A stretch of DNA of 51,711 nucleotides from Terriglobia bacterium (lineage in GTDB: Bacteria > Acidobacteriota > Vicinamibacteria > Vicinamibacterales > CAVVIG01): positions 1-51,711 of the forward strand of contig JAIQFX010000007.1 in the NCBI GenBank assembly GCA_020073005.1, given 5' to 3'. Both the position numbers and the translations under genes were made by a program. Shown here one piece after another: positions 1 to 51,711 of this stretch (positions within the stretch are counted from its first letter, which is position 1; every line of letters starts with the position of its first letter). Under the pieces are notes generated by a model. It was given only the letters and a program-made list of their open reading frames with translations. It searched no databases and was not told the DNA's origin.

Positions 1-191
1 AGCGTTTGCGTGACGCCGCCGGCGTTCAGGCGCGCCGCCCGTGCGGCCAAATCGGGCGACGCGCCGAGTCGCCGCGCATCCTCCGCCGCCATCGCGAGAT
101 GCGATCGCAGTTCTTCCTCGAGGTCGCCGTCGGCGCGCCGGCCGCGCAGCGTCTGCCACAACCGGATGAGCCATTCGCGCAGCAGGGCCAT
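1..191 (-). CDS. ADOP-type ABC permease, N-terminal part only (window edge)
   Basis: Reading leftwards from an ATG at 191, 63 codons are open before the window ends. The peptide starts MALLREWLIRLWQTLRGRRA and is nearly the same as the first 63 residues of the next gene (206-2899), so this is a second, tandem copy of an acidobacterial duplicated orphan permease (MacB/FtsX class, without its own ATPase). The visible part is only the cytoplasmic helical N-terminal region; transmembrane and periplasmic domains lie outside. The ATG follows the stop of the upstream permease by 14 bases with a purine-rich GAGAAAGAGAA ribosome site, so the two are almost certainly co-transcribed. Substrate unknown. 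Confidence 0.85.
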   Translation of the reverse strand, partial: MALLREWLIRLWQTLRGRRADGDLEEELRSHLAMAAEDARRLGASPDLAARAARLNAGGVTQT

Positions 192-205
192 CGGATTCTC
201 TTTCT

Positions 206-2899
206 CTATTCGCAGCGCAGCGCCTCGGTGGGATTGATGCGGGACGCGCGGCGCGCCGGCACGTAGGCGGCGAGCAACGTGACCGCCAGCACGACGGACG
301 TGACCAACACGAACGCGACGAGATCGATGCGGCCGTGGCCGCCGCCGCCACCAGGGAACACGGTGGCCAGCGCGCGGTCCGCGGCCAGACTCACGAGCAG
401 ACCCGCGCCCAGCCCGCCAAGCGCGAGCACCACGCCCTGTCGCAGCACCATCCGCACGACATCGGATCGGCCGGCGCCGATCGCCAGCCGGATGCCGATC
501 TCCCTGGTCCGCCGGCTCGCCGCATAGGCGACGAGTCCGTAGAGGCCGACGATCGCCAGCGCCAGCCCCATCAGGCCCATCGCGCCGACGAGGCTGACGA
601 CGACGTTGAGAATCGTGACGACGCGCATGCGATACATCTCATCCAGCGTACGAATGTTGTAGATCGGCTGGTTCGCGTCGAGGCGCCGGACCATTTCGCT
701 CAGCGGCGCAACCAGGCTCGATGGATCGCCGATCGATTCGGCGACCAGCGCCATCCGTTGTTGCGGACGCTGACCGTACGGGAAGTACACGAACTCGAAC
801 GGCGACTCGATCAGGAAGAAGTACGGGCTCGTCTTGGCCAGGCCGACAATCTCCACCCAGGGCCCCGAGTGGTCAGTGAGCCGGAAACGCTTGCCCAGAG
901 GATTCTGACCGGGCCAATAGTGTTGGGCGACCTGTTCGTTCACGACGGCCACCCTGGGCGAGCCGGAGGCATCGGTGGCGTGAAAACCGCGTCCGTGGAG
1001 AATCGACTGCCCCAGGGTCTCGAAGTAGTGCTCGTCGACCGTCGCGCTGTAGAGCGTGGCGCTCTCGTTCCCGGCCTGGAACTGAAACCCTTCCGGCACG
1101 ATGGTGACGGGGCGCGCGCCTCCGTCGATCGGCACGAACGAGGTGAGCGTGGCCGACTTGACGCCGGGCACGAGCCGGGCGCGCTCGGCCACCTGCGCGA
1201 AGAACTGCTGCGCCTGCGCGTCGCTGTATTGCACCAGGCTCGGATTGAACGTCATCATCAATCGATGATCGGTCCTGAAGCCCGGACCGCCTGCGAGCCG
1301 CCCCTGAAAGTCCCGATAGACGAACGTGGAGACGGCCAGCAGCACGACCGCGACCGCGACCTGCCCGCCAACGAGCAACGCACGGCCCCACCGCCGGCGC
1401 CGGCCAAAGCCCGCCGCGTCGGTGGCCTTCATCACCGCGGTCAGGTCCGCGCGCGTCGCCCGCAACGCCGGAGCCAGCCCGAACAGGACGGCGCTGACCA
1501 GCGCGACCACGAGGTTGGCCGTCAACGCGCGCCGATCCAGCTCGAAGGACACGGCAATGGGCAACTCGGTCGGGATGCGAAACTGCCGGAACAACGTCAC
1601 ACCGGCGTATCCCACGCCAAGGCCGAGCGCGCCGCCCATGACCGCGATCAAGAGACTCTCGGTGATGAGCTGCCGCACCACACGGCGGCGTCCGGCGCCA
1701 ATGGCCAGCCGCAGGGCGATCTCGCGCGCGCGCATCGGCGCCCGGCTCGCGAGCAATCCGGCGACGTTGGCGCACGCGACGAAGAGGACGGCCGCCGCGA
1801 GGAGCGCCAGCATCGCGATCAGCAGGACGTTCGCCGGGGCTTCCGCGAAGCGCTCCTGCAACTCCGTCCGCACGACGATTCGCTGATCGCGGTTCGTGTC
1901 CGGATACGCCCGCGCCAAATCCCTCGCGATGACCGACAGTTCGGTGTGCGCCTGCGCGATCGTCACGCCTGACCTCAGGCGCCCTTTGACTTCGAGCTGC
2001 CGGAAATCACGCGCCTCGAACGGCCGGACTCTCAGATCCGTCCTGAGGCGCGCCCACATCATGAGCGGCGCATAGAATTCGTACCGCGTGAATCGATCGA
2101 GGACGGCGACTCCGGCTGGAGCGACACCGATCACGGTGAACTCGATCCCATTGAGCCGCACCCTGCGGCCGAGGACGGAGCGATCCGCGCCGAACTCCTG
2201 TGCCCACAACTCATGGCCGAGCATCACGACGGCGTCGCGTCCCGGCACCTGATCCTCGTCGGGCCGAAAGGCGCGCCCGAGGTCAGGAGCCACGCCCATG
2301 ATCGGGAAGAAATCGCTGCTGACCAGCATGCCGATCCGCGGCCTCGGCGGTGTGCCGGGATCGATCGCAAACGCCACGGACGATTCCGTCGACGCGACCA
2401 ATCCGTCGAAACTCGTGCTGCGATCCCGAACGTCGATGTAGTCGCGGTAGGAGGCGGACAGCGACTTGTCCAGGGAGGTCGTCGATCCGACGGTGACGAC
2501 CTCGGCGGGACGCGGCACGGTGAGTGGCCGCAGCAACAGGGCATCGGCAAAGCTGAAGACCGCGCAGTTCGCGCCGATGCCGATCGCCAGCGACACGACC
2601 GCGACGAACGTGAACCCCGGATTCCTGGCGAGCATGCGGCACCCGAAGCGAAGGTCACGCGCCAGATCGGCCAGCCACGGCAGGCCCCGTTGATCGCGCA
2701 GCGCCTCCATCGTCTGCGACACGCCGCCGGCCCCGATGCGCGCTGCCCGTACGGCCACCTCGGGCGACGCGCTGCGTCGCCGCGCGTCCTCCGCCGCCAT
2801 CGCGAGATGCGATCGCAGTTCTTCCTCGAGGTCGCCGTCGGCGCGCCGGCCGCGCACCGTTTGCCACAGCCGAATCACCCATTCGCGCATTGCGGCCAT
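206..2899 (-). CDS. ADOP-type ABC transporter permease (MacB/FtsX family)
   Basis: An 897-residue inner-membrane permease. After a short helical N-terminus (1-75) comes a first FtsX/MacB unit (membrane segment near VAVVSLAIGIGANCAVF, a long periplasmic MacB-like domain, three membrane helices) and then a second, duplicated unit ending with the usual ASRRTREIGIRLAIGAG and VPARRASRINPTEALR blocks. This double layout with an extra N-terminus is typical of the ADOP permeases expanded in Acidobacteriota, often next to PadR regulators. No ATPase is nearby, so energy must come from elsewhere. I chose the ATG at 2899 because it follows a GGAAG ribosome site; frames running further upstream would overlap padR and are not conserved in character. 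Substrate not predictable; macrolide or peptide export is only a family guess. Confidence 0.9.
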   Translation of the reverse strand: MAAMREWVIRLWQTVRGRRADGDLEEELRSHLAMAAEDARRRSASPEVAVRAARIGAGGVSQTMEALRDQRGLPWLADLARDLRFGCRMLARNPGFTFVAVVSLAIGIGANCAVFSFADALLLRPLTVPRPAEVVTVGSTTSLDKSLSASYRDYIDVRDRSTSFDGLVASTESSVAFAIDPGTPPRPRIGMLVSSDFFPIMGVAPDLGRAFRPDEDQVPGRDAVVMLGHELWAQEFGADRSVLGRRVRLNGIEFTVIGVAPAGVAVLDRFTRYEFYAPLMMWARLRTDLRVRPFEARDFRQLEVKGRLRSGVTIAQAHTELSVIARDLARAYPDTNRDQRIVVRTELQERFAEAPANVLLIAMLALLAAAVLFVACANVAGLLASRAPMRAREIALRLAIGAGRRRVVRQLITESLLIAVMGGALGLGVGYAGVTLFRQFRIPTELPIAVSFELDRRALTANLVVALVSAVLFGLAPALRATRADLTAVMKATDAAGFGRRRRWGRALLVGGQVAVAVVLLAVSTFVYRDFQGRLAGGPGFRTDHRLMMTFNPSLVQYSDAQAQQFFAQVAERARLVPGVKSATLTSFVPIDGGARPVTIVPEGFQFQAGNESATLYSATVDEHYFETLGQSILHGRGFHATDASGSPRVAVVNEQVAQHYWPGQNPLGKRFRLTDHSGPWVEIVGLAKTSPYFFLIESPFEFVYFPYGQRPQQRMALVAESIGDPSSLVAPLSEMVRRLDANQPIYNIRTLDEMYRMRVVTILNVVVSLVGAMGLMGLALAIVGLYGLVAYAASRRTREIGIRLAIGAGRSDVVRMVLRQGVVLALGGLGAGLLVSLAADRALATVFPGGGGGHGRIDLVAFVLVTSVVLAVTLLAAYVPARRASRINPTEALRCE

Positions 2900-2937
2900 G
2901 CGTTCCTTCTTCCTTCTTCCTTCTTCTTTCTTCCCTC
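2900..2937. repeat. GA-rich microsatellite-like spacer with ribosome site
   Basis: Between padR and the permease the top strand is a run of TTCCTTC units (GAAGGAA on the coding strand). It supplies the ribosome-binding purines for the permease and resembles the other low-complexity repeats placed at gene borders in this window. Confidence 0.6.
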
Positions 2938-3285
2938 TCAGCGTGACTCGCGCAGGAGCGTCTGCATGATGGCCGCGGTGCGATCCCACTCCGCTTTTTC
3001 TGTCGCGAGCTGCCGGCGTCCCGCGGCGGTGATGGTGTAGAAGCGCGCCTTGCGGTTGCTGTCGGTGACGCCCCACTTCGCGCGGACGAAGCCGCGCTGC
3101 TCGAGGCGCATCAGCCCGGGATAGAGCGTGCCCATGTTGAGGCGGTGGGCGCCGCCGGAGACCTGCTCGAGGCGCGCGGCGATCGCGTAGCCGTGCAGCG
3201 GCCCGAGCGTGTCCAGCGTGTGCAGGACCATGAGGTCCAGCGTGCCCTGCAGGATGTCCGCTCTCGCCGTCTCTCTGTTAGACAT
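2938..3285 (-). CDS. PadR family transcriptional regulator
   Basis: A 115-residue winged-helix repressor of the short PadR type: DILQGTLDLMVLHTL, then LHGYAIAARLEQ, the wing NMGTLYPGLMRLEQRGFV and a C-terminal helix (RRQLATEKAEWDR) that would form the dimer. Full length for the family. It sits first in the operon with two ADOP permeases, the common acidobacterial arrangement, and so probably represses its own operon until an exported compound binds. The ATG at 3285 has no ribosome site and lies about four bases after the predicted transcription start, suggesting a leaderless or near-leaderless message. Confidence 0.93.
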   Translation of the reverse strand: MSNRETARADILQGTLDLMVLHTLDTLGPLHGYAIAARLEQVSGGAHRLNMGTLYPGLMRLEQRGFVRAKWGVTDSNRKARFYTITAAGRRQLATEKAEWDRTAAIMQTLLRESR

Positions 3286-3295
3286 ACCAATGGAG

Positions 3296-3324
3296 AGTCT
3301 AGCTGTTTCTATTAGAATGTCAAA
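3296..3324 (-). promoter_or_regulatory. sigma-70-type promoter of padR-ADOP operon
   Basis: On the minus strand TTGACA (3324-3319), a 17-base spacer and TAGACT (3301-3296) form a near-consensus promoter. The expected start point is close to 3289, just before the padR ATG at 3285. PadR autorepression over this site is likely but not shown. Confidence 0.7.
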
Positions 3325-3358
3325 TGAACAAGACGGCGCGGGCCCGGCCGGGGGCGCC

Positions 3359-5605
3359 TCAGCGCGCGGTCAGCCGGAGGTTGAGGGAGACCGTGTGTCC
3401 GTCGCCGAGCGTCACGCTCGACGCACGCGTCACGAGCGACCGCAGAAACTCCGGATCCTGCCACGCATCGTCGCCGTCGTTTGGCGGCTTGTCGACGGCC
3501 GCCGCGTAGTAACTGCCGTACGGAAGACCCGCCACGCTGAACGCGCCGCCCGCGCCGGCGGCGGCGATCCGCAGGAATCGTGACGAGGAATACCAGCGAT
3601 CTCGATCCACCGAGAAGATGATGACGCTCGATCCCGGCGCGAGTTGCCCCCGATCGTCGGCGACCGTGCCGGCGATCGTGTTGATTCGATCGGTGAGCAC
3701 GACCTCGACGCCGGTCAGCGACTGATTGATCCGTCCGAACGGCAGCACGCGATCGGTCGCGTCGATCCCATTCACGCGGATCTCTTTCAACGCCCACTCC
3801 GGAGGCATCCGCACCAGCTCCAGCCGCCGCGGCCCGTTGATGCCTTTCATCTCGAACGTCCAGTCCGCATGGATATCGGCCGACGCGTGATTCAGCGGCG
3901 CCTGATCGACGTCGCCCGGCAGCGGCACAAGCTCGAGCGCGGATTGTGCGGGCGGCTTCGAGTTGTTGTACGTGTCGAACGTAAAGCGGCCGGCGATAGC
4001 CGAACCCGGCGACGTCTGCACGAGCAGGCCCGTCACATCCCGGTCGCCGACGCTGACCGGCAGCACGCCGAATTCCCCTTCCGTCGACGAATTCGATCGC
4101 CCGCGATCGGCGCGGATGATGTACTGCCCCGGCGGCACGTTGGGGAACTCGAACGTCCCATCAGGAAACCTGCGCGCGCCGACGCTCGTGGCCACGATCG
4201 ACTGCTGGCTCGGCGCGAGCGTCAGGCTGCCGCCGGCAGGTCCGCCGTCTGCGCCGAGCGCTCTGCCCGTGACGCGCGCGGTCGCCGTTCGCGACATCGC
4301 GAACGCGATGCCGGCAATGTCCTGCGCCGGCGCCATCGAGATGAACTGCGCGGCGGCGGGATTCGGCGTGCCCGGAAAATACGATCGCGCGTACCCCGGC
4401 AGATCCGCGGCCAGGATGCTGCCGGGACTTGCGCTGACGATGTACTGGCCGGGAGAGATGTCGAAGACGTGGAATCGCCCGAGGTCATCCGTGAGCGCCG
4501 CTTCGCCGGCCGTCACCAGACGCCGGCGTCCCGCTTCGTACTTCAGACGCAGCAGCTGGACGCTGGCGCCCTGCAGCGGATCGCCGAGCTCGTCGACGAT
4601 TTCACCCGACACCGTGCCGAGCCGCACGAGCGTGAGATCGACCCGCTCGCGCGTTTCGCCCTCGCTCAACTCGATCACGCGGTCCGACGCCTCAGTGGTC
4701 GCGTAGCCGTCCCTGAGCGCGGCGACGTGGAACGCGCCTTTCGCGATCTCGCGAAGCTCGAACTGGCCGGCATCGTCGGCGAGCGTCACCTGCGTCCGCA
4801 TGAGGTCGGCCGGCGTGAACAGGCGCACACGCGCGTGCGGTACCGCGCGACCGTCCGCCGTCGTGACTCGGCCGCGGACGATGCCGGTGGCCGCGGGATC
4901 TTTCGGAGGCGCACCGCCTTGCTGGCTCAATCGGGCCAGCATCACGGCCGGGTACAGCATCTGAAGATCCACGGGCACGACGAAATCGACGTCGGATCGC
5001 TCCTCGCCTGACTGGAGCCGCAGCGGCGGAGCGCGCTCAGGCTCGGTCACACCGGGGTAATAGACCTGGTAGAAGTTGGTGCGCGTCTGACCGTTCGTCG
5101 CGATCACGCTGGCTCGCACGACGGAAACGGCAAACGCTCCAGCCGCCAGGCCGGCCAATCGATACTCGCCTCGATCGTCGGTCGACGTGATGGCGAGGCG
5201 CGGGCTCGTCGCCGATGCCGGCGCCGGCTGAAGGAAGACCGATGTGCCGGGAACCGGATCGCCGAGTTGGTCGACGACGCGGCCGGAGATCACCGCGCCG
5301 CGAGCCAACTTGAACTCCAGCGTCTGGCCGGCGGCCGGCGTCAGCTCGCTGCGCGCGTAACCGGATTTCGACGCGACGATGCGCGCCTGGCCGGGCGGCA
5401 CCGAAATTGAGAACCGGCCATTGCCGTCGGTGAGCGCGACGGGCGCGCCCTGCACGGCGGGCGTCACGGCAATGCGCGCGTTGGCAAGCGGATCGCCGGT
5501 CGCGTCGGACAGGACACGGCCGCTGATTGTCAGCGCCGGCTGTGCGCGCATTGACTGGGCGACCATCAAGCCAATGACCACCGCAAGCAGCGCACAACGT
5601 CGCAT
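3359..5605 (-). CDS. Secreted carboxypeptidase-regulatory-like / beta-sandwich repeat protein
   Basis: A 748-residue exported protein. The signal peptide is MRRCALLAVVIGLMVAQSMRAQ. The mature part holds several CnaB/carboxypeptidase-regulatory-like beta-sandwich modules, recognisable from ISGRVLSDATGDPLANARI, ISGRVVDQLGDPVPGTSVFL, VRGRVTTADGRAVPHARVRL and VSGEIVDELGDPLQGASVQL, each with the GxYxLxxLxxG-type closing strand. No catalytic zinc-carboxypeptidase domain is present. Such proteins are abundant in Acidobacteriota and may act in surface binding or as parts of larger outer-membrane assemblies; the true role is unknown. I used the ATG at 5605, directly before the signal peptide; the 26 upstream codons look like random GC-rich sequence. 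Confidence 0.85.
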   Translation of the reverse strand: MRRCALLAVVIGLMVAQSMRAQPALTISGRVLSDATGDPLANARIAVTPAVQGAPVALTDGNGRFSISVPPGQARIVASKSGYARSELTPAAGQTLEFKLARGAVISGRVVDQLGDPVPGTSVFLQPAPASATSPRLAITSTDDRGEYRLAGLAAGAFAVSVVRASVIATNGQTRTNFYQVYYPGVTEPERAPPLRLQSGEERSDVDFVVPVDLQMLYPAVMLARLSQQGGAPPKDPAATGIVRGRVTTADGRAVPHARVRLFTPADLMRTQVTLADDAGQFELREIAKGAFHVAALRDGYATTEASDRVIELSEGETRERVDLTLVRLGTVSGEIVDELGDPLQGASVQLLRLKYEAGRRRLVTAGEAALTDDLGRFHVFDISPGQYIVSASPGSILAADLPGYARSYFPGTPNPAAAQFISMAPAQDIAGIAFAMSRTATARVTGRALGADGGPAGGSLTLAPSQQSIVATSVGARRFPDGTFEFPNVPPGQYIIRADRGRSNSSTEGEFGVLPVSVGDRDVTGLLVQTSPGSAIAGRFTFDTYNNSKPPAQSALELVPLPGDVDQAPLNHASADIHADWTFEMKGINGPRRLELVRMPPEWALKEIRVNGIDATDRVLPFGRINQSLTGVEVVLTDRINTIAGTVADDRGQLAPGSSVIIFSVDRDRWYSSSRFLRIAAAGAGGAFSVAGLPYGSYYAAAVDKPPNDGDDAWQDPEFLRSLVTRASSVTLGDGHTVSLNLRLTAR

Positions 5606-5684
5606 CAGGATTTCAGACGCGCCGGCGGGCGTCGCGGCCGTTGCTGTCCCGGGATCGCGCGCAACTCGAGCTCCCGGCGTCATC

Positions 5685-6362
5685 TCACGGGTGCCGCTCG
5701 CGCGCCGCCAGCGTGTTGATGTCGACGTTTTCCAGCACGCGCTTCGGGTAGCCGTGCGCAGCGGCGTTGATCATCGCCCGCCCGACATTCTCCGTCGTCG
5801 TCATGTGCGAGCCGAGCACGCGCGACAGCAGCGGATAGAACGGCCCCATCACGTCGTACACGGCCTGATACCAGCGTGTCTTCGAGCGGACGCCCTTGAG
5901 CGGCTGGATGTAGCCCGGCCGGAACGCAAATGCCTTCGGCAGCAGACGGAACAGCTCGTTCTCCGTTCTTCCCTTCACGCGCGCCCACATCGATCGGCCG
6001 CGCTCCGTGCTGTCGGTGCCCTCGCCCGACACGTAGCAGAACGTCATCCCGGGATTCACGCTCGCGAGCGTCTCGGCGACGGCGGTCGTCAGGTCGTAGG
6101 TCAGGTGGAAATACATCGAGACGTCCATGCCGACCGACGACACGCCGAGACAGAAGAAGCACGCGTCGTATCCCGTCACCTCCGCGCGCGCATCGTCCCA
6201 GTGAAAGAAGTCGGACCGGATCAGCTGCCGCAGCTTCGGGTGGACGACGTTGCACGGCTGGCGTCCGACGACGAGCACGGCGCCGACGCGCGGATCGTCG
6301 AGGCACTCGATCAGCACGCCCGCGCCGACCATGCCCGTCGCGCCGAAGATGATGGCCCTCAT
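5685..6362 (-). CDS. NAD(P)-binding short-chain/epimerase-like protein
   Basis: A 225-residue Rossmann-fold protein beginning MRAIIFGATGMVGAGVL, with the GATGxxG dinucleotide motif of atypical SDR proteins (NmrA/HTATIP2-like). No clear YxxxK catalytic pair is seen, so it may bind NAD(P) as an oxidoreductase or sensor. The ATG at 6362 overlaps the stop of the upstream methyltransferase (ATGA), placing it third in an operon of lipoprotein, methyltransferase and this gene. Substrate unknown. Confidence 0.8.
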   Translation of the reverse strand: MRAIIFGATGMVGAGVLIECLDDPRVGAVLVVGRQPCNVVHPKLRQLIRSDFFHWDDARAEVTGYDACFFCLGVSSVGMDVSMYFHLTYDLTTAVAETLASVNPGMTFCYVSGEGTDSTERGRSMWARVKGRTENELFRLLPKAFAFRPGYIQPLKGVRSKTRWYQAVYDVMGPFYPLLSRVLGSHMTTTENVGRAMINAAAHGYPKRVLENVDINTLAARERHP

Positions 6363-6865
6363 TTGTGAGAAAGGTGCGGCAGCCACCGTCCGACCGATCG
6401 CGTGTACTGCTCATACGAGTCGCCGAACTTCGCGCGCAGCGCGGGCTCCTCGTACGCGAGGACGAAGAAGTTGACGAAGGCGAACCAGATCACGAAGTAC
6501 AGCAGCAGCGGCAGCTTCTGCACCAGCAGATCCTCGCCGATGAGCAGCGTCGCGACGCTGAGATACATCGGATTGCGGACGTAGCGATAGAGCCCGCGGA
6601 CGACGAGCGCTTTCGGCGGATCGGGAGGACCGAGCGTCCCACGTCCACTCGCGGCGAATTCCCAGATGCACGTGAGCAGGAGCGTCGCGCCGGAGGCCAT
6701 CAGCACAAGGCCGAGCCAATGCACCGGGTTGCTGACGTCGACGCGCGCGTCACTCAGGCCGAAGAACGTCCACGGCACGTAGCCGGCGACGATGAACGGC
6801 GGCAGCGTCCACGCGACGCCGCGCACGGCGAGCCACGGCGACACGGATCGCGACGTCATCGTCAC
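6359..6865 (-). CDS. Isoprenylcysteine carboxyl methyltransferase family membrane protein
   Basis: A 168-residue integral membrane protein with four hydrophobic segments and the ICMT/PEMT signature near the C-terminus: GLYRYVRNPMYLS followed by YEEPALRAKFGDSYEQY. These residues bind S-adenosylmethionine at the membrane face in the family. Bacterial members are usually annotated only as isoprenylcysteine methyltransferase-like; lipid or small-molecule methylation is more likely than protein prenyl-cysteine methylation. It overlaps both neighbours by four bases, so translation is coupled. Confidence 0.88.
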   Translation of the reverse strand: MTMTSRSVSPWLAVRGVAWTLPPFIVAGYVPWTFFGLSDARVDVSNPVHWLGLVLMASGATLLLTCIWEFAASGRGTLGPPDPPKALVVRGLYRYVRNPMYLSVATLLIGEDLLVQKLPLLLYFVIWFAFVNFFVLAYEEPALRAKFGDSYEQYTRSVGRWLPHLSHK

Positions 6866-7515
6866 TGCTGTGGGCCGAGCTTCTGCCGCAGCACCGGCAG
6901 CGCGGTCGTCCAGTGCAGCTCGCCATAGTACTGCGAGGCGCGGTCCGAACGCCCGAACTCGTAGCTGTTTTCGTCGGCGTCGCTGTCCGCGGTGCCGGCG
7001 ATCTGATGCGCGAATTCATGAACGGCCGCGCGGCCGACGCCGCGGCCGATCGCCTCGATCACCTCGTGACGCGACGCGCCCTTCGGCGCGTACCTGATCG
7101 CGTGGAGCGCGAGAATCCCGAAACCGACCGAGCCGTCGCCGCCGAGCGGCCCCAGCGCGATCGATTGTCCCGCGCTCGGGATCGGACCCTTGTTCCGGAC
7201 GGTCGCGAGGACTGTGACGCGCCAGAACGCGTCGTGCTTCGACGTGAGCGTGATGCGGAGCCCCGCGAACGCGCGCTCGATCTCCGCGCGGGCGATGCGA
7301 TCGATGGTGACGATTTCCGGCGCCGTCAGCGGCCCGCCGAGCTGCGCGAGCGCTTCAGACGGCAGGATGAATGCGTCGCGATCGAACCAGAAGCCCGCCG
7401 TCGCGTTCGACCGCGAGCAGGCGGACGATGAGGCCACGGCCGCCAGGGCCAGGAATCCGGCGACGAGGATCGGAGGACGGATCACGTCAGGTGGTGCCGC
7501 GCCGTAGATTACCAT
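6862..7515 (-). CDS. Predicted lipoprotein with HExxH metalloprotease-like motif
   Basis: A 217-residue protein of no family I can name. The N-terminus is a hydrophobic signal ending in a lipobox-like ASSSAC, so it is probably lipid-anchored in the envelope. Near residue 170 it has AVHEFAHQIAG, matching the HExxH zinc motif of gluzincin/metzincin-type peptidases, followed by acidic residues (DSDADENSYEFG) that could give a third ligand. I picked the ATG at 7515 because the signal peptide starts soon after; an in-frame ATG at 7557 would precede it with an unhydrophobic stretch. First gene of a three-gene overlapping operon, divergent from the ECF sigma gene. Confidence 0.65.
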   Translation of the reverse strand: MVIYGAAPPDVIRPPILVAGFLALAAVASSSACSRSNATAGFWFDRDAFILPSEALAQLGGPLTAPEIVTIDRIARAEIERAFAGLRITLTSKHDAFWRVTVLATVRNKGPIPSAGQSIALGPLGGDGSVGFGILALHAIRYAPKGASRHEVIEAIGRGVGRAAVHEFAHQIAGTADSDADENSYEFGRSDRASQYYGELHWTTALPVLRQKLGPQQ

Positions 7516-7588
7516 CGCGGTGCCGCCTGCCCGACACTCGCCGGACGCCTCGGCCAACAGAATCGGGCCACCGGACGTTTAAGGAGAT

Positions 7589-8146
7589 ATGCACGGACAG
7601 TCCGCGGTGTCCACGATGGCTGTCGACGTCGGGGCCGGCGATCGGACCGCGCGGCTCGCCGCGCTGTTCGACGCGCACCACAATCGCCTGTTCCGCCTCG
7701 CGCGCCGCCTGGTCCGGACGCCGGACGAAGCGCGCGACCTGGTGCAGGAGACGTTTCTGAAGGCGGCCCGATCGCTGACGTCCGTCCCGCACGGCCCCAG
7801 AGACGAGGAAGCCTGGCTGGTCCGCGTGCTCGTGAATCTGCAGCGCGACCACTGGCGGAAGATCGCGGTCCGCAGGCGCTCGGAGGATCGGCTTCGGCGC
7901 GAGGAGACGGCGCCCGGATCGGATCAAGAGTCCGCGCTCATCGCGCGCACGGCGGTGTGGCGCGCGCTCGACATGCTCCATCCGCGGCGGCGGGCGATCG
8001 TCATCATGCACGAACTGGAAGGCATGACCGCGCCGGCCATCGCGGCGCTGCTGAGCATCAGCGCGATTACCGTGCGCTGGCATCTCTCGAGAGGCAGACG
8101 CGATCTGACACGTGTGCTCAAGGCGCGCATGGGAGAGACGAAATGA
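7589..8146 (+). CDS. RNA polymerase sigma factor, ECF subfamily
   Basis: A 185-residue ECF sigma factor. Region 2 is LAALFDAHHNRLFRLARRLV followed by DEARDLVQETFLKAA; region 4 is ALDMLHPRRRAIVIMHELEG with the helix-turn-helix TAPAIAALLSISAITVRWHL. It recruits RNA polymerase to stress-type promoters. The start is uncertain: AAGGAG lies only two bases before the ATG at 7589, while an ATG at 7616 has no obvious site. Its stop overlaps the next gene (ATGA), which encodes a membrane protein in the place where an anti-sigma factor is normally found. Confidence 0.9.
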   Translation: MHGQSAVSTMAVDVGAGDRTARLAALFDAHHNRLFRLARRLVRTPDEARDLVQETFLKAARSLTSVPHGPRDEEAWLVRVLVNLQRDHWRKIAVRRRSEDRLRREETAPGSDQESALIARTAVWRALDMLHPRRRAIVIMHELEGMTAPAIAALLSISAITVRWHLSRGRRDLTRVLKARMGETK

Positions 8147-8751
8147 CCACGCTTCAGGATCTGCTCAAGGACGCGGACCCGCTTGGACGCGAGGCCCAAT
8201 GGACGGATGATCAACGTGGCGCGATCCGCGAGGCCGCGCTCGCGGCGCTGTCTCCGGCCGCGCGCTCTCCTCGACCAGGGATGGCGATGGTGGCGATCGC
8301 GGCGCTGGCTCTCGTCGCCTCAGTGACGATCGGCTCCCGTGTGTGGTCGCATGCGACGGTGGACGTCGAAGCCGCGGCGATTCGCTTCGACGTGCGGCTG
8401 GCCGAGGAGCGTCCGGCCGAGGGCTTGCGCGCGGCGGCAGTCACCGCGTCCCGCGCCACGATCTACATTCCGCAGGACGTCGTCGTCTCGAACGGCGACA
8501 TCGTCGAGGCGCACGCGGTTCCCGGCCACGCATCGACGTTCAGCGTCGCCGTCACGTTCAGCGCCGAGGGCGCGGCCAAGCTGCGGGACGCCACGCGCCG
8601 CCACATGGGGAGACCGCTTGCGATCGTCGTCGACGGCAAGGTCGTCGTCGCGCCCGTCGTGCGAGCGACGATCAGCACGTCGGCGGTGATCGACGGCGAT
8701 TTCTCGGAGGCGGAGGCAGAAGCGATCGCCGCGGGAATTCTCGGGCGCTAG
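8143..8751 (+). CDS. Membrane protein with SecDF P1-head-like domain, candidate anti-sigma factor
   Basis: A 202-residue protein with a cytoplasmic N-terminus (1-46), one membrane segment (about 47-64) and an exported C-terminal domain. The C-terminal half (about 130-200), with FSAEGAAKLRDATRRHMG, LAIVVDGKVVVAPVV and AEAIAAGILGR, matches the P1-head subdomain otherwise found in SecD of the protein-export machinery. The ATG overlaps the sigma gene stop, so the two are translationally coupled. By position and topology it could hold the sigma factor at the membrane. No zinc-finger anti-sigma motif is present, so this role is inference. Confidence 0.75.
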   Translation: MTTLQDLLKDADPLGREAQWTDDQRGAIREAALAALSPAARSPRPGMAMVAIAALALVASVTIGSRVWSHATVDVEAAAIRFDVRLAEERPAEGLRAAAVTASRATIYIPQDVVVSNGDIVEAHAVPGHASTFSVAVTFSAEGAAKLRDATRRHMGRPLAIVVDGKVVVAPVVRATISTSAVIDGDFSEAEAEAIAAGILGR

Positions 8752-8776
8752 CCGCGGCCGCGACGGGAAAGAGTTC

Positions 8777-9140
8777 TCACCACGCTTCCTGTTCGCGACG
8801 CCTTGCGAAGATGTCGGTCACGGTGACGGCCTCCTCGTCGCGCGAGACCAGCGTAACGGCGTCGCCGGCGCGAAGGATCCCTTCGTGCGCGACGCTGAGA
8901 TAGAACCCGGGCCGGCCGCTCTCGAGAAAGCGTCCGATGATGTCCGGCCGGCGCGAACAAGGCCGTCTACATCTATCCGTCGCCGTGGACGGTGAGACCA
9001 GACTGTTTGTCGCCTTCCAGGTTCATCGGTTCCACGATGACGGGGCCGGTGACAGGTGATTTGACGATCGACGTGAGGATGGATCGCCCCTGCCACTCCA
9101 CGCGGCGTGGCCCACCGACGTTCACGGAGATGACTTTCAT
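8777..9140 (-). pseudogene. Broken MOSC-domain protein (YiiM-like) with internal deletion and micro-inversion
   Basis: The intact start, MKVISVNVGGPRRVEWQGRS to SGLTVHG, reads from 9140 to about 8987; the intact end, DIIGRFLESGRPGFYLSV to RRREQEAW, reads from about 8955 to the stop at 8777. MOSC proteins are usually about 220 residues, so some 60 residues of the middle, including the conserved Cys region that handles the molybdenum-cofactor sulfur, are missing. The frame hits stops in the join. The expected next block (VHGG-x-KAVYxYP) is present but on the opposite strand at 8950-8984. Confidence 0.8.
8950..8984 (+). other. 35-bp inverted segment inside the MOSC pseudogene
   Basis: Read on the plus strand this segment encodes GANKAVYIYPSP, the conserved MOSC block that should follow VHG on the minus strand. 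Its ends are GGCG and CGCC. Turning it round restores TVHGANKAVYIYPS in frame, so a small inversion occurred here, next to the deletion. Confidence 0.75.
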
Positions 9141-9308
9141 AAGCGCGCTGACCGGTGCGTGACGGGCGCAGGCCGCCGTTGGGTGCAGCCGCTGATCGAC
9201 GGCTTCGTTTCGGGCTTCGCCCAGCGTGATGGCACGGCGGATCCTTCCTTCGAACCCTCCTGGCTTTCTCTCGCTGGAACGGCAGGATGCTACCACGCTA
9301 CATCTCGC

Positions 9309-9335
9309 CTCCTTTCCTCCGTATCCTCCGTGGTT
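9309..9335. repeat. Partial copy of the CTCCGTG/CACGGAG repeat family
   Basis: CCTTTCCTCCGTATCCTCC followed by GTGG matches one arm of the palindromic element at 47513-47592. It lies in the 239-base spacer (9141-9379) between the MOSC pseudogene and glcD. The rest of that spacer shows only a TATAAT box at 9362-9367, about 12 bases before the glcD ATG, without a convincing -35 element. Confidence 0.65.
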
Positions 9336-9379
9336 CACGCTTTTCGTCTGATCCAACGTCATATAATCGCGGCGGACTG

Positions 9380-10828
9380 ATGGACGCCGCATTTGTCTCG
9401 GAGCTCCGCCGCATCGTGGGCACCGAGCACGTGCTCGACGATGCGCTCGAGCTGCTGACGTACGAGTGCGACGCGCTGCCGCATCTGCGCGAATCGCCGG
9501 CGGCGGTCGTGCTGCCGGCCTCGGCTGCCGAAGTACAGGCGGTCGTTCGCCTCTGCGCGCGGCACGGCGTGCCGTTCGTCGCGCGCGGGCACGGCACCGG
9601 CCTCTCCGGCGGCGCGCTGCCCGTTCCCGGCGGTCTCGTCATCGCGCTCGCGCGGCTGAACCGCGTCCTCGACGTCGACATTCCGAATCAGCGCGTCACG
9701 GTCGAGCCGGGCGTGACGAATCTCGAGATCACGAAGCAGGTCGCGCCGTTCGGCTGCTACTACGCGCCCGATCCGTCGAGCCAGCAAGTCTGCTCCATCG
9801 GCGGCAACGTCGCGGAGAACTCGGGCGGCGCGCACTGCCTCAAGTACGGATTCACGACGCATCACGTGCTCGGCGTCGAGGCCGTGCTGCCGGACGGCGA
9901 GCTCATCCACATCGGCGGCACGCTCGTCGACACGCCGGGACCGGATCTGCTTGGGCTGCTGATTGGATCGGAAGGCACGCTCGCGATCGTCACGAAGATC
10001 ATCGTTCGGATCCTGCGGCGGCCTGAAGCCGTGCAGACGCTGCTGGCCGCCTTCGACACGATCGACGCGGGCGGCGCGGTCGTCTCGGACGTCATCGGCG
10101 CCGGGATCATTCCCGCCGCGATCGAGATGATGGACGCGCTCGCGATCAAGGCGGCCGAAGCGGCCGTCCATCCGAATTTTCCGCCGGCCGACACGGTGCT
10201 CATCGTCGAGCTCGACGGTCCGGCGTCCGAGGTCAAGGCGCTCTTCGGCCTCGTCCACGCCATCTGCGAGCGGCGCGGCGCGACGACGATCGAGGTCGCG
10301 CAGAACGACGAACAGCGCGCGCGCATCTGGCGCGGACGCAAGGCGGCGTTCGCCGCCATGGGCCGCGTCTCGCCCAACTACTACGTGCAGGACGGCGTCG
10401 TCCCGCGCACGCGGCTTCCGGAAGTGCTCAATCGCATTCGGCAGCTCGAAGCGCGATCCGGTCTGCGCATCGGCAACGTCTTTCACGCCGGCGACGGCAA
10501 CCTGCATCCGCTGATCTGTTACGACGAGCGCGTGCCTGGCGAGGCGGACAAAGCGGTCGACGTGGCGGCGGAGATTCTGTCGTATTGCATCGACGCCGGC
10601 GGATCGCTGACCGGCGAGCACGGGATCGGCGCCGACAAATCGCAGTACATGCCGACGATGTTCACGGCCGAGGATCTGGATCTGATGCAGCGCGTGCGAT
10701 GCGCGTTCGATCCGCACGGGCTATCGAATCCCGGCAAGGTCTTCCCGACGCCTCGTCTGTGCGGCGAAGTGCCGGGCCCGTATCGCCAGCATCCGGCCGA
10801 AGCCGCCGGCCTGGCCGAGCGGCTGTAG
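9380..10828 (+). CDS. glcD: Glycolate oxidase FAD-linked subunit
   Basis: A 482-residue FAD-linked oxidase of the GlcD/D-lactate dehydrogenase class, oxidising glycolate (or a similar 2-hydroxy acid) to glyoxylate. The FAD_binding_4 domain is in the first half (VLPASAAEVQAVVRLCARHG, ARGHGTGLSGGALP, SIGGNVAENSGGAHCLKYG), and the FAD_oxidase_C domain in the second (NVFHAGDGNLHPLICYD, TGEHGIGADKS, NPGKVFP). The ATG at 9380 starts right before the conserved fold; upstream codons come from spacer repeat. First gene of glcDEF, with only 25 bases to glcE, which are mostly repeat sequence. Confidence 0.93.
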   Translation: MDAAFVSELRRIVGTEHVLDDALELLTYECDALPHLRESPAAVVLPASAAEVQAVVRLCARHGVPFVARGHGTGLSGGALPVPGGLVIALARLNRVLDVDIPNQRVTVEPGVTNLEITKQVAPFGCYYAPDPSSQQVCSIGGNVAENSGGAHCLKYGFTTHHVLGVEAVLPDGELIHIGGTLVDTPGPDLLGLLIGSEGTLAIVTKIIVRILRRPEAVQTLLAAFDTIDAGGAVVSDVIGAGIIPAAIEMMDALAIKAAEAAVHPNFPPADTVLIVELDGPASEVKALFGLVHAICERRGATTIEVAQNDEQRARIWRGRKAAFAAMGRVSPNYYVQDGVVPRTRLPEVLNRIRQLEARSGLRIGNVFHAGDGNLHPLICYDERVPGEADKAVDVAAEILSYCIDAGGSLTGEHGIGADKSQYMPTMFTAEDLDLMQRVRCAFDPHGLSNPGKVFPTPRLCGEVPGPYRQHPAEAAGLAERL

Positions 10829-10937
10829 GGGGACGGGAGTCGACCACAGCAAGATGTCCAAAGAAAATGACGGGAACGGCGTGCTTTCTCAAAACGAGAC
10901 ACCGACACCCGTCCCCCCTGTACCGACTCCCGTCCCC
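10828..10937. repeat. Palindromic element (GGGGACGGGAGTCG family) giving the glcE start
   Basis: GGGGGACGGGAGTCG at 10828-10842, beginning at the last base of the glcD stop codon, pairs with CGACTCCCGTCCCC at 10924-10937. A related CCGACACCCGTCCCCCC lies at 10902-10918. The element spans the glcD/glcE junction and contains the glcE ATG and its first 28 codons. The same core (GGGGACGGGTGTCG) recurs inside nifJ at 38959-39000. Confidence 0.75.
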
Positions 10938-12113
10938 TCCGTTCAGCCCGAGACGCCTGGCGCCCTCGCCGAGGCGCTGCGTCAGGCGTCCGCGCAGACC
11001 CAGTCGATCGTCATCCGCGGCGCGGGGACCAAGATGGACTGGGGCCGGCCCGCCGGACGGATCGACGCGTTTCTCGAAACCCGCGGACTGAACAAGATCC
11101 TCGCGCACCAGCACGGCGACCTGACGGCGACGATCGAAGCCGGCGCGTCGCTCGCCGACGTGAACGCGGCGCTCGCGCAACACGGACAGTGGCTGCCGCT
11201 CGATCCCGCGTTCGCCGATCGCGCGACGATCGGCGGTCTGCTCGCGACCAACGACAGCGGTCCGCTGCGGCATCGCTACGGCACGCCGCGCGACCTCGTG
11301 ATCGGCGTGCAGCTCGCGACCGCTGACGGCACGCTCGCGAAAGCCGGCGGACGGGTCGTGAAGAACGTCGCCGGCTACGACCTCGGCAAGCTCGTCACGG
11401 GATCGTTCGGCAGCCTGGCCGCGATCACCAGCGCGACCTTCAAGCTGTCGCCGCTGCCGAAAGCGTCGAAGACGCTCATCGTCGCTGTTGACAATGACGC
11501 GCGGCTCGGCGAGATCGTCAGGCAAATGATGGCGAGCCAGCTCGAACCGCTCGCATTCGAGCTTCGCTCGGCTCAAGCCTCGCGCTACGAAATCACCATC
11601 CGCGTCGCGTCGCTGCCCGCCGTCGTCGACGCGCAGATCGCGCAAGCGCGCACGCTGCTCGGCCCGCTGGCGCCATCCATCGACGTGATCGACGGCGACG
11701 CCGAGCAGACCTTGTGGCGCGATCACAACGCGCGGATGTGGTCGGCGGCTGGCGCGCTTGACGCGCCCGTAGACAATGTCGCGATCGTTCGTGCCGCCTG
11801 GCTGCCCGCCTCGATCGCGACGGCGCTCTCGGAGTTGAAGGCGATGGACGCGCCGATCGATCTCGTCGGCCGCGCCGCGGTAGGCGCCGGGCTGCTGCGG
11901 ATCGATGGCGACACCGGCACGCAGGCGCGCGTCATCACGCGACTCCGTCAATCGACGTCCTTCGGGAACATCGTCGTGCTGCGCGGATCCGAGGCGCTCA
12001 AAGCGGCCGTCGACGTCTGGGGGCCGATGGGCGATCGCGAGCGGCTCCTCGCGTCGCTCAAGCACGCGCTCGATCCTCAGAGGACCCTGAACGCCGGGCG
12101 GGGGCCGCTGTGA
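10854..12113 (+). CDS. glcE: Glycolate oxidase subunit, FAD-binding
   Basis: A 419-residue GlcE-type subunit with one FAD_binding_4 domain: SIVIRGAGTKMDWG, TATIEAGASLADVNAALAQHG, TIGGLLATNDSGPLRHRYG and VKNVAGYDLGKLVTGSFG. It pairs with GlcD and the iron-sulfur subunit GlcF to pass electrons to the quinone pool. The first 28 residues (rich in Pro, Thr and Val) are not family-like and are encoded entirely by a palindromic repeat element, so the original start may have been replaced by the repeat. The stop overlaps the GTG of glcF. Confidence 0.92.
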   Translation: MSKENDGNGVLSQNETPTPVPPVPTPVPSVQPETPGALAEALRQASAQTQSIVIRGAGTKMDWGRPAGRIDAFLETRGLNKILAHQHGDLTATIEAGASLADVNAALAQHGQWLPLDPAFADRATIGGLLATNDSGPLRHRYGTPRDLVIGVQLATADGTLAKAGGRVVKNVAGYDLGKLVTGSFGSLAAITSATFKLSPLPKASKTLIVAVDNDARLGEIVRQMMASQLEPLAFELRSAQASRYEITIRVASLPAVVDAQIAQARTLLGPLAPSIDVIDGDAEQTLWRDHNARMWSAAGALDAPVDNVAIVRAAWLPASIATALSELKAMDAPIDLVGRAAVGAGLLRIDGDTGTQARVITRLRQSTSFGNIVVLRGSEALKAAVDVWGPMGDRERLLASLKHALDPQRTLNAGRGPL

Positions 12114-13465
12114 TCGAACGCTCGGCTGAAAGCCTCGCGCTACAGGACCAGATCGACAAGTGCGTCCACTGCGGGTTCTGTCTCCCGTCCTGCCCCACCT
12201 ACATGCTGTGGGGCGAGGAGATGGACTCGCCGCGCGGGCGCATCTATTTGATGAAGGCCGGGCGCGAGGGCCGCGCGCAGATGACCGACGGCTTCGTCCG
12301 CCACTTCGACGCGTGCCTCGGATGCATGGCATGCGTGACCGCGTGTCCGTCGGGCGTGCAATATGGGCCGCTCATCGAAACCACGCGCGGCCAGATCGAT
12401 CGCCAGCATCCGCGACCGTTCGCCGATCGATTGTTCCGCAGCGCGATCTTCGCTGTGCTTCCCTATCCTGGACGGCTGCGCGTGGCACTCGCGCCGCTGG
12501 CCATGTGGTCGTCAGTCGTCAGTCGCTGGTCATTGGTCGTTGGTCGAAGAGCCCCAGACGACCAACGACGAACGACTGTCGACCAGCGACGAACGACCAA
12601 CGACCATCGACCATCGACTATTTTCACGCGTCTGCGCGCGGCGCTTGCTCTTGCCCCTCGCGTGACGTTCTCGTCGCTCTTCGCGCCGGCCGTACCCGAG
12701 CGGACGCCCGCGATCGGCGAGCGCCGCTTGACGGTCGGTCTGCTGACCGGCTGCGCGCAACGCGTCATGTTCCCGCAGGTCAACGCGGCGACCGCCCGCG
12801 TCCTCGCGGCCGAAGGCTGCGACGTCGTCGCGCCCGCGGCGCAGGGCTGCTGCGGCGCGCTCGCGCTGCACGCGGGCCGGCTCGACGAAGCGCGCGCGTT
12901 CGCGCGCCGCGCGATCGCGGCGTTCGAACAGCCCGGCGTCGATCGCATTGGGGTCAACGCGGCCGGCTGCGGATCGTCGATGAAAGAATACGGCGAGCTG
13001 CTCGCGGACGATCCCGCGTGGGCCGACCGCGCGCGCGCGTTCGCGTCGAAGGTGCGCGACGCGAGCGAGCTCGTCGACGAGCTGGGACCGCCGCGCGCGA
13101 CGCGGCATCCGCTGAAGCTGCGCGTCGCGTATCAGGACGCGTGCCACCTCGCGCACGCGCAGGGCATCCGTCAGGCGCCACGAGATCTGCTGGCGTCGAT
13201 CCCCGGCGTCGAGCTGCTGCCGATCGCGGAGGCCGACGTGTGCTGCGGCAGCGCCGGCATCTACAACCTCGTCGAGCCGGACACGGCGCGCCAGCTCGGC
13301 GATCGCAAAGCCGGCTGCATCGCCGCCGTGAACCCGGACGTCATCGCGTCCGCGAATCCCGGCTGTACGCTCCAGATCGCCGCGGCCGCGCGGCGCCGCG
13401 GTGAAGACGTGCGGATCCTCCATCCGATGGAGATTCTGGACGCATCGATAAAAGGTGGCTGGTGA
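12110..13465 (+). CDS. glcF: Glycolate oxidase iron-sulfur subunit, with repeat-encoded insertions
   Basis: A 451-residue GlcF. Two ferredoxin-type clusters are bound by CVHCGFCLPSCP and CLGCMACVTACP (about 17-28 and 67-78), followed by two cysteine-rich CCG domains (QGCCGALALHAG, DACHLAHAQG, DVCCGSAGIYN) that carry the heterodisulfide-reductase-like fold. It starts with GTG overlapping the glcE stop. Three stretches are not family-like: residues 4-11 (RSAESLAL), about 133-171 (rich in Arg, Thr and Asp) and the last residues (GGW). Each coincides with a dispersed repeat. All remain in frame and all cluster cysteines are kept, so the protein is probably functional. Confidence 0.92.
   Translation: MIERSAESLALQDQIDKCVHCGFCLPSCPTYMLWGEEMDSPRGRIYLMKAGREGRAQMTDGFVRHFDACLGCMACVTACPSGVQYGPLIETTRGQIDRQHPRPFADRLFRSAIFAVLPYPGRLRVALAPLAMWSSVVSRWSLVVGRRAPDDQRRTTVDQRRTTNDHRPSTIFTRLRAALALAPRVTFSSLFAPAVPERTPAIGERRLTVGLLTGCAQRVMFPQVNAATARVLAAEGCDVVAPAAQGCCGALALHAGRLDEARAFARRAIAAFEQPGVDRIGVNAAGCGSSMKEYGELLADDPAWADRARAFASKVRDASELVDELGPPRATRHPLKLRVAYQDACHLAHAQGIRQAPRDLLASIPGVELLPIAEADVCCGSAGIYNLVEPDTARQLGDRKAGCIAAVNPDVIASANPGCTLQIAAAARRRGEDVRILHPMEILDASIKGGW
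12120..12143. repeat. Repeat family A (GCTCGGCTGAAAGCCTCGCG), in frame at glcF N-terminus
   Basis: This copy encodes SAESLAL at the start of GlcF. Other copies lie at 13476-13498, 24610-24633 and, as an inverted pair, 31997-32049. Confidence 0.8.
12506..12620. repeat. GGTCGTTGGTCG-type inverted repeat inserted in frame in glcF
   Basis: The top strand carries TGGTCGTCAGTCGTCAGTCG up to 12546 and then the complementary CGACCAACGACGAACGAC series from 12559 to 12620. The roughly 115-base block codes for about 38 residues between the ferredoxin-like and CCG parts of GlcF, a place where the family normally has a short linker. Confidence 0.8.
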
Positions 13466-13498
13466 CTGGATCGTCGCTCGCCTGAAGGCTCGCGCTAC
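13454..13498. repeat. Two adjacent repeats supplying both stop codons between convergent genes
   Basis: GGTGGCTGGTGACTGG (13454-13469) holds the TGA that ends glcF. The family A copy GCTCGCCTGAAGGCTCGCG to 13498 holds, on the minus strand, the TAG (13497-13495) that ends the convergent TIM-barrel gene. Almost the whole junction is repeat. Confidence 0.8.
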
Positions 13499-14307
13499 GA
13501 ATCTCCGCCGAACAGTTCGCGCGCGCGCGTCAGCGCCCGGCCCATGTACTCCGAGAGCGGGCCGGTCGGGCACGACAGCTCGAGCACGATCCAGTCCTTG
13601 AACTCGAGCTGCTCCAGCGTCTCGCGGATGTGGCCCCAGTCGATGATGCCGTCGCCCGGCGGCAAGTGATCGTCGAACTGCCCGCGATGATCGTTCGCGT
13701 GCACGTGCCTGAGCCGATCGCCGACGACCCAGCAGAACCGATCCCAGTGGTGGCCGAGCGTCGCGTGCGACGTGTCGAAGCAGACGCCCACCGCGCGGTC
13801 GAGCGGCGTCACGAGCGTCGCGAACTCGTCCGGGTGACCGCCGATGAGATGCGGCAGGGGCGTTTCGACGAGCAGCATGACGTCCATGTGCAGGCACGCC
13901 CGCGCCAGCACGCGCAGCGACCCGGCGCAGTGCGCCAGGCGCTCGTCGACGTTCTGGCTGTTCCGCACGACGTCGGTCGCGTGCACGACGATGCGGGAGC
14001 CGCCGACTTCACGCAGCGCGGCGGCCGCGGCGAGAATGGCGCCGATGGCCGCGTGCCGGTGATGCGGATTGGGATCGGAGAGGTCGAGCAGGCCGCCGAA
14101 CGGCGCGTGAATCGCAATCGGCTCGATGCCGAGCTGGCGGAGGCGCTCGCCGAGCGCGACGATCTGATCGGGATGCCACGGATCGAAATGACGCGGCGGC
14201 GTGCCGAGCTCGACGGCCGTGACGCCGGCGCCGTGGAGGCCGTCGAGCGTCTGTGCGATGGGCGTGTTCACGCAGCAGCCGGTGGACGCCGCCAGGCGCC
14301 ACGTCAT
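13495..14307 (-). CDS. Sugar phosphate isomerase/epimerase-like TIM-barrel protein
   Basis: A 270-residue xylose-isomerase-like (AP endonuclease family 2) TIM barrel. Metal-binding-type residues appear in order: IAIHAPFGG, RIVVHATD, LLVETPLP (Glu), GVCFDTSHA (Asp, His), HVHANDHRG and VLELSCP. The overall length fits the family. It overlaps the primase-like gene upstream by four bases (ATGA), so it belongs to an operon with that protein and OsmC. Substrate unknown; its stop codon lies inside a dispersed repeat. Confidence 0.85.
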   Translation of the reverse strand: MTWRLAASTGCCVNTPIAQTLDGLHGAGVTAVELGTPPRHFDPWHPDQIVALGERLRQLGIEPIAIHAPFGGLLDLSDPNPHHRHAAIGAILAAAAALREVGGSRIVVHATDVVRNSQNVDERLAHCAGSLRVLARACLHMDVMLLVETPLPHLIGGHPDEFATLVTPLDRAVGVCFDTSHATLGHHWDRFCWVVGDRLRHVHANDHRGQFDDHLPPGDGIIDWGHIRETLEQLEFKDWIVLELSCPTGPLSEYMGRALTRARELFGGDS

Positions 14308-15728
14308 GCGGGCACCGCCTCGAGCAGCCGGTCACGGTCCACGCGCAGGTCGAGGCCGCACGGCAGCCGCGGACAGAGGTCCTTTTCCTGCGCCGACGTG
14401 CAGTTGAAGTCGATCGCGCGATCGACGCCGGCCTCGATCAGGCCCGCGAACACGCGCACGTCGAATTCCGCGCGCGTCTCCGCGTCCAGCCACGCCCATC
14501 GCCGGCCCCAGCCGCAGTCGGCGGCGTAGCGCGCGTGCACGATCGCGGCGATGTCGCGCGGCGGCATGCCGTCCGCCATCAGCGCGCGCGTGACGTGCTG
14601 CAGGCTCGTCGGCTGCAGCAGCCAGTCGTTGGGCGTGACGAGCGGCCGCGTGACGCAGCCCGGCAGCGACGCCGGCAGCGCGCGGAAGAGCGCGTCGCCC
14701 TCTGCCACGTCTCGCCGAGGCGACGCGTAGAACTGCCGGTGCGAGTGCGCGAGGCGCGACGCCGCGTACGCGTCGAGCAGCGCTGCGATGCCGGACGTGA
14801 CCACGGGCAGCCGCGTCGAGCGGAGGCGCGCGGCGCGGGCGGCGTGCGCGAACTCGCGGCCGTGCGACAGCAGATGCTCCAGCGATTCGTCCCCACGCGG
14901 CACGGCGATGAACGGCGGCCGCTCCGACGCGCCGCGGTGCGCGACGATGTCGGGACGGAAGCGATGCTTCTGGTAGGCGCCGAACGCGACGCGCAGGTGC
15001 CGCACGTCCATCGGATCGCCCGCGTACGACAGATCGATCGACGTGCACTCGCGTCCGGCGAGGCCGGTCCCGACGATCACGCCATTCAGCACGAGCGGAA
15101 TCGGCGACCGGGGCTCGGCCCGCCGCAGGATCCGGTGCGCGAGGTACTCGACGAGCATCCCCGCGCCGACGTGCGCCTTCGCGTGACGCTCGCTCAACTC
15201 GGCCGTCAGCCAGGGAGGACGTCGCGCCGGCAGCGTCGCGAGCCAGCGCGGCGGCCCGGGCGCGAGCGCGGCGAGGCGATCGACGACGGGCGAGTCGAGC
15301 GGAACCTGGCCCGTGAAGTGATAACCGCGGCCGGTCATCAGCGTCAGCAGCGGCAGGCCGAATCGATGGAACACGTGCTGCGCCGCGCGATACGCCGGCT
15401 CGAGCTTGAAGAACACTTCGGCGGGATGGTGATACGCCTCGCCCGGGCTGTCGCTGTTCTGGTAGTCGAAATCGAGATGGATGAGCAGGCTCGCCGCGTC
15501 CCAGATGGAGCGCGAGATGTCCGCGCCGGAGGCGAGCAGCGTGTCGAGTTGCGTCGTCTCGTACCTCGGCGCGCGCCCCCACGTGACAATCCGCCGCGCG
15601 TGGTCGGTCAGTCCCGCCAGATCGACGCACGTCGGTCCTGCTCCGTCCGTCGCGCCGCAGTATTCGAGGATGCGTTCGCGGACGAACGGATCCGCGTAGT
15701 ACTCGAGCAGGGTGGCGATGCGAGACAT
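14304..15728 (-). CDS. Uncharacterised protein with archaeo-eukaryotic primase-like motifs and a Cys cluster
   Basis: A 474-residue protein I cannot assign firmly. Three motifs in the right order resemble the archaeo-eukaryotic primase (AEP) fold: LLIHLDFDYQN (D86, D88, the DxD motif), LMTGRGYHFTG (133-137, like the SGGRGxH motif) and TSIDLSYAGDPMDVRHLRV (D232). Four C-terminal cysteines (C405, C443, C452, C457) could bind zinc or an Fe-S cluster, as in primase large subunits. The start at 15728 follows a GGAG site. The operon partners, OsmC upstream and a TIM-barrel isomerase downstream, give no replication context. Confidence 0.6.
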   Translation of the reverse strand: MSRIATLLEYYADPFVRERILEYCGATDGAGPTCVDLAGLTDHARRIVTWGRAPRYETTQLDTLLASGADISRSIWDAASLLIHLDFDYQNSDSPGEAYHHPAEVFFKLEPAYRAAQHVFHRFGLPLLTLMTGRGYHFTGQVPLDSPVVDRLAALAPGPPRWLATLPARRPPWLTAELSERHAKAHVGAGMLVEYLAHRILRRAEPRSPIPLVLNGVIVGTGLAGRECTSIDLSYAGDPMDVRHLRVAFGAYQKHRFRPDIVAHRGASERPPFIAVPRGDESLEHLLSHGREFAHAARAARLRSTRLPVVTSGIAALLDAYAASRLAHSHRQFYASPRRDVAEGDALFRALPASLPGCVTRPLVTPNDWLLQPTSLQHVTRALMADGMPPRDIAAIVHARYAADCGWGRRWAWLDAETRAEFDVRVFAGLIEAGVDRAIDFNCTSAQEKDLCPRLPCGLDLRVDRDRLLEAVPA

Positions 15729-15739
15729 CTCCGGCCCCC

Positions 15740-16174
15740 TCACGATGGGTCTGCCGGCACCGCGCGCACGTCGAGCGCGACGGTGAGCCCGGGCCCCAGC
15801 GTGCGCGCCACCACGGACTCCTCGCGCGCCTGCCGGGCCAGCGCGCGGATGCGTTCCGTGTCGCCGTCGGCGAGCACGACGATGCACGGCGTGAGCAGAA
15901 CCGTCAGCGCGGCGTGCGGGTCATCCGGCACGTGCAGCTGGCCGCTCGACACGTAGCCGAGCACCTCGATGCCCTCCGCGCGCGCCAGCGAGAGCAGCGT
16001 GCTCATGAAGCAGCTCTCGGCCGCGAGCAGCAGCAGATGCTCCGGGCTCCACTCGCCTTCGTGACCGACCGTGAGCGATCGGCCGTCGCCGGACACGCCG
16101 GTCCCCACGAGGCCGGAGTTCCACACGGTCTCGGTCGTGAACGGCAGCGCGCGCGCGCGTGGGACCTTCGGCAT
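15740..16174 (-). CDS. OsmC family protein
   Basis: A 144-residue OsmC/Ohr-fold protein. The conserved helix carries the first cysteine (LLLLAAESCFMSTLLSLA); the second family cysteine position is approximated by LLTPCIVV. Members reduce organic hydroperoxides or bind small thiol-reactive ligands; with an atypical second Cys the peroxidase function is uncertain. It lies just upstream of the primase-like gene and downstream of a tandem Usp on the same strand, consistent with a stress-response setting. Confidence 0.85.
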   Translation of the reverse strand: MPKVPRARALPFTTETVWNSGLVGTGVSGDGRSLTVGHEGEWSPEHLLLLAAESCFMSTLLSLARAEGIEVLGYVSSGQLHVPDDPHAALTVLLTPCIVVLADGDTERIRALARQAREESVVARTLGPGLTVALDVRAVPADPS

Positions 16175-16210
16175 GGTCGTGGTTCATTTCTCTTTTCTTC
16201 GTCTGACGGG

Positions 16211-17110
16211 TCAGCGGCGAATCGTCAGCACCGGACACGTCGCGCGGCGGACGACCTGGTTCGTCGTCGATCCGAACAGCATCAGGTCGATCGCGTTGCG
16301 CCCGTGGACGCCCATCACGATCAGATCGGCGCTCTCCTCGGCCGCGATGGCGAGAATCTCGCGGTACGGCTTGCCGTGCGCGAGCCGCGTCGACGCGGAG
16401 CACCAGTTCGCGGCGCCGTCCGGCACCAGCTTCGCCAGGCGCTCGTTCGCGTCCTGCTCGCGATAGAGCCCGTACTCGGGCACGTTGATCGGACGGTTGA
16501 CCAGCGGCTCGTCGGTCGGCCATTCGAGGACGTGCAGAATCGTGACGTGCGCGTCCGATTCCTGGCCGAGCGACAACGCCGACTCCAGCGCGGCCAGCGA
16601 CGGATCCGCGAAGTCCACCGGGCACAGCAGCCGCTTGTACGGCAGCTTCGACGTCGCGCGCGCGTGCGGCGGCACCGTGAGCACCTGGCAGCGCGCGGTC
16701 CGCAGCACTTTCTCGGTCACGGATCCGAGGACCGCGTGATCGAAGCCGGTCGTGCCGTGCGTGCCCATCACGATCATGTCCGCGTTCAGCGACGCGGCCG
16801 CCGCGAGGATCTCCGCCGCCGGAGTCCCCATCTGCACGCGCGTCTCGGTGGCGAGGCCGAGCGCCTTGGCTGGCCGCAGCAGCGCCGCCATGTCGTCGGT
16901 CATCTGCTCGACGGTGTCGGCGTCAGGAATCGAGTTGTCGACGGCGCCGGCCATCGCCAGGCCGGGCACCGGCAGAAACACGGGGTGGTACGTGTGCAGC
17001 GCGACCAGTTTCGCGCGATACCAACCGGCAATCGCGATGGCGTGGTCAAGCGCGTGGCGGGAAGCGTCCGAGAAATCAAGCGGGCACAGGACGGTATTGA
17101 TGGTAGCCAT
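16211..17110 (-). CDS. Universal stress protein, two tandem UspA domains
   Basis: A 299-residue protein made of two UspA domains. Each has a start strand (INTVLCPLDFSDASRHAL; KRLLCPVDFADPSLAAL) and an ATP-binding loop (GTHGTTGFDHAVLGS; GVHGRNAIDLMLFGS) with the G-x2-G-x9-G-[ST] spacing. Such proteins bind ATP and help cells survive starvation or low oxygen. I used the ATG at 17110; a frame extends upstream but its sequence is spacer-like. Divergent from a second usp gene that starts at 17307. Confidence 0.92.
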   Translation of the reverse strand: MATINTVLCPLDFSDASRHALDHAIAIAGWYRAKLVALHTYHPVFLPVPGLAMAGAVDNSIPDADTVEQMTDDMAALLRPAKALGLATETRVQMGTPAAEILAAAASLNADMIVMGTHGTTGFDHAVLGSVTEKVLRTARCQVLTVPPHARATSKLPYKRLLCPVDFADPSLAALESALSLGQESDAHVTILHVLEWPTDEPLVNRPINVPEYGLYREQDANERLAKLVPDGAANWCSASTRLAHGKPYREILAIAAEESADLIVMGVHGRNAIDLMLFGSTTNQVVRRATCPVLTIRR

Positions 17111-17146
17111 ACCAATCAGCAAGCCTCGATCCGTACCAGATCGCCC

Positions 17147-17172
17147 CAACCTCCTTGTTTTCAGCGAGGTTG
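17147..17172. promoter_or_regulatory. Inverted repeat CAACCTC-N12-GAGGTTG in the divergent usp spacer
   Basis: CAACCTC (17147-17153) and GAGGTTG (17166-17172) are a perfect 7-base inverted repeat separated by 12 bases. It could be an operator for a dimeric regulator serving one or both divergent usp genes; no known motif was recognised. Confidence 0.4.
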
Positions 17173-17200
17173 CGCGCCGCCGGCGGCCGGGCGCGACAGG

Positions 17201-17225
17201 AAAACGGCACGCCGTGCCGGTTTTT
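17201..17225. terminator. Intrinsic-terminator-like hairpin between divergent genes
   Basis: AAAA, CGGCAC (17205-17210), GCC, GTGCCG (17214-17219), then TTTTT (17221-17225). The stem with a U-run on the plus strand and an A-run before it would work in both directions. Lying between two divergent genes, it is not at any gene end, so it may be a leader attenuator or a block to read-through. Confidence 0.55.
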
Positions 17226-17267
17226 CGGTAAGTCCGTGGATTGACTAGTGGATGGCGACGATATTCG

Positions 17268-17283
17268 TGGCATTTTGCTTGCG
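17268..17283 (+). promoter_or_regulatory. Sigma-54 promoter of usp-P-type ATPase operon
   Basis: TGGCATTTTGCTTGCG fits the -24/-12 consensus TGGCAY-N5-TTGC completely, including GG and GC with ten bases between. The expected start is near 17294, 13 bases before the usp ATG. Confidence 0.75.
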
Positions 17284-17306
17284 ACCATCCTTGATTGGAG
17301 TTGTCC

Positions 17307-17768
17307 ATGCTGCGACGCCGCTCCTCTCACAATCGGCTCCGGTTCCTTCTCTGCGGCGTGGATTTCTCGCGCCACTCACGCGCGGCCCTGCGCTGCGCGG
17401 CCGCGCTCGCGTCGGCTACCGGCGCCCGCCTGACGGTTCTCTTCGTCGACGATCCGCTGCTGGTCGCCGCGGCTGCGCGGCAGGGTCGAGGCAACGGCGG
17501 GCGCAAGACGCGCGCGGCGCTCGCGCGTTTCGTCGCGACCGCGCTGAAGGCGTCAGGCGCGCGCGTCGAGTGCGTCACGGCCGTCGGTGAGCCGGGCCCG
17601 GAGATCGCGCGGTTCGCGCGCCGCCAGAAGGCCGACATGGTCGTCGTCGGCACGCGCGGCGTCGGCGAGGCGCGCGCGCTGCTGTTCGGATCGACGGCGA
17701 ACTCCGTCGTGCGTCACGTGCGCATTCCCGTCGTGGTCGTGCCGTTGCCGGGAAGGACCGGGCGGTGA
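17307..17768 (+). CDS. Universal stress protein
   Basis: A 153-residue single-domain UspA protein: RFLLCGVDFSRHSRAAL at the start, GARLTVLFVDDPLLV, and the nucleotide loop VVVGTRGVGEARALLFGSTA near the end. The ATG at 17307 has a GGAG site six bases upstream. Its stop overlaps the GTG of the P-type ATPase gene, so the two are co-translated, and a strong sigma-54 promoter precedes it. Confidence 0.9.
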   Translation: MLRRRSSHNRLRFLLCGVDFSRHSRAALRCAAALASATGARLTVLFVDDPLLVAAAARQGRGNGGRKTRAALARFVATALKASGARVECVTAVGEPGPEIARFARRQKADMVVVGTRGVGEARALLFGSTANSVVRHVRIPVVVVPLPGRTGR

Positions 17769-20290
17769 CCGACACCGGCCTTTCCGACGAGGAGGCCGCG
17801 AGGCGTCTCGAGGCGGAAGGCCCCAACGAGCTCCCCACGACGCGGCCGCGGAGTCCCTGGAGGCTTCTGGCCGGCATCGTGCGCGAGCCGATGCTGCTCC
17901 TGCTGCTGGCGGCGGGCGGAACGTACGTGCTGCTTGGCGATGCGGCCGAAGCGCTGGCGATCGTCGGCGCGATCGTCGTCGTGATTGCGATCACCCTCTA
18001 TCAGGAGAATCGGACTGAACGGACCCTCTTCGCGCTGCGCGAACTGTCGAGCCCGCGCGCGCTGGTCATCCGCGGCGGCATCACGCGCCGGATCGCCGGC
18101 CGCGACGTCGTGCGCGGCGACCTGGTGATCCTCGAAGAAGGCGGACGCGTGCCGGCCGACGCCGTCGTGCAGTCGACGGCCAGCCTGCGCGTCGACGAGT
18201 CGCTGCTGACGGGAGAGTCGGTGCCGGTGCGCAAGGTCGCGCGGCCCGGTCCGATCGCGCTCGTGCCGCCGAGCCCCGCCGGCGGCCCTGAAGGTCCCGG
18301 CGGCGACGACCGGCCGTTCGTCTTCTCGGGCACCGTCGTCGTCGCCGGCGCCGGCGTGGCACGCGTGCAGGCGATCGGCGCCGCCACGGCGATGGGCCGC
18401 ATCGGCCGCGCCCTCGAGACGATCGAAATCGGCCGCACGCGGCTGCAGCAGGAAGTGAGCCGCGTCGTGCTGTTCCTCGCCGCGGCCGGTCTGTCGGTGT
18501 GCGCGCTGGTGGCGATCGGGCACGGGGCGACGAGCGGACACTGGCTCGCCGGCGTGCTCGCCGGTCTCACCGCGGCGATTGCGATGGTGCCCGAGGAATT
18601 CCCGGTCGTGCTCACGATCTTCCTCGCGCTCGGCGCCTGGCGCATCGCGCAGCACCGCGTGTTGACGCGGCGCGTGCCGGCGATCGAAACGCTCGGCGCC
18701 GCGACGGTGCTCTGCGTCGACAAGACGGGCACGTTGACGATGAACCGCATGGCCGTCGCCGCGGTCTGGTCGGCGGAAGACGGACGCGAGAACGAGCTCG
18801 ACGCGCCGCTGTCGCCGCCGGGCCGCCGCGTCATCGAGCACGCCGCGCTGTCGAGCAAGCCGTCGCCCTTCGATCCGATGGAGCGCGCGCTGCGCGATCT
18901 CGCCCCCCGCCTCGACATCGCCCCGCTGGACGCGAGCGCTCTCGTCCACGAATACCCGATCTCGGACGAGACCCTCGCGACGGCGAACGTCTGGCGTCAC
19001 GACGCGGACGCCCGTCGGCGCGTGGCCCTCAAGGGCGCGCCCGAGACCGTGGCGGCGCTGTGCCATCTCGACGCCGCGACGGCGGCCGGCGTGATGCAGC
19101 GTGTCGAGATGATGGCCGGACGCGGCCTGCGCGTGCTGGGCGTCGCGCGCGCCGGCGCGATGCCGGGGCCGCTGCCGGACTCGGTTCACGCGTTCGCGTT
19201 CCAGTTCCTGGGACTCGTGGCCTTCGCCGACCCGGTGCGGCCGGGCGTGCCGGAGGCGATCGCCGACTGCGCGAGCGCGGGCATCCGCGTCGTGATGCTG
19301 ACCGGCGACTACCCCGCCACGGCGCTGCACATCGCCCGCGCGATTGGCCTCGACGGCGCCGCGCAATGCCTGTCGGGATCAGACCTGACCCGCATGGACG
19401 ACGACGAGCTGCGGCGGCGCATCGCGACGGTCAACATCTTCGCGCGCATGGTGCCGGAGCAGAAGCTGCGGCTCGTGACCGCGTTCAAGGCGAACGACGA
19501 GGTCGTCGCGATGACCGGCGACGGCGTGAACGACGCGCCGGCACTCAAGGCGGCGGACATCGGGATCGCGATGGGCGGCCGCGGCACGGACGTCGCGCGC
19601 GAAGCGGGCGCGGTCGTGCTGCTCGACGACGACTTCACGTCGATCGTGCGCGCCGTGCGGCTCGGCCGCCGCATCTACGACAACATCCGCAAGGCCATGT
19701 CGTACGTGCTGGCCATTCACGTGCCGATCGCCGGCATGGCGCTGCTGCCCGTGATCCTCGCGCGGCCGCTTCTGTTGCTGCCGCTGCACGTGATCTTCAT
19801 CGAGCTGATCGTCGACCCGGCGTGCTCGATCGCGTTCGAGGCGGAGCCGGACGAGGCCGACGTGATGCGCCGGCCGCCGCGTCCGCCCGCGGCGCGCCTC
19901 TTCGATCGGCGCCTGGTGACGAGAAGCCTGCTGCAGGGCGTCGGCGCGTTCGCCGTCGCGGCGATCGTCTACGTCGCGGCGCAGGCGCAGGGGCTCGGCG
20001 ATCGCGACGTGCGCACGCTGACGTTCACGACGCTGATCATCGCGAACCTGTCGCTGATCTTCGCGAACCGCTCGTTCACGCGGCCGTCGTGGAGCGGATG
20101 GCGGTCGCCCAACCCGACGTTCTGGTGGCTGGCCGGCATCGCGCTGTCGCTGCTGGCGCTCATTCTGTTCGTCCCGCCGCTTCAGGATCTGTTCGCGCTG
20201 GCGCAGCCGCACCCGATCGATCTCGCCGTCTGCGCGCTCGCCGGCGTCGCGGCCGTGCTCTGGATGGAGATGACGAAAAAGCGAGTGTGA
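17765..20290 (+). CDS. Cation-transporting P-type ATPase (P2/Ca-type)
   Basis: An 841-residue P-type ATPase. In order: N-terminal cation ATPase domain (SDEEAARRLEAEGPNELP), actuator TGES (149-152), membrane helix 4 with VPEEFPVVLT, phosphorylation site CVDKTGTLT (D319), and hinge MTGDGVNDAPALKAADIGIA, then C-terminal membrane helices. The VPEEFP form and absence of CPC or heavy-metal domains place it in the COG0474 Ca2+/Mg2+/H+-like group; the ion is not predictable. Usp-coupled P-type ATPases are known from hypoxia regulons such as the mycobacterial DosR set, which matches the sigma-54 promoter context here. Confidence 0.92.
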   Translation: MTDTGLSDEEAARRLEAEGPNELPTTRPRSPWRLLAGIVREPMLLLLLAAGGTYVLLGDAAEALAIVGAIVVVIAITLYQENRTERTLFALRELSSPRALVIRGGITRRIAGRDVVRGDLVILEEGGRVPADAVVQSTASLRVDESLLTGESVPVRKVARPGPIALVPPSPAGGPEGPGGDDRPFVFSGTVVVAGAGVARVQAIGAATAMGRIGRALETIEIGRTRLQQEVSRVVLFLAAAGLSVCALVAIGHGATSGHWLAGVLAGLTAAIAMVPEEFPVVLTIFLALGAWRIAQHRVLTRRVPAIETLGAATVLCVDKTGTLTMNRMAVAAVWSAEDGRENELDAPLSPPGRRVIEHAALSSKPSPFDPMERALRDLAPRLDIAPLDASALVHEYPISDETLATANVWRHDADARRRVALKGAPETVAALCHLDAATAAGVMQRVEMMAGRGLRVLGVARAGAMPGPLPDSVHAFAFQFLGLVAFADPVRPGVPEAIADCASAGIRVVMLTGDYPATALHIARAIGLDGAAQCLSGSDLTRMDDDELRRRIATVNIFARMVPEQKLRLVTAFKANDEVVAMTGDGVNDAPALKAADIGIAMGGRGTDVAREAGAVVLLDDDFTSIVRAVRLGRRIYDNIRKAMSYVLAIHVPIAGMALLPVILARPLLLLPLHVIFIELIVDPACSIAFEAEPDEADVMRRPPRPPAARLFDRRLVTRSLLQGVGAFAVAAIVYVAAQAQGLGDRDVRTLTFTTLIIANLSLIFANRSFTRPSWSGWRSPNPTFWWLAGIALSLLALILFVPPLQDLFALAQPHPIDLAVCALAGVAAVLWMEMTKKRV

Positions 20291-20293
20291 CTT

Positions 20294-21313
20294 ATGAGAG
20301 TACACCTTCGACTGCGCCTGTCGTTCTTCGTGTTCTGCGCCGCCAGCGTGATGGGGGGCGCGCTCGCCGCGCGCGCGATCGCCGCGCCGCCCGGGGGCGG
20401 CACGATCGTGCGCGTCCACGTCACCAGCGCCGCGCGATCCATCGACGGCACGGGCGTCCTGATCCACCAGGCTCGTCAGCAGGACGAGACCGCGCTGTAC
20501 TTCCTGACGTCCGCGCACCTGTTCGAAGACGCGGGTCCGTACCGGGTGCGCGTGAAGCTGAACGCGTGGGACACGATCGACATCGGCGCGGACGGCACGT
20601 TCATCCCGCCATCGCGGCCGGGGCCGCCCGGGGAGATCGCGATCCTGCGCGCGACGACGAAGGCCGGCGCGTACGCGGGGCTCGTGACCGTGCCGATCGT
20701 GTTCGACGCGCCCGCCACGGGCGGCGTGTTCGTCGTCTCGGGATTGGATCCCGCCGACGTGGCGGCGGCCGGCGCGCAGCACGTGTTGTTCAGCGCGACG
20801 ACATTCCTGATCGGCGATCGCCCGATCACCGATCTCCACGACTGCGCGGGCGCGCCCGCGCTGCTGCCGGCCGGCGTCTTCGGCCTCGTCAGCGAATGCG
20901 GCAGCGGCCTGCCGCCCGTCGTCTCGCGGCTCTCGGCGGCGCGCGCGTTCATCGCCGATCACGTGCCGGGATGGGACGCGACGCCGACGCGCACGACGCA
21001 GTACGAAGTGATCGGGCGCGAGATGCCGGGGCCGGTGCTGACCGTCGCCTGCGATGACGTGAAGACAGGCGCGGTCCAGGTGCCCGTCCAGCTCGCGCCG
21101 CGTCAGGCGCTGATCGATGCGACGGCGGAGTTCACGAATCCGAAGTCGCTGCGGCTGGGCGACCTCACGGTCGAGAACATCACCGATCACGCGGTGAAAG
21201 TGCGGTTCACGATGGTGGGCGTGCCGCCGCCGCTGACGAAAGATCCCGGCGCCGTGTGCCCGCAGGGCCAGGCGGTCGTGACGATCAAGGCGACGGTCGT
21301 GCAGTGGCCGTAG
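20294..21313 (+). CDS. Secreted trypsin-like fold protein, probably catalytically degenerate
   Basis: A 339-residue exported protein with signal peptide (LSFFVFCAASVMGGALAARAIA). The segment GTGVLIHQ followed by LYFLTSAHLFED resembles the start of a trypsin/Do-like protease, with H in the TSAHLF position. The usual Asp is replaced in GEIAILRA, and no GDSG serine motif is found near ITDLHDCAGAPALLPAG. The C-terminal third (VQLAPRQALIDATAEFTN onward) looks like a beta-sandwich. It starts three bases after the P-type ATPase stop, so it shares that operon. Likely a binding protein rather than an active protease. Confidence 0.65.
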   Translation: MRVHLRLRLSFFVFCAASVMGGALAARAIAAPPGGGTIVRVHVTSAARSIDGTGVLIHQARQQDETALYFLTSAHLFEDAGPYRVRVKLNAWDTIDIGADGTFIPPSRPGPPGEIAILRATTKAGAYAGLVTVPIVFDAPATGGVFVVSGLDPADVAAAGAQHVLFSATTFLIGDRPITDLHDCAGAPALLPAGVFGLVSECGSGLPPVVSRLSAARAFIADHVPGWDATPTRTTQYEVIGREMPGPVLTVACDDVKTGAVQVPVQLAPRQALIDATAEFTNPKSLRLGDLTVENITDHAVKVRFTMVGVPPPLTKDPGAVCPQGQAVVTIKATVVQWP

Positions 21314-21341
21314 AAAGGGAACCACATTTCTTTCTGCGGTA

Positions 21342-22583
21342 TCAGCGGTACATCCTCAGCTGTAGAAACAACGCGCGCGGGGAGGCGCCGAATTCGCTGC
21401 CGAGCTGCAGCGCGGACGGCGCGCGGCCGTACGGGGCGTAGCCGCTCACGAGGACCGACCAGCGATCGCCCGGCGTGATCGTCAGCGACGGCGCGACGAC
21501 GCCCGATCCGTCCGCCGGATCGTGCAGCCACTGTCCCGCCAGCGAGATCTCCGGCGACACCTCGTACGACGTGAGCGCCGCGACGGCGTGACGGCCGAGG
21601 ATCTGCGTGTCGCCGCGCAGGTAGCGCTCCCGAAACGCGGGATCCTGCAGGAGCGCGAGGATGGCCGCCGGCGACGTGGCGCCGTACCCGGAGTAGTGAT
21701 ACTCGACGAAGGTCAGCAGGCCGTGCCCCAACGGGAAGCGGTACGAGCCGCCGGCCACTGCTTTCATCACGTCGCCGAATCGCGCGGCCTCGCCGTGGAC
21801 CTCGACGTCGCCGATCGCGATCGAGCTGGTCGCGCCCGCGAACGCGTCGCTCGCGCGCTTCCCCGCCATCACCTCGACGTCCGCCGTGCCCGCGTACCCG
21901 CGGAGCCGCGCCGCCGCGACCGACCGATCGAGCGAGTCGCCGAACGCGCCGACGGCGTCGAGCGACACGCGATCGGCGAGCTTCACGTCCGCGCGCACGG
22001 CGTCGACGCCGCGCCGCCATTCGCGATCGGCTTCGAGCGGCGTGAACGGCGCGAACAAATCGACGGCACCGAACAGGACGCCGCGGCCCCAGCCGATCGC
22101 CTGCCGGCCGATCGTCACGTTGGCGCGCGGCAGCCGGACGTGCACGGCCGCGCGATCGATTTCGGCGCGCCAGTCGGCGTTCGCCGACGACGCCACGCTC
22201 CAGTCGAGCTGGCGCAGGCGGTACGGCGCGGCGGCCTCGGCCGGCAGCACGCCCGCGCCGACGCCCGTCGACGTCGTCGAGAACACCAGGAACCGCTGCT
22301 CGAACGCGCCTTCGACGGTCACGATGTCGTTCACACGCCCGGACGGCTCGAGGCGAAAGCGCCAGAAGCCGGTCGCGCTGCCGCGATCCGGAAACAGGAA
22401 CGGATCGTCCGGCAACTGGGACAGCAGGACGCTGCTCTTCAGCGACGACCGCAGCGCGAACGCCGACGTGTCGTCAGCCGGGGCCGGCGCGGGCACGGTC
22501 TGTCCGGACGCCCGGCCGCTGCCCACCATGACGACGATCGCGGCGATCGCGGCCGCGCGCCAGGGTCGCGGGCGCACGATCAC
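21342..22583 (-). CDS. Outer-membrane beta-barrel protein of an ABC export operon
   Basis: A 413-residue protein with signal peptide (RAAAIAAIVVMVGSGRASGQ) and many alternating-hydrophobic strands ending in the aromatic RALFLQLRMYR, as expected for an outer-membrane barrel. The text NVTIGRQAIGWGRGVLF and DLFAPFTPLEADREWRRGVDAVR recalls porin-like or DUF1302-type barrels. It starts at GTG 22583, overlapping the stop of the ATPase gene, as last gene of the LolA-permease-permease-ATPase operon, and is therefore a good candidate for the outer-membrane end of that system. Confidence 0.75.
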   Translation of the reverse strand: MIVRPRPWRAAAIAAIVVMVGSGRASGQTVPAPAPADDTSAFALRSSLKSSVLLSQLPDDPFLFPDRGSATGFWRFRLEPSGRVNDIVTVEGAFEQRFLVFSTTSTGVGAGVLPAEAAAPYRLRQLDWSVASSANADWRAEIDRAAVHVRLPRANVTIGRQAIGWGRGVLFGAVDLFAPFTPLEADREWRRGVDAVRADVKLADRVSLDAVGAFGDSLDRSVAAARLRGYAGTADVEVMAGKRASDAFAGATSSIAIGDVEVHGEAARFGDVMKAVAGGSYRFPLGHGLLTFVEYHYSGYGATSPAAILALLQDPAFRERYLRGDTQILGRHAVAALTSYEVSPEISLAGQWLHDPADGSGVVAPSLTITPGDRWSVLVSGYAPYGRAPSALQLGSEFGASPRALFLQLRMYR

Positions 22584-23353
22584 ACTCCGACCGTCCGCGC
22601 GGCGACGGCCGGCAGGATCGTGTGCGGCGGCTCGCCGCCGGTGAGATCGTCGCGCGCGATGCGGCCGTCGACGAGCGTCACGATGCGGACCGCGTGCGCG
22701 ACGACGCGCGGATCGTGCGTGGAGAAGATGAACGTCATACCATGACGGTCGCGCAGGTCGCGCATCAGGTGCATGAGGGTCTCGGCGTTCTCCCCGTCGA
22801 GATTCGCCGTCGGCTCGTCGGCGAGGACGATTGCCGGCCGCGCGGCGACGGCCCGCGCGACGGCGACGCGCTGCTGCTGGCCGCCGGAGAGCTCGTTGAT
22901 GCGGCGATCCGCGAGATCGGCGAGGCCGAGCTCCGCGAGCACCTCCTGCGCGCGCGCGCGGCGATCGATATCGGCGCCCTGCAGCTCGAGCACGAACTCG
23001 ACGTTCTCGCGCGCCGTCAGGACGGGCACGAGGTTGTACGCCTGGAAGACGAAGCCGAGCGACTGCAGCCGCAGGTGCGCGCGCTCGTGCTTGGACAGCG
23101 ACGCGATCGGGCGGCCCAGCACGAGCAGCTCGCCGGCGGTCGGCACGTCGAGCGCGCCGATCAGATTGAGGAGCGTCGTCTTGCCGCTGCCCGACGGTCC
23201 CACCAGCGCCAGGAACTCGCCGGCGCCGACCTCGAGGTCGACGCCGCGCAGCGCCCACACCTCCTGCCGGCCGGTGACGAACGCTTTCGTCACGCCGCGC
23301 GCGCGCACGATGGGGTCGGATGTCTGAGTCATGGCGTCACCGTCATTCGACAT
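22580..23353 (-). CDS. ABC transporter ATP-binding protein (LolD/MacB type)
   Basis: A 257-residue ATPase with Walker [11 protein letters not shown]-loop [10 protein letters not shown], signature [14 protein letters not shown], Walker [13 protein letters not shown] and H-loop FSTHD. The subclass (LolD/FtsE/MacB) serves FtsX-type permeases, two of which lie just upstream in the same operon. Start at 23353; an ATG at 23332 (MTQTSDP) is also possible. Confidence 0.93.
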
Positions 23354-23357
23354 TCCA

Positions 23358-24593
23358 CTATTGCGCCACCCGCAGGGCGACCGCCGGATCGGTCCGCGCC
23401 GCGTACCACGCGGGATACAGCGACGCCAGGATCGTGGCGCCCATCGCGACGGCGCTGATGTACGGCACGATCCACCAGCCGAAGTCGCCGTAGATCACGG
23501 GATCGAACAGCACGCCCTGGAACGCGTACGTGCCGCCCACGTACCGGCTGAAGTCGAGCCCCGTGTGCGCGAGCTTCCAGACGAGGGGCAGTCCGGCGGC
23601 CACCGCGAGCAGCGCTCCCCCGCCGCCGAGCATCAGCGCTTCCTGCACGATCAGCCAGACCATCCGCGGACCGCTCATGCCGAGCGCGGCGAGCACGGCG
23701 AATTCGCGCCGGCGCTCGAGCACCGCGGCCAGCTGGGCGCTGGCGACGCCGAGCAGCACGATCAACAGGATGATGCCGCTCACGAAGCGCGTCATGGCCG
23801 CGTCCTGCTCGAGGTGCCCTTCGATTTCCGGCGCCAGCTCCGACAGCGTCATGACATCGTCTCCGTGAGCGACGGACTGGACCAGACGCGCGCGCGCGCG
23901 ATCGATCTCGCGGTAGTCGTTCAGCACGATCGACACTTCGCCGGCGCCGGGAAATCCGCTCAGGCGCTGCAGATCCTCGAGCACGACCTGACAGACGGCG
24001 AGGTCGGTGTCGTCGCTGCCGGTCGAGACGATGCCGACGAGACGAAAGAGCGCGCTCTGGATCTCGCCGCCCGGCCCGACCGTCGTCGCCACGATTTCAT
24101 CGTCGAGATCCGCCGTCAGGCGATCGGCGATCGCCCGGCCCGCGACGAGCGTGCCCGTTTCGCCGGCGCGGAGGTAGCGTCCCCGCTGCAGCGTCCGGAC
24201 GTAGCGGAACGTCCGCGGCTCGACGTCCGGCTGCACCCCCGCCAGTTCCACGGGCACGACGTGCGTGCCGACGGCGAGCAGCACCTGCGCGCGCACCCGC
24301 GCCGTGACGGAGGCGACGCCCGGGAGCGCCTGCGCCGCGGCGAAATCGGCGCGCCAGTCGGCCAGCCGCAGGCGGGGCTCGCGCCGTCCGCGCCAGTCGG
24401 CGGGCACGATGCGAACGTGGCCCATGCCGCTGGCGGATCCCGCGCGGGCGAACAGTTCGCCGCGGCCCTTGTTCAGGCTTTCCATGAACAGCGCGAGGAC
24501 GCAGCCGATCGCGATGCCGACGATCGACAGGATCGTCCGCCTGAAATTGCGTCCGACGCTGCGCGCCGCGTATTTCGTCGAGACCATTCTCAC
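23358..24593 (-). CDS. FtsX-like ABC permease (LolC/E type), second of pair
   Basis: A 411-residue permease: first membrane helix RRTILSIVGIAIGCVLALF, a large periplasmic MacB_PCD-like domain, then three C-terminal helices with LERRREFAVLAALGMSGPRM and the end block YPAWYAARTDPAVALRVAQ. It starts at GTG 24593 or ATG 24587. A family A repeat lies between it and the upstream permease. Together with its partner it should form the inner-membrane heterodimer that extracts a lipid or lipoprotein-like cargo. Confidence 0.9.
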   Translation of the reverse strand: MRMVSTKYAARSVGRNFRRTILSIVGIAIGCVLALFMESLNKGRGELFARAGSASGMGHVRIVPADWRGRREPRLRLADWRADFAAAQALPGVASVTARVRAQVLLAVGTHVVPVELAGVQPDVEPRTFRYVRTLQRGRYLRAGETGTLVAGRAIADRLTADLDDEIVATTVGPGGEIQSALFRLVGIVSTGSDDTDLAVCQVVLEDLQRLSGFPGAGEVSIVLNDYREIDRARARLVQSVAHGDDVMTLSELAPEIEGHLEQDAAMTRFVSGIILLIVLLGVASAQLAAVLERRREFAVLAALGMSGPRMVWLIVQEALMLGGGGALLAVAAGLPLVWKLAHTGLDFSRYVGGTYAFQGVLFDPVIYGDFGWWIVPYISAVAMGATILASLYPAWYAARTDPAVALRVAQ

Positions 24594-24609
24594 GCGCTCA
24601 ACGCTCCTC

Positions 24610-24633
24610 GCTCGGCTGAAAGCCTCGCGCTAC
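24610..24633. repeat. Repeat family A copy between two permease genes
   Basis: GCTCGGCTGAAAGCCTCGCG followed by CTAC is identical over 24 bases to the copy at 12120-12143. It occupies most of the 49-base gap inside the export operon. Confidence 0.8.
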
Positions 24634-24642
24634 AAGTCGCGG

Positions 24643-25887
24643 TCACTCTCTCAACGCGCGCGCCGGCTGGAGCCGCGCCGCGCGCAAGGCCGGCCACGCC
24701 GACGCGAGAATCGCCGTCGCCATCACCGCGAGCACGACCCGGACGATGTCGATCGCCGCCAGACGTGGACGGATGATCATCGTGAACGTCACGCCCCAGG
24801 CCGACACGCTGCTCGGGCCGACGCCCGTCAGCTTCGCGTAGTCCACGCCGACGTGGTGCGCCCACGCGACCAGGGCGCCGCCAAGCGCGGTGCCCAGCAG
24901 CGCGCCCGTCACGCCGAGCGCGAGGGACTCGACGAGAATCATCGCCACGATGCGCGACGGCGCCGTGCCGAGCGCGAGCAGCATGCCGAACTCGTGCGTG
25001 CGCTCGAACGTGGACATCAGCGCCGTGTTCGCCACGCCCGCCGCCGCGGCGACGAACACCAGCAGCAGGATGAACACCCACATGACCGCCACCAGCTCGA
25101 CAAGATCGTTCATGCCGGGCGCCGCCGTCTTCCAGTCCAGCACTTCAACGCCGGCCAGCTCCGGCGATCCGCCCAGCCGCGTCGCCAACGACTGCGCTCG
25201 CGCCGGATCCCGCGCGTAGATGACCAGCTCGTGCGCTTCGTCGCCCATGGCGAACAGCTCGCGCGCGTCGGCGAGCGGCATGACGATCGCCTGGCGATTC
25301 ACGAGGTCGACGGACGTGTCGACGAGCGCGGCGACGGTGAAGAAATCGTTGGCGAGCGATCCATCGATGCCCTGTCCGACGATCGCGATCTCGGCGCCCT
25401 GCGTCGCTCCCATCTGCTCCGCCAGCAGCCGGCCCATCAGCACGCGACGGCCGCCGAGCGGCACCTTCAAGCCCTGGAGCAGACGCGACGGACGGGTGGC
25501 CTCGGCCATGTCGACGCCCACGACGACGACGGCGAACCCCTCCTCGCCGAGCGCCGCGAGCGCCGGCGCGTAGACCCGCACGTCGACGCCGGCGACGTCA
25601 GGATCGCGGCGCACCGCCTCGACAGCCTGCGACACGCGGCCCATCGTCTTGTCCATCGCGCGCGTATGGCGCCATTCCGGCGCGTGCGCCTGCACGTGTC
25701 CCAGCATCGGACCCGTGATCGTGTCGATGAGGTAGTCGGCCTCCCACCGCAGGATGCCGTCGTAGAGCAGGACGAGCGTCACGGACAGGCCAATCGCCGC
25801 GAGCGCCAGCGCCGTGCGGCGGGGATTGCGCCAGAGATTGCGCCACGCGATGCGCCACGTCGTCGGCAGGCGGAGGCGCATCGTCAT
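24643..25887 (-). CDS. FtsX-like ABC permease (LolC/E type), first of pair
   Basis: A 414-residue permease with the same layout as its neighbour: WRNPRRTALALAAIGLSVTLVLL as first helix, periplasmic domain, then FERTHEFGMLLALGTAPSRI and C-terminal AWPALRAARLQPARALRE. The ATG overlaps the stop of the LolA-like gene (ATGA). The two permeases are not close copies, so a LolC/LolE-like heterodimer is likely. Confidence 0.9.
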   Translation of the reverse strand: MTMRLRLPTTWRIAWRNLWRNPRRTALALAAIGLSVTLVLLYDGILRWEADYLIDTITGPMLGHVQAHAPEWRHTRAMDKTMGRVSQAVEAVRRDPDVAGVDVRVYAPALAALGEEGFAVVVVGVDMAEATRPSRLLQGLKVPLGGRRVLMGRLLAEQMGATQGAEIAIVGQGIDGSLANDFFTVAALVDTSVDLVNRQAIVMPLADARELFAMGDEAHELVIYARDPARAQSLATRLGGSPELAGVEVLDWKTAAPGMNDLVELVAVMWVFILLLVFVAAAAGVANTALMSTFERTHEFGMLLALGTAPSRIVAMILVESLALGVTGALLGTALGGALVAWAHHVGVDYAKLTGVGPSSVSAWGVTFTMIIRPRLAAIDIVRVVLAVMATAILASAWPALRAARLQPARALRE

Positions 25888-26660
25888 TTGCCCCGCTCGA
25901 GCCGCGAGAGGCTGAACGTGTCGTCGGGAAGCGCGACGTTGAACTGCGCCTCGAGATAGCGCATCTCGGTCCGCTGCCCGGGCGTGTCGACGGGCGTCAG
26001 CGTCATGTGCGACGGCAACCGCCGTCCGCCGAGCGTCTTGATCTCGTCGAACGTGATCACGCGCGCCAGGCGGCCCTTGCGATCGAAGTGGTGCTCCTCG
26101 ACCGGCAGCTCGGCTTCGTCCAGCAGGATGTCAATTCGCGCCCAGCGGCCGACGATGCCCGGCCTCACGTCGAGCCGGAGCCACCAGCCCTGCGGCGCGT
26201 CCGATCGCCGGTCGATGCGCGACGCGAAATCCTTGTGCATCGACGACTCCTTCACGAGATCGTCGTTGGTGAAGTCTGTGCCCATCCAGGACCCGAGCAT
26301 CATCGACGGCGGGACGCGGATGGTGCGCGCGATGCGCGGCAGGAAGTTCCAGAGGTTCGCGCCGACGCGCAGCGTCGCGGTGCCTTCCTCGCGCGGCGGC
26401 GCCTCGATCACGATCAGCGCTTCGTCTTCGCCGCGCGTCCACGCCTTGAGGCGCATCGTCCGCGTGGACCGCGGGCTCGTGACGATGACCTCCATGCGCG
26501 CGATGCTGCTTTTCGATCGGTAGAGATCGTCGAGGCGCGCGAGCACGGCGTCGACGTCGGGCGGCGTGGGATGTTGCTGGACGCGCGCGGCGGAGCCGGA
26601 TGGGACCCCGAAGGTCATGAACGCGGCGATGGCCGCCGCGCAGACCGGACGAATCGGCAT
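25884..26660 (-). CDS. Outer-membrane lipoprotein-sorting (LolA-like) periplasmic protein
   Basis: A 258-residue periplasmic carrier (COG2834 type). Signal peptide VCAAAIAAFMTFGVPSGSAA; mature part has the half-barrel strands TRTMRLKAWTRGEDEALIVI and the characteristic PPSMMLGSWMGTDFTNDDLV block of this subfamily. ATG 26660 has GGGAG eight bases upstream, better than the ATG at 26681. The operon (carrier, two permeases, ATPase, barrel) suggests a dedicated lipid or lipoprotein route from inner to outer membrane, separate from housekeeping Lol. Confidence 0.88.
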   Translation of the reverse strand: MPIRPVCAAAIAAFMTFGVPSGSAARVQQHPTPPDVDAVLARLDDLYRSKSSIARMEVIVTSPRSTRTMRLKAWTRGEDEALIVIEAPPREEGTATLRVGANLWNFLPRIARTIRVPPSMMLGSWMGTDFTNDDLVKESSMHKDFASRIDRRSDAPQGWWLRLDVRPGIVGRWARIDILLDEAELPVEEHHFDRKGRLARVITFDEIKTLGGRRLPSHMTLTPVDTPGQRTEMRYLEAQFNVALPDDTFSLSRLERGK

Positions 26661-26718
26661 GCGATGGTCTCCCATCGCCATGCCGTTGCAAGCGCCAGAC
26701 CGGATGGAGACCCGTAGC

Positions 26719-26737
26719 GCGGCCCTTTCGGGGCCGC
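26719..26737. repeat. Short palindrome after small wHTH-like gene
   Basis: GCGGCCC TTTCG GGGCCGC lies just past the end of the minus-strand gene at 26740. It belongs to the GTAG-plus-hairpin type repeats seen at 28829-28854 and 39625-39656. It could act as a terminator stem, but no U-run follows. Confidence 0.55.
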
Positions 26738-26739
26738 CG

Positions 26740-26961
26740 TCAGTGACCGATATCCGCGCGAACGTAGCGGTCGGTCGAGGTCAGGCGCAGGAAATGCTCG
26801 GCCACCATTTCCTCGAGCAGCGTGTCACACGTGTCGGGGTCGAGGTTCCAGAGCCGCTGCGCCTGTTTTCGCGTGAGACAGAGTCCAGGAATCTCCTGGT
26901 ATTCCGCGCGAATCAGCTGTTCCCAGTCGTGAAGGTCGACGTCGTGTTGGGTGGTGAGCAT
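26740..26961 (-). CDS. Small winged-helix-like protein, paralogue 1
   Basis: A 73-residue protein: LHDWEQLIRAEYQEIPGLCL, TRKQAQRLWNLDPDTCDTLL, EEMVAEHFLRLTSTDRYVRA. It is about half identical to the protein at 28886-29116. The pattern (helix, LTxxQxxRxWNLDxDTC, then a helix and FLRRxxxxRYVR wing) looks like a tiny winged helix, so DNA or protein binding is possible. No named family recognised. The ATG 26961 begins the conserved part; a sigma-54-like site lies 23 bases upstream. Confidence 0.75.
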   Translation of the reverse strand: MLTTQHDVDLHDWEQLIRAEYQEIPGLCLTRKQAQRLWNLDPDTCDTLLEEMVAEHFLRLTSTDRYVRADIGH

Positions 26962-26983
26962 GGGCGTACTCAGGGCTGTACAA

Positions 26984-26999
26984 AGCACAAGACGCGCCA
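26984..26999 (-). promoter_or_regulatory. Sigma-54 promoter-like site for small wHTH gene
   Basis: Minus strand TGGCGCGTCTTGTGCT keeps GG and GC with ten bases between and matches most of TGGCACG-N4-TTGCT. The expected start near 26973 is 12 bases before the ATG. Confidence 0.5.
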
Positions 27000-27196
27000 C
27001 GCGCGCGCACGCGAAAACGGCTTCGCGTACGCGGACGCTGATCGTGACTCGACGGGAAACCGTCGCAGAAAGGCGGCAGCGCCGGCAGCGCGTGTCTACT
27101 GGCGACGACGGACGCCTGATGGCCGCGAGATTGGCGATCGTCGTCAAGTCCCTGATGTCGTATGAGATCCGGCCGGCGCCGCGAGGGCGCCGTGTC

Positions 27197-27212
27197 TGGC
27201 ATCCGCATTGCT
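27197..27212 (+). promoter_or_regulatory. Sigma-54 promoter of PEGA gene
   Basis: TGGCATCCGCATTGCT matches the -24/-12 consensus at every conserved base. Expected start near 27223, about 30 bases before the GTG at 27253. The other ~230 bases of this divergent spacer show no further recognisable site. Confidence 0.75.
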
Positions 27213-27252
27213 CATTTATGAGACGCCACCGCCTGTCCGCTCGAGGCTTCCC

Positions 27253-28131
27253 GTGTCGTCACGAACAAACATCGTCTGGTCGCTCACATTCGCGGCCGTT
27301 CTGCTCGGCATCGGCTGGGCGTCACGCGCCGAAGCGCAGGGACGATATGGGCCGCGGCGCGTGGTCGTCGTCAGCGGCTTCTACGCGGATCCGTTCTGGT
27401 ACGACCCGTGGTACGGCGCGCAGTGGGGACCGTATCCGTATCCCTACCCGTACCGTTTCGCCAACGCGGACTCCGCGATCAAGCTCGAGGTGAAGCCGAA
27501 GGAAGCCGAAGTCTACGTGGACGGCTACTACGCGGGCATCGTCGACGACTTCGACGGCGTCTTCCAGCGGCTGCGCGTCCCGCCGGGCGAACACGACATC
27601 GAGCTCTACCTCGACGGCTATCGCGCCGTGCATCAGAAGATCTATCTGACGCCGGACAACACGTTCAAGATCAAGTACACGATGGAGCGGCTCGCGGGCG
27701 GCGAAACGCCGGAGCCGCGTCCGCAGCCGCCGGCGCCGCCGCCAGGCGCGCAGCCCGCGCCTGGACAGCCGGGCCCGGGACAGCCGTATCCGATGCCGCC
27801 GCAGCGCGGACCGGGAGGCCGCCGGATGCCGCCGCCGCAACCGCAACCCGGTCCACCGCCGCCGCAACAGCCGCCGCCGGGCGCGCCGGGCGGCGCGCAG
27901 CCGTCGGAGTACGGAACGCTGGCGATTCGCGTGCAGCCGGGCGGCGCCGACATTCTGGTCGACGGCGAGCTGTGGCACGGGCCCGAAGGTCAGGATCGCC
28001 TCGTCGTCGACGTGGCGGAAGGTCAGCACACGATCGAGATTCGCAAGGCCGGCTACCGTACCTACGTCACCGGCGTGGACGTGCGGCGCGGCGAGACCAA
28101 GCAGGTCAATGTCAGTCTACGAGCCCAGTAG
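27253..28131 (+). CDS. Secreted PEGA-domain protein
   Basis: A 292-residue exported protein with signal peptide NIVWSLTFAAVLLGIGWAS ending RAEAQ. A Tyr/Pro/Trp-rich stretch (WYDPWYGAQWGPYPYPYPY) precedes a first PEGA domain (IKLEVKPKEAEVYVDGYYAG, LRVPPGEHDIELYLDGYR). A long Pro/Gln/Gly linker and a second PEGA-like domain (LAIRVQPGGADILVDGELW, VAEGQHTIEIRKAGYRTY) follow. PEGA domains are beta-sandwiches of S-layer and envelope proteins. I chose GTG 27253 because GAGG lies six bases upstream and the signal peptide begins there. A sigma-54 promoter precedes it; the barrel gene follows after ten bases. Confidence 0.82.
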   Translation: MSSRTNIVWSLTFAAVLLGIGWASRAEAQGRYGPRRVVVVSGFYADPFWYDPWYGAQWGPYPYPYPYRFANADSAIKLEVKPKEAEVYVDGYYAGIVDDFDGVFQRLRVPPGEHDIELYLDGYRAVHQKIYLTPDNTFKIKYTMERLAGGETPEPRPQPPAPPPGAQPAPGQPGPGQPYPMPPQRGPGGRRMPPPQPQPGPPPPQQPPPGAPGGAQPSEYGTLAIRVQPGGADILVDGELWHGPEGQDRLVVDVAEGQHTIEIRKAGYRTYVTGVDVRRGETKQVNVSLRAQ

Positions 28132-28141
28132 GAGTGCGAAC

Positions 28142-28807
28142 GTGAGAGTCTTCCCAATCGCAGCGACATGCATCATCTGTGTGATGCCGAGTCTCGCTTC
28201 AGCGCAGGCGAACACGGCGCCCGTCACGCAGGGACCGATGACCGTCGAGCGGCTGCACAACGGGTTCCTGATCGCGCCCGACGTCAAGCTCACCGAGGTC
28301 GATCACACCACCTCGGGACTGATCGGCGGATCCGCCGGCTGGGTGACCGACGAGACGTTCTTCATCGGCGGCGGCGGCTACTGGCTGGCGAATCAGTCGA
28401 GCACGCGGAAGATGGCGTACGGCGGGCTGGTCGTGCAGTGGCTCGCGCGCGCCGACGAACGCGTCGGCTTCAGCGTGAAAGGCCTGCTGGGGGCGGGCGG
28501 CGCCACGACCGCCGAGACGGTCACGGAGGTGTTGTACCCGCCGAACTTCCCCTTCGGTCCGGACGGCCACATGCTGACCGGCGATCCGCTCATGCATCCC
28601 ACGCTGACGACCACGACAGCGTCCGTGCGTGTGCGTCAGGGATTCTTCGTCGCGGAGCCCGAGGCGAATCTCACCGTGCGTTTGACGAAGGGCGTGCGGC
28701 TCGCCGGAGGTGTCGGGTATCGCGCGGTATCGAGAGACCACCGCAACGGCACGCAGCTGAGCGGCGCGACAGGCAGTCTGGGATTGCAGTTCGATTTGAA
28801 GATGTAG
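28142..28807 (+). CDS. Small outer-membrane beta-barrel protein
   Basis: A 221-residue exported protein starting at GTG 28142 with GGAG seven bases upstream. Signal peptide FPIAATCIICVMPSLASAQA; then TVERLHNGFLIAPDVKLTEV and strands such as AYGGLVVQWLARADERVGF and VRLAGGVGYRAVSR, ending GSLGLQFDLKM with a terminal hydrophobic strand typical of barrels. Probably in one transcript with the PEGA gene. Function unknown. Its TAG stop is part of a GATGTAGG-type repeat. Confidence 0.75.
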   Translation: MRVFPIAATCIICVMPSLASAQANTAPVTQGPMTVERLHNGFLIAPDVKLTEVDHTTSGLIGGSAGWVTDETFFIGGGGYWLANQSSTRKMAYGGLVVQWLARADERVGFSVKGLLGAGGATTAETVTEVLYPPNFPFGPDGHMLTGDPLMHPTLTTTTASVRVRQGFFVAEPEANLTVRLTKGVRLAGGVGYRAVSRDHRNGTQLSGATGSLGLQFDLKM

Positions 28808-28854
28808 GGATGTGAGGATTTGAGGATGTAGGGCGGGTCCGTTAAGGACCCGCC
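28803..28854. repeat. GATGTAGG tandem plus GGCGGGTCC hairpin
   Basis: GATGTAGGGATGTGAGGATT and onward to GATGTAGG form an imperfect tandem that includes the barrel gene stop. GGCGGGTCC (28832-28840) and GGACCCGCC (28846-28854) then form a perfect 9-base hairpin with loop GTTAA. It lies between convergent genes and could end transcription. Confidence 0.7.
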
Positions 28855-28885
28855 TGGCCCGCCGGATTCAGAAACAGAACCCGGC

Positions 28886-29116
28886 CTACATCACACCGGT
28901 CCGCACGTAGCGGTCGTCGTGCGCCCGCCGCAGAAATCTCGACGCCTCGAGCTCGTCGAGCACCGCGTCACACGTATCGTCGTCGAGATTCCAGAAGCGC
29001 CGGACCTGCGGCTTGGTGAGCCGCAGGCCTGGACTTTCTCTGTACTCCGCCTGCACGAGCCGAATCCATTTCTCGATATTCGACGGGGCCGCCACGGGCG
29101 CCGTTAAGGTGACCAT
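28886..29116 (-). CDS. Small winged-helix-like protein, paralogue 2
   Basis: A 76-residue paralogue of the protein at 26740-26961: IEKWIRLVQAEYRESPGLRL, TKPQVRRFWNLDDDTCDAVL, DELEASRFLRRAHDDRYVR. The ATG at 29116 has GGAAG upstream and lies 11 bases after the sigma-54 activator stop, so it is in the nifU-activator operon. Its position suggests an accessory to that regulator. Confidence 0.78.
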   Translation of the reverse strand: MVTLTAPVAAPSNIEKWIRLVQAEYRESPGLRLTKPQVRRFWNLDDDTCDAVLDELEASRFLRRAHDDRYVRTGVM

Positions 29117-29127
29117 CGGACTTCCTT

Positions 29128-30192
<1,065 letters not shown>

Positions 30193-30202
30193 GGTGGTGA
30201 CC

Positions 30203-30427
30203 TCAGACCAGGCGCAGGGTTTCGAACTCAGGAATCTCGTCGCGCAGGGCGGTCTCGACGCCGAGATACAGCGTCATATGCGCGCTGGGACAACCGGCGC
30301 ACATGCCGGTCAGCTTCACTTCGGCAGAGTTGCCGGTGACATCGATGAGCTCGATGTCGCCGCCGTCAGCCTGCATGAACGGGCGCACGCGATCGAGGAC
30401 GGCTTCAATGCGGTCTTTGGTAATCAT
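30203..30427 (-). CDS. NifU C-terminal domain Fe-S cluster protein
   Basis: A 74-residue NifU_C/Nfu protein: AVLDRVRPFMQADGGDIELI, VKLTGMCAGCPSAHMTLYLG. The CxxC pair (C43 and C46 region) binds a bridging [4Fe-4S] cluster in a dimer and passes it to client proteins. The ATG has GAGGGG upstream and a very good sigma-54 promoter 35 bases away. It is the first gene of a short operon with the cysteine-rich sigma-54 activator and a wHTH-like protein. Confidence 0.93.
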   Translation of the reverse strand: MITKDRIEAVLDRVRPFMQADGGDIELIDVTGNSAEVKLTGMCAGCPSAHMTLYLGVETALRDEIPEFETLRLV

Positions 30428-30461
30428 GAATCCCCTCAGATTTGGCTACGGGGTCCTTATG

Positions 30462-30477
30462 AGCATCTGCCGTGCCA
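30462..30477 (-). promoter_or_regulatory. Sigma-54 promoter of nifU-activator operon
   Basis: Minus strand TGGCACGGCAGATGCT differs from TGGCACG-N4-TTGCT by one base. Expected start about 30451, 24 bases before the nifU-like ATG. Control of a sigma-54 activator by sigma-54 implies autoregulation or a cascade. The remaining bases to 30614 hold no gene. Confidence 0.75.
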
Positions 30478-30614
30478 GTTCTCCGGCAGCGGGAAGCCGA
30501 AAACAGGCGGAAATCCGTGAGAACTTGTGAAGGGAATCACGAAGGGTGCGGATTATTCCCCGAGACGCTGGAAAAACCCTTGGCCAAGACAAACGGAGAC
30601 TTGACGCTCCTCTG

Positions 30615-31985
30615 CTACTCTGCGCCCGGCCGTTCGAGCTTGAACTTCTCGATGCGATATCGGATCTGATCCCGGTTGAGGCCCAGCAAGCCGGCCGCGC
30701 GAGTTTGATTCCAGCCGCTGCGCTCGAGCGCCTGGACGACGAGCGACCGCTCGAGCTGCTCGAGATCGATGCCGGTCGCGGGCAGATCGACGCCCTCGGT
30801 CAGCTTCGGCGTGCCGCCCGACGCGACCGGGAAAAGATCGGCCGTCAGCTCGTCGCCTTCGGCCAGCAGCATCGAGCGCTCGACGGCGTTGCGCAGCTCG
30901 CGGATGTTGCCCGGCCAGCCGTACGTCTGCAGCCGTTTCATCGCGTCCGGCGACACGCTGCGCACGTGCTTGCGGAACTCGGTGTTGTAGACGTCGACGA
31001 AGTAGTGCACGAGCGAGGGAATGTCGTCCGCGCGCGCGCGTAGCGGCGGCAGGACGATCGGCAGGACGTTGAGCCGGTAGTACAGATCCTCGCGGAAGCG
31101 GCCCTTCTTCACGTCCTCCTCGAGATTGCGATTGGTCGCCGCGATGACCCGGACGTCGACGCGGATGTCGACGACGCCGCCCACCCGCTTGAAGGTTTTC
31201 TCCTCGAGAAACCGCAGCAGCTTCGACTGAAGGCCCGGCGCCATCTCGCCGATTTCGTCGAGAAACACGGTGCCGCCGTCGGCCGACTCGAGGAGCCCGC
31301 GCTTCTGCTGCCGCGCGTCGGTGAACGCGCCGCGCTCATGGCCGAAGAGCTCGCTCTCGAGAATCGTCTCGGCCAGCGCCGAACACGTGATGTTCATGAA
31401 CGGCCGCGTCGCGCGGTCGCTCTGGTAGTGCAGGACCTTGGCCGCCAGATCCTTGCCGGTGCCGCTCTCCCCCGTCAGCAGCACCGTGGACGCCGGGCTC
31501 GCCGCCACCTTCTGCAGCAGCGCCTTCGCCTCGGCAATCGCCTTGCTCTGGCCGACGATGCGGTCGACGCTGTAGGGCTGCGCCTGGCTCGCGCGCAGCG
31601 CCCGGACCTCGCGCCGCAGACGCGTCGTCTCGAGCGCCTTTTCGACCAGCAGCGCAATCTCGTCGAGGTTGAACGGCTTGTTCGCGTAATGATACGCGCC
31701 GAGCTTCATGGCCTCGACGGCCGTGTCGATGGTTGAATAGGCCGTCAGCAGGATGACCAACGTGTCGGCGTCGGTTTCCTTGATCTTCTTGAGGACCGTC
31801 AGACCGTCGCCATCCGGCAGCTTGTAGTCGAGCAGGACGAGATCGACGCCCTCGGCGTGTTTCTCGATCGCCGCCTTGGCCGTCTCGGCCTCGACGACGC
31901 GGTAGCCTTCCTGGGTGAGCCGGTCGCTGAGCGACCAGCGGATGAGCTGCTCGTCGTCGACGACGAGCACGGTCGGACGTTGCAT
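30615..31985 (-). CDS. NtrC-type sigma-54 response regulator
   Basis: A 456-residue regulator: receiver domain with D53 (LVLLDYKLPD), AAA+ domain with TGESGTGKD (171-179), and a Fis-type HTH (WNQTRAAGLLGLNRDQIRYR). The sigma-54 contact loop reads GAFTDA (219-224) instead of the usual GAFTGA; this variant occurs in some active family members but deserves a check. Partner kinase is probably the PAS histidine kinase at 32580-33995 on the opposite strand. The response regulator at 32062-32463 is immediately upstream in the same direction. Confidence 0.93.
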   Translation of the reverse strand: MQRPTVLVVDDEQLIRWSLSDRLTQEGYRVVEAETAKAAIEKHAEGVDLVLLDYKLPDGDGLTVLKKIKETDADTLVILLTAYSTIDTAVEAMKLGAYHYANKPFNLDEIALLVEKALETTRLRREVRALRASQAQPYSVDRIVGQSKAIAEAKALLQKVAASPASTVLLTGESGTGKDLAAKVLHYQSDRATRPFMNITCSALAETILESELFGHERGAFTDARQQKRGLLESADGGTVFLDEIGEMAPGLQSKLLRFLEEKTFKRVGGVVDIRVDVRVIAATNRNLEEDVKKGRFREDLYYRLNVLPIVLPPLRARADDIPSLVHYFVDVYNTEFRKHVRSVSPDAMKRLQTYGWPGNIRELRNAVERSMLLAEGDELTADLFPVASGGTPKLTEGVDLPATGIDLEQLERSLVVQALERSGWNQTRAAGLLGLNRDQIRYRIEKFKLERPGAE

Positions 31986-31996
31986 GCGAAGGTATT

Positions 31997-32049
31997 GTAG
32001 CGCGAGGCTTTCAGCCGAGCGTCAGGCTCGCCTGAAAGGCTCGCCCTAC
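31997..32049. repeat. Inverted pair of repeat family A
   Basis: GTAGCGCGAGGCTTTCAGCC up to 32020 is the reverse complement of the family A unit; GCTCGCCTGAAAGGCTCGCC up to 32049 is a forward copy. Together they form an imperfect hairpin that fills the gap between the response-regulator stop and the NtrC start. Confidence 0.8.
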
Positions 32050-32061
32050 GTCTCGAGAGGG

Positions 32062-32463
32062 TCAGTGGGTGATTCTGGCGGCGTACGCCTGGGCCACGAG
32101 CTCGGCCACGGCGTCCATCTCGAACGGCTTGCTGACCACCCGGAAGGCGCCGAGGTCCAGGGCGCCGCGAACGACTTCAGGGGTCCCGAAGGCGGTCATC
32201 AGGATGACCTGGGCGTGCGGCGACATCTTCCGAATCGAGGCCAGCAGCGACAGGTCCGTGGAATCCGGGAGGCGGAAATCGAGCAGGACGACGTCGAACT
32301 CGTGAGAGGCCGAAGCCGCGCCGACCGCCGTCTTGGCGCCGCGCCCATCCCCTGTCTCGATGACCTCGTAGCCGCAGTCGGTCAGGGTTTCCGCGACCGA
32401 CCACCGCATCAGGGGCTCATCGTCGACGACCAGCACCTTCAAGGATGGGGATTTTTTCGGCAT
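32062..32463 (-). CDS. Single-domain response regulator
   Basis: A 133-residue CheY-like receiver: acidic pocket VLVVDDEPLMR, phosphoryl Asp62 in VVLLDFRLPD, Thr in VILMTAFGT and Lys in RVVSKPFEM. No output domain, so it may relay phosphate or act by protein contact. The ATG at 32463 was chosen over one at 32502 because the fold begins right after it. Divergent from the histidine kinase and upstream of NtrC, it probably belongs to the same signalling system. Confidence 0.9.
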   Translation of the reverse strand: MPKKSPSLKVLVVDDEPLMRWSVAETLTDCGYEVIETGDGRGAKTAVGAASASHEFDVVLLDFRLPDSTDLSLLASIRKMSPHAQVILMTAFGTPEVVRGALDLGAFRVVSKPFEMDAVAELVAQAYAARITH

Positions 32464-32579
32464 TTGCGAAATATCTCTCGATGTCACGGCCGCAAGTTCC
32501 ACGATGACCCCGCCTTTTCATGGGCCGCACCCCGGCGTTGGGCGGCCCTGTTCTTGATCGTGTTCAAGAGTCACGCCAT

Positions 32580-33995
32580 ATGTCCAAGCCCGACGACCTG
32601 CTGACGATTGAGGCAAAACGCCCCCGGTTCGGACCGTTGACGATCGCGTCGATCCTCACCGTCGTCATCTTCGCGCTCGACTTCGAGATTCGCCCCGGGA
32701 CCGGCCTCGGCGCGCTCTACGTCGTCCCCGTCCTGCTCGTGTCGTACGCGGGGCCGCCGTACTACGCCTTCTACGGCGCATGGGTCTCGTCGCTGCTGAT
32801 CGCGGTGCGGCTCCTGCCGTACCCGCTCGCCGAGCTGCAACCGGCGGTCCCGATCAATCGCTTCACGGCGCTGGTCGTCGTCTGGACCACCGCGACGATC
32901 GTGTACCGCCTGCGCCAGACCGCCACCGAGCGCTCGGCGATCGCCCGCGACCTCGCCGACATGAAGTACGCCCTGGATCAATCCGCGATCGTCGCGACGA
33001 CCAACACGAAGGGCACGATCACGTTCGTCAACGACAAGTTCTGCGAGATCTCGAAGTACCCGCGCGAGGAGCTGCTCGGGCAGGACCACCGCCTCCTCAA
33101 TTCCGGCTTTCACCCCAAGGAGTTCATGCGGGACCTGTGGGTGACGATCGCGAACGGCCGCATCTGGCGCGGGGAGATCCGGAACCGCGCGAAAGACGGC
33201 GCCATCTACTGGGTGGACACGACCATCGTGCCGTTCCTCGACGACCTCGGCAAGCCGTACCAGTACATGGCGATCCGGTACGAGATCACCGATCGCAAGC
33301 GATCCGAGGAGCTGCTGCGCGAACAGGCGGCGCTCGCCCGTCTCGGCGAGATGGCCGCCGTCGTGGCGCACGAGGTCAAGAATCCGATCGCCGGCATCCG
33401 CGGCGCGCTGCAGGTGATCGTCTCGCGCATGACCGGCGATCCGCGGGACCGCTCCGTCATCGGCGACATCATCGCGCGGCTCGACGCCCTCAACGGCATC
33501 GTGCAGGACCTGCTCGTCTACGCCCGCCCGCGCCAGCTCAAGCGCGAGCCCGTCGATCTCAGGAGCCTCATTACGAGCATCATCGGATTGCTGCGCCGGG
33601 ACCCCACGTTCGCCGCGATGCAGGTCGACGTCAGCGGCGAGCCGCAGCCGGTGTCCGCCGACCCCGAACAACTGCGGCTCGTGCTGCAGAACGTCCTGAT
33701 GAACGCGGCGCAGGCGATGGGCGGCCAGGGCGCGATCGAGATCGCGCTGTCGTGCGAGCCCGGCACCTGCCGGATCGACATTCGCGATCACGGGCCCGGC
33801 ATGACGCCCGAGGTCATTGAAAAGGCGTTCGATGCGTTCTTTACGACCAAACATCGCGGCACGGGACTCGGGTTGCCGATCGCGCGCCGGGTCGTCGAGG
33901 CGCACGGCGGGCACATCGGCATCAGGCCGGCCCTGGGAGGGGGGACCGTGGTGGCGATTGAATTTGGCACGCCTCCTGCTCTGCTCCGGGCATGA
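32580..33995 (+). CDS. Membrane PAS-domain sensor histidine kinase
   Basis: A 471-residue kinase. Three membrane helices (about 20-36, 45-75, 83-100), then a PAS domain (ALDQSAIVATTNTKGTITFV, FVNDKFCEISKYPREELLGQ) with a PAC motif (RYEITDRKRSEE). HisKA carries H264 in VVAHEVKNPIAG, and HATPase_c has NVLMNAAQAM, DHGPGM and GTGLGLPIARR. This is the NtrB-like kinase type that phosphorylates NtrC regulators; it is divergent from one. The PAS may bind haem, flavin or nothing; the sequence does not decide. It overlaps the TPR gene by four bases. Confidence 0.92.
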   Translation: MSKPDDLLTIEAKRPRFGPLTIASILTVVIFALDFEIRPGTGLGALYVVPVLLVSYAGPPYYAFYGAWVSSLLIAVRLLPYPLAELQPAVPINRFTALVVVWTTATIVYRLRQTATERSAIARDLADMKYALDQSAIVATTNTKGTITFVNDKFCEISKYPREELLGQDHRLLNSGFHPKEFMRDLWVTIANGRIWRGEIRNRAKDGAIYWVDTTIVPFLDDLGKPYQYMAIRYEITDRKRSEELLREQAALARLGEMAAVVAHEVKNPIAGIRGALQVIVSRMTGDPRDRSVIGDIIARLDALNGIVQDLLVYARPRQLKREPVDLRSLITSIIGLLRRDPTFAAMQVDVSGEPQPVSADPEQLRLVLQNVLMNAAQAMGGQGAIEIALSCEPGTCRIDIRDHGPGMTPEVIEKAFDAFFTTKHRGTGLGLPIARRVVEAHGGHIGIRPALGGGTVVAIEFGTPPALLRA

Positions 33996-34579
33996 GAGAA
34001 CGCTACGAAGCGCCCAATCAGTATTCATGGATTGTCTACGCGGTCGCCGTGATGGTGGTCGGCGGCATGGCCGGCTACATCCTTTCGCTGCAGGGCGCGC
34101 AATCCCGGTCGTCGCTGAACGTCGCCGCTGCCGCTACGGCCGGCGTGGCCACGCCGATCGTGGACGAATCCGAGCTGCGCGCCTACCGGGACATTCTCGC
34201 GCGCGATCCGAAAAATGCCCAGGCCGCGCTCAAGGCGGGCAACCTGCTCTACGACGCGCAGCGCTACGTGGAGGCGATTGGCTTCTACCAACAGGCGTTT
34301 GCCCTGATGCCCAATGACGTCAACCTCAGCACCGACCTGGGCACGGCGCTCTGGTACGTCGGGCGCGCGGACGAAGCGCTCGCCCAGTACGAGAAATCGC
34401 TGGCCATCAACGCCACCCACGCGCAGACGCTTTTCAACGTGGGGATCGTGCGCAGCGACGGCAAACACGACTACCGCGGCGCGGCCGCCGCGTGGGACAC
34501 GCTGCTGAAGACGAATCCCCGCTATCCGGACATCCAGAAGGTCCAGTCCCTTCTCGCCGACGCGAGAGCTAAACTCTAG
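33992..34579 (+). CDS. Membrane-anchored TPR protein
   Basis: A 195-residue protein with an N-terminal membrane anchor (SWIVYAVAVMVVGGMAGYIL) and three to four TPR units (AQAALKAGNLLYDAQRYVEA, VNLSTDLGTALWYVGRADEA, AQTLFNVGIVRSDGKHDYRG). It would scaffold partners at the membrane, perhaps the upstream kinase, whose stop it overlaps (ATGA). It resembles CcmH/NrfG-type TPR proteins. Its TAG stop is part of a large inverted repeat. Confidence 0.85.
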   Translation: MRERYEAPNQYSWIVYAVAVMVVGGMAGYILSLQGAQSRSSLNVAAAATAGVATPIVDESELRAYRDILARDPKNAQAALKAGNLLYDAQRYVEAIGFYQQAFALMPNDVNLSTDLGTALWYVGRADEALAQYEKSLAINATHAQTLFNVGIVRSDGKHDYRGAAAAWDTLLKTNPRYPDIQKVQSLLADARAKL

Positions 34580-34678
34580 AAACTGAAAAGGGAAAAGAGA
34601 AAACTGAAAAGTGGAGACTGAAGAACTTTCAGTCTTCACTTTTCTCTTTTCACTTTTCCCTTTTCAGTTTCTAGAGTT
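34572..34678. repeat. 51-bp-arm inverted repeat shared by two convergent stop codons
   Basis: Arms 34572-34622 and 34628-34678 begin with AACTCTAGAAACTGAAAAGG read from each outer end and match at 47 of 51 positions; the loop is five bases. The sequence is A/G-rich, unlike its surroundings. The TAG at position 6-8 of each arm is the stop codon of the gene running into it (TPR gene on plus, 77-aa gene on minus). It should act as a two-way transcription or RNA-end structure. Confidence 0.9.
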
Positions 34679-34904
34679 CGAACAGCCTCACTACAGCATC
34701 GAGCGCGGGCTTTGGTGTGTCTTCACCGAGCGCGCGCTCGGGAACGCGGGCGATGGCGTGGATGATGTCGGCGGTAATCGCTTCGACTGAGCGGCGGTCG
34801 TCTTCGCTGAGGCCGCGAAGTTTCTTGTCGAGCCGTTCGAGTTCGGCGCGCCGGATCGCGTCGAAGCGATGCCGGAGCGCCACGCTTACCGTCGGTCCGC
34901 TCAT
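34671..34904 (-). CDS. Small protein resembling the glutamyl-tRNA reductase dimerisation domain
   Basis: A 77-residue all-helical protein. IRRAELERLDKKLRGLSEDD and RRSVEAITADIIHAIARVP resemble the C-terminal dimerisation helix pair of HemA (glutamyl-tRNA reductase), but the catalytic and NADPH domains are absent. It could be a free-standing helical adapter. No ribosome site is strong; MSGPTVSV is the only reasonable start. Its stop lies in the 51-bp inverted repeat. Confidence 0.6.
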   Translation of the reverse strand: MSGPTVSVALRHRFDAIRRAELERLDKKLRGLSEDDRRSVEAITADIIHAIARVPERALGEDTPKPALDAVVRLFEL

Positions 34905-34921
34905 ACGTCAACCCTCCACGC

Positions 34922-34959
34922 TGACAGTTCCCAGCTCTCAGCTGTCAGCTCTCAGCTGT
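34922..34959. repeat. AGCTGACAGCTGAGAGCTG tandem repeat at a stop codon
   Basis: CTGACAGTTCCCAGCTCTCA then GCTGTCAGCTCTCAGCTG make a self-complementary tandem. It contains the TGA (34954-34952) of the 79-aa gene and fills the space to the next gene. Confidence 0.75.
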
Positions 34960-35191
34960 TCATGCGCCGCCGCAGCAGGCGGAACTCGGTTCCGGCTTCA
35001 GCCTCGCGCGCCAGAGCGCAGATGTCCGTGCACTGCACCGCGTAGTTGAAGCCGAAGTCCTGCTCCGTACTCACTTCTTCCCACTCGTCTTCGAGTCCCA
35101 TGATCGCGTTGGCGGCCGCCGCGATTTGATCGTGCGTCGCCCCGGGAAAGCGCCGAGAGAGCAGCGTTTCGAGCTTTTGTCGGTCGATCAT
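34952..35191 (-). CDS. Small hypothetical protein, sigma-54 promoter upstream
   Basis: A 79-residue acidic helical protein: MIDRQKLETLLSRRFPGATH, AANAIMGLEDEWEEVSTEQD, ending CTDICALAREAEAGTEFRLL. AGGAG lies seven bases before the ATG. No family recognised. The upstream sequence (35298-35313) has a convincing -24/-12 element, so it likely belongs to the same sigma-54 regulon as its neighbours. Confidence 0.75.
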   Translation of the reverse strand: MIDRQKLETLLSRRFPGATHDQIAAAANAIMGLEDEWEEVSTEQDFGFNYAVQCTDICALAREAEAGTEFRLLRRRMNS

Positions 35192-35297
35192 GGTCTCTCT
35201 CCTGCTGCCGGCGTCGCGCGCGCTCGAGGCAGTTGACTTGCGCGGTGTAGCGAGGATTCGGCTCGTCATGATTCGAGTTGCGCTCGACCCCTCAAAA

Positions 35298-35313
35298 AGC
35301 AAAGGACGTACCC
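35298..35313 (-). promoter_or_regulatory. Sigma-54 promoter of the 79-aa gene
   Basis: Minus strand GGGTACGTCCTTTGCT keeps GG-N10-GC and TTGCT. Expected start about 35287, giving a leader of roughly 95 bases; nothing structured was recognised in that leader. Confidence 0.65.
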
Positions 35314-35350
35314 GGATTTTTGCCGGAATCCCGACAACGCGCCCGCCCCG

Positions 35351-35365
35351 CCGCCGCTTCGGCGG
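35351..35365. terminator. Hairpin after the radical SAM gene
   Basis: CCGCCG CTT CGGCGG lies eight bases past the stop of the minus-strand radical SAM gene. No U-run; termination is plausible but unproven. Confidence 0.4.
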
Positions 35366-35372
35366 AGGCGCG

Positions 35373-36581
35373 TCATGCTGCGGGGAACATCCGGCGCCGG
35401 AATACGGGCCCCGCGGCGAGACGGGCAATTCGCCGGTAGGCTTCGTAAGCCCAGAACCCAATCGTCCGCTCGGCAAGGAGCGCCGTTTCGTCCGGATTCA
35501 CGACGAGACTGACCTCGATGTTCGGCGCGGCGCCCACCGGGAGCCAGTGGCGCCGGCACGAGGCATAGACGTGTTCCATCACCGTCCGCATCTCGTGATA
35601 CGGCGGCGTCGGCCAGTCCTCCATGTCCGCGCCGACGGTCGGTCTGAAAATGCACACGGTGGGAAACGCGCCTATGCCGGTGATGCGATCGATGGCTTCG
35701 AGCGTCTTGGCGACCGGCTCGATTCCGGCGATGATCTCGCCCGACACCGCGCCGTACGGCATCCGCCGGACGCAGTGCGCCATGGCCGAAAAATACAGCG
35801 ACTGTCCGTGCACGCGCGCCTTCCCCGGGCAGATGCGCGCGAACCATTCCGGATCCAGCAGCTCGATGCAGAACGACAAGTGATCGACGCCAGCGGCGAT
35901 GAGCGCGTCGTAGCGCGTGAAGTCGCGCTCCGGCGCCAGCTGCACGCCGACCAGGAGCCCCACCTGATTCTTGATGGCTTTCACGTACGGCGTGATGAAC
36001 TCCAGGCCCTTCGATCCCTGGAAGCCGCCGTTGAGGTGGACGAACGTGATGCCCGACTCCTCCTTGGCCGCCCAGCACGTCTCGACGACGTCCTGGATCG
36101 TCTTGACGGAGGCTTCGTTCGGGCCGACGTTCTGCCCCGTCGTGCAGAACTTGCAATTGGCCGGCGGCGAGTAGTTCCAGAACGCGCAGGTCGGGTTCGC
36201 GTAGATCGCGAGATAGGTGCCCTGCAGGACGCCGATGCGATGCATCGGGATCTCACGCGACGTGAGGCGCGCATACCACGTCGGCTCGGGCGGCAGCCGC
36301 ACCGCGTAGCGCGTCGCGTCGCGGTCGTCGACGATTTCGTATCTGTCCGGCCCGCCGGACAGGCGGTACGGCGAGAGCGTCGCGAAGCGCTCGACGACGG
36401 GCGCGTTCACCCAGATTTCGCGCTTCAGCCGCGAACCGGCCGGAATCGCCAGTTCGAGCCCGGACCCGAGGCCCGCTCGCGTCCGCGAAACGCCTCGCGC
36501 GCCGGCCAGGGACACATCGTCCGGCACGCGCAGGCCGTGACAGAACAAATCAATTTCGAGCTCGCAGGCGTTCAGGGGCAT
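35373..36581 (-). CDS. Radical SAM protein with unusual cysteine spacing
   Basis: A 402-residue protein. An N-terminal domain (1-125) is followed by TCAFWNYSPPANCKFCTTG: cysteines 132, 143 and 146 give C-x10-C-x2-C instead of the classical C-x3-C-x2-C, but the TIM-barrel text that follows (FVHLNGGFQGSKGLEFITPY, DHLSFCIELLDPEWF, YGAVSGEIIAGIEPV) is typical of radical SAM enzymes. The reaction is unknown. ATG 36581 lies about nine bases after the predicted start point of a perfect sigma-54 promoter. Divergent from nifJ. Confidence 0.8.
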   Translation of the reverse strand: MPLNACELEIDLFCHGLRVPDDVSLAGARGVSRTRAGLGSGLELAIPAGSRLKREIWVNAPVVERFATLSPYRLSGGPDRYEIVDDRDATRYAVRLPPEPTWYARLTSREIPMHRIGVLQGTYLAIYANPTCAFWNYSPPANCKFCTTGQNVGPNEASVKTIQDVVETCWAAKEESGITFVHLNGGFQGSKGLEFITPYVKAIKNQVGLLVGVQLAPERDFTRYDALIAAGVDHLSFCIELLDPEWFARICPGKARVHGQSLYFSAMAHCVRRMPYGAVSGEIIAGIEPVAKTLEAIDRITGIGAFPTVCIFRPTVGADMEDWPTPPYHEMRTVMEHVYASCRRHWLPVGAAPNIEVSLVVNPDETALLAERTIGFWAYEAYRRIARLAAGPVFRRRMFPAA

Positions 36582-36600
36582 CGACGAAGCTCGATAGGCC

Positions 36601-36616
36601 GCAAGGCCAGTGCCAC
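36601..36616 (-). promoter_or_regulatory. Sigma-54 promoter of radical SAM gene
   Basis: Minus strand TGGCACTGGCCTTGC (36615-36601) matches TGGCAC-N5-TTGC exactly. Expected start about 36590, nine bases before the ATG. Confidence 0.75.
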
Positions 36617-36710
36617 GCCTTTTTCCCGGCATCTGTGAAATCTTGCCCATCCCGCTGCCGGATTCCCGGCAGGAAGCGGACTTTGGGCTGGTTTTCCGCC
36701 TGATCCCAGC

Positions 36711-36748
36711 CAGCACGCCGGTTGCAGTCCCAGCACGCGGGTTGCAGT
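36711..36748 (+). promoter_or_regulatory. Tandem sigma-54-like elements upstream of nifJ
   Basis: CAGCACGCCGGTTGCAGT (36711-36728) and CAGCACGCGGGTTGCAGT (36731-36748) are 20-base direct repeats. Each fits the -24/-12 pattern except that GG is AG. The second would start transcription about 20 bases before the nifJ ATG. They may be weak promoters or activator sites. Confidence 0.5.
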
Positions 36749-36775
36749 AACAGCCAGTCACGGAGGGATGACGGC

Positions 36776-39700
36776 ATGTCAGAGCGGTGGACCACTGTCG
36801 ACGGAAACGATGCTTGCGCGGACATCGCCTATCAACTGAGCGACGTGATCGCGATTTACCCCATCACCCCCTCGTCCGGGATGGCCGAGGCGGCGGATGC
36901 GTGGTCGGCCGCGAAACGTCCGAACCTGTGGGGCGCGGTCCCGACGGTGGTCGAGATGCAGAGCGAAGGCGGCGCCGCGGGCGCCGTCCACGGCGCGCTG
37001 CAGGGCGGCGGGCTGGCGACGACCTTCACGGCGAGCCAGGGCCTGCTGCTGATGATCCCGAACATGTTCAAGATCGCCGGCGAACTCACGCCCGCGGTGT
37101 TTCACGTGACGGCGCGCGCCGTCGCCACGCACGCGCTGTCGATCTTCGGCGACCACAGCGACGTCATGGCGGTCCGCTCGACCGGCTTCGCCATGCTCGC
37201 CTCGTCTTCAGTCCAGGACGCGCAGGACCTGGCGGCGATTGCGCACGCGGCGACGCTCGAGTCGCGCGTGCCGTTCCTGCATTTCTTCGACGGCTTCCGC
37301 ACGTCGCACGAGCTGGCGAAAATCGCCGTGCTCGAAGAGGCGGCGCTGCGCGAGCTGATCGACGGCTCGTGCGTCGATGCGCACCGCGCGCGCGCGCTGA
37401 CGCCGGATCGCCCCGTCGTCCGCGGCACGGCGCAGAACCCCGACGTCTTCTTCCAGAACCGCGAGGCCGTCAATCGCTTCTACGACGTCGCGCCGGGCGT
37501 CGTGCAGCACGTCATGGATCGATTCGCCGCGCTGACGGGACGCGCGCACCGGCTCTTCGAGTACTACGGCGCGCCTGACGCCGAGCGCGTGATCGTGATC
37601 ATGGGATCGGGCGCCGACGCCGTCCGCGCGACGATCGACGCGCTCGGGCCGGGGACGCGCACCGGCGTCGTCAACGTCAGGCTCTATCGCCCGTTCAGCG
37701 TGAAGGATTTCGCCGCCGCGCTGCCGCCCACCGTCCGCAAGATCGCCGTCCTCGACCGGACGAAGGAGCCCGGCGCGATCGGCGAGCCGCTGTATCAGGA
37801 CGTCGTGACCGCGCTGGCCGAGACGGGACGCGCGATCCCGACGATGATCGGCGGCCGCTACGGTCTCGGGTCGAAGGAATTCACGCCGGCGATGGTCAGG
37901 GCGGTTTTCGAAGAGCTCGATCGCCCCTCACCCAAACGTCACTTCACCGTCGGCATCGTCGACGACGTCACGGGGTTGTCGCTGGCGGTGGACGAGACGT
38001 TCCAGGTGGAGCCCGAAGGCTCGGTCCGCGCGCTGTTCTACGGCCTCGGCGCCGACGGCACCGTGGGGGCGAACAAGAACTCGATCAAGATCATCGGCGA
38101 GGAAACCGACAACTTCGCGCAGGGCTACTTCGTGTACGACTCGAAGAAGTCGGGCGCGTCGACGATCTCGCACCTCCGCTTCGGGCCGACGCCGGTGCGC
38201 GCGCCGTACCTGATCGCGCGGGCGTCGTTCATCGGCTGCCATCAGTACAGCTTCCTCGAACGCTACGACGTCCTCGAAGCGGCCGAAACCGGCGGCGTCT
38301 TCCTGCTGAACGCGCCGCACGGTCCCGAGGAGGTCTGGGACGAGCTGCCCTTCGAGATCCAGGATCGGATCGTCGAGAAGAAGCTGCGCTTTTACGTGAT
38401 CGATGCCTACGCCGTCGCGAAAGCGGCGGGCATGGGCACGCGCATCAACACGATCATGCAGACGTGCTTCTTCGCGATCTCGGGCATCCTCCCGCGTGAG
38501 GAAGCGATCGCGCACATCAAGCACGCGATCGAGAAGACCTACAAGAAACGCGGCCCGGCCGTCGTGCAGCGCAACTTCGAGGCGGTCGATGCGACGCTCG
38601 CCCACCTGCATCAGGTGGCCGTGCCAACGTCGCCGACCGCCTCGCGCCACGTTCCCGCGCTCGTCCCGGAGGACGCGCCGGATTTCGTCAAGCGCGTCAC
38701 CGCGGTCATGCTCGCCAACCAGGGCGATCGCCTGCCGGTCAGCGCGTTCCCGATCGACGGCACCTGGCAGACGGGCACGGCGAAATGGGAGAAGCGCAAC
38801 ATCGCGACCGAGATCCCGGTGTGGGATGCGCAGATCTGCATCCAGTGCAACAAGTGCGCGCTCGTCTGCCCGCACGCGGCGATTCGCGTGAAGCTCTACC
38901 CGTCCGACGCGCTCGACGGCGCGCCCGGCACGTTCAAGCACGTGCCGTTCAAGACCGCGGGGACGGGTGTCGCAGCCACGGACGGGCGACACCCGTCCCC
39001 GCACTCCCCGACATACACCGTCCAGGTGGCGCCCGAGGACTGCACGGGCTGCTCGCTGTGCGTGATGATGTGCCCGGTCAAGGACAAGTCGAATCCGCGG
39101 CACAAGGCGATCGACATGACGCCGCAGGCGCCGCTGCGCGACGCCGAGCGCGAGAACTATACGTTCTTCCTCGCGCTGCCGGAGGCCGACCGCGCGCAGA
39201 TCACGCTGGACGTGAAGAACACGCAGTTCCTCGAGCCGCTGTTCGAGTACTCGGGCGCGTGCGCCGGCTGCGGCGAGACGCCGTACATCAAGCTGATGAC
39301 GCAGCTGTTCGGCGATCGCGCCGTCATCGCGAACGCGACCGGCTGCTCGTCGATCTACGGCGGCAACCTGCCGACGACGCCCTACACCACCAATCGGGAC
39401 GGCCGCGGGCCGGCGTGGGCGAACTCGCTCTTCGAAGACAACGCCGAGTTCGGCCTCGGCATGCGCCTGTCGATCGATCAGCACGAAACGCGCGCGAAGG
39501 CCGTCCTGGCGCAGCTCGCGCCTGAACTGCCGGCCGATCTGGTCGACGCGATCCTCTCGTCCGATCAGACCAGCGAAGCGGGAATCAAGGCCCAGCGCGA
39601 CCGCGTGGCCGAAGTGAGACGACGCGTAGGGGCCGACCCACGTGTCGGCCCCTACGATCTCAACGTGCTGGACTACCTCGTCAAGAAGAGCGTGTGGATT

Positions 39701-40384
39701 GTCGGCGGCGACGGCTGGGCGTACGACATCGGCTACGGCGGACTCGATCACGTGCTCGCCAGCGGCGCCAACGTGAACATCCTCGTGCTCGACACCGAGG
39801 TCTACTCCAACACCGGCGGCCAGCAGTCGAAGTCGACGCCGACCGGCGCCGCGGCGAAGTTCGCCGTCGCCGGCAAGAGCGGCGTCAAGAAGGATCTCGG
39901 CCTGATGGCGATGGCCTACGGCCACGTCTACGTCGCGCAGGTGGCGTTCGGCGCCAAGGACGCGCAGACGCTGAAAGCGTTCCTCGAAGCCGAGGCGTAT
40001 CCGGGGCCCGCGCTCATCATCGCCTACAGCCACTGCATCGCGCACGGCTACGACATGGCTTTTGGCCTCGAGCACCAGCGCCTCGCCGCGGACTCGGGCT
40101 ACTGGCCGCTCTACCGCTTCGATCCGCGCCGCGCGGCGTCCGGCGAGCCGGCGCTCGTGATCGATTCGCTCGCGCCGAAGACGGACGTCTCGAAGCTCAT
40201 GGCGATCGAGACCAGGTTCCAGCTGACGGCGCAGCAGGACGAGATCCGGTATGCGGCGCTCGTCGAAACCGCGCGGCAGCAGATCGCCAGGCGCCTCGCC
40301 GCCTATCAGGAGCTCGCGCATCGCGCCGCGTCGAGCCCCGCGCGCGACGCGAACGACGTCCCGCACCCGGTCGGCGCGCACTGA
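36776..40384 (+). CDS. nifJ: Pyruvate:ferredoxin (flavodoxin) oxidoreductase
   Basis: A 1202-residue single-chain enzyme converting pyruvate and CoA to acetyl-CoA and CO2 with reduced ferredoxin. Domains in order: pyrimidine-binding domain (AIYPITPSSGMAEAADAW), domain II, gamma domain (GLGADGTVGANKNSIKIIGE), two 4Fe-4S ferredoxin motifs (C688 CIQCNKCALVCP; C756 CTGCSLCVMMCP) and the TPP domain with C829 CAGCGETPY and GDGWAYDIGYGGLDHVL. ATG 36776 has GGAGGG eight bases upstream. Two palindromic repeats sit in frame at about residues 728-742 and 950-960, adding extra residues between conserved blocks. It is divergent from a sigma-54 radical SAM gene and followed by a DHOD-like gene. Confidence 0.96.
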   Translation: MSERWTTVDGNDACADIAYQLSDVIAIYPITPSSGMAEAADAWSAAKRPNLWGAVPTVVEMQSEGGAAGAVHGALQGGGLATTFTASQGLLLMIPNMFKIAGELTPAVFHVTARAVATHALSIFGDHSDVMAVRSTGFAMLASSSVQDAQDLAAIAHAATLESRVPFLHFFDGFRTSHELAKIAVLEEAALRELIDGSCVDAHRARALTPDRPVVRGTAQNPDVFFQNREAVNRFYDVAPGVVQHVMDRFAALTGRAHRLFEYYGAPDAERVIVIMGSGADAVRATIDALGPGTRTGVVNVRLYRPFSVKDFAAALPPTVRKIAVLDRTKEPGAIGEPLYQDVVTALAETGRAIPTMIGGRYGLGSKEFTPAMVRAVFEELDRPSPKRHFTVGIVDDVTGLSLAVDETFQVEPEGSVRALFYGLGADGTVGANKNSIKIIGEETDNFAQGYFVYDSKKSGASTISHLRFGPTPVRAPYLIARASFIGCHQYSFLERYDVLEAAETGGVFLLNAPHGPEEVWDELPFEIQDRIVEKKLRFYVIDAYAVAKAAGMGTRINTIMQTCFFAISGILPREEAIAHIKHAIEKTYKKRGPAVVQRNFEAVDATLAHLHQVAVPTSPTASRHVPALVPEDAPDFVKRVTAVMLANQGDRLPVSAFPIDGTWQTGTAKWEKRNIATEIPVWDAQICIQCNKCALVCPHAAIRVKLYPSDALDGAPGTFKHVPFKTAGTGVAATDGRHPSPHSPTYTVQVAPEDCTGCSLCVMMCPVKDKSNPRHKAIDMTPQAPLRDAERENYTFFLALPEADRAQITLDVKNTQFLEPLFEYSGACAGCGETPYIKLMTQLFGDRAVIANATGCSSIYGGNLPTTPYTTNRDGRGPAWANSLFEDNAEFGLGMRLSIDQHETRAKAVLAQLAPELPADLVDAILSSDQTSEAGIKAQRDRVAEVRRRVGADPRVGPYDLNVLDYLVKKSVWIVGGDGWAYDIGYGGLDHVLASGANVNILVLDTEVYSNTGGQQSKSTPTGAAAKFAVAGKSGVKKDLGLMAMAYGHVYVAQVAFGAKDAQTLKAFLEAEAYPGPALIIAYSHCIAHGYDMAFGLEHQRLAADSGYWPLYRFDPRRAASGEPALVIDSLAPKTDVSKLMAIETRFQLTAQQDEIRYAALVETARQQIARRLAAYQELAHRAASSPARDANDVPHPVGAH
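38959..39000. repeat. 42-bp palindrome in frame inside nifJ
   Basis: GGGGACGGGTGTCGC (38959-38973) and GCGACACCCGTCCCC (38986-39000) are perfect 15-base arms with a 12-base loop. At 42 bases, exactly 14 codons, it adds residues (GTGVAATDGRHPSP) between KHVPFK and the second ferredoxin motif. The core is shared with the glcE element at 10828-10937. Confidence 0.9.
39625..39656. repeat. 32-bp palindrome in frame inside nifJ
   Basis: CGTAGGGGCCGAC (39625-39637) and GTCGGCCCCTACG (39644-39656) pair perfectly with loop CCACGT. It encodes RVGADPRVGPY in a linker before the KKSVWIVGGDGW block. Confidence 0.88.
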
Positions 40385-40402
40385 GAGCCGCTGAGAGCAA
40401 CG

Positions 40403-41419
40403 ATGAATCTGTCCACACGCTACCTGGGTCTCGACCTTCGCCACCCGTTCATGCCGGGCGCCTCGCCGCTCGTCGACGACATCGACGCGGTGCGCCGTCT
40501 CGAAGACGCCGGCGCGTCCGCCATCGTCATGCACTCGCTCTTCGAGGAGCAGATCGAGCACGAGCGCGAGGGTCTGGCCCATCACCTCGGGGTCCACGCG
40601 AACTCGTCGGCCGAAGCGGCCTCGTACTTCCCGGAGCCGGCGGCGTTCGCGCTCGGGCCCGATCGTTACCTGGAGCAGGTCGCGCGGATCAAAGCGCAGG
40701 TCGGCGTGCCCGTCATCGCCTCGCTCAACGGCACGACGCCCGAAGGCTGGCTCGGGTACGCGCGCCTCATCGAGCAGGCGGGCGCCGACGCGCTCGAGCT
40801 GAACTTCTATCACGTCGCCACCGATCTGCTCGAGGACGGCGCGGCCGTCGAGCGGCGCGTCATCGATATCGTCGCGGTCCTGAAGGAAACGATCGCGATT
40901 CCGCTGGCGGTCAAGCTCTCGCCGTTCTACTCGTCGCTGCCGAACCTGGCGTGGCGGCTCGATCAGCTCGGCGCCGACGGTCTCGTGCTCTTCAATCGCT
41001 TCTACCAGCCGGACATCGACCCCGAGCTGCTCGAGACCGTGCCCGCGCTGCGTCTGTCGACGTCCGCGGAGCTGCACCTGCGGCTGCGCGGGCTGGCGAT
41101 TCTCTCGGGACGTCTCCAGGCGTCGCTCGCGCTGAGCGGCGGCGTGCACGAGCCGGTCGACGCCGTGAAAGCGGTGATGGCCGGCGCGGACGCGGTGCAG
41201 ATCGTCTCGCTGCTGCTCCGCCGCGGCCCCGGGGCCCTCGCGCAGATCGTGCGCGGGTTCGAGGCGTGGGGCGAGGAGCACGAGTACGACTCGGTCTCCC
41301 AGATGCGGGGCAGCATGAGCCTCTCGCGCTGCCCCGATCCGGAGGCCTTCGAACGCGGCAACTACGTGCGGATTCTCCAGTCCTGGCGGCGGACCGAACA
41401 GGCCGCCGCCGGCCACTGA
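40403..41419 (+). CDS. Dihydroorotate dehydrogenase-like flavoprotein
   Basis: A 338-residue FMN TIM barrel: NLSTRYLGLDLRHPFMPGAS, PVIASLNGTTPEGWLGYARL, DALELNFYHVATD, LAVKLSPFYSSL and the phosphate-binding end LSGGVHEPVDAVKAVMAGAD. It differs from true PyrD (no Asn-Lys-Cys orotate triad seen) and belongs to the DHOD-like group commonly found beside nifJ, where it may link to ferredoxin or pyrimidine-like substrates. Starts 18 bases after nifJ, same operon. Confidence 0.85.
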   Translation: MNLSTRYLGLDLRHPFMPGASPLVDDIDAVRRLEDAGASAIVMHSLFEEQIEHEREGLAHHLGVHANSSAEAASYFPEPAAFALGPDRYLEQVARIKAQVGVPVIASLNGTTPEGWLGYARLIEQAGADALELNFYHVATDLLEDGAAVERRVIDIVAVLKETIAIPLAVKLSPFYSSLPNLAWRLDQLGADGLVLFNRFYQPDIDPELLETVPALRLSTSAELHLRLRGLAILSGRLQASLALSGGVHEPVDAVKAVMAGADAVQIVSLLLRRGPGALAQIVRGFEAWGEEHEYDSVSQMRGSMSLSRCPDPEAFERGNYVRILQSWRRTEQAAAGH

Positions 41420-41434
41420 TTGTGGGAGGTCAGT

Positions 41435-41932
41435 ATGATTAAGCTCAATCGCATTCTGGTCGCGACCGATTTCGGCGAGGCCTCCGAAGCGGCGCTCAAT
41501 TACGGCCGCGAGCTGGCCCGGATGTTCTCCGCGCAGCTCGACGTCCTGCACGTCGCCGACAACGTGCTGACCCGCGGGTTCGGCGCCGAAGGCTACGTCG
41601 CCAACTACCCAGAGCTGCAGCGCGACGTCGAGGAGGCGGCGCGGCGGAACCTGGACGCCCTGGTCAGCGACGAGGACCGGAAGATGCTGCGCGCGCGTCC
41701 TATCGTTATTACGTCGAATACGCCCGCGATCGCCATCGTCAGCTACGCGAAGGACGCCGGCGCCGGCCTGATCGTGATGGGCACGCACGGGCGCGGCACG
41801 ATGGCGCACCTGCTGATGGGCAGCGTGGCCGAGCGCGTCGTCCGGACGTCGCCGTGTCCGGTCCTGACCGTGCGGCATCCCGAACACGAGTTCGTGCTGC
41901 CGGATGCGCTCGTCGCCGTCGCCAAAGCCTGA
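41435..41932 (+). CDS. Universal stress protein
   Basis: A 165-residue UspA protein: KLNRILVATDFGEASEAAL at the start and the ATP loop IVMGTHGRGTMAHLLMGSVA with PCPVLTVRHP at the end. ATG 41435 has GGGAGG upstream. It is within the nifJ operon and lies two bases ahead of the acyl-CoA synthetase fusion. Confidence 0.93.
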   Translation: MIKLNRILVATDFGEASEAALNYGRELARMFSAQLDVLHVADNVLTRGFGAEGYVANYPELQRDVEEAARRNLDALVSDEDRKMLRARPIVITSNTPAIAIVSYAKDAGAGLIVMGTHGRGTMAHLLMGSVAERVVRTSPCPVLTVRHPEHEFVLPDALVAVAKA

Positions 41933-41933
41933 G

Positions 41934-44657
41934 ATGCAGATCGTCACGCCCGCGCTGCCCTCGGAAGACGATTCCGCTTCGCGGGCGGTGCTGCGCGACG
42001 GGACGGTCGCGACGCTGCGGCTGGCCCAGACGGGCGACCGCGAGATCCTCCGGCGCTTCTTCCACGATCTGTCGCCCGAATCGCGGCGCCGCCGCTTCCA
42101 CGGATACGGCGAGCCGACCGACGCGCTGCTCGACCGGCTGAGCGACTCGAGCGACCTCTCGCGCGCCGCGACGCTGCTCGTCCTGCGCGTCCGCGACGGC
42201 GAGTCGCGGCCGATCGCCGTCGGCTCGTTCGTCGCCATCGACGCGGTCGCCGCCGAGGCGGCGTTCGCCGTCGACGATCAGTTCCAGGGCCGGGGCCTGG
42301 GCACCATCCTCCTCGAGCGGCTCGCCGCGATCGCGGCGGCGCATGGCTTCCGGCGCTTCGACGCGATGACGCTCGCGGACAACAGCGCGATGCTCGAGGT
42401 GTTCCACGACTCCGGCTTCGAGATCCGGTCGAAGTCGGACAGCGGCGCCATCAACGTCCAGCTCTCGCTGAGCCCGACGATCGCGACGGTCGCGGCCGCC
42501 GAGCGGCGCGAGGCGCTCGCGACGGCCGCGTCGCTGCGGCCGATGCTCGAGCCCACCGCGGTCGCCGTCGTCGGCGCGTCGCGCGATCCGGGCAGCATCG
42601 GCCACCGCATCCTGCGCGCGCTCACCGGCGCGGGCTTCGCCGGCCCGATCTACCCCATCAATCCGCAGGCGGCCGAAATCGACGGCCATGCCTGCTATCC
42701 GTCGGTCACCGCCGCGCCCCGCGGCGTGGATCTCGCCATCATCGCGGTGCCCAAGCAGGTTGTCCTGCGTGTGGTCGACGAGTGCGCCGCCGCCGGCGTG
42801 AAATCGCTCGTCGTCATCACGGCGGGATTCGCCGAAGCGGGCGACGACGGCCGGGCGCTCCAGCACCAGCTGACAGACAAGGTGCGCGGCTACGGCCTGC
42901 GCATGGTCGGACCGAACTGCATGGGCCTGTTGAACGCGACGGCCGAGGTCCGGCTGAACGCGTCGTTCTCGCCGATTGTTCCGCCGAGCGGACGCGTCGC
43001 GTTTTCGTCGCAGAGCGGCGCGCTCGGCCTGGCGATCCTCGCGCTCGCGTCGGAGCGCGGCGTCGGCTTGTCGACCTTCGTCAGCGTCGGCAACAAGGCG
43101 GACGTCTCGAGCAACGATCTGCTGCAGTACTGGGAAGCCGACCCGCACACGTCGGTCATCCTGCTGTATCTCGAATCGTTCGGGAATCCGCGGCGGTTCG
43201 CGCGGCTGGCGAGACGCATCGCGCGGAAGAAACCGATCGTCGCCGTCAAGGCGGGCCGCACGCGCGCCGGCTCGCGCGCGGCCGGGAGCCACACGGCGGC
43301 GCTCGCCGCGAGCGACACGGCCGTCGACGCGCTGTTCCACCAGTCCGGCGTGATCCGCGCCGACACGATCGACGAGATGTTCGATCTCGCGTCGTGCCTC
43401 GAGGCGCAGCCGCTTCCGTCCGGCCGCCGCATCGCGATCGTGACGAACGCGGGCGGACCGGGCATTCTTGCCGTCGACGCGTGCGAGGCGGCGGGCCTGC
43501 AGGTGACGCCGTTCTCCCCCGCCACGCGCCAGCGGCTCGCCGCGTTCCTGCCGGCCGAAGCCAGCGTCGGGAATCCCGTCGACATGGTCGCGTCCGCTGG
43601 GCCGAACGAGTACCGCCGCGCGGTGGAAGCCGTGCTCACCGCCGAGGAGACCGACGCGCTCATCGTGATCTACACGCCGGTCGACGCCACCCGGGCCGGC
43701 GACACGCTGCACGCGATCCGCGAGGGTGTCGCGGCGGGGCGTCACGCGGGCGCCACGGGCAAGCCGATCCTGATGTGCGTGATGGCCGACGGCAACCGGC
43801 CGCAGCCGCTGATCGTGGAAGGCGAGCGCATTCCTGCGTACGCGTTCCCCGAGAACGCGGCGCGCGCGCTCGCGAAGGTGGCGACGCACGCCGAGTGGCG
43901 CGCGAAGCCGGCGGGCCTCCTGTGGAGCTTCGAGAACATCCGCGCCGAGGACGCGCGCACGATCTGCCGCACCGCGCTCGACGCGCGCGGCGAAGGGTGG
44001 CTCTCCTCGGACGAGACGCACGCGCTCCTCGGCGCCTTCGGTCTGCCGCTGGCGGCGGGCACGATGGCGCACTCGGCGGACGAAGCGGCCGCGCTGGCGC
44101 TCGTGCTGGGATTTCCCGTCGCCGTGAAGCTGGCGGCGCGCGGCCTGCCGCACAAGACCGACGCCGGCGTCGTCCGGCTGAACGTGACGAGCGATCAGTC
44201 GGTCCGCCGCGCGTTCACCGACATCATGACCCGCGCCCGGAAGCTGGTGACGGAGGATCAGATCGACGGCGTGCTGATCCAGTCGATGATCACCGGCGGC
44301 GTCGAGACGATGATCGGCGCGACCGAGGATCCGCTGTTCGGCCCGCTCGTCGCGTTCGGCCTCGGCGGCATCCACGTCGAGATCCTGGGCGACGTGCGGT
44401 TCCGCATCGCCCCGCTGACCGATCGCGACGCCGACGAGCTGCTGCACGAGATTCGCGGCCTGCCGCTGCTGCAGGGCTACCGCGGGCATCCGCCCGCGGA
44501 TCTGGACGCGCTGCGCGAGCTGCTGCTCCGCGTGTCGCGGCTCGCCGTCGAGGTGCCGGAGATCGTCGAGCTCGATCTGAATCCGGTGATGGCGATGTCG
44601 CCCGGGCACGGGTGCAGGATCGTGGATGCGCGAGTAAAGGTGCGGGCGCATCCGTGA
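41934..44657 (+). CDS. GNAT acetyltransferase / ADP-forming acyl-CoA synthetase fusion
   Basis: A 907-residue fusion. N-terminal GNAT domain (about 20-170; AFAVDDQFQGRGLGTILLER is the acetyl-CoA loop), CoA-binding domain (VAVVGASRDPGSIGHRIL), succinyl-CoA-ligase-like domain with the phosphohistidine region AAGSHTAALAASD (H453), and a C-terminal ATP-grasp domain (FPVAVKLAARGLPHKTDAGV). ADP-forming acetyl-CoA synthetases make ATP from acetyl-CoA; joined to GNAT they resemble the Pat protein-lysine acetyltransferases, in which the synthetase part may only sense metabolites. Downstream of nifJ, ATP formation from pyruvate-derived acetyl-CoA is plausible. Confidence 0.92.
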   Translation: MQIVTPALPSEDDSASRAVLRDGTVATLRLAQTGDREILRRFFHDLSPESRRRRFHGYGEPTDALLDRLSDSSDLSRAATLLVLRVRDGESRPIAVGSFVAIDAVAAEAAFAVDDQFQGRGLGTILLERLAAIAAAHGFRRFDAMTLADNSAMLEVFHDSGFEIRSKSDSGAINVQLSLSPTIATVAAAERREALATAASLRPMLEPTAVAVVGASRDPGSIGHRILRALTGAGFAGPIYPINPQAAEIDGHACYPSVTAAPRGVDLAIIAVPKQVVLRVVDECAAAGVKSLVVITAGFAEAGDDGRALQHQLTDKVRGYGLRMVGPNCMGLLNATAEVRLNASFSPIVPPSGRVAFSSQSGALGLAILALASERGVGLSTFVSVGNKADVSSNDLLQYWEADPHTSVILLYLESFGNPRRFARLARRIARKKPIVAVKAGRTRAGSRAAGSHTAALAASDTAVDALFHQSGVIRADTIDEMFDLASCLEAQPLPSGRRIAIVTNAGGPGILAVDACEAAGLQVTPFSPATRQRLAAFLPAEASVGNPVDMVASAGPNEYRRAVEAVLTAEETDALIVIYTPVDATRAGDTLHAIREGVAAGRHAGATGKPILMCVMADGNRPQPLIVEGERIPAYAFPENAARALAKVATHAEWRAKPAGLLWSFENIRAEDARTICRTALDARGEGWLSSDETHALLGAFGLPLAAGTMAHSADEAAALALVLGFPVAVKLAARGLPHKTDAGVVRLNVTSDQSVRRAFTDIMTRARKLVTEDQIDGVLIQSMITGGVETMIGATEDPLFGPLVAFGLGGIHVEILGDVRFRIAPLTDRDADELLHEIRGLPLLQGYRGHPPADLDALRELLLRVSRLAVEVPEIVELDLNPVMAMSPGHGCRIVDARVKVRAHP

Positions 44658-44665
44658 CACTTCTT

Positions 44666-44693
44666 GATTCAGAATTCGGAATTCAGAATTAAG
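44666..44693. repeat. GAATTC-rich palindromic repeat between fusion and ZIP genes
   Basis: ATTCAGAATTCGGAATTCAG followed by AATTAAGA is AT-rich and self-complementary, in sharp contrast to its GC-rich surroundings. It occupies nearly the whole gap and ends just before the ZIP ATG at 44695, so it sets the ZIP start. Confidence 0.75.
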
Positions 44694-44694
44694 A

Positions 44695-45429
44695 ATGGCG
44701 GAAGTTTTCTGGGTCGCGCTCCTCACCGACCTGGCCACGGGGCTGGGCATCCTTCCCTTTGCCTTCTTCAAGCGTGCGCAGGAGCGCTGGTCCGGGCTCG
44801 CGACGGCAATCGCGAGCGGCATGATGCTCTCGGCGTCGGTGTTCGCGCTCGCCGACAAGGCGCTCAGGCGCGGCAACGCGGTGGAAGTCAGCGCCGGGAT
44901 GCTCGCCGGCGCGGCCTTCTTCGCGTGGAGCGCGCGGCTCGTCGCGACGCGCCGCTGGCGCCTCCAGGGCTGGAGCGAGGACACGTCCCGCCAGTCGATC
45001 GTGGTGATCGGGACGATGTTCGTGCACAGCATTCCCGAGGGCGTGGCGATTGGCGTCGGCTACGCGACGGGCGAGATGCGGTTCGGCCTGCTGCTGGCGA
45101 CGGCCATCGCGGTGCACAATATTCCGGAGGGCACGGCCGTGGCGCTGCCGCTGCGCAAGCACGGCGCGTCGCTGTGGTCGTGCTTCTGGTACGCGGTGCT
45201 GACGAGCGTGCCGCAGCCGATCGTCGCCGTGCCTGCGTTCATGCTGATCTCGGTCGCGCAGGTGCTGCTGCCGGCGAGCCTCGGCTTCGCCGGCGGCGCG
45301 ATGATCTTCCTGGTCGTCGCGGAGCTGCTGCCCGAAGCGCTCGAGCGGTGCTCGAGGCTCGAGACCGCGTGGGGCGTGACGGTGGGTCTCGTCGCGATGT
45401 TGGGATTTACGGCGGCGTTGGGACTATAA
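44695..45429 (+). CDS. ZIP family metal transporter
   Basis: A 244-residue membrane protein with eight hydrophobic segments and the two metal-binding motifs of ZIP proteins, FVHSIPEGVAIGVG and AVHNIPEGTAVALP. It imports Zn, Fe or Mn by family; the bacterial ZupT-like group is broad. The ATG abuts a GAATTC-type repeat and has a purine-rich stretch (AATTAAGA) rather than a clear ribosome site. A small helical gene follows after three bases. Confidence 0.9.
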   Translation: MAEVFWVALLTDLATGLGILPFAFFKRAQERWSGLATAIASGMMLSASVFALADKALRRGNAVEVSAGMLAGAAFFAWSARLVATRRWRLQGWSEDTSRQSIVVIGTMFVHSIPEGVAIGVGYATGEMRFGLLLATAIAVHNIPEGTAVALPLRKHGASLWSCFWYAVLTSVPQPIVAVPAFMLISVAQVLLPASLGFAGGAMIFLVVAELLPEALERCSRLETAWGVTVGLVAMLGFTAALGL

Positions 45430-45432
45430 GAG

Positions 45433-45768
45433 ATGATCGTCATGAACATTCCCGATCTCGTCGATCAACTCGTCGAACACAGCAACGGCGTCGCGGCGGC
45501 GTCGCGCGGGAAGGCGTTCGAGACGAGCGTGAGCAAGTTCACCGAGACGCTCGCGACCGTGCCCGACTATCCGCACGCCGAGATGTCACAGGCGAGCTTC
45601 GACCTGATCAACGGTCTCGCCGAGCAGGTCATCGCCCACGTCGAGCGCCGCATCGAGGAATCAAGAGACGACGAGTCGCTGAAGGAACAGATGGCGGAAT
45701 CGGTGTACGCGATCCGCCGCGTGCTCGAAGAACTGTTCCGGTGGCGGCGGCACTTCGGACGAACGTAG
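45433..45768 (+). CDS. Hypothetical small helical protein
   Basis: A 111-residue, mostly helical soluble protein: IPDLVDQLVEHSNGVAAASR, ASFDLINGLAEQVIAHVERR, SLKEQMAESVYAIRRVLEEL. No signal peptide or known motif. It starts three bases after the ZIP stop (ATG 45433; a second ATG at 45442). It ends before convergent genes of the hydrogenase maturation operon; the 70-base junction shows nothing recognisable. Confidence 0.65.
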   Translation: MIVMNIPDLVDQLVEHSNGVAAASRGKAFETSVSKFTETLATVPDYPHAEMSQASFDLINGLAEQVIAHVERRIEESRDDESLKEQMAESVYAIRRVLEELFRWRRHFGRT

Positions 45769-45839
45769 AAGTCCCGCCAGGCCGCGCAATCGGCTCACGA
45801 CCCGACGCTCGATCGCTCGCTGCGTTCGGAGCCAGGTCT

Positions 45840-46532
45840 TCAGATTCCAAGACTGACGACGACGATCCCGATAAGCGCGACGACACCGCCGGCGATCGCG
45901 TCGCCCCATCGATCCACCCACGCGCCGTGCACGGCTCCGGCCGCCGCGCGCGCCGGCAGGACGAGCGCGACCATCGTCCCGATCGTCGCGACCTCGTAGG
46001 CGAGCACCACGGCGACAATGCCCGGCCATCCGAGCGGCGCCGCGGCGAACAGCAGCGGAATCACCGCGACGCACGGGTCGGCGGAGAACAGGAGAAACAA
46101 CGTCCACGCGGTCAGAGGGCGATGGAGATCGTCGTGGCTGGTGGCTGGTGACTGGTGGTCGATGAGATGCCCATGCGCGTGTCCATGGGCATGCGCATGA
46201 TCATGCGCACGTGCGCGGAAGCTTCTGTGTAATCCCCACGTACCGTATGCGAGGCCGAAACCGATGAGCAGCAGGCCCGACACGCTCTCCATCCGCTGAC
46301 CGAACGTCTGCAGCAGCTCGAGTCCGAACAGCAGCCCGAGCAGGCCGAGCGCGACCGACGCCGTGACGTGGCCGAGCCCGCACGCGGCCGTGATGAGCGC
46401 CGTGCGCCGCGGCGACCAGCGCTCCGATCGCGCCAGCGCCGCGAACGGCACCCAGTGATCCGGCGCGAGCGTGTGGATCGACCCGAGGCTCACGGCCGCC
46501 GCGACGAGCGCCAGCGTCAGCGTCCGATCCAT
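45840..46532 (-). CDS. NicO-type nickel/cobalt transporter
   Basis: A 230-residue membrane protein of the NicO/UreH/RcnA-like class: early SIHTLAPDHWVPFAALARS (HxxxxDH metal motif), six helices, and a cytoplasmic His-rich loop (HDHAHAHGHAHGH). It probably supplies nickel for the hydrogenase assembled by the adjacent hyp genes, starting one base after the hypB stop. Part of the loop after the His tract (DHQSPATSHDD) is encoded by a GGTGGCTGGTGACTGG repeat in frame. Confidence 0.88.
   Translation of the reverse strand: MDRTLTLALVAAAVSLGSIHTLAPDHWVPFAALARSERWSPRRTALITAACGLGHVTASVALGLLGLLFGLELLQTFGQRMESVSGLLLIGFGLAYGTWGLHRSFRARAHDHAHAHGHAHGHLIDHQSPATSHDDLHRPLTAWTLFLLFSADPCVAVIPLLFAAAPLGWPGIVAVVLAYEVATIGTMVALVLPARAAAGAVHGAWVDRWGDAIAGGVVALIGIVVVSLGI
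46138..46158. repeat. GGTGGCTGGTGACTGG repeat in frame in the Ni transporter
   Basis: GGTGGCTGGTGACTGG here is the same unit that gives the glcF stop at 13454-13469. On the minus strand it reads HQSPATS in the cytoplasmic loop. Confidence 0.75.
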
Positions 46533-46533
46533 C

Positions 46534-47250
46534 TCACACTCCCGCGCCCGTGGCGCACAGCGTTCTCGGCCGCTGCTCGTGCATGCGCAGCCAGCCGATC
46601 CAATCCGCGATGCCCACTCCGGACTTCGCCGACACCTTCAGCACCGCCGGCCGCGGCATCACGGCGTGCAGGTTCGCCTCGATCACGTCGAGACGCACCT
46701 CCGGCAGCGCCGGCAGCAGATCGATCTTCGTGATCAGCACGAGGTCCGCCTTGTGGAACATCGTCGGATACTTCAGCGGCTTGTCCTCGCCTTCCGTCAC
46801 CGACAGCGCGACGACGTTCGCGTCCTGGCCGAGGTCGTAGATGGCGGGACAGACGAGGTTGCCGACGTTCTCGATGAACAGATAGTCGAGCGTCCGCCAC
46901 GGCAGATGATGCAGGCCGCGGTGGACCATCTCGGCGTCGAGATGGCACGCGGTGCCGGTCGTGATGGACTCGGCCAGCATGCCGGCCGCGCGGATGCGCG
47001 CGGCGTCGTTGTCGGTCGCGAGATCGCCGGCGAGCACGCCGAGCTTCGCGCCGCCCAGGGCGCGCGCCGTCGCTTCGAGCACGGCCGTCTTGCCGGCGCC
47101 AGGCGAACCCATCAGGTTGATCGCGACGACGTTGTGATCGCGGAAGTGCTCGCGGTTGTGCCGCGCCGTGCGATCGTTGCCGGCGAGAATTCGCTCATGA
47201 ACGGCGAACGGGATCACGGTCGGATCGCCGCAGCCGCAGGATTCACACAT
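46534..47250 (-). CDS. hypB: Hydrogenase nickel incorporation GTPase HypB
   Basis: A 238-residue GTPase that delivers nickel to the [NiFe]-hydrogenase large subunit. N-terminal high-affinity metal motif C2-C5-C7 (MCESCGCGD), Walker A GSPGAGKT (48-55), the G-domain metal site A-C102-H103, and FIENVGNLVCPA (E127, C134). There is no His-rich storage tract. The ATG at 47250 shares a base with the hypA stop (TGATG). HypB normally docks to HypA, which here is missing its zinc domain. Confidence 0.96.
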   Translation of the reverse strand: MCESCGCGDPTVIPFAVHERILAGNDRTARHNREHFRDHNVVAINLMGSPGAGKTAVLEATARALGGAKLGVLAGDLATDNDAARIRAAGMLAESITTGTACHLDAEMVHRGLHHLPWRTLDYLFIENVGNLVCPAIYDLGQDANVVALSVTEGEDKPLKYPTMFHKADLVLITKIDLLPALPEVRLDVIEANLHAVMPRPAVLKVSAKSGVGIADWIGWLRMHEQRPRTLCATGAGV

Positions 47251-47498
47251 CACGGCACCTCCAGCTCGACTTGCTCGAGGGTGAGCTCGTCGCTCGACGC
47301 CGGCTCGATCTCGAGCGGCGCGTCCTCGCAGATGGTCTTGATACGGAACACGTCGTACGCCGTCCGGAACAGCTCGGGCTCGACGCCGGCCCTCGCGCCA
47401 ATCTTCACGCGCACGCGCCGGACGGCAATCGCGCCCCGCGCGTGAGCGACGCGCCGTATCTGGTCGAACATCGCCTGCACCAGGCTGTACTCGTGCAT
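47250..47498 (-). CDS. hypA: Hydrogenase nickel incorporation protein HypA, lacking its zinc-binding domain
   Basis: An 82-residue HypA. The nickel-binding start MHE (residues 1-3) and the fold EYSLVQAMFDQIRRVAHARG to AYDVFRIKTICEDAPLEIE are normal, and the C-terminal strand DELTLEQVELEVP is normal too. Between them, after IEPASS, about 35 residues are absent. In other HypA proteins this stretch holds two CxxC pairs that bind structural zinc. The join is in frame. Nickel binding could persist, but zinc-dependent shape and HypB docking should change. Starts beyond 47498 are repeat sequence. Confidence 0.88.
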   Translation of the reverse strand: MHEYSLVQAMFDQIRRVAHARGAIAVRRVRVKIGARAGVEPELFRTAYDVFRIKTICEDAPLEIEPASSDELTLEQVELEVP

Positions 47499-47502
47499 GC
47501 CG

Positions 47503-48417
47503 CTACCTATTGACCACGGAGGACACGGGGGACACGGAGGAAGAAACTTGTTTTGATTGCTTCCCCTCCGTGTCCTCCGTGTCCTCGGTGGTTCCATTTC
47601 CGAACTGCGCAGGCCGTTTCTGGAAGAACGCCTCGAGTCCTTCAGCGAATTCAGGTCCATCAGCGACGCGCGCCAATTCGTCCAGCTCCTGATCGAGATG
47701 CGCGTCCAGCCGATCGACGCCGGCCGCCTGATTCAGCAGCTCCTTCGCAATCGCGAACGCGCGCTTGGGTCCGGCCGCGAGGCGGTGCGCCATCTCGAGC
47801 GTCCGCCGATCGAAATCCTCCACCTCGAACACGGCCGTGATGAGCCCGTAGTCCAGCGCCTGCTCGGCGGACAGCCGCGGGTTCAGCAGCATGAGCTCCA
47901 TCGACCGGCGCAAGCCGATCAACTTCGGCAGCAGGAACGTCGAGCTCTCCGCGCCGGTGAGGCCCGTCTTCGAGTACGCCCACTCGAACGTCGCCCGCGT
48001 CGACGCGACGACGAGGTCGCACGACATCGCGATGCCGAAGCCGCCGGCCGCGGCGATGCCGTCCACGGCCGCGATGAACGGCTTGGGCGCGCGCCGGATT
48101 TCGGAAATCGTGCTGTGGATGTACTCGAGGATCTGCTTGAACGTCTCGCCGTAGCCCGCATGAGGCGCGTCGGGCGCCAGGTACCCGAGATCGCCCGCGT
48201 CGCCGCCGTCGCGAATGAACTTCAGATCGGCGCCGCTGCAGAACATGCCCGGCAGCCCGCGCAGCACGACGACGCGGACGTCGTCTTCGCGCGCGTACTG
48301 GAGGCCGGCGCGGCGGAAGTCCTGCGCGGTGCGCACGTCGAGCGAGTTGAAGCGCGCGGGCCGGTCGATGGTGATGAGCCCGATGCCGTCGACGCGTTCC
48401 ATCCGGATATGTGTCAT
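47503..48417 (-). CDS. Enoyl-CoA hydratase/isomerase family protein in hyp operon
   Basis: A 304-residue crotonase-fold protein. CoA/oxyanion segments MFCSGADLKF (59-67) and AAVDGIAAAGGFGIAM (116-131) are present. By eye alignment to rat enoyl-CoA hydratase, both catalytic glutamates are replaced (E144 by G128, E164 by Y148), and a new Glu appears in TGAESST (156). Placed between hypA and a formyltransferase gene, it may be the CoA-handling half of a HypX-like pathway making the CO ligand. The last 30 residues (TTEDTEDTEG onward) are encoded by a palindromic repeat. Ordinary beta-oxidation is the alternative. Confidence 0.8.
   Translation of the reverse strand: MTHIRMERVDGIGLITIDRPARFNSLDVRTAQDFRRAGLQYAREDDVRVVVLRGLPGMFCSGADLKFIRDGGDAGDLGYLAPDAPHAGYGETFKQILEYIHSTISEIRRAPKPFIAAVDGIAAAGGFGIAMSCDLVVASTRATFEWAYSKTGLTGAESSTFLLPKLIGLRRSMELMLLNPRLSAEQALDYGLITAVFEVEDFDRRTLEMAHRLAAGPKRAFAIAKELLNQAAGVDRLDAHLDQELDELARVADGPEFAEGLEAFFQKRPAQFGNGTTEDTEDTEGKQSKQVSSSVSPVSSVVNR
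47513..47592. repeat. CACGGAGGACACGGAGG palindromic element
   Basis: Arms 47513-47540 (ACCACGGAGGACACGGGGGA onward) and 47565-47592 (CCTCCGTGTCCTCCGTGTCC onward) are nearly perfect 28-base complements with a 24-base spacer. It encodes the C-terminal tail of the hydratase-like protein and ends just before hypA. A partial copy is at 9309-9335. Confidence 0.88.
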
Positions 48418-48421
48418 CGCG

Positions 48422-49267
48422 CTACATCTCCGCCACTGACGTGGCTCTCCCCACCTGCCCGACCCGCCCCACCCGCCCCACCGGACCTACTTCAGGCGCG
48501 AGCAGGAAGCCCTGGCGGTCGAGCAGCCACGGCGTGCTGTCGCGTGGATCCACGTCGGCGAGCTCGTCGAGATCGACCGCGCCGGTCGCGACCAGCTTCA
48601 GCGCGGCGGACAGCAGCGGTCCCGACGCGGTGTGCATCATCCACTGCTGATGCGCGAACGCGTACGCCTTGAACACGTCGCCGGCGTTCATCGACTGCAG
48701 CTCGGCGACGAGCGGCGACACGGGAAACGCCCACGACCGCACGATCGGCGTGCCGTCATCGGGCAGCGCGTCGACGAGGTGCACGGTCGCGCGCGTCTCG
48801 GCGCATCCCGCGGCGAGCGCATCGCGCACGGCGCGGACGCCGGGGAATCGCGGTCCTCCCGTGCCGGCGCGCAGCGACAGATCGCTGTAGTGCAGGTTGA
48901 GGATCCGGTTCTTGCACGCGTCGAGCAGCGGCGCGGTGATGAGATACAGATAGCCGTCCAGCAGGATCACATCGGGCAGGTACGGCGTGAGGAGGTGCCG
49001 CGTCTCGGCGTCGTACGCGCGCCGTGTCTCGAAATCGCGGTAGAGGGACGCGCCGCGCGAGTCGTAGAACTCGCGGATCGGATGCGTCAGCGTGGGAATG
49101 CCGCGACCGACGTCTTCCCCGAACGCCGTCTCCGTCGTCAGGACGCAGACGATCTCGAACGACGTGCCGCGATCCGGGCAGCGCGTGAGCAGGTGGACCA
49201 GCCCCGGCGCGCGATGCGAGCAGAGGACGGCGACCCGGATCGGAAGGCGGCAGTCGTTGATCAGCAT
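48422..49267 (-). CDS. Formyltransferase-like protein in hyp operon
   Basis: A 281-residue protein of the PurN/formyl-transferase fold. The catalytic trio is visible: N124 and H126 in RILNLHYSDLS and D166 in ATVHLVDALPDDG, with PRFPGVRAVRDALAAG between. It should use 10-formyl-tetrahydrofolate. In the middle of a hyp operon and beside a crotonase-fold gene, it is a candidate for the formyl-transfer step of CO-ligand synthesis, as in HypX, where both domains are on one chain. The ATG overlaps the hypE stop. Residues after about 261 (PVGRVGRVGQVGR) come from a G-rich repeat. Confidence 0.8.
   Translation of the reverse strand: MLINDCRLPIRVAVLCSHRAPGLVHLLTRCPDRGTSFEIVCVLTTETAFGEDVGRGIPTLTHPIREFYDSRGASLYRDFETRRAYDAETRHLLTPYLPDVILLDGYLYLITAPLLDACKNRILNLHYSDLSLRAGTGGPRFPGVRAVRDALAAGCAETRATVHLVDALPDDGTPIVRSWAFPVSPLVAELQSMNAGDVFKAYAFAHQQWMMHTASGPLLSAALKLVATGAVDLDELADVDPRDSTPWLLDRQGFLLAPEVGPVGRVGRVGQVGRATSVAEM
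48449..48483 (-). repeat. G-rich tandem repeat, possible G-quadruplex, coding the formyltransferase tail
   Basis: The coding strand has repeated GTGGGGCGG units, with at least four G-runs of three or more within 35 bases. It gives the PVGRVGRVGQVG tail and might fold as a quadruplex in the transcript just before the hydratase start. Confidence 0.65.
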
Positions 49268-50304
49268 ATGCGTGGCAGCAGTTCGCCCTCCGGCTCCGCC
49301 ACGAGCCGGCGGCCAAACCCGGTGTCCAGAATCACCATCCCGGGACGGTCTTCCGTGCAGACACCGATCAGGGCGGCATCGACGCCGAGCGGATGCGCGC
49401 GAAGCGCCTCGAGCACGCGCCCCACGGCGGCCGCGCGCACGCCGAGCAGCGCCTTCCCTTCGTTCGCGACCAGCAGCGGATCGATGCCGACGAGCTCCGA
49501 GACGCCGCGCACGGCGTCGCGGACCGGCAGCGCCGCCTCGTCGAGCGTCACGCCGACGCCGCTCTTCGACGCCATCTCGTGCAGCGCGCTGGCCGCGCCG
49601 CCGCGCGTCGGATCCTTCATGGCGGTGATCGCATCGGGAGCGGCCGTCAGCACCGCGCGGATGAGTCCGTTGATCGGCGCGACGTCCGATCGCAGATCGA
49701 GGTCGAGCGCGAGGCCGTGACGCGTCGCCATGACCGCCATCCCGTGATCGCCGAGCGTGCCGGTCACGATGATCCGGTCGCCGGGCCGCAGTCCGCCGTC
49801 GCGGACGAGATGCGGCGCGAGCGCCATGCCGGCGGTGTTGATGACGATGCCGTCGAGCTCGCCCTTGCCCATCACCTTGGTGTCGCCGCAGATCACCGTC
49901 GCGCCGGCTTCTTCACACGCGACGCGCATCGACGCGAGGATGCGTTCGAGATCGGCGCGCGGAAATCCTTCTTCGAGAATCACGGCGCAGGTGAGGCCGA
50001 GGATGTCGGGCGCGCCCATCATCGCGAGATCGTTGACGGTGCCGGCGATCGCCAGGCGTCCGATGTCGCCGCCGGGAAAGAACGGCGGCTGGATCACGTG
50101 CGAGTCGGTCGTCATCACGAGCCAGCGATCGCCGAGCCTGACCGCGCCGCCGTCGTCCATGGCCGCCACGCCGACCAGTCCGGCGGGCACTTCGGGATCG
50201 GTTTCGAAGGCGTGCAGGAACGCCTCTTCGATGAGGCGCCGCATCGCGCGGCCGCCCGCGCCGTGCTTGAGCATGATGCGGTCGTCGGCGACTAGATGGG
50301 ACAT
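49261..50304 (-). CDS. hypE: Hydrogenase maturation protein HypE
   Basis: A 347-residue AIR-synthetase-fold enzyme that dehydrates the C-terminal thiocarboxamide to a thiocyanate, giving the CN ligands of the [NiFe] centre. Seen: LKHGAGGRAMRRLIEEAF, TTDSHVIQPPFFPGGDIG, GTVNDLAMMGA, MKDPTRGGAASALHEMA, and the invariant C-terminal PRIC whose Cys is the modified residue. ATG 50304 overlaps the hypD end by 13 bases. Confidence 0.97.
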   Translation of the reverse strand: MSHLVADDRIMLKHGAGGRAMRRLIEEAFLHAFETDPEVPAGLVGVAAMDDGGAVRLGDRWLVMTTDSHVIQPPFFPGGDIGRLAIAGTVNDLAMMGAPDILGLTCAVILEEGFPRADLERILASMRVACEEAGATVICGDTKVMGKGELDGIVINTAGMALAPHLVRDGGLRPGDRIIVTGTLGDHGMAVMATRHGLALDLDLRSDVAPINGLIRAVLTAAPDAITAMKDPTRGGAASALHEMASKSGVGVTLDEAALPVRDAVRGVSELVGIDPLLVANEGKALLGVRAAAVGRVLEALRAHPLGVDAALIGVCTEDRPGMVILDTGFGRRLVAEPEGELLPRIC

Positions 50305-51419
50305 GTCACGTCTCCGAGGTTGGGGACACCGCCGTACTGATGCCAGATGCGGCACGTGCCTTCGCTGCTCACCATGCACGCGCCGACCGGCGAATCGGGC
50401 ACGCACGCGCCGCCGAACAGGGGGCAGTCCGCCGGCGACGCGATGCCCGCCATGATGTTTCCGCAGATGCACTGGCGCGCGAGCGTGGACGGCGCGTGCC
50501 GCCACAGCGACGCGAGGTCGATCGTGAAGCGGCGCCGCGCGTCGACCGCGGCCCACTCGTCACGCAGGCGCAGGTTGCCGTTCGGGATGTGCGCGATGCC
50601 CCGCCAGCGCCCGCCGATCGGGCGGAACACCTGCCAGAGCTGGCGCTGCGCGTTGCGATTGCCTTCGCGGGTGACGCAGCGCGGGAACATGTTGACCACC
50701 GCCGGCGCGCGATCGCGGACGAGCTCGACGAGTTTGAGGAGCGCCGCCAGGATGTCGAGCGGCTCGAAGCCCGCGACGACGACCGGCAGCTGGTGGCGCG
50801 CGACGAACGGCTCGAAGATGCCCCAGCCGGTGATCGTCGCGGCGTGGCCGGCCGCCAGGAATCCCTCGACGCGCGTGTCGGGCATCTCGGCGACGATCTC
50901 CATCACGGGCGGAATGTATTTGTGCGCGGAGAGGATCGAGAAGTTCTTCGGCACGCCGGCGAGGATCACGGCCGCGGTCGCGACGGCGGTGGTCTCGAAG
51001 CCCGTCGCGAAGAACACGACCTCATCGGTCGTCTCGCGCGCGAGATCGATCGCCTGCGCGATGCTGTAGACCGTGTCGATCGTCGCGCCGCGGGCCTGCG
51101 CGTCCGCGAGGGATCCCGCCGTCCCCGGTACGCGCACCATGTCGCCGTAGGTCGCGATGCGCGCGCCCTGCTGCGCGAGCACGACCGCTTCGTCGATTTC
51201 CGGCTGGTCGGTGATGCAGACCGGGCAGCCCGGGCCCATGATGACGTTGAGGCGGCGCGGGAACGCGGACCGCAGCCCGAACTTCGCGATCGCCTGCTCG
51301 TGGCTGCCGCAGACGTGCATGAGCGACACTTCACGGCCCACATCGCCGGTCGCACGTGCAAGCGCGTCAGCCAGCGCTCTTGCGCGAATCGGATCGCGGA
51401 ATTCGAGAAGATTCGCCAC
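50292..51419 (-). CDS. hypD: Hydrogenase maturation protein HypD
   Basis: A 375-residue HypD, the scaffold on which Fe(CN)2CO is assembled with HypC. Key motifs: HVCGSHEQAI (iron-binding Cys), GPGCPVCITD (redox Cys pair), FFATGFETTAVATA, and the C-terminal cysteines (QCICGNIMAG, CPLFGGAC, GACMVSSEGTC) that hold a 4Fe-4S cluster. Starts at GTG 51419, two bases after the hypC stop. Confidence 0.97.
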   Translation of the reverse strand: MANLLEFRDPIRARALADALARATGDVGREVSLMHVCGSHEQAIAKFGLRSAFPRRLNVIMGPGCPVCITDQPEIDEAVVLAQQGARIATYGDMVRVPGTAGSLADAQARGATIDTVYSIAQAIDLARETTDEVVFFATGFETTAVATAAVILAGVPKNFSILSAHKYIPPVMEIVAEMPDTRVEGFLAAGHAATITGWGIFEPFVARHQLPVVVAGFEPLDILAALLKLVELVRDRAPAVVNMFPRCVTREGNRNAQRQLWQVFRPIGGRWRGIAHIPNGNLRLRDEWAAVDARRRFTIDLASLWRHAPSTLARQCICGNIMAGIASPADCPLFGGACVPDSPVGACMVSSEGTCRIWHQYGGVPNLGDVTCPI

Positions 51420-51441
51420 TTCTACCTTCTGCCTTCTGGCT
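51419..51441. repeat. CTTCTGCCTTCTGG-type repeat at the hypC end
   Basis: CTTCTACCTTCTGCCTTCTG and neighbouring bases form an imperfect tandem. On the minus strand it encodes KPEGRR and the TAG stop of hypC. Confidence 0.7.
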
Positions 51442-51711
51442 TTGCGCTTCCGCCGATTTCTCCGCGGACATCGGCGGCCATCAGATCGTTCCGATCCGCT
51501 TCCTTCAGCAGCTGCTCGTACATCTCGAGCGTCAGCTTCACGTCCTCGGGCGGAATGCGGCGGATGGCGAAGCCGACGTGATTCAGGACGTAGTCGCCCG
51601 TGGCGACCGGCTCGTCGACGAGATCGAGCCGCACGCGTCGCCGCACGCCCCAGAAATCAACGACCGCTGAAAGGTCATCGACCTCGACCACGAGTCCCGG
51701 TACGCCTAAGC
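51422..51711 (-). CDS. hypC: Hydrogenase maturation chaperone HypC, start cut by window edge
   Basis: The frame is open to the window edge and reads LGVPGLVVEVDD right from 51709; the two bases before it are GC, fitting the TGC of the essential Cys2 in MCLGVPG. So only the Met and part of Cys2 are missing. HypC carries iron with its ligands from HypD to the hydrogenase. The fold continues FWGVRRRVRLDLVDEPVATG and YVLNHVGFAIRRI. The last residues (SAKPEGRR) are from a repeat and are not family-like. hypF is not in the window and may lie just beyond. Confidence 0.93.
   Translation of the reverse strand, partial: LGVPGLVVEVDDLSAVVDFWGVRRRVRLDLVDEPVATGDYVLNHVGFAIRRIPPEDVKLTLEMYEQLLKEADRNDLMAADVRGEIGGSAKPEGRR

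Follow-up and report, generated by a model that had tools for sequence, protein, structure and literature searches.

The locus analysed here raises the question of how a [NiFe]-hydrogenase may obtain its carbon monoxide ligand when no HypX is at hand. HypX produces the carbon monoxide that hydrogenases carry, and HypX (HoxX) of C. necator and A. aeolicus is an N10-formyl-tetrahydrofolate decarbonylase. In the window, by which we mean the whole 51,711-nt stretch of DNA that was analysed, a preliminary description had noted a formyltransferase gene and a crotonase-fold gene between hypE and hypA and had put the two forward as candidates for CO-ligand synthesis in place of HypX. Having compared the locus with relatives and with the rest of its source genome (G000; 5.86 Mb in 179 contigs), we lean towards the reading that the two proteins divide the chemistry of HypX between them and in this way provide the [NiFe]-hydrogenase with its CO ligand, an activity that is inferred.

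Open reading frames and comparison with relatives give the minus-strand order hypC-hypD-hypE-FT-ECH-hypA-hypB at the end of the window, in which FT stands for the formyltransferase and ECH for the crotonase. The hypC gene (51422–51711), cut by the window end, was recognised by similarity to C. necator HypC (in L040), and hypD (P0004; 50292–51419) matches PF01924 at 412.9 bits. Both hypE (49261–50304) and hypB (46534–47253) have matching orthologues in the operons of relatives, one of the hypB orthologues also matching C. necator HypB. The hypD gene overlaps hypE, hypE overlaps the start of FT and hypA (47250–47498) overlaps hypB, whilst 4 nt separate FT from ECH and ECH from hypA. FT and ECH are therefore tightly packed with hypCDE and hypAB, and because of these overlaps and short gaps we read the genes from hypC to hypB as one operon. 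The same strand of the contig carries, further upstream, hypF and genes for a [NiFe]-hydrogenase whose electron chain is Hyb-like (an iron-sulfur protein and an NrfD-type membrane subunit). In C. necator, Bradyrhizobium and R. leguminosarum it is hypX that follows hypE, and the pair resembles HypX in being placed after hypE at most loci. A separate observation concerns hypA. When aligned with C. necator HypA and 11 relatives, the HypA of the window, like that of G001, lacks the whole segment with the zinc-binding (zinc-type) cysteine motif, the reading frame being intact; the ten other relatives carry this segment wholly or in part.

FT (P0001, 281 aa; 48422–49267, minus strand) is formyltransferase-like, and its PF00551 match scores 66.4 bits (cut-off 26.1). 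Among NCBIfam models PurN (TIGR00639) fits best, with 63.5 bits, far below the cut-off of 150.1, and the fmt model gives 20.4 bits. The N/H/D trio described earlier is indeed intact, with N124 and H126 (encoded, together with D129, within 48881–48898) and D170 (48758–48760), which holds the position of the formyltransferase catalytic Asp. In an alignment of 18 FTs, His126 is present in 18/18, Asn124 in 16/18 and an Asp at the D170 position in 15/18; identity to P0001 among the relatives aligned is 38–76%. Directly after the catalytic His126, FT carries an insert of 8 residues that is absent from all 31 other formyltransferases compared, and inside this insert Asp129, three residues beyond the His, is invariant (18/18). 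The structure model of FT (pLDDT 76.5) was best matched in the PDB by PurN entries (Z 17–21), with HypX coming last of the best 50 matches (Z 14.1). With an HMM of the HypX N-domain, FTs scored no more than 7.5 bits (3/18 gave no match), PurN-type proteins no more than 13 and eight Fmt/FDH-like proteins 33–87. Since the FT scores resemble those of PurN-type proteins, this half of the pair is not HypX's: FT is PurN-related and not HypX-N-like, as the preliminary description had judged. PurN (GAR transformylase) is its nearest likeness in both fold and sequence. Unlike PurN, FT falls below the equivalog cut-off, carries the insert with its invariant Asp and is found with hyp genes at all 18 loci.

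What FT does share with HypX is a formyltransferase half with a conserved His and Asp. In PMC6802093 the usual Ser of the formyl-transfer triad is described as replaced by Asp in HypX. The HypX triad consists of His, Asp80 and Asp109, for which FT has the ever-present His126 and, in most members, the Asp at the D170 position. That D129 takes the role of the triad residue Asp80 is only a guess, their equivalence not having been shown. The source genome also has separate PurN-type (contig 106) and Fmt-type genes. The labels PurN-type, Fmt-type and PaaG-like, as used for genes of relatives, were assigned from sequence pattern or resemblance. The fourth PF00551 gene of the genome was considered as a possible HypX and rejected; its neighbours resemble, by eye, a nucleotide-sugar dehydrogenase and an aminotransferase, and for this reason it is probably a sugar N-formyltransferase. 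Weaker FT-like matches also occur in relatives, for example in G016, G018 and G024. The C-terminal tails of both ECH (TTEDTEDTEG..., 47503–47600) and FT (GPVGRVGRVGQVG..., 48424–48490) resemble read-through of short repeats, and similar tails recur in G001.

The second protein, ECH (P0002, 304 aa; 47503–48417, minus strand), matches PF00378 at 158.3 bits (cut-off 27) and reaches the cut-off of no NCBIfam model among the best 25 of 75. In rat enoyl-CoA hydratase a pair of Glu residues is catalytic. ECH has Gly and Tyr at the two columns where the genome's other crotonases carry Glu; held against enoyl-CoA hydratase it meets the crotonase fold and does not meet the two catalytic Glu, which bears out the earlier remark that both usual glutamates are lacking. 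Its structure model is poor (pLDDT 62, built from seven rows, the active-site stretch 147–179 lying below 50). The model is crotonase-like in the PDB comparison (Z about 22), and the absence of HypX from its best 50 matches excludes nothing.

Two other residues tie ECH to HypX. Tyr148 (codon 47974–47976) aligns with HypX Tyr439 of C. necator and Tyr416 of A. aeolicus, and Glu157 (47947–47949) aligns with Glu449 and Glu426, respectively. According to PMC6802093, Tyr416 and Glu426 of A. aeolicus HypX are proposed to act in formyl-CoA decarbonylation, and mutating the corresponding residues in C. necator gives a HypX-minus phenotype. We observed both residues in 20/20 intact ECHs and in 9/9 HypX proteins, and in none of 39 other crotonases together (Tyr alone in 7/39, Glu in 0/39); one subfamily of the latter has an Asp near the Glu position. 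The 39 comprise 38 distinct proteins and one duplicate, and do not include L070, the genome's tenth PF00378 match. The 9-residue spacing between Tyr and Glu in ECH is found exactly in three HypX proteins (two actinobacterial and one from Mycetohabitans). This residue pair bears on a reading in which FT and ECH serve some other step of hydrogenase maturation, with, for instance, a small molecule or Hyp protein as the target that FT formylates and another acyl-CoA as the substrate of ECH, so that the likeness to HypX would amount to CoA binding and shared ancestry only. An FT that is PurN-like, has acquired a new loop and gives no HypX-N signal would suit such a role, as would the FTs found without ECH beside hypF and hypC (L077) or hypF and hypB (G098), where no HypD was found. 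However, it leaves unexplained why Tyr and Glu stand at the HypX positions in every intact ECH and together in no other crotonase, and we hold it to be quite improbable.

Split HypX chemistry, the reading we prefer, also draws on the kinship that we observed between ECH and the HypX C-domain. When the source genome was queried with C. necator HypX, ECH was the only match at E<=1e-3, despite ten PF00378 matches. No complete HypX was found by this query and a HypX hidden elsewhere in the genome was therefore rejected; a complete hypX at another locus was the very finding that would have undone the original proposal. With an HMM of the HypX C-domain, 19 ECHs scored 59–77 bits, whilst the best of the 39 other crotonases scored 63, outscoring 2/19 ECHs, and the next 50. 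After the motif stretch was blanked, the ECHs scored 26–45 bits and 13/19 remained above the best other crotonase (36.6); the motif thus contributes part of the HypX-like signal. In a tree built from nine HypX C-domains, 19 ECHs and 31 other crotonases, HypX and ECH were separated from the others with support of 100/99, and the split persisted when the motif was blanked in the 50 non-HypX rows only. Eight long or odd background rows had been left out before this tree was built, and most background crotonases had been picked by closeness to ECH or from the same genome. The AU test rejected placing HypX with any of three other crotonase groups (p 0.001, 0.0001 and 0.002). HypX attaches among the ECHs in the tree, and whether the ECHs form a single clade is undecided (p 0.21).

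The nearest non-hyp crotonases among the 60 relatives are the PaaG-like L159 and L160 (39 and 35% identity), which have the Tyr column in common with ECH and, unlike it, are without the Glu. One of the three groupings that the AU test rejected joined HypX to L159 and L160 together with two plasmid crotonases (p 0.001). Moreover, there is no hyp gene within roughly 3–4 kb at any of the 26 background crotonase loci from the phylum. To judge from these sequence comparisons, membership of the HypX C-domain lineage is met by ECH, with the caveat that the HypX branch is long (4.4 with nine HypX rows, and 6.2 in an earlier tree with three).

The likeness to HypX is therefore on the crotonase side, which has the Tyr/Glu pair, is without the usual two Glu and groups with the HypX C-domain. 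Unlike HypX, the pair is made of two separate proteins, and its formyltransferase is PurN-like with a loop insert rather than Fmt/FDH-like. The test of a single chain with Fmt/FDH-like and crotonase domains is not met, given two ORFs and an FT without HypX-N signal, and by membership the pair is not HypX. It most likely works like HypX, both reactions being inferred. The preliminary description had left the choice between an independent and a split solution. A split finds support in the HypX-C-like ECH with its Tyr/Glu; what does not stand, as far as sequence relationships tell, is a simple fission of HypX, the FT half being PurN-related. In our reading the pair is a counterpart of HypX made of two proteins: the CO-releasing half is the same, the formyl-transfer half non-orthologous.

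Linkage to hyp genes was observed at every locus, 18/18 for FT and 21/21 for ECH. Each FT has a hyp gene as its neighbour, except that of L047 at a contig end, which adjoins the hyp-linked ECH; the ECH loci, which include a fragment in G002 and a contig-end copy in G023, all lie within hyp clusters. Close FTs are present in 9 of 60 relatives (E<1e-69; next class E>1e-14) and close ECHs in 11 (E<1e-118; next 1e-41), plus the G002 fragment. A sample of 396 genomes from the phylum Acidobacteriota contains FT (E<=1e-20) in 12, ECH (E<=1e-60) in 14 and both in 11. A wider genome scan returned eight FT loci, from seven Acidobacteria MAGs and one Gemmatimonadetes MAG; six of these are contigs already among the relatives, L077 and L078 being additional. 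As far as contigs reach, the usual order is hypF-hypC-hypD-hypE-FT-ECH-hypA-hypB, with the variant hypD-FT-ECH-hypE in G070, G096 and G108. Other genera of the phylum show the arrangement too, and the Gemmatimonadetes MAG has hypE-FT-ECH within a hyp operon; on these grounds chance adjacency to hyp genes was rejected. The other outcome that would have counted against the proposal, a pair widespread without hydrogenase genes, did not materialise among the loci found. In plasmid records, none of the 29 that matched FT covered 80% of the query and none of the 985 that matched ECH reached 60% identity, and with no close match to either, spread on plasmids was rejected. These large surveys are samples in which few candidates were scored per genome, and single misses are possible.

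The same linkage speaks against the pair being ordinary acyl-CoA and purine enzymes that merely happen to be located in a hyp operon. Both folds are common, and the best family models are PurN and ordinary enoyl-CoA enzymes. Against this, the genome has its PurN-type and Fmt-type genes elsewhere together with nine other crotonase matches, FT is far below the PurN cut-off and the association with hyp genes is without exception. We disfavour this explanation and find it scarcely credible.

For HypX chemistry divided between FT and ECH, the company of HypD is also informative. HypD (E<=1e-40) is present in 184/396 genomes of the phylum sample, and HypD of the window type (E<=1e-131, 61–100% identical, the others being at most 46% among the matches listed) in 17. 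All 14 ECH genomes fall within these 17, with 0/167 among genomes with other HypD and 0/212 among those without HypD. Full-length HypX (E<=1e-20) occurs in 2/396 genomes (G064 and G205), which have another HypD type and are without FT or ECH. Because the genomes are related, these counts are not independent events.

The pair is not always complete. ECH operons without FT are found in G014, G030, G314 and G322, all four with the Tyr/Glu motif intact, and FT presence in G023 cannot be judged because the contig starts at ECH. Three hyp clusters with window-type HypD (G031, G042 and G272) have neither gene, and the pair is therefore not indispensable. Two FTs are without both N and D, one in G086, where FT lies in a second locus beside hypC, and one in G098 (hypF-FT-hypB). 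In G002 (L042, about 2865–4159) ECH is cut after about 66 residues, hypA is missing and FT has Glu for the catalytic Asp, the truncation being either a deletion or a misassembly. L077 (9956–10768) has the order HoxM-hypF-hypC-FT; HypD and a P0002-close ECH were not found in its genome or in that of L093/G098 (9683–10387), and these ECH-less FTs are either relics or put to a different use. In light of the FT-less operons, the clusters with neither gene and the FTs without catalytic residues, ECH is the firmer part. The ECH-only operons, the clusters lacking both and L077 favour ECH as the core, with FT a usual but not universal partner.

A stronger version would have ECH alone as the CO-making core, taking formyl-CoA or a formyl thioester from any source in the cell, with FT as an optional aid, lost in several lineages. 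The motif-intact ECHs without FT fit this, as do the loss of FT catalytic residues in G086 and G098 and the better conservation of ECH, which is 66–91% identical to P0002 in the alignment of relatives, compared with FT (38–76%). It sits less well with FT and ECH occurring together in 11/14 ECH genomes of the phylum sample and with FT being hyp-linked at all of its loci. We consider it unlikely, whilst granting it some weight.

Under the division of HypX chemistry that we prefer, FT would move a formyl group from N10-formyl-tetrahydrofolate onto a thiol, most likely that of CoA, yielding formyl-CoA. ECH would then bind formyl-CoA in its crotonase pocket and convert it to CO and CoA via Tyr148 and Glu157, and the CO would be delivered to the HypCD scaffold. 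Inference alone underlies the two reactions, the choice of thiol and any complex of FT, ECH and HypCD. We further entertain, as a tentative and rather doubtful possibility, that the free-standing hyp crotonase is a formyl-CoA decarbonylase forming an independent module of [NiFe]-cofactor synthesis, that HypX arose from or beside it via fusion with an Fmt-like protein, and that in Acidobacteriota its partner is PurN-like. Were this true, operons without FT would draw formyl-CoA from another source, and CO-ligand synthesis would be modular and, for hydrogenases without the O2-tolerance signature, could proceed in the absence of HypX. A relative of the HypX decarbonylase domain that stands on its own, accompanied by a different formyltransferase or by none, is a concrete and testable gene and suggests that CO synthesis is a mix-and-match module. 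Moreover, a split pair would allow the two half-reactions of HypX to be studied apart. A formyltransferase/crotonase pair in hyp operons was not found in the literature by title or opening abstract, a search that left subscription papers mostly uncovered.

Lastly, we note several features of the hydrogenases and of neighbouring genes. Unlike C. necator HoxK, the hydrogenase small subunits associated with the pair are without its two extra cysteines, which are absent in 7/7 small subunits aligned (six beside pair-bearing operons and that of the pair-less G272). The proximal-cluster motif reads DCAGN, with Asn for HoxK Cys63, in the small subunits of L046, L090 and L094, and ECTGC in the other four. 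A shortened gene for a HypX-like formyltransferase follows hypE in Bradyrhizobium sp. 187 (L204, 4001–4411), and on that plasmid the HypX match covers only 42% of the query. Near the hyp operon of the window lies a weak radical-SAM protein (35373–36761, minus strand), relatives of which adjoin the FT of L077 (67% identity) and lie close to the displaced FT in G086 (49%), and are absent from the ten other FT loci scanned. Also near this operon, the plus strand (36776–44657) encodes a pyruvate:ferredoxin oxidoreductase, a universal stress protein, a DHO_dh-family protein and a GNAT/acyl-CoA ligase. Between hypF and the gene for the hydrogenase large subunit, outside the window, is a large gene (G000:C11:54235-57114) that by eye is permease-like.
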